From: Anaerolineae bacterium
Lineage (GTDB): Bacteria > Chloroflexota > Anaerolineae > JAAYZQ01
Direction of reading: 5' to 3'
NCBI GenBank assembly: GCA_016926595.1
Contig: JAFGOG010000357.1
Coordinates: forward strand, 1-19,256
Length of the DNA stretch: 19,256 nucleotides
Positions 1 to 19,256 of the stretch are shown in pieces. The translations under genes and the position numbers were made by a program. The notes under the pieces were generated by a model that ran no database searches, was not told the origin of the DNA, and was given only the letters and a program-made list of their open reading frames with translations. Within the stretch, counting starts at the first letter, position 1, and every line of letters starts with the position of its first letter.

Positions 1-123
1 CTTGATCGGGTCTGGCTCTCAGCAGGTTTCGGATCCCCGAACTTGATCGGGTCTGGCTCTCAGCAGGTTTCGGATCCCCGAACTTGTTCGGGTCTGGCCT
101 CCAACAAGTTGAGGATCCGCGCT
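1..123. repeat. 41-bp tandem repeat, three copies
   Basis: Copies begin at 1, 42 and 83. The first two are identical and the third is degenerate in its second half. Each junction forms a small hairpin: CCCGA/TCGGG at 36-51 and CCCGAA/TTCGGG with a CTTG loop at 77-92. There are no spacers, so this is not a CRISPR. It runs off the left edge, so the true copy number is unknown. Bases 124-174 hold only the leader of the next gene. Confidence 0.85.
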
Positions 124-174
124 GGTTGATGTTGCGTATCAGGAAGCAGTCTATATGATCAAAGGAGACGTATC

Positions 175-1380
<1,206 letters not shown>

Positions 1381-1408
1381 TCCAGCCCGTTTGGGATTGG
1401 GAGAGACG

Positions 1409-3658
1409 ATGCGGACCTACCAACAACGGCTCGACGGCCTGCGCGCGACCAAGCTGGCGCAAACGTTAGAAAAGCAAGAGCTGATCGGTTCGATGGACCA
1501 CGACGACTGGGCCCTGATCCTGCCGCCGCCCGAACGGCGCCAGATCGTGCGCACGATCAGCTCGTCGGGGATGCCCATTGTCGACTGCCTGCTGGACGGG
1601 GTCGACATCGAGAGCAACCACCCCAGCGGCGGTTTCTTTGGCCCCCAGGCGTGCGGGCGCAATTTCCGGCGGCTGCTGGAGGCCCAGCCGGTCTACATCG
1701 ACCCGCTGAGTTCGCTGGCCGGCGGGTACTATGCCAACTTTGGCTCCTATCGCAAGCGGGGCTGGAACCCCGACCTGGACCCGGCCGTGCTGGCGCCGCA
1801 CCTGGTGGCGCTCCGCGAAAAATACAGGCTGCTGCCCGGCATCGGCGCGTCACAGCATTTCTGCCAGGACCTGGCGATCGGGCTCGAACAGGGGTGGGGG
1901 GGCATTCTCCGCCGCATCCGTCACTACCGCCAGGTGAATGCCCCTCACGGCGCTGGCTTTTACGACGGGCTGGAGGACGTGGCCCTGGGCATGCAAAACT
2001 GGATCGGCCGCCACGCCGACGCGGCACGCCAGCTGGCGCATGAGCACGAGGGACAGTTGCAGCGCAACCTGCTCGAGATGGCCGAGATCAACGCCCGGCT
2101 GGTCACCGATCCGCCGCGCACGCTGCGTGAGGCCTGCCAGTGGATCCTGTGGTTCCAGATGGCCGCGCGCATGTACAACGGCAGCGGCTCGCTGGGCCGG
2201 CTCGACCTGCTCCTGACGCCGTTTTACGATCGCGACCTCGCCGCCGGCATCCTGACCGACGAGGAGGCTGTCTTTCACATCGCCTGCCTGCTGCTGCGCG
2301 ATACGGCCTATCTGCAGCTTGGCGGGCCCGATGAAAACGGGTGCGATGTGACCAACCGCGTGTCCTACCTGGTGCTCGAAGCGGCGCACTGGCTGCGCAT
2401 CCCGGCCAACGTCGGCGTGTGCGTGGGCGAGCAGGTCGACCCCGGGCTGCTGCGCCAGGGCGTCGAGGTCCTGTTTCAGGACAAGACCGGCATCCCCAAG
2501 TTCCTGGGCATCGAGCAGACCACCGCCGGTTTTGCCCGCAACGGCTACCCGCTGGCACTGGCCCGCCAGCGCGCCTATTCGGGCTGTCACTGGTCGGCGC
2601 TGCCCGGGCGGGAATACACGGTGAACGACTGTGTCAAGATCAATTTCGCCGCTGTTTTCGAGGTTGCGCTGCGCGAGATGATGGCCAATGCCCGCGCCGC
2701 GCCGGGCGCAGTTGAGTCAACCGTGGTGGAACCGGGCGTGGCTGAGCTGTGGGATCGCTTCGTGCGCCACCTGCGCGAGGCGGTGCGCGCCACGGCCGAG
2801 AGCCTGGACTTTCACATGGAACACATGCACGAGGTGTTCCCGGAACTGGTGCTCGACCTGCTCTGCCATGGCCCCATCGAAAAGGGGCTGGATGCCTCCC
2901 ACGGCGGCGTCGAGTTTTACAACCTGTGCATCGATGGCGCGGCCCTGGCTACCGTCGCCGATTCGTTCGCCGCGCTCGAGCAGCGTATCGAGCGGGAAAA
3001 GCGGCTGGGTTGGGACGAGTTGATGGCTCACCTGGAGGCGGATTGGGCCGGCGTCGATGGCGAGCGCGCCCGGCTGATGATGCGCTCCATCCCACGTTAC
3101 GGCAGCGGCGGTTCGCCGGCCGACGACTATGCCGTGCGCATCGCCCGCGCCTTTACCGACCTGGTCAAGGAGCGCCCCACGCCCAATGGCTTTAACCTGA
3201 TCCCGGGGCTGTTCTCCTGGGCCAATACCATCCCCATGGGGCAGGAGATTGGCGCGACGCCCAACGGCCGGCACGCCGGCGACCCGATCTCGCACGGCGC
3301 CAACCCCGACCCGGGTTTTCGCAAGGACGGCGCCCCGACGGCCATGGCGGCGGCGATTGCCTTGGTGCAGCCCGGCTATGGCAACAGCGCGCCGATGCAG
3401 ATCGAGCTGGACCCGGCTATCTCCTGGAGCCAGGGCGGCGTCGATCACGTCGCTAACCTGATCAAGACCCACTTTGACCTGGGCGGCACGCAGATCAACA
3501 TGAACATCATGGACGCGGCCAAGGTGTTGGAGGCGCACCAGGACCCCAGTAAATATCCCGACCTGGTGGTGCGCGTGACCGGGTTCAGCGCCTACTTTGC
3601 CAGCCTGTCGCCCCGTTTCCGGCAGTTGGTCGTAGACCGGATCATCGCCGAAGGATAA
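1409..3658 (+). CDS. Glycyl radical enzyme, pyruvate formate-lyase-like, unknown substrate
   Basis: A 749-residue glycyl radical enzyme. The C-terminal radical motif is RVTGFSAYF with the radical Gly at residue 725, followed by 24 residues as usual for the family. The finger-loop cysteine is Cys393 in SGCHWSALPG, so it is neither the CC of pyruvate formate-lyase nor the GCVE of the dehydratase/lyase members. The core motif GSLGRLDLLLTPFYDRD is typical. I chose ATG 1409, preceded by GGGAGA, over ATG 1373, which overlaps the upstream stop and lacks a clear ribosome site. These enzymes need a radical-SAM activase and none lies in this window. Neighbours (a sugar-type dehydrogenase, a HAD phosphatase, a mannosidase) suggest a carbohydrate-derived substrate, but that is inference. 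Confidence 0.9.
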   Translation: MRTYQQRLDGLRATKLAQTLEKQELIGSMDHDDWALILPPPERRQIVRTISSSGMPIVDCLLDGVDIESNHPSGGFFGPQACGRNFRRLLEAQPVYIDPLSSLAGGYYANFGSYRKRGWNPDLDPAVLAPHLVALREKYRLLPGIGASQHFCQDLAIGLEQGWGGILRRIRHYRQVNAPHGAGFYDGLEDVALGMQNWIGRHADAARQLAHEHEGQLQRNLLEMAEINARLVTDPPRTLREACQWILWFQMAARMYNGSGSLGRLDLLLTPFYDRDLAAGILTDEEAVFHIACLLLRDTAYLQLGGPDENGCDVTNRVSYLVLEAAHWLRIPANVGVCVGEQVDPGLLRQGVEVLFQDKTGIPKFLGIEQTTAGFARNGYPLALARQRAYSGCHWSALPGREYTVNDCVKINFAAVFEVALREMMANARAAPGAVESTVVEPGVAELWDRFVRHLREAVRATAESLDFHMEHMHEVFPELVLDLLCHGPIEKGLDASHGGVEFYNLCIDGAALATVADSFAALEQRIEREKRLGWDELMAHLEADWAGVDGERARLMMRSIPRYGSGGSPADDYAVRIARAFTDLVKERPTPNGFNLIPGLFSWANTIPMGQEIGATPNGRHAGDPISHGANPDPGFRKDGAPTAMAAAIALVQPGYGNSAPMQIELDPAISWSQGGVDHVANLIKTHFDLGGTQINMNIMDAAKVLEAHQDPSKYPDLVVRVTGFSAYFASLSPRFRQLVVDRIIAEG

Positions 3659-3665
3659 CTGCCGG

Positions 3666-4316
3666 ATGAGAGGGTTCCAGGCGATCCTGTTCGACTTTGA
3701 CTATACCCTGGCCGATTCGTCCAGGGGCGTGATCGACTGTGTCGGCTCGGCGCTGCAGCAATTGGGCTTGTCGTCCGCCTCAGACGAAGCGGTGTGCCGG
3801 ACGATCGGCCTCTCGCTGGGCGACACGCTGGTGCAGCTGGCCGGGCCCGAACATGCGCATCTGCGCGACGCGTTTGTGCGCTTGTTCGTGCAACGCGCCG
3901 ACCAGGTGATGAGCGACAAAACGGTGCTGTTTGGTTCTGTGCCGGAGGCTGTTCGTTTGCTCAAGGACAAAGGCATGGCCTTGGGCATCGTGTCGACCAA
4001 GTTTCGCTACCGGATCGAGACGGTCCTCAAGCGAGAACGGGTTTTGGATCTGTTTGACGTGATCGTCGGTGGTGAGGATGTGACCCGGCACAAACCCGAC
4101 CCCGAGAGCCTGCACCTGGCTATGGAGAAGCTGAATGCGCCGGGCGACGTGCTGTACGTGGGAGACAGTCTCACCGATGCCGAAGCAGCCAGGCGCGCCT
4201 CCGTCCCCTTTGTCGCCGTGCTGTCGGGGGTCACCCCAGGCGATGCCTTTCATGGCCATGAGCCGCTGGCCATAGTGCAGGATCTGCCCGACCTCGTGGA
4301 CTGGCTGGCGGGCTGA
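3666..4316 (+). CDS. HAD-superfamily hydrolase (phosphoglycolate phosphatase-like)
   Basis: A 216-residue HAD phosphatase with all four motifs: DFDYT with Asp10 and Asp12 (nucleophile and acid/base), Ser110 in GIVST, Lys143 in KPDPE and GDSLTD at 166-171. A helical cap lies between motifs I and II, as in phosphoglycolate and beta-phosphoglucomutase-like members. It starts 7 bases after the stop of the glycyl radical enzyme gene, and its weak ribosome site (AAGGAT) overlaps that stop, so translational coupling is likely. It would dephosphorylate a small phosphorylated metabolite in the cytosol; which one is not evident. It may act in the same pathway as the two upstream genes. Confidence 0.9.
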   Translation: MRGFQAILFDFDYTLADSSRGVIDCVGSALQQLGLSSASDEAVCRTIGLSLGDTLVQLAGPEHAHLRDAFVRLFVQRADQVMSDKTVLFGSVPEAVRLLKDKGMALGIVSTKFRYRIETVLKRERVLDLFDVIVGGEDVTRHKPDPESLHLAMEKLNAPGDVLYVGDSLTDAEAARRASVPFVAVLSGVTPGDAFHGHEPLAIVQDLPDLVDWLAG

Positions 4317-4521
4317 TCGCGCCACGCCTATTGGCGGCGCATGCTTGCCGTCGCATAACGCAGCACGGCTTCACCCAGGAGACGCGCCTGCTGGAGACGC
4401 CTGGGCTGGGATAGGATGTCCCCGGCCTGATCGGCGACGGCAGAGACGCCGTTCAACATAAACCAAGTGTGTTCTTGGCATAATGGCAGCTAACCAGTTC
4501 GATCTCAAAGGAGAACATACG
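4317..4521 (+). promoter_or_regulatory. Intergenic region with candidate operator upstream of the mannosidase
   Basis: No gene seen. CCCAGG/CCTGGG (4374-4379 and 4400-4405) could form a weak stem after the HAD gene. A symmetric element, CCAAG-tgtgtt-CTTGG (4463-4478), lies directly before a CATAAT box (4479-4484). That layout suits a repressor or activator site, but no convincing -35 is visible. The AAAGGAGA ribosome site at 4507-4514 fixes the next start at 4522. Confidence 0.35.
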
Positions 4522-7434
4522 ATGACCTCTTTTCTCACCCAGTTTACAGACCTATCCCAATCGCTTGCCTACAGCGCCCAGCGCCGGGCAAACAGGCTGG
4601 AGCGGTTTACCGCCCAGCTCCATTTCGCCCAGAAACTGGCGGCCATCCACCCGGACCAGGCCCCGGCCTGGCAGGCGTTGATCCTGGAGGCCGGCCGCCT
4701 GGTGCAGGAGGGGCTGGCGGCGGCGCGCCTCGACCTCGACGACCTGGTCGCGCGCGGAGAGGCGATCCTGGCCCCCATCGGCCAGGCTGCCAAGACCTAC
4801 ACGTTGCTGTGCGTCAGCCACGCGCACATCGACATGAACTGGATGTGGTCGTGGCCCGAAACCGTCGCCGTGGCCCACGATACCTTCCAGACGATGCTGG
4901 CCCTGCTCGACGAGTTCCCCCAGTTTATCTACTCGCAGAGCCAGGCCTCGACCTATCGTCTGATCGAGCAGTACAACCCGGCCATGTTCGAGCGGATCCG
5001 CCGCCGCATCCACGAGGGCCGTTGGGAGGTGACCGCCAGCCAATGGGTGGAGGGCGACAAGAACATGGCGAGCGGCGAGAGCATCAGCCGCCACCTGCTC
5101 TACACGCGCGCGTACATGTGGGAGAAATTTGGACTTCGGCCCGAGGACATCGAGGTCGATTTTGAGCCCGATACCTTTGGCCACCCGGCCACGCTGCCCG
5201 GGATCCTGGTCCGGGGCGGGGTCAGGTACTATTACCACTGCCGGGGCAGCCATGGCCCACACCTTTATTGGTGGGTCGGGCCGGACGGTTCGCGGCTGCT
5301 CACGTTTACCGACGTCAAGTGGTATATGTGCGCCATCGGCCCCCAGATCGCCGCTGCCCTGCCAGAGTTTGTGCTGTCCACGGGGATGAACGCCATGCCC
5401 GTCCTGTACGGGGTGGGCGACCACGGCGGCGGCCCGACCCGGCGTGACCTGCGCCGCATCCAGGAGATGAACGGCTGGCCGGTGTTCCCCACACTGGCCT
5501 TTTCGACGCTGCACCATTTCTTCCGCCGCGCCGAAAAGGAAGCGACCAACGTGCCCGAGGTCGGCGGCGAGCGCAATTTTGTCTTTACGGGCTGTTATAC
5601 CTCGCAGGCGCGCCAAAAGGCGGCCAACCGCTATGGCGAAAGCCTGCTCTTTGCCGCCGAGGCCGCGGCGACGATCGGCAGCCGCCTGGCAGGCGTGCCC
5701 TATCCATCGGCCAACCTGGAGGAGGCGTGGAAGCGTCTCCTGTTTAGCCAGTTCCACGACATCCTGCCCGGCTCGGGCGTGCGCGAGACGCGGCACTATA
5801 CCCTGGGACAGGCCCAGGAGAGCCAGGCCGCGGCCGGCATGGCTCGCAGCAACGGGCTGCGCGCTCTGGGCGAGCGGATCGACACGGCCTCGCTGCGTGC
5901 GGGCTTTGCGCGGCGCGCCGAGGACGCCTACAAAGACGCCGTCGAATCCGATCTGTCGCTGGGGGCGGGCGTGGGCTATGCCGCCGGCAGCGGCGGCGAG
6001 TCGGCGGTCAGCGTGACCCGGGCCGGCGAGCGGGCCTTTCTGATCTTTAACCCGCTGCCCGTTTCGCATCGTCGGGTTGTCGAAGCCAAATTGTGGGACG
6101 TCACCCTGGACGAGCAGCAGTGGGTGGTCACGAGCGACGGCCTCGCACCCAGGCCCGTGCAGGTGTTGGACAAAGGCAAATACTGGGGGCACGAGTTTGT
6201 GACGATCGCCTTTCCGGTCGAGGCGCCGGCGCTGGGCTATCGCGTCGTTTGTATCTCGGATCGCCTGGCTGAGTTGGCGGGGTCGGTTGAGCCCGGCCTG
6301 CCCGATCCGTGGGCGGGGACGGGTGGCTCGTGGCGCCAGGTCCAGCGGCCCGATTACACGCTGGAAAACGAATTCCTCAAGGTGCGCCTCGATCCTGCTT
6401 CGGGCGGGCTGGTCAGCCTGCTTGACAAGCGCAGCGGGCGCGAGTGGGTGCCAGAGGGCGAGCTGACCGGCGTGCTGCAATATTGCGTGGAGCGGAACGA
6501 GGGCATGACTGCGTGGGTGATCGGCCAGTTCTTGACCCAGCAGGATCTGCTCGATGGCGGGGCCTTGACCAGGATGCACGACGGCTCGTACGTGCAGCGC
6601 TGGCGGTGGAGCAGGCGCTTGGGGGCCAGTAAACTGGAGCTAGAGATCTCGCTGTGCCAGGGCGCGCCGCGCCTCGATTACAAGCTGCGCGTCGATTGGC
6701 GCGAGATGGGCGACCCCGAGCGCGGCATCCCCAACCTGCGGGTGCGCTTTCCGCTGGCCGTCGCGCAGCCGCAGACACGGGCGTATCCGCACCTGCGCTG
6801 CGAGATCCCGTTTGGCTCCATCGGCCGCCAGCCAACCGATCAGGTCGTGGCCCAACGCTGGGTGGATCTGTCGGAGGAGGATGGCGCCGGCGTGACCCTG
6901 GTCAATTCGTCCCGGTACGGGTTTGGCCTGGAGGCGCAGGCCGTGAGCATGACCCTCTTGCGGGCCAGCATCGACCCCGATCCGTTGCCCGACCTGGGCG
7001 AGCACGTGATCGAGTACGCGCTGCTGCCGCACCTCGCGGGGTGGACGGAAGGGCAGGCGATGCGCGCCGGCGAAGAGATGAACATCCCGCTGGCCGTGTC
7101 GAGCTGCGGCTTTCACGATGGCGACCTGCCCGCTGTCAAGGCTTTCCTGGAACTGGGACAGGACAACGTGCGCCTGGCGGCGGTCAAAGAGAGCCAGGAG
7201 AAGGACGGTGGGCAGGGCGGAAACGCGCTCATCCTGCGCCTGGTCGAGGTCGAGGGACGCGACACCCAGGCCGGGCTGCTCATCGCTCCGGAACTGCTGC
7301 CGCCCGACGCCGAGGCGATCGAAGTCGATACGCTGGAACGGCCCATCGCCGGCAGCACTCGCGTTCGCCTGGAAGGGGATGTGCTGCGCGTCAAGATGCC
7401 CGCCTTTGGCATCGTGACGGTGCGGATCGTCTGA
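4522..7434 (+). CDS. GH38 alpha-mannosidase
   Basis: A 970-residue glycoside hydrolase family 38 enzyme that cleaves alpha-mannosides with retention. The zinc site and nucleophile are readable: His102 and Asp104 in HAHIDMNW, the nucleophile Asp217 in FEPDTFGHP, and His412 in SQFHDILPGS. The C-terminal half is the all-beta mannosidase region. There is no signal peptide, so it probably acts in the cytosol on imported oligosaccharides. An ATG at 4483 is in frame, but the AAAGGAG site points to 4522, and the same site style precedes the first oxidoreductase gene. Length fits bacterial GH38 proteins. It is separated from the HAD gene by about 200 bp and may have its own promoter. The stop is followed by a strong hairpin. 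Confidence 0.95.
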   Translation: MTSFLTQFTDLSQSLAYSAQRRANRLERFTAQLHFAQKLAAIHPDQAPAWQALILEAGRLVQEGLAAARLDLDDLVARGEAILAPIGQAAKTYTLLCVSHAHIDMNWMWSWPETVAVAHDTFQTMLALLDEFPQFIYSQSQASTYRLIEQYNPAMFERIRRRIHEGRWEVTASQWVEGDKNMASGESISRHLLYTRAYMWEKFGLRPEDIEVDFEPDTFGHPATLPGILVRGGVRYYYHCRGSHGPHLYWWVGPDGSRLLTFTDVKWYMCAIGPQIAAALPEFVLSTGMNAMPVLYGVGDHGGGPTRRDLRRIQEMNGWPVFPTLAFSTLHHFFRRAEKEATNVPEVGGERNFVFTGCYTSQARQKAANRYGESLLFAAEAAATIGSRLAGVPYPSANLEEAWKRLLFSQFHDILPGSGVRETRHYTLGQAQESQAAAGMARSNGLRALGERIDTASLRAGFARRAEDAYKDAVESDLSLGAGVGYAAGSGGESAVSVTRAGERAFLIFNPLPVSHRRVVEAKLWDVTLDEQQWVVTSDGLAPRPVQVLDKGKYWGHEFVTIAFPVEAPALGYRVVCISDRLAELAGSVEPGLPDPWAGTGGSWRQVQRPDYTLENEFLKVRLDPASGGLVSLLDKRSGREWVPEGELTGVLQYCVERNEGMTAWVIGQFLTQQDLLDGGALTRMHDGSYVQRWRWSRRLGASKLELEISLCQGAPRLDYKLRVDWREMGDPERGIPNLRVRFPLAVAQPQTRAYPHLRCEIPFGSIGRQPTDQVVAQRWVDLSEEDGAGVTLVNSSRYGFGLEAQAVSMTLLRASIDPDPLPDLGEHVIEYALLPHLAGWTEGQAMRAGEEMNIPLAVSSCGFHDGDLPAVKAFLELGQDNVRLAAVKESQEKDGGQGGNALILRLVEVEGRDTQAGLLIAPELLPPDAEAIEVDTLERPIAGSTRVRLEGDVLRVKMPAFGIVTVRIV

Positions 7435-7441
7435 AAGGATC

Positions 7442-7474
7442 AGAAACCGGGTTTTTATCAAAAACCCGGTTTCT
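7442..7474. terminator. Perfect 15-bp hairpin after the mannosidase gene
   Basis: AGAAACCGGGTTTTT (7442-7456), a 3-base loop and its exact complement (7460-7474). It starts 7 bases after the mannosidase stop and ends 12 bases before the ribosome site of the next gene. No T-tract follows, apart from T residues inside the stem. It may terminate transcription in both directions or be a dispersed palindromic repeat. Confidence 0.65.
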
Positions 7475-7497
7475 CATCTTAACGGCAGGAGGTTACT

Positions 7498-8919
7498 ATG
7501 TGCGCACAGTTCACGAACGGTTATGCGCTGCTGATCGGCGTCGCCGACAACAGCGTCGCTCGCTGGGCTTTGCCCGGCGTCGCCAAAGACATCGCCGTGC
7601 TGCAAGCGGTGCTGCTCCATCCCGGGCGCTGCGCCTATCCGACGGGCCAGGTCAAGGTGGTGGCCGGGCGGGAGGCCACGCAAACGGGCATCCTGGACGG
7701 GCTGGACTGGCTGCAGGGCCGCGTCCGCGCCGACGCCGAGGCCACCGCGGTGATCTATTACTCCGGGCATGGCTGGCGCGACAGCGCGGGGGCGTTCTAC
7801 CTGATCCCCTATGATGTGCGCGCCGACCGGGTCCCTTTCACCGCGCTGCGCGCCGTCGATTTTGCCGATCGGGTCGCCGCGCTGCAGCCGCCGCGGCTGC
7901 TGGTCGTGCTCGACTGCTGCCACGCGGCCGGCATGGGGGTCAAGGATGTCGTCGCGCCGCCAGCCGGCTATGTCGCGGCAGCGCTGCCGCCGGCAGTGCT
8001 GTTGGGCACGGGCGGCGGGGCCAAGAGCCTGGCCGCGCTGGCGCAAGGGCGCGGGCGGGCCGCGCTCAGTTCGTCCAGTGGCGAGCAGGCATCCTACATG
8101 CGCCAGGACGGCAGCATGAGCGTCTTTACCTATCATCTGATCGAGGCGCTGACCGGGCACGCCCAACCCAAAGAGGGGGCAACCACGGTGCTGGTCTCCG
8201 ACGTGATGAGCCACGTCTATCGGCGCGTCCCCGAGACGGTAGAACGCGAGCACGGGCAGCAGCAGACGCCGGATTTCCAGGTCAGCGGCAATTTCCCGGT
8301 TGCCCTGCTGCTGGGCGGCAAAGGGTTGGGCAAAGGGCTGCCGCCGCCCGATCCGCTGGCCGAGATGCCGGCCGCTGCCGCGCCGGCCGGCGGGCTGTGG
8401 GTGGGCGGTCACCTGATCAACACCGGCAACCTGGTCGCCGGCGACCAGACGATCCACGGCGATCTGGTATGGGGCGACAAAATCGCCGGTGACAAGGTGG
8501 GCGGGGACAAGATCCAGGCGCGAGACATCGCCGGCAGCAGTGGCGTGGCGCTCGGTCGCGGGGCGCGGTTGACGGCCACTCAGGGTGTGAACGCAGATGA
8601 GCTGGCGCGGCTGTTCAAGATCGTCTACGAGCGCATTGAGGCCCGCCCCGACGATCCCGACGTCGACAAAGAGGAGCTGATCGACACGGCGCGCCAGATC
8701 GAGCAGGAAGTGAACAAAGGCGAATCGGCCAACGCCAACAAGGTCGAACGCTGGCTGGGGGAGCTGCTGGGCATGGCCGATGACATTTTCGACGTGGTCG
8801 TCGCCTGCCTGAGCGGACCGGCGGCGGGCGTGGCTGCCGTGATCCGCAAGGTGGTGGCAAGGGCCAAAGCGGAGCGCGAGGCAAAGCAAAAACCACACAG
8901 CACCGGGCCTGTGGAGTAA
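7498..8919 (+). CDS. Caspase-like (peptidase C14) protein with GD-repeat module
   Basis: A 473-residue protein. Residues ~9-230 are a caspase/metacaspase-like p20 domain with the His91-Cys141 dyad in YYSGHGW and LDCCHAAGM. A Gly/Ala/Pro-rich stretch follows. Residues ~299-347 form a GD-rich repeat, including IHGDLVWGDKI, that is also found in the NACHT protein and the second FGE protein. The C-terminal ~105 residues are helical and charged. No signal peptide is present, so it is probably cytosolic. A strong AGGAGG site lies five bases before the ATG. In bacterial conflict systems such proteases are effectors switched on by STAND sensors, and the shared module supports pairing with the NACHT protein downstream. 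A REP-like repeat overlaps the stop codon. Protease activity and target are not shown by sequence alone. Confidence 0.9.
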   Translation: MCAQFTNGYALLIGVADNSVARWALPGVAKDIAVLQAVLLHPGRCAYPTGQVKVVAGREATQTGILDGLDWLQGRVRADAEATAVIYYSGHGWRDSAGAFYLIPYDVRADRVPFTALRAVDFADRVAALQPPRLLVVLDCCHAAGMGVKDVVAPPAGYVAAALPPAVLLGTGGGAKSLAALAQGRGRAALSSSSGEQASYMRQDGSMSVFTYHLIEALTGHAQPKEGATTVLVSDVMSHVYRRVPETVEREHGQQQTPDFQVSGNFPVALLLGGKGLGKGLPPPDPLAEMPAAAAPAGGLWVGGHLINTGNLVAGDQTIHGDLVWGDKIAGDKVGGDKIQARDIAGSSGVALGRGARLTATQGVNADELARLFKIVYERIEARPDDPDVDKEELIDTARQIEQEVNKGESANANKVERWLGELLGMADDIFDVVVACLSGPAAGVAAVIRKVVARAKAEREAKQKPHSTGPVE

Positions 8920-8955
8920 GATATCCTCCCGTGGAGTAAGGCATCCTCAGATGCC
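8911..8955 (+). repeat. REP-family palindrome at the caspase stop codon
   Basis: Two copies of GTGGAGTAAG (8911 and 8931) precede the core GGCATC-CTCA-GATGCC (8940-8955). The first copy contains the stop codon of the caspase gene, so the element abuts or invaded the gene end. Bases 8956-9020 show nothing further. Confidence 0.8.
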
Positions 8956-9020
8956 GGGCGGTCGGCCATGCACCTGAGATGTTCGGTGGCCGGCAGGCAG
9001 CTACAAAAGGTCGGCCTGAT

Positions 9021-9049
9021 TTGTAAAATCGTGGTACGCATGGTAAAAT
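9021..9049 (+). promoter_or_regulatory. Predicted sigma-70-type promoter for the toxin-antitoxin/NACHT operon
   Basis: TTGTAA (9021-9026), a 17-bp spacer, then TAAAAT (9044-9049) with a TG extension (9041-9042). It lies about 30 bp before the antitoxin start. It would drive the antitoxin, the toxin and, through overlapping ends, the NACHT gene. Confidence 0.6.
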
Positions 9050-9082
9050 AGGCGCTTACAAAGCAAATCTGAGGAGCGTATG

Positions 9083-9328
9083 ATGAATGTAGTATTGGTC
9101 AAACTGAGCGAGCGCAACCAGATGGTCTTGCCCAAAGCGGCCCGCGAGGCGCTGGGGATCGCGCCCGGCGGGCGGGTGGTGGTGCTGGTCGAAGGGCAGA
9201 CTGTGCGCCTGCTGCCCGAGCCGGAGAACTGGAGCGAGTATATCTACGGCCTGGGGGCCGAGGTGTGGGCCTCTCTGGGTGGCGGTGAGCAGTTTCTGAA
9301 AGAGGAACGGTCGGCATGGGAACGCTGA
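9083..9328 (+). CDS. AbrB/MazE-type antitoxin
   Basis: A small protein (81 residues from 9083; 82 if ATG 9080 is used) with a swapped-hairpin AbrB DNA-binding domain: a short lead, then LSERNQMVLPKAAREALGI and GGRVVVL. The C-terminal part should wrap the toxin. GAGGAG at 9071-9076 is better spaced for the second ATG at 9083. Its end overlaps the PIN toxin start by 13 bases, the usual coupling of such pairs. It probably represses its own promoter and neutralises the PIN nuclease. The upstream promoter would also feed the NACHT gene, so this protein may control the whole sensor operon. Confidence 0.85.
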   Translation: MNVVLVKLSERNQMVLPKAAREALGIAPGGRVVVLVEGQTVRLLPEPENWSEYIYGLGAEVWASLGGGEQFLKEERSAWER

Positions 9329-9780
9329 GCGAACTGTCGGCCCACCTGGCGCGTGCCGAACGCCTGGCCCTGGACACGGTCGCTTTTATCTATGCCTTTG
9401 AGCATCACCCCGACTATGGGCCGCCCGCGCGGGTGGTCTTCGATGCGCTGGAGGCAGGCCTATGCCGGGGCTGCGCCTCGACGTTGGCGCTGGGCGAGGT
9501 GCTGGCCGGCGTCCACAAGGCCGGCGACGCCGAGCTGGCGCTGCACTACCGCGACGTGCTGACCCGTTTTCCAGGGCTGACGCTGGTCGACGCCGGCGTC
9601 CCGGTGATGGAACGGATGGCCAACCTGCGCGCACGTTACGGCCTGCCCACGCCGGATGCCATCCACCTGGCCACAGCGCTGCACTGGGGAGCGCAGGTCT
9701 TTGTCAGCAACGACCTGCGCCTGCGGCGGGTGCAAGAGATCGAGGTTGTCCTCCTGTCCGAGTGGAGAGAGGTGCAATGA
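9316..9780 (+). CDS. PIN-domain ribonuclease toxin (VapC-like)
   Basis: A 154-residue PIN domain. The acidic metal-binding set is readable: Asp20 (LALDTVAFIYAFE), Glu61 (ALGEVLAG), Asp114 (TPDAIHLATAL) and Asp133 (SNDLRL). Relatives cut tRNA, rRNA or mRNA and are held inactive by the co-encoded antitoxin. The start overlaps the antitoxin gene. The stop codon overlaps the ATG of the NACHT gene (ATGA at 9777-9780), so toxin and sensor are translationally coupled. It may be a stabilising addiction pair or a second effector arm of the sensor system. The RNA target is unknown. Confidence 0.88.
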   Translation: MGTLSELSAHLARAERLALDTVAFIYAFEHHPDYGPPARVVFDALEAGLCRGCASTLALGEVLAGVHKAGDAELALHYRDVLTRFPGLTLVDAGVPVMERMANLRARYGLPTPDAIHLATALHWGAQVFVSNDLRLRRVQEIEVVLLSEWREVQ

Positions 9781-12700
9781 GCACATTTGACCGTGAATCC
9801 TGGAAAACGCGCGTGGCCGAATGGTGGCAAGAGGCCGCGCGCGACCTGCCCGGCGCGTTCAAGCGCTGGGGGGTGCGCAGCGCCTACGGGCTGCTCACCG
9901 CCTCGGCCTGGCTGCCGCTGCTGGAAGCGTATGGGCAAGACCCCGGCGCGGCAGTGGCCACGGCGGCTGCCGTCGTGAGTGGCGTGGGGACCAACCTGCT
10001 CTCCAACCTGGTGCAGGGGACGTACGACCGCGCCAGCGCGCCGCGCCGGGCCGAACAGGAGGTGCAGGAAAACGAGGCCCTGCGCGCCGAGCATCGCCAG
10101 ATCGTCGAGGCGCTGGACGTGATCGCCGCGGCGCAGGCCGCGCTGGGCGAGCGGTGGGAGGCCTTTTACCAGCAACTGTGCACAGAGGATCGGCAGTTGG
10201 GCGGCGCGCTGCGCATCGAGACCGGCGGCGGAGCCTATTTTGCCGGCAGTGTCGACAACCGGGGCATACTGGTCGGGCGCGATCAGGTGATCCAGGGCGA
10301 TTGGATTGAGGGCGACAAGGTGATGGGCTCCAAGTGGCAGGTCGTCCTTGGCGACCAGTATATCGGCATGTCGCTCGACCAGGTGGCGCCGGAAACTCTG
10401 CTGGAGGCGTATCTGCGCTGGCTGGCCGATGACTGCCGCCGCCTGCCGCTGGGCGTCGTCGATCCGCGCTTTGTACGTGCGGGCAGCGAGTCGCCGGTAC
10501 CACTCGACCGGGTATACGTCGACCTGGATGTGCTCTCTCCGCCCAAGGAAGAGGCACCCGAGGGCGAGCGGGTTCTTTGGGGCCGCCTGATGCGCGGCGA
10601 GGGCGGCGAACGCACGCCACTTCTTGAAGCGATCTCTCATCCCAAACTGACTCGTTTTGTCCTGCTCGGCGACCCCGGTTCGGGCAAAACGACCTTTGTC
10701 AACTATCTTGCCTATATCCTCGCTTCGAGCGGCGAGATCGCACAGGCCGATGCCTTTCACGATCTGCTGCCGATTCGCCTGGTGCTGCGCGATGTGGCTG
10801 CGCACTGCATCCCGTCTGGCGCGACTCGCGGGCAGGCGTCGATGCTGTGGGCAGCCCTGCGCGCCGACCTCGTCGCGCGGCTGGACGACGACGCGGCGGC
10901 GGCGCTCTGGCCCTGGCTGCAAAAGCGGCTGCTGCGGCAGGGTGGCGTGTTCTTGCTCGACGGCCTGGACGAGGTGCCCGAATCGGACCAGCGGCGGCGC
11001 TGCCTGCTGCAAGCCGTCGCCGAGCTGAGCGCGCAGCTCCCCGGCCGGAGCCGTGTGATGGTCACGGCACGTCCCTATGCCTACACCGACCCCCAGTGGC
11101 GGCTGGAGGGGTTTGTGACATTGATCCTGGCTCCTTTTGACGACGGCCAGGTGCGGCGCTTTGTCGAGTGCTGGTACCAGGCTGTGCGTCCGGCGATGGG
11201 CTGGGATGAGACTACCGCGCGCGGTCGCGGCGAGCGGCTGTTGAGCGGGCTGGAAGAGCGGCCCTACCTGGCCGACCTGGCCGTGCGCCCCCTGCTGCTC
11301 ACGCTGATGGCCACGCTGCACACCAGTTGGGGCCAACTCCCCGAAGACCGCGCCGAGTTGTACGAAGAGACGGTCAAGCTGCTGCTCAGCCGCTGGCAGC
11401 GTGCGCGAGAGACCATGGATGAAGCGGGCCAGCCGGTGATTGAGCCAGGCATCGCCCGCGCGCTGCAAGTGGAAGAAAGCGTGGTGCGCGCCGCGCTGCA
11501 TCGCCTGGCCTACGATGTGCACGCGCGCCAACGCGCCGACGCCGGGCGCACAGAAAGCGATGCTGGTCCCGCCGACATTGGCATAGGCGAGGTGCTGGCC
11601 GCTTTTGCGCCGCTGCTGCCCGATGGGTTTGACTCTCGCCAACTGCTGGGCTACCTGGAAACGCGGGCCGGGCTGCTGATCGGGCGCGCTCCCGGCGTCT
11701 ATGCCTTTCCGCACCGCTCCTTCCAGGAATACCTGGCGGCCTGCTTTTTGGCTGAGGGGATCGACTTTGCGCGCGCGCTGCGCGACTTGGTGTGTGCGGA
11801 CTATGACTGGTGGCGGCAGGTCTTTTTGCTGGGCGTGGGCAAGGCGCGGCAGGGCGGTCTGGGCAACGCCGTGTCGGTGGTCAACACCTTGCTGCCTGAA
11901 GGGCCGGACGAGGTCGAAGAGCGGCAGGAGATAAATTGGCAGGCGGCGATTCTGGCCGGGGAAGCCCTGCTCGACCTGCGTTTTCCCGATGCGGCGCGCG
12001 GCAAAGCCGACCTGGAAGCCGTGCTCAAGCGGGTTCGCCGCTGGCTGGCCGCGCTGCTTGAGACGCCGGATGCACTGGCGCCCCGCCCGCGCGCCGGAGC
12101 GGGCGATTTGCTGGCCCGCTTGGGCGATCCTCGTCGTGGCATTTACACACTGCCCCTCGTCCTTTCAGAGAGAGGGGATGGGGTGAGGGTGCCCGACGTC
12201 ATTTGGTGCGAGGTGCCTGAAGGGCCGTTCCTGATGGGCAGCGACGACCAGGATGCCGACCAGGACGAAAAGCCGCCGCGTACCCTGGCTCTGCCCGGGT
12301 TCTACATCGCCCGCTACCCGATCACCTATGCCCAGTTCCGGCCCTTTGTCGAGGCCGGCGGCTATGACCGTGCCGCATACTGGACACCCGAAGGCTGGGC
12401 CTGGCGCGAGGGCGCTGAAGCCGACCTGTCGGTGATTGACGATGCGAACCTTCGTGAAAGCTATGTGACCTGGCTGGCGCGACGGCCCAAGGAAAGGCGC
12501 GATCGCCCCTATTGGTGGGATGATCCGCGCCTGGGACTGGCCAATCGCCCGGTGGTTGGCGTGAGCTGGTACGAGGCGATGGCCTACTGCTGCTGGTTGG
12601 AAGAACAGTCAAACGTTGCAGGTTGTCAGTTGCAAGTTTGGCGGGATGGTCAGCTTTCAACTTGTAACTTTCAACGTCTAACGATCTCCCTGCCCTCCGA

Positions 12701-13121
12701 AGCCCAGTGGGAGAAGGCGGCGCGCGGCACCGATGGGCGCAAGTGGCCCTGGGGGAACGAATGGGCTGAAGGGAAGGCTAATACTCAGGAGGCGGGCATC
12801 GGCCAGACCAGCGCAGTGGGCTGCTTCCCGGGGGGAGTGAGTCCCTACGGCTGCCTGGACATGGCCGGGAACGTCTGGGAGTGGACGCGCAGCAAGTGGG
12901 GAAAAAGCAGCATTCGCCGGCCTGACTATGGCTACCCCTACGATCCGGCCGATGGGCGCGAATCATTGGATGGCACCGATCTCCGCGTTGTGCGCGGCGG
13001 CGCCTGGAACAACACGAGCAGGCTCGCGCGCTGCGCCTTTCGTGACAGGTACTTCGGGGGCAGCTGGTACGACAACATGGGATTTCGGGTGAGTGTGTCC
13101 CTGGCTGGTTCTGTCTTCTGA
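9777..13121 (+). CDS. NACHT STAND ATPase with C-terminal DGR-diversified FGE/C-lectin domain
   Basis: A 1114-residue NLR-like protein. Residues 1-148 are helical. Residues 149-197 are a GD-rich repeat (IQGDWIEGDKV). The NACHT ATPase has Walker A GDPGSGKT (298-305), Walker B LLDGLDEV (Asp395, Asp398, Glu399) and VTARP (429-433), with a typical HRSFQEYLAA near 646. Residues ~810-1110 form an FGE-sulfatase/C-type-lectin fold. Its last part (1070-1108) is variable repeat 1 of the retroelement. The Cys pair of true FGE enzymes is not evident there, so it is probably a binding domain. ATG 9777 overlaps the PIN stop and follows GAGAGG. Two in-frame repeat-like insertions lie at 12152-12191 and 12608-12684. 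Likely role: ligand sensing by the lectin fold, NACHT oligomerisation, and activation of caspase or PIN effectors. Confidence 0.92.
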   Translation: MSTFDRESWKTRVAEWWQEAARDLPGAFKRWGVRSAYGLLTASAWLPLLEAYGQDPGAAVATAAAVVSGVGTNLLSNLVQGTYDRASAPRRAEQEVQENEALRAEHRQIVEALDVIAAAQAALGERWEAFYQQLCTEDRQLGGALRIETGGGAYFAGSVDNRGILVGRDQVIQGDWIEGDKVMGSKWQVVLGDQYIGMSLDQVAPETLLEAYLRWLADDCRRLPLGVVDPRFVRAGSESPVPLDRVYVDLDVLSPPKEEAPEGERVLWGRLMRGEGGERTPLLEAISHPKLTRFVLLGDPGSGKTTFVNYLAYILASSGEIAQADAFHDLLPIRLVLRDVAAHCIPSGATRGQASMLWAALRADLVARLDDDAAAALWPWLQKRLLRQGGVFLLDGLDEVPESDQRRRCLLQAVAELSAQLPGRSRVMVTARPYAYTDPQWRLEGFVTLILAPFDDGQVRRFVECWYQAVRPAMGWDETTARGRGERLLSGLEERPYLADLAVRPLLLTLMATLHTSWGQLPEDRAELYEETVKLLLSRWQRARETMDEAGQPVIEPGIARALQVEESVVRAALHRLAYDVHARQRADAGRTESDAGPADIGIGEVLAAFAPLLPDGFDSRQLLGYLETRAGLLIGRAPGVYAFPHRSFQEYLAACFLAEGIDFARALRDLVCADYDWWRQVFLLGVGKARQGGLGNAVSVVNTLLPEGPDEVEERQEINWQAAILAGEALLDLRFPDAARGKADLEAVLKRVRRWLAALLETPDALAPRPRAGAGDLLARLGDPRRGIYTLPLVLSERGDGVRVPDVIWCEVPEGPFLMGSDDQDADQDEKPPRTLALPGFYIARYPITYAQFRPFVEAGGYDRAAYWTPEGWAWREGAEADLSVIDDANLRESYVTWLARRPKERRDRPYWWDDPRLGLANRPVVGVSWYEAMAYCCWLEEQSNVAGCQLQVWRDGQLSTCNFQRLTISLPSEAQWEKAARGTDGRKWPWGNEWAEGKANTQEAGIGQTSAVGCFPGGVSPYGCLDMAGNVWEWTRSKWGKSSIRRPDYGYPYDPADGRESLDGTDLRVVRGGAWNNTSRLARCAFRDRYFGGSWYDNMGFRVSVSLAGSVF
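12152..12191 (+). repeat. G-rich repeat-like segment inside the NACHT gene
   Basis: CCCCTC, a short gap, then GAGAGGGGATGGGGTGAGGG. It resembles the purine-rich repeats common between genes in high-GC filamentous bacteria, and the spacer after each FGE gene has a similar style. Here it is translated as the linker just before the FGE domain and stays in frame. Confidence 0.4.
12608..12684 (+). repeat. In-frame low-GC palindromic insertion in the FGE domain
   Basis: About 77 bp of AT-richer DNA with imperfect inverted halves: GTTGCAAGTT at 12629-12638 against AACTTGTAAC, and AAACGTTG against CAACGTCT. It adds roughly 27 residues between EEQ and ISLPSEAQWEK. The second FGE protein runs straight from CRWAG into LALPSEAEWEK. 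The insertion looks like a dispersed repeat that landed in frame. Confidence 0.6.
12983..13100 (+). repeat. DGR variable repeat 1 (VR1)
   Basis: 118 bp colinear with TR 14862-14979. There are thirteen substitutions, all opposite TR adenines: 7 A-to-G, 5 A-to-T and 1 A-to-C. They change ten residues of the NACHT protein within 1070-1108. The 3' end from AACATGGG onward is identical to TR and would hold the homing-initiation sequence. Confidence 0.97.
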
Positions 13122-13176
13122 ATGCTGAATTCTGATTTCTGGATCCTGTTTTTTCTGTTTTCTGAGGGGAGAGGGT

Positions 13177-13208
13177 TTGGGAGAGGGGACGAATGTCCCC
13201 TCTCCCAA
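13177..13208. promoter_or_regulatory. Hairpin/cruciform downstream of VR1
   Basis: TTGGGAGAGGGGAC, loop GAAT, then the exact complement: a 14-bp stem with a 4-base loop, 76 bp after VR1. The same hairpin at the same distance follows VR2. In the Bordetella phage DGR a stem-loop near the VR end promotes retrohoming, so this is a candidate equivalent. It could instead act as a terminator for the NACHT transcript, though no T-tract follows. Confidence 0.7.
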
Positions 13209-13220
13209 GATCGATACTTA

Positions 13221-13349
13221 CGAGGAGCGAGATCCGCCCGAGGAGCGAGGCATCCTCAGATGCCGGACTCCACGATGGGGGACCATTCTGTGGAGCGAGG
13301 CATCCTCAGATGCCGATCTGCCGGCAGGATGCCGGCGGTCCGAGGACAC
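13221..13349 (+). repeat. REP cluster in the leader of the reverse transcriptase gene
   Basis: Two full REP cores, GGCATCCTCAGATGCC, at 13249-13264 and 13299-13314, each preceded by a GAGCGAG lead. The tail, 13331-13359, runs through the reverse transcriptase start codon and recurs at 18135-18163 with one mismatch. Confidence 0.8.
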
Positions 13350-14426
13350 ATGGTCAAACGGTACGGCAACCTATACCCGCAGGTTTATTGCTTTGAGAAC
13401 CTCTACCTGGCCTTCGTGGACGCGGCGCGGGGCAAGCGGGGCCAGCCCAACGTGGCTGCGTTCGAGTTTGACCTGGAGGGCAACCTGGTGCAGCTCCGGG
13501 ATGAACTGCAAGCCAAATGCTACCGGCCCGGCGGCTACGAGTCGTTTTACATCCACGACCCCAAGCACCGCCTGGTCTCGGCCGCGCCGTTCCGCGACCG
13601 GGTGGTGCACCACGCGCTGTGCAATGTCATCGAGCCGGTTTTCGAGCGCACCTTTATCGGCGACTCGTACGCCAATCGGGTGGGCAGGGGCACCCACCAG
13701 GCGCTGGACCGGGCCCAGGCGTTTTCGCAGCGCTACCGCTACGTCTTGCAGTGCGACGTGCGGCAGTATTTCCCCGCGATCGACCTGCAGATTTTGCGCG
13801 GCATCCTGGCCCGCAAGCTGGCCGATGCCGAGGTGATGTGGCTGATCGACCAGATCCTGGACAGCGGGGCCGGGGTGCTGGCCGATGAATACGACATGGT
13901 TTATTTCCCCGGCGACGACCTGTTTGCCGCCAACCGCCCGCGCGGGCTGCCGGTGGGCAACCTGACCAGCCAGTTCTGGGCCAACGTGTACCTCAACGAG
14001 CTCGACCAGTTCGTCAAGCGCGAGCTGCGCTGTGGCCAGCGGCGCGGCGCGTACGTGCGTTACGTGGATGATTTTGTGCTCTTTGCCGACAGCAAGGAGC
14101 AGTTGTGGGCTTGGAAGGAGGCGGTGCAGGATCGCCTGGCCGGCCTGCGCCTGACCCTGCACGAGCGGTCGAGCACGGTCTACCCGGTGCGAAATGGCAT
14201 CCCGTTCCTGGGGTTTCGCGTCTATGCCACGCACCGGCGGCTGCGGCGGCGCAACGGGGTGGCCTTTGCCCGGCGCTACCGCCTGTACCGGCGGATGGTG
14301 CGGCGCGGCGAGATGACCGCGCGGCAGCTCACCCGGCGCGTGCAGGGCTGGGTGGCCCACGCCAAACACGGCAACACCTACCGGCTGCGGCGGTCGCTGC
14401 TGGGGGATGTGCTGGCACAACGATAG
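13350..14426 (+). CDS. DGR reverse transcriptase
   Basis: A 358-residue RNA-dependent DNA polymerase of the DGR clade. The first catalytic Asp is Asp136 in QCDVRQYFPAID, and the YVDD box is residues 238-241 (YVRYVDDFVLF). The clade-typical LPVGNLTSQFWANVYLN precedes it. Early motifs (FYIHDPKHR, FRDRVVHHAL, DSYANRVGRGTHQA) also fit DGR and group II-related enzymes, but no maturase or endonuclease domain is present. ATG 13350 gives the normal size and N-terminus; the reading frame stays open upstream through REP DNA to 13122, which is unlikely to be coding. The ribosome site (GAGGA) is short. It copies TR RNA into adenine-mutagenised cDNA together with Avd. Confidence 0.96.
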   Translation: MVKRYGNLYPQVYCFENLYLAFVDAARGKRGQPNVAAFEFDLEGNLVQLRDELQAKCYRPGGYESFYIHDPKHRLVSAAPFRDRVVHHALCNVIEPVFERTFIGDSYANRVGRGTHQALDRAQAFSQRYRYVLQCDVRQYFPAIDLQILRGILARKLADAEVMWLIDQILDSGAGVLADEYDMVYFPGDDLFAANRPRGLPVGNLTSQFWANVYLNELDQFVKRELRCGQRRGAYVRYVDDFVLFADSKEQLWAWKEAVQDRLAGLRLTLHERSSTVYPVRNGIPFLGFRVYATHRRLRRRNGVAFARRYRLYRRMVRRGEMTARQLTRRVQGWVAHAKHGNTYRLRRSLLGDVLAQR

Positions 14427-14438
14427 CGAGCAAGAACC

Positions 14439-14792
14439 GTGAAAGAATCGCCCATCTTTACCAAGTCGTATGAGCTGCTGCGCTGGCTGATCCCGCTGAC
14501 GCTCAAGTTCCCGCGCGAGCAGCGTTTCGTCGTCGCCGAGGCGGTGCAGCGCACGGCGCTGCAGTTTCACGAGCGGCTGATCGAGGCGGCCAAAACGGAC
14601 GGCGATCCGCGGCCGGTCCTCAAACAGGCCGACGTCGACCTGACCCGGCTGCGTTTTTACGTGCGCCTGTGCCGCGATTTCCAACTGATCAGCCTCAAGC
14701 AGTACGGACACGCCGCCCAACTGTTGGCCGAGGTCGGCCGCCTGTTGGGCGGCTGGATGAATCCCAAGAAAGAGAGGCCGCCCAAACCATAA
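14439..14792 (+). CDS. avd: DGR accessory variability determinant, Avd-like four-helix protein
   Basis: A 117-residue, basic, all-helical protein starting with GTG 12 bases after the reverse transcriptase stop. The N-terminal signature IFTKSYELLRWLIPLTLKF followed by PREQRF, and the C-terminal GRLLGGWMN, match the Avd family of pentameric four-helix bundles. Avd binds the reverse transcriptase and the TR-containing RNA and is needed for mutagenic cDNA synthesis. No ATG start is available nearby and the ribosome site is weak, so translation is probably coupled to the reverse transcriptase. The order RT-avd-TR differs from the Bordetella phage order avd-TR-RT. Confidence 0.92.
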   Translation: MKESPIFTKSYELLRWLIPLTLKFPREQRFVVAEAVQRTALQFHERLIEAAKTDGDPRPVLKQADVDLTRLRFYVRLCRDFQLISLKQYGHAAQLLAEVGRLLGGWMNPKKERPPKP

Positions 14793-14861
14793 GGATTCAG
14801 CCCCGGCCATGGCGCGTCGTGTGGCCGTCGCCGGGTTTGAAGGGGCCGGACCGACACGCGC

Positions 14862-14979
14862 CCGCGTTGTGCGCGGCGGCGCCTGGAACAACACAAGCAG
14901 GAACGCGCGCTGCGCCTATCGTAACAGGAACATCGAAGACAACTGGAACAACAACATGGGATTTCGGGTGAGTGTGTCC
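14862..14979 (+). repeat. DGR template repeat (TR), non-coding
   Basis: 118 bp, 70 bp after the avd stop. It holds 31 adenines in 20 codons of the target frame, nine of them AAC. Read in the VR frame it would give NNT, NRN and NNN clusters typical of DGR templates. An open frame through it is incidental. It is the donor of VR1 and VR2 and must be transcribed to act. Confidence 0.97.
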
Positions 14980-15225
14980 ATAGCGTGGCGGAAAGGGCCG
15001 GCAGAGCTTGCTATCTACGGATGCGAGACGAGGCCCGTCGAACTCAACCGGGTTCGCAAAAACCAAGCCAGCCCGGTCCGGTCCCGGTCGCGCCCGCCGT
15101 GCAGGGGCGGCGGCCGGCCCAATACAGCGCGGCTGTCGCGGGATCGGCCTGCGGCAGCCACCCTCCGCGCCCCGGCTTTGCCAGACAGAAGTCGCGGCGC
15201 GGAGGGCGCTCCCCTGCGAGTTCCT
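14980..15225 (+). other. Non-coding region after TR, possible DGR RNA spacer
   Basis: No gene seen. In the best-studied DGR, RNA beyond the TR folds with Avd and primes cDNA synthesis, so the first ~140 bases here are a candidate for that part. A small hairpin, GAACTC/GGGTTC, spans 15040-15055. Bases 15060-15200 are very GC-rich and give no persuasive protein. Confidence 0.35.
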
Positions 15226-15356
15226 AGGGCTGCTGCAAAGTCCCTTGGCAGGGTCCCAAATCAGCCGAGGAGTGGAGCATCCTCAGATGCGGAACGGTGG
15301 TTGACGAAATCGCTCGCATTTGAGAATGCTCGCTCCACTGACTTTGCAGCAGCCCT
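15226..15356. mobile_element. MITE-like element carrying two opposed REPs
   Basis: Perfect 17-bp inverted ends, AGGGCTGCTGCAAAGTC (15226-15242) and its complement (15340-15356). Ten-base direct repeats GCGAGTTCCT flank it (15216-15225 and 15358-15367), as expected of a target duplication. Inside, a REP core GCATC-CTCA-GATGC (15277-15290) faces an inverted variant (15316-15329) whose stem has paired changes. It has no transposase, so it would move in trans. Confidence 0.8.
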
Positions 15357-15375
15357 GGCGAGTTCCTGCCAGCCA

Positions 15376-15404
15376 TTGACGTGTGTCTATCGTTGTGTTA
15401 CAAT
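15376..15404 (+). promoter_or_regulatory. Sigma-70-type promoter for the second FGE target gene
   Basis: TTGACG (15376-15381), exactly 17 bp, then TACAAT (15399-15404). It predicts a transcript start near 15411 and a leader of about 115 bases. It lies just beyond the MITE-like element, so the second target may be expressed apart from the reverse transcriptase operon. Confidence 0.7.
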
Positions 15405-15526
15405 GGAGTCAGAAAGTCGGACGTTCCTACAAGCCGATCCGCAACCGGCCCTACAGACCGGGCTGCGCACCGGCACGCCGGCGATGCGCTGACCTGGCTG
15501 CGCGAGCAGGCAAATGAGGAGGGGTG

Positions 15527-17281
15527 ATGATCGACACGCAAGTCGAACCCCAAGGTGGGCTGTCCATTCAAGGCGACCTGGTCAACACGGGCAACATGGT
15601 GCAAGGCAATCAGGTGATCCACGGTGACCTGGTGCTGGGCGACAAGATCGTTTTCAACTCGCTCACTCTGTTGGTCGTGTCTGATGGCGCGCTTGGCCCG
15701 GAGCGGGAGCGGCTGCTGGAACTACTCTCTTCTCTGCCGTTAAGCCGGCCGCCGGTCGGCGACGGTGCGCCCTCTTCCGAGCCCCAGCCCGGCGAGGCCC
15801 AAGTCCCGACCTGTGGCCGGGTGTTCATTATGCTGCTTGGCAGCGATATCAACGGCTTTCTGGAAACCGAACAAAGGCGGGCCAGGGAGGCCGGCATCGA
15901 GGACCGGCTGTACCTACTCAACCTGCCGCCGGGCCAGGAGATCGATCGCGCACTGGCCGAATACCTGGGCGGCAGACAGATTTCCTTTCACGGGCCGGAT
16001 GACTTGGTGGAGAAGGCCCGGCCCGGCCTGATCGAGATGATTCTTGATCGCCTCGACCGGGTCGATCTAGAAGCGCTGCTCAAGTGGGCGATACTCTACG
16101 GCCTGGGCGCAGGCGTGCTTGTCCTGTTGCATCAGGCTATCGCGGCCAAGGCGCCGGCCGTATCATCCGGGCCTACCGTTGCTGGCGAGGGCGCCGGAAC
16201 GTCGACCGTGTCCCCTGAACGGCCGGTGACAGGTCGAGAGAGCGAAACGTCGGCCGTGTCCCCTGAATCGCCGGTGACAGGCCGAGAGAGCGAAACACCG
16301 TCGCGGCCTGCGACGGTGACGGTGCCCGCCCAACCCCTTGAACCACCTGGCGTCCCCGTGCCACAGCCACCCTTGCGCACCACTGCCGGCGGCCTGACCG
16401 TGGCCACCCCACAAAACATCCGCCAGATTTTGGCGTTGCCCGATCCACCGGAGCGACTGTGGTGGGAAAAGGCCGGGCTGGAGCTGTGCCTGGTGCCCGC
16501 CGGCGCGTTTTTGATGGGCACGCGCGAGGATGAGATTTCTGCTTTGATCGCAGAGTTTGGCAACGACCCAAGTTGGTATGAGCGAGAAATTCCTCAGCAC
16601 CCTGTTTCCTTGCCTGCTTTCTACATTGGCCGTTATCCCGTCACCCAGGCTCAGTATGCCCGCTTTGTGCAGGCTGCCGGGCACGATGTGCCTTATCGAG
16701 AGTGGGATGGGGCCAAACCCTATAACTGGGACCGTGCGTCGAGAACGCCGCCACCGGGCAAGGAAGGCCATCCGGTCAATCTGATCCATTGGCACGATGC
16801 GCTGGCCTACTGCCGCTGGGCCGGGCTGGCTCTGCCCTCCGAGGCCGAGTGGGAAAAAGCTGCCAGTTGGGAGCCGATCGCGGGGCGCAAGCGCCGCTAT
16901 CCGTGGGGCGGTCAATGGGATGCTTCTCGCTGCAACAGCTCCGAGGGCAAAAAGGGCGGCACGACGCCGGTGGGTCTCTATTCGCCACGGGGCGACAGCC
17001 ACTATGGCTGCGCCGACATGGCCGGCAACGTGTGGGAATGGACACGCAGCCGCTGGGGCGCCGACTGGTCGAAGCCGGATTTTGGCTACCCTTACGATCC
17101 TGCCGATGGTCGCGAAGATTTGGCCGCCGGGGGATACCGCGGTGTGCGCGGCGGCGCCTGGTACGATTCGCACTGGGACGCGCGCTGCGCCTTTCGCTGC
17201 AGGGACTTCGTAGACGCCTGGGGCAGCGGCATAGGTTTTCGGGTGTGCGCGAGTGTGTCCCTGGCTGGTTCTGTATCCTGA
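15527..17281 (+). CDS. Membrane-anchored DGR target with FGE/C-lectin domain
   Basis: A 584-residue protein. Residues ~11-41 are the GD-rich module (IHGDLVLGDKI). Residues ~43-180 form a mixed alpha/beta region I do not recognise (VFIMLLGSDINGFLETE); it may be Rossmann-like. A hydrophobic segment at ~187-206 (WAILYGLGAGVLVLL) looks like one membrane helix. A Pro/Ser/Thr linker contains two 16-residue repeats. Residues ~318-578 are an FGE-sulfatase-like domain ending in VR2 (538-578). ATG 15527 follows AGGAGGGG; a GTG at 15524 overlaps that site. Paralogous to the C-terminal domain of the NACHT protein (shared GYPYDPADGRE). It probably displays or anchors a variable binding domain; true FGE activity is unlikely because the expected Cys pair is not evident. 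Confidence 0.88.
   Translation: MIDTQVEPQGGLSIQGDLVNTGNMVQGNQVIHGDLVLGDKIVFNSLTLLVVSDGALGPERERLLELLSSLPLSRPPVGDGAPSSEPQPGEAQVPTCGRVFIMLLGSDINGFLETEQRRAREAGIEDRLYLLNLPPGQEIDRALAEYLGGRQISFHGPDDLVEKARPGLIEMILDRLDRVDLEALLKWAILYGLGAGVLVLLHQAIAAKAPAVSSGPTVAGEGAGTSTVSPERPVTGRESETSAVSPESPVTGRESETPSRPATVTVPAQPLEPPGVPVPQPPLRTTAGGLTVATPQNIRQILALPDPPERLWWEKAGLELCLVPAGAFLMGTREDEISALIAEFGNDPSWYEREIPQHPVSLPAFYIGRYPVTQAQYARFVQAAGHDVPYREWDGAKPYNWDRASRTPPPGKEGHPVNLIHWHDALAYCRWAGLALPSEAEWEKAASWEPIAGRKRRYPWGGQWDASRCNSSEGKKGGTTPVGLYSPRGDSHYGCADMAGNVWEWTRSRWGADWSKPDFGYPYDPADGREDLAAGGYRGVRGGAWYDSHWDARCAFRCRDFVDAWGSGIGFRVCASVSLAGSVS
16202..16297 (+). repeat. 48-bp tandem repeat encoding a linker
   Basis: Two copies, starting at 16202 and 16250, encode the near-identical 16-residue units VSPERPVTGRESET and VSPESPVTGRESET, each with two lead residues. 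They lie between the membrane segment and the FGE domain. Such repeats often vary in number between strains and set the reach of the domain. Confidence 0.85.
17138..17260 (+). repeat. DGR variable repeat 2 (VR2)
   Basis: Aligned to TR 14863-14979 it shows 21 substitutions at TR adenines, 5 at other bases (GTT to GGT, and single changes giving GAT, CAC, CGC and ATA), and a 6-base insertion TGCGCG near the 3' end (17245-17250). It is clearly a VR of this TR or of a close relative, but it has drifted more than VR1. Confidence 0.92.
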
Positions 17282-17336
17282 ATGCTGGATTCTGATTTCT
17301 GCTTCCTGTTTTTGCTGTTTTCTGAGGGGAGAGGGT

Positions 17337-17368
17337 TTGGGAGAGGGGACGAATGTCCCCTCTCCCAA
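17337..17368. promoter_or_regulatory. Hairpin/cruciform downstream of VR2
   Basis: Identical in stem and loop to the hairpin after VR1 and also 76 bp from the VR end. The block 17316-17375 matches the VR1 flank almost without change, whereas the preceding 55 bases differ at six positions. Confidence 0.7.
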
Positions 17369-17379
17369 GATCGATGCTC

Positions 17380-17442
17380 CCGTGGAGCAAGATCCGCCCG
17401 TGGAGCAAGATCCGCCTGGGGAGCAAGGCATCCTCAGATGCC
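17380..17442 (+). repeat. REP array before the RAYT gene
   Basis: Three GAGCAAG leads, two of them followed by ATCCGCC, then a full core GGCATCCTCAGATGCC at 17427-17442. It stands 25 bp before the transposase start, the arrangement usual for RAYT genes and their own REPs. Confidence 0.85.
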
Positions 17443-17467
17443 GGATCTTGTCAAAGAGGGACTGTCA

Positions 17468-18007
17468 ATGCCGTTGAGCCATTTCCAAATCCAGGGGCAT
17501 GTCTATTACATCACCACGGTGGTGTATCGCCGCTTGCCGATTTTCGTGCGGCCTAGTTTCGTTGTTCCTTTGCTGGACAGCCTCAACTTTTATCGCTACC
17601 AGCACGATTTCAAGCTGCTGGGATACGTGATCATGCCCGATCATGTTCATCTCGTGATCTGGCCTTGCGGGTCGTCGGGCGTGCCCGAGATCATGCGCGA
17701 TTTTAAGAAATTCACGGCCGTGCGCATCATTCGCCAGGCCCAGGTTGAGGATATCCAGGCCTGGGTGGTGGCCTTCCAGCAAGCCGGGCAAGAGACCAAA
17801 CGAAGCACGAACAAAGTTTGGCAGGACAGCTATTGGGATGTGAACGTGTATACGGAGCGGTTTCTGCGGCAAAAGTTGAATTACGTGCATCGCAATCCGG
17901 TGCGGGCAGGGTTGGTCGAGGAGCCGGACGCGTATGCATATTCGAGTTACCGGAATTACGTGTTGGATGATCAATCGTTGATCGAGATCGATCGAGAATG
18001 GATGTGA
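17468..18007 (+). CDS. REP-associated tyrosine transposase (RAYT, Y1/IS200-like HUH)
   Basis: A 179-residue single-domain HUH nuclease. The metal-binding pair is His59 and His61 in MPDHVHLVIWP. The likely nucleophile is Tyr139 in LNYVHRNPVRAGLV, a RAYT signature. ATG 17468 follows AAAGAGGGA; the open frame runs upstream into REP DNA and the VR2 flank, which I do not take as coding. RAYTs cut and join single-stranded DNA at REP hairpins and are usually domesticated single-copy genes. REPs lie on both sides (17427 and 18021), and related REPs occur at 8940, 13249, 13299 and 15277, so this is the likely mobiliser of the family. Confidence 0.9.
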   Translation: MPLSHFQIQGHVYYITTVVYRRLPIFVRPSFVVPLLDSLNFYRYQHDFKLLGYVIMPDHVHLVIWPCGSSGVPEIMRDFKKFTAVRIIRQAQVEDIQAWVVAFQQAGQETKRSTNKVWQDSYWDVNVYTERFLRQKLNYVHRNPVRAGLVEEPDAYAYSSYRNYVLDDQSLIEIDREWM

Positions 18008-18017
18008 TCTGTCGAGA

Positions 18018-18163
18018 AGAGGCGCATCCTCAGATGCGCCCTCCGCGATAGGGGGGCCATTTTGTGGAGCGAGGCATCCTCAGATGTGCCCTCCACGATG
18101 GGAGATGGGCCATTTTGTGGAGCAAGGCTCAGATGCCGGCGGTCCGAGGACACACGGTCAAAC
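18018..18163 (+). repeat. REP cluster after the RAYT gene
   Basis: GGCGCATCCTCAGATGCGCC (18021-18040) is a perfect 8-bp-stem variant with paired changes relative to the usual core. A second unit lies at 18073-18090 and a third at 18127-18137 has lost part of its stem. Units are spaced about 50 bp apart with conserved spacers (CTCCRCGAT, GGCCATTTTGTGGAGC). The tail at 18135-18163 repeats the start region of the reverse transcriptase gene. Confidence 0.85.
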
Positions 18164-18470
18164 CTCGAAAGCCCAAAGACCACGGCGCTTGCCGTGAAGG
18201 CCCTCGGCAGCTATGATAGGCGCTCCTGGTTTCCGAGCAGCAGGTCCGCGTCCGATACCTGCCACCCTTGGTCACAGGCGTAGCTGCGTTCGGAACAACG
18301 TAATGAGAGCCCTGGATAGAGTACCCAAGGCTCTCATTGCTTTCCCTTTCCGCCCGCCAATTGAAAAGGGTCAGGTCTGCCTATCAGGATACGACCCCTT
18401 TTTAACCAATCGAACGCGCACTGGTCCTACAAACATCCTGTGATGCTGCAGCGCTTTTCAACGAACCGTG
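18164..18470. other. Non-coding region with three hairpins
   Basis: No gene seen. CACGGC-GCTT-GCCGTG at 18181-18196; AATGAGAGCC/GGCTCTCATT at 18302-18338 with a 17-base loop; and AAAAGGGTC/GACCCCTTTTT at 18364-18403 with one bulge. The last lies about 70 bp beyond the convergent fasciclin gene and ends in T5 on the plus strand, so it may terminate transcription from both sides. It also resembles the end of another short dispersed repeat. Confidence 0.45.
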
Positions 18471-18881
18471 CTACTTGCTCGGTGGTAGGAGTACTGTGTC
18501 GATCACGTGACAGATGCCATTAGATGTCTCGATGTCAGGGATGACCACCGTAGCATCGTTGATCTTGACTTGGTTGCCTTGCACTGAGATCTTGACCGAC
18601 TCACCCAGCACCGTCTCTGCAGACGTCAGCTTGACCACATCTGCAGCCGCGACCTTGCCGCTCACGACGTGATACAGAAGGATATTCTTCAACGTTGGTA
18701 TGTCGGCCAGCAATCCTTCAACTGTACCTTTCGGGAGCTTGGCAAACGCATCATCAGTAGGGGCAAACAGCGTAAATGGTCCCTTACCGGATAGCGTGTC
18801 TACCAGGCCGGCTGCCTTGACTGCAGCAACCAGCGTCTCAAACCTGCCGTCCTTAACTGCCAGTTCTACAAGATTCGCCAT
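18471..18881 (-). CDS. Fasciclin (FAS1) domain protein
   Basis: A 136-residue single FAS1 domain. The H1 motif is [11 protein letters not shown] (36-46), then LLYHVVSGK (68-76), and an H2-like [13 protein letters not shown] near the C-terminus. No signal peptide or lipobox is seen, so it would be cytosolic or exported by an unusual route; standalone FAS1 proteins of this size are common in bacteria. The ribosome site AAAGGA lies just before the ATG on the minus strand. Codon use is less GC-biased than in the other genes of the window, which may mean a different history. FAS1 domains usually serve adhesion, but no partner is visible here. Confidence 0.92.
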
Positions 18882-18933
18882 TTCTTTATCCTTTCTCTAG
18901 TCCTCATATGAATGTCCCTTGTTGGGTGCTCAC

Positions 18934-18974
18934 AGGCAAACTTGCCTTACCTATGTTTAACAAAGATTATACCA
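18934..18974 (-). promoter_or_regulatory. Extended -10 promoter and small palindrome for the fasciclin gene
   Basis: On the minus strand TGGTATAAT (18974-18966) is an extended -10 box; no good -35 is visible. The leader would be about 75 bases. AGGCAA-ac-TTGCCT (18934-18947) is a 14-bp palindrome within it, a possible operator. Confidence 0.55.
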
Positions 18975-19256
18975 CGCAAGTAGACGATGCACATCATCCG
19001 AGCATCCAGTCTGTTACCTAGACGAACAGCTAGTCTTGCACAAAGCGGTTCCACTGCTCCAAGAACGAGGCAAGCTGCGTCATCGAGCGCCTGGCCCTAG
19101 ATGGCATATCGCCACTTGTGTCCGAATGGGTCAGATGCCAGTGCGTTGGGCATTGGAAGAGGCGCATCCTCAGCAATTCCCGTTATGTAGTTGCTTGCCC
19201 AATCTTGAGCTTCTGTGAAAATCTGAAGCCGAGCGATCTATAGTGCTCAGAGAGCC
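18975..19256. other. Region without a recognisable gene; truncated REP
   Basis: No supported gene on either strand. GGCGCATCCTCAG (19161-19173), preceded by GAAGA, is the left half of the REP variant at 18021 and stops where the second stem arm should start. Confidence 0.5.

Follow-up and report, generated by a model that had tools for sequence, protein, structure and literature searches.

The window analysed here, the whole 19,256-nt stretch of an Anaerolineae contig (JAFGOG010000357.1), encodes a diversity-generating retroelement (DGR) with two putative target genes, preceded by a caspase gene and a MazE/PIN gene pair. The reverse transcriptase (RT) lies at 13350-14426 on the plus strand, carries a YVDD site within its frame and matches RVT_1 (E = 3.7e-17). 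Its top match by sequence among solved structures is the DGR RT in the RT-Avd complex 8ub7_A (E = 7.5e-48), presumably that of a Bordetella phage. The Avd accessory protein (14439-14792, plus strand) scored 99.1 bits against the NCBIfam model DivGenRetAVD (NF033474; cut-off 80 bits) and has Bbp7 and Avd chains among its seven PDB matches. Both frames are open. Alignment placed the TR at about 14862-14984, with an IMH*-like end at 14970-14984, VR1 at 12983-13102 and VR2 at 17137-17244. As the preliminary description had stated, RT, Avd, TR and two VRs are thus all present in a single orientation (plus strand), and the coordinates agree with its order VR1-RT-avd-TR-VR2, in which the machinery sits between the targets; the gene starts had to be corrected, to 13350 for RT and most likely to 9777 for target 1. 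Five traits of the DGR class were found: an RT with an intact catalytic site, Avd, an adenine-biased TR/VR relationship, an FGE-fold VR and a hairpin after the VR. Judged from its sequence, the locus is a complete DGR in which TR-VR differences fall mostly at template adenines. Scans of the window with Rfam at gathering scores and for tRNAs gave no matches. A phage or plasmid vector was considered and rejected: viral contigs gave no pattern match, and the best five plasmid matches were cyanobacterial RTs at 46-50% identity.

VR1 aligns to the TR without gaps and differs from it at 14 of 32 TR adenines and at none of the 88 other bases (Fisher p = 7e-10). VR2 looks older, with changes at 21/30 TR adenines and 5/78 other bases (p = 4e-11). 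When we conditioned on the adenines of the VRs instead, mismatches amounted to 0/18 for VR1 and 2/11 for VR2, which sets the direction as TR to VR. VR1 closes with an IMH-like end, GAGTGTGTCCCTGGC (13091-13105, plus strand), and the copy of this end in the TR (14970-14984) has A at two of the GAGTGTGTCCCTGGC sites. By its anatomy VR2 is a target as well; recent rewriting is made less likely by its five mismatches outside adenines and by 6 nt inserted at 17245-17250 (plus strand), in front of its IMH-like end (17251-17265). VR2 was therefore likely diversified in the past and probably not lately, and on the same grounds we ruled out that it is as active as VR1. Read in the VR1 frame, the TR contains 20 A-containing codons with 31 adenines, none convertible to a stop, giving a coding capacity of about 2e16 proteins. 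Of 120 listed NACHT-FGE homologues, the 91 longer than 800 aa with a recognisable C-terminus were compared. Their mean entropy was 2.72 bits at residues whose TR codons have A in position 1 or 2; it was 0.64 bits at the remaining VR positions (p = 6e-7) and 1.58 bits in the FGE part before the VR.

Target-side hairpins

A 14-bp hairpin with a GAAT loop is located 56-87 nt past the stop codon of target 1 (13177-13208, plus strand), in a region with a DNA fold z of -4.4 (13122-13260). An identical hairpin occupies the same distance past the stop of target 2 (17337-17368, plus strand), and both are held in a 159-nt repeat (13091-13249 and 17251-17409, 92% identical). No hairpin was found after the TR of the window. 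Across the loci examined, a G-rich hairpin about 30-100 nt past the stop accompanied 41 of 72 targets, compared with 2 of 64 TRs and 18 of 511 other genes; the replication set of 30 includes three wrongly called targets (L107, L111, L118), which were left out of later counts. The Bordetella phage BPP-1 DGR (PMC3240598) likewise combines RT, Avd, TR, VR, IMH and a hairpin after the VR, but diversifies a tail fibre, whereas the window target is a chromosomal-type NLR. The BPP-1 hairpin has 7-10 bp, a GRNA loop and a distance of 4-34 bp from the VR (PMC3240598). In contrast, the Anaerolineae hairpins have G-rich stems of 8-16 bp and loops of mostly 3-4 nt, stand about 30-100 nt past the stop, and none of the 4-nt loops seen, GAAT included, fits GRNA.

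That these hairpins lie outside the DGR, as transcription terminators or RAYT-transposase repeats, appears unlikely to us. They do come after stop codons, and the window holds seven GCATCCTCAGATG-bearing palindrome copies together with a RAYT gene. However, no T run follows the stems in the window and such hairpins are rare at the other gene ends of the same loci, and for these reasons an intrinsic terminator was rejected. RAYT- or IS200-like genes occurred in only 4 of 84 loci when searched with three queries, and RAYT was taken as incidental rather than as a part of the system. A hairpin on the target side is a frequent mark of acceptor genes and might be of use in the search for further DGR targets.

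Targets, caspase and a common motif

According to Pfam, target 1 (9777-13121, plus strand) consists of an N-terminal region, a NACHT ATPase (E = 9.4e-11) and a C-terminal FGE fold (FGE-sulfatase, E = 4.6e-54), with Walker A GDPGSGKT at 298 and Walker B LLDGLDE at 393, in support of its earlier designation as NLR-like. It is the only one of the two targets in which a STAND NTPase with Walker motifs is fused to a VR-bearing FGE tip. Target 2 (15527-17281, plus strand) comprises an unassigned middle part, a hydrophobic stretch and an FGE fold (FGE-sulfatase, E = 1.4e-51) and gave no NACHT match. Its FGE part was modelled at a block pLDDT of 81-98 and matches CalU17, FGE and EgtB structures, in agreement with the FGE assignment of the preliminary description. 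The membrane anchor named there appears weak, as it amounts to one hydrophobic stretch (residues 183-201, mean hydropathy 1.98) in a region modelled at pLDDT 40-46.

Upstream of target 1 and in the same direction lies the caspase gene mentioned in the preliminary description (7498-8919, plus strand). Its product, likely the executioner, has a Peptidase_C14 domain (Pfam, E = 1.1e-18) that retains the His/Cys pair (GHG at 90, DCCH at 139) and a C-terminal TCAD2 (E = 2.4e-26), and its model matches MALT1 and caspase folds. Between the genes for the caspase and target 1 lie those for a MazE-like antitoxin (9080-9328, plus strand; MazE_antitoxin, E = 1.9e-8) and its partner, a PIN-domain protein (9316-9780, plus strand; Pfam PIN, E = 1e-13); weak promoter-like matches precede this pair.

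Sequence comparison revealed a Gly/Asp-rich motif of 20-35 residues common to the caspase (residues 296-333; 8383-8496), target 1 (residues 151-186; 10227-10334) and target 2 (residues 9-42 of the 15524 ORF; 15548-15649), all on the plus strand. The caspase copy is 68% identical over 34 residues to that of target 2 and 47% over 36 residues to that of target 1. Four motif pieces matched no Pfam family at E ≤ 10, and thus no described EAD family; beyond an E of about 0.1, most hits are removed by the filters of HMMER. None of four motif peptides occurred in the papers searched. In three further loci, target and neighbour carry locus-matched motifs, the partners being a CHAT protease (L047), a zinc-ribbon protein (L048) and a caspase (L054). 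In all four loci including the window, which were picked after the motif matches had been seen, the motif of the neighbour ranked the target of its own locus first of 69 N-termini. An unpicked test gave short matches in 6 of 589 same-locus pairs and 80 of 45,779 others (p = 8e-4). Same-locus sharing was confined to these four loci and was absent from other two-target loci, e.g. L065, L075, L076 and L081.

A profile built from seven copies reported its own seeds and, weakly, the left-out L047 CHAT copy (E = 0.006), but missed those of L048, L049 target 1 and L054, which had also been left out; the motif is accordingly loosely defined. A motif pattern, designed after the sequences had been seen, occurred in 37/120 listed NACHT-FGE, 52/120 caspase and 0/120 target 2 homologues, and in one of 1800 shuffles. 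As the caspase motif region was modelled at a pLDDT of only about 30-40, no fold supports a motif contact, and going by the model the motif could be a flexible linker; assigning it a structure was given up because of this low confidence.

Two proteins join the components directly. Residues 1-349 of P0246 (1299 aa) align to residues 1-340 of the window caspase at 62% identity, and residues 312-1293 to residues 146-1110 of target 1 at 64%. The two alignments overlap at 312-349, which makes the motif the joint of the fusion; P0246 is encoded on a metagenome contig of 4.1 kb and may be a product of misassembly. At L087, a single 1385-aa protein has a caspase and TCAD2 part followed by NACHT-FGE (44% identity over residues 1-457 of the window caspase, 36% to residues 140-1110 of target 1). 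This fusion is itself the DGR target, and its core TR/VR mismatches are all at A. The motif therefore shows three traits of an EAD: the same element occurs in the core and in a separate effector of a locus (window, L047, L054), within-locus copies are the closest (rank 1 of 69 in the picked loci, together with the excess of short matches in the unpicked test), and other genomes encode the same effector and the core as one protein (L087, P0246). The common motif, the caspase-NACHT-FGE fusion with the motif as its joint (P0246) and the G-rich target hairpin were not found in the literature searched.

Distribution and related systems

The RT lineage was present in 80 of 396 Anaerolineae genomes. 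We examined 84 DGR loci, window included, 56 of which have a called TR/VR pair and a target. The order target-RT-Avd-TR-target recurred in 10 of these 56 (including the window) and NACHT in 34 of 43 scanned targets; STAND/NACHT-FGE proteins with DGRs have already been published (PMC8195603, PMC10907252). The view of the preliminary description that the arrangement is rare is hence not supported; NACHT-FGE with a DGR is common in Anaerolineae. A caspase beside the DGR is uncommon: at E ≤ 1e-6, the other 83 loci yielded L054 and the L087 fusion. A weaker match at L073, from a scan of the first 44 loci, was not repeated in the recount across all 84. L054 likewise has a MazE+PIN pair after its caspase, in a gene order different from that of the window. 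The caspase family (E ≤ 1e-30) occurred at 59 places, spread over 49 of the 396 genomes, and at two of these places an RT was nearby on the contig. About 0.08 such co-locations would be expected, a rough figure that assumes 4.5 Mb per genome and 128 RT places, where the listing sums to 124. Among 12 caspase-family neighbourhoods chosen on contigs without a found RT, several of them short, one had a NACHT-FGE gene (L138).

A close published likeness is to DGR 3 and DGR 6 of Thiohalocapsa PB-PSB1 (RT clade 5D; PMC10907252), which also have two targets, a STAND/NACHT centre, a C-terminal CLec/FGE tip with the VR and a neighbouring peptidase. The targets and the peptidase of DGR 6 share an adapter (EAD8). 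In the window, by contrast, the peptidase belongs to the caspases and carries TCAD2, target 2 gave no NACHT match, and the components share a short Gly/Asp-rich motif that matches no Pfam family. STAND-FGS systems with effector-associated domains (PMC8195603, PMC7159879) share the NTPase-FGS sensor, the DGR linkage and the homotypic adapter logic, and caspase is listed among the domains taking the N-terminal place. They differ from the window, which is from Anaerolineae, in that its putative adapter has no counterpart among the EAD and Death-like domains of Pfam, and in that the motif forms the joint in a fused caspase-NACHT-FGE protein. In BASS NLR/effector pairs (PMC7889193, PMC12261475), a short motif is N-terminal in the NLR and C-terminal in the neighbouring effector, as for the L047 CHAT protein and the L054 caspase; the window caspase departs from this, its motif being internal, before TCAD2, and the likeness is one of motif placement.

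A possible route from sensor to caspase

Taken from sequence, we think it rather probable that the DGR hypermutates the C-terminal FGE tip of a NACHT sensor which likely triggers the adjacent caspase. RT-Avd would copy the TR RNA and introduce errors at A, and the cDNA would replace VR1, where the IMH and the downstream hairpin would mark the acceptor. A ligand bound by the varied tip may then lead to NACHT oligomerisation, and the clustered sensor motifs would make homotypic contact with the caspase copy and thereby activate the caspase. The cell would then kill itself or become dormant, to the protection of its kin. The link from sensor to caspase is drawn from the shared motif, the locus-matched motifs, the two fusions and the co-occurrence of caspase and MazE+PIN at L054. 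Whether this extends to a bacterial inflammasome, in which a locus-specific, perhaps amyloid-like motif forms a new EAD-type adapter class that relays from a DGR-rewritten NLR tip to the caspase and acts as joint upon fusion or separation, seems possible but doubtful. The predicted hypermutating receptor would be tied to a named executioner by a short, deletable element, which would make the published proposal of a DGR-based adaptive, apoptosis-like defence in multicellular bacteria testable with two genes. As the architecture is ordinary in Anaerolineae, dozens of natural loci are available. If true, sensor and executioner would form a bacterial pair in which the sensor is able to evolve fast.

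The caspase might instead be an unrelated neighbour of the diversified sensor, with the motif a common flexible linker repeat and another protein as effector. The disordered model of the motif, the MazE/PIN genes in between, the few caspase-family places near an RT and the single NACHT-FGE gene in 12 neighbourhoods would all fit; yet two fusions to NACHT-FGE, one with the motif as joint, the locus-matched motif sequences and the excess of caspase-RT co-locations over the rough expectation make it rather unlikely. We also regard it as improbable that the FGE tips serve signalling or adhesion, binding ligands of the cell itself or of its environment rather than invaders, with the DGR tuning regulation. 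Target 2, lacking a NACHT match and perhaps sitting in the membrane, would suit such a role, and signalling has been proposed for cyanobacterial DGRs (PMC7517822, as cited in PMC10907252); on the other hand, NACHT plus peptidase is the make-up of proposed defence systems, themselves proposals for FGE sensors (PMC8195603, PMC10907252). Less probable still is a relict DGR whose TR and VRs record past diversification only: VR2 with its non-adenine changes and insertion would agree with it, but VR1 has no non-adenine change, and RT and Avd retain open frames and the YVDD site.

The retroelement and its two variable repeats

The preliminary description of a complete diversity-generating retroelement (DGR) is confirmed: the reverse transcriptase (RT; 13350-14426), Avd (14439-14792), a template repeat (TR; about 14862-14984) and two variable repeats (VR1 and VR2) are all present on the + strand. 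Among solved structures, the 8ub7 RT-Avd entries contain the closest relative of the RT, and Avd scores above its curated cut-off. VR1 belongs to a NACHT-FGE gene (target 1; 9777-13121) and VR2 to an FGE gene (target 2; 15527-17281), both on the + strand, as are a caspase gene (7498-8919), a MazE-like gene (9080-9328) and a PIN gene (9316-9780). The MazE-like/PIN toxin-antitoxin pair adjoins a caspase in the window (9080-9780) and at the DGR locus L054 (15873-16660), in differing gene orders; it may be a guard of the locus or part of it. Next to this defence-type locus, genes for a GFO/IDH/MocA oxidoreductase, a glycyl-radical enzyme, a HAD hydrolase and a GH38 alpha-mannosidase (175-7434) would, by their domains, form a sugar-degradation cluster.

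VR1, TR and VR2 are three copies of a 123-nt repeat. Compared to TR, VR1 is changed at 14 of 32 adenines and at none of 88 other bases, and VR2 at 21 of 30 adenines and 5 of 78 other bases. In the reverse count, 0/18 VR adenines are changed in VR1 and 2/11 in VR2, and the direction is therefore from TR to VR. When TR is read in the VR1 frame, none of its A-containing codons can be converted to a stop. VR2 carries six additional bases (17245-17250) ahead of its IMH-like end. As retrohoming across this end is expected to erase additional bases there, VR2 is probably not the product of recent rewriting. VR2 marks a target by anatomy, but the five non-adenine changes and the six extra bases speak against recent activity there. 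The proposed membrane anchor of target 2 corresponds to one hydrophobic stretch, in a region that the structure model renders at low confidence. Across all DGR loci, 58 of 82 TR/VR pairings showed 0 or 1 non-adenine mismatch in the best 100-nt stretch (window: 0 for VR1, 4 for VR2); the comparison was ungapped, and gaps may be the source of the higher counts in other loci. Upstream of target 2, a promoter-like match (15376-15404; 10/12, with TG ahead of the second hexamer) would mean a separate transcript for this gene; the region holds three such matches vs 1.2 expected.

Variability at adenine-containing codons extends to the family. In 91 NACHT-FGE homologues (of 120 among the matches listed, the others falling short in length or in an identifiable C-terminus), mean entropy was 2.72 bits for residues whose TR codon carries A as its first or second base, 0.64 bits for the remaining VR residues and 1.58 bits for the FGE part ahead of the VR. 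The family diversifies the same residues as the TR A-codons.

Occurrence in Anaerolineae genomes

The seven RT relatives found in genome contigs all come from MAGs named Chloroflexi, six of them named Anaerolineae. Among 396 genomes representing the class of one of these seven, 80 carried an RT of the same lineage at E<=1e-60, one genome having five. In total, 84 DGR loci including the window were analysed (44 in a first and 40 in a second set). After removal of five of the 48 first-set target frames for wrong frame or strand, all 43 kept frames contained FGE and 34 contained NACHT. Of 56 loci for which a pair was called, 10, including the window, had the order target-RT-Avd-TR-target; target-RT-Avd-TR was commonest (24/56). 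NACHT-FGE targets and this gene order are therefore ordinary in these bacteria, which does not support the proposed rarity of the arrangement. TR and VR lie on opposite strands in two loci, L087 (1-12380) and L096.

A Gly/Asp-rich motif in the caspase and both targets

A Gly/Asp-rich motif recurs at residues 296-333 of the caspase, 151-186 of target 1 and 9-42 of target 2, with 68% identity over 34 residues between caspase and target 2; a Pfam search returned no family match at E<=10. Related pairs occur at other DGR loci. At L047, the C-terminal motif of a CHAT protease shares 73% identity over 22 residues with the beginning of its own locus's target 2; at L054, a motif near the caspase end is 71% identical over 24 residues to its own target 1; and at L048 a zinc-ribbon protein and target 2 have a motif in common. 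When the neighbour's motif was compared with 69 target N-termini, its own locus ranked first in all four loci, which had been chosen on account of hits already noticed. Without such picking, short hits occurred in 6/589 same-locus pairs vs 80/45,779 others (p=8e-4); 30 of these 80 were inspected and were mainly P-loops and low-complexity stretches. No such sharing was seen at other two-target loci, and a profile from seven motif copies detected left-out copies weakly. The caspase structure model places the motif region at low confidence, which neither supports nor excludes amyloid-type signalling, whose founding paper is reportedly Dyrka et al. 2020.

In the homologue P0246 (1299 aa), caspase and target appear to be fused: residues 1-349 align with the window caspase (1-340; 62%) and residues 312-1293 with target 1 (146-1110; 64%), and the stretch common to both alignments, 312-349, is the shared motif. 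A second fusion, at L087 (1385 aa), matches nearly the entire window caspase with residues 6-469 (44%) and target 1 with residues 467-1382 (36%), the linker bearing motif-like stretches. The TR on the opposite strand there matches the fusion C-terminus with core mismatches at A only; therefore the DGR target, a predicted caspase-NACHT-FGE fusion, would carry the caspase itself. Genes that are separate in one place and encode a single protein elsewhere commonly indicate functional partners. The caspase family occurred at 59 places in 49 of the 396 genomes (E<=1e-30), two of these places lying within 10 kb of an RT vs about 0.08 expected by a rough estimate. Speaking against a pairing, a NACHT-FGE gene was absent from 11 of 12 caspase neighbourhoods in which no RT was found.

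Kaur et al. 2020 (PMC7159879) give three arguments for effector-associated domains as coupling adapters: occurrence in the core and in a separate component, closer similarity to same-lineage copies, and effector-core fusions elsewhere. By these arguments, the shared motif appears to behave like an effector-associated domain, differing from the described ones in that it matched none of their families in Pfam (E<=10). In the mechanism we infer, homing into VR1 would vary the tip, which would bind a ligand; NACHT oligomerisation would follow, the shared motif would drive contact with the caspase, and cell death or arrest would result. The kind of system is already known. Caspase is named among the domains in STAND-FGS proteins (Kaur et al. 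2020, 2021; PMC7159879, PMC8195603), caspase-STAND-FGS proteins are a published type (PMC8195603), and Dore et al. 2024 (PMC10907252) describe clade 5D DGRs of multicellular bacteria, commonly with two targets, that combine STAND/NACHT with CLec. The window layout also resembles amyloid-signalling pairs as outlined in PMC7889193, PMC12261475 and PMC8086366. For the linking motif, the locus matching and the role as fusion joint, a literature search covering subscription journals thinly and largely at listing level gave no match.

Hairpins and palindromes downstream of the targets

Both window targets are followed, 56-87 nt past the stop, by an identical hairpin with a 14-bp stem and a GAAT loop. 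By a rule devised after first inspection (stem of at least 8 bp, G-rich first arm, at most 130 nt past the stop), hairpins followed 28/42 targets of the first set (one of the 43 was omitted as too near the contig end), 0/37 TRs and 9/279 other genes. The unchanged rule gave 13/30 targets, 2/27 TRs and 9/232 other genes in the second set. Stems vary among loci and are mostly the same or similar for both targets within one locus, except at L081. Both targets had a stem in 10 of 14 two-target comparisons, and in eight of these ten the 3' flank similarity stops -3 to +17 nt from the stem end, the exceptions being L081 (-52) and the window (+38).

According to Guo et al. 2011 (PMC3240598), a hairpin of this kind is required for efficient BPP-1 homing. 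The same paper mentions unpublished hairpin predictions for most chromosomal DGRs, and such hairpins were therefore already foreseen. Compared to the phage-related hairpins in its account (stems of 7-10 bp, GRNA loops, spacing of 4-34 bp), the Anaerolineae stems are often longer and more distant, and no 4-nt loop observed on a G-rich stem conforms to GRNA. A systematic target hairpin in Anaerolineae DGRs had no match in the literature search, which was largely at listing level and covered subscription journals thinly.

A REP-associated tyrosine transposase (RAYT; 17468-18007; NF047646 above cut-off) accompanies seven palindromes of the GCATCCTCAGATGC type (8940, 13249, 13299, 15277, 17427, 18024 and 18073), several of them after VR/TR modules; RAYT- or IS200-like genes occur in 4 of the 84 DGR loci. 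Towards the window's far end lies a gene for a Fasciclin-domain protein (18471-18881, - strand), and a 41-nt repeat, present three times in tandem, opens the window (1-123).
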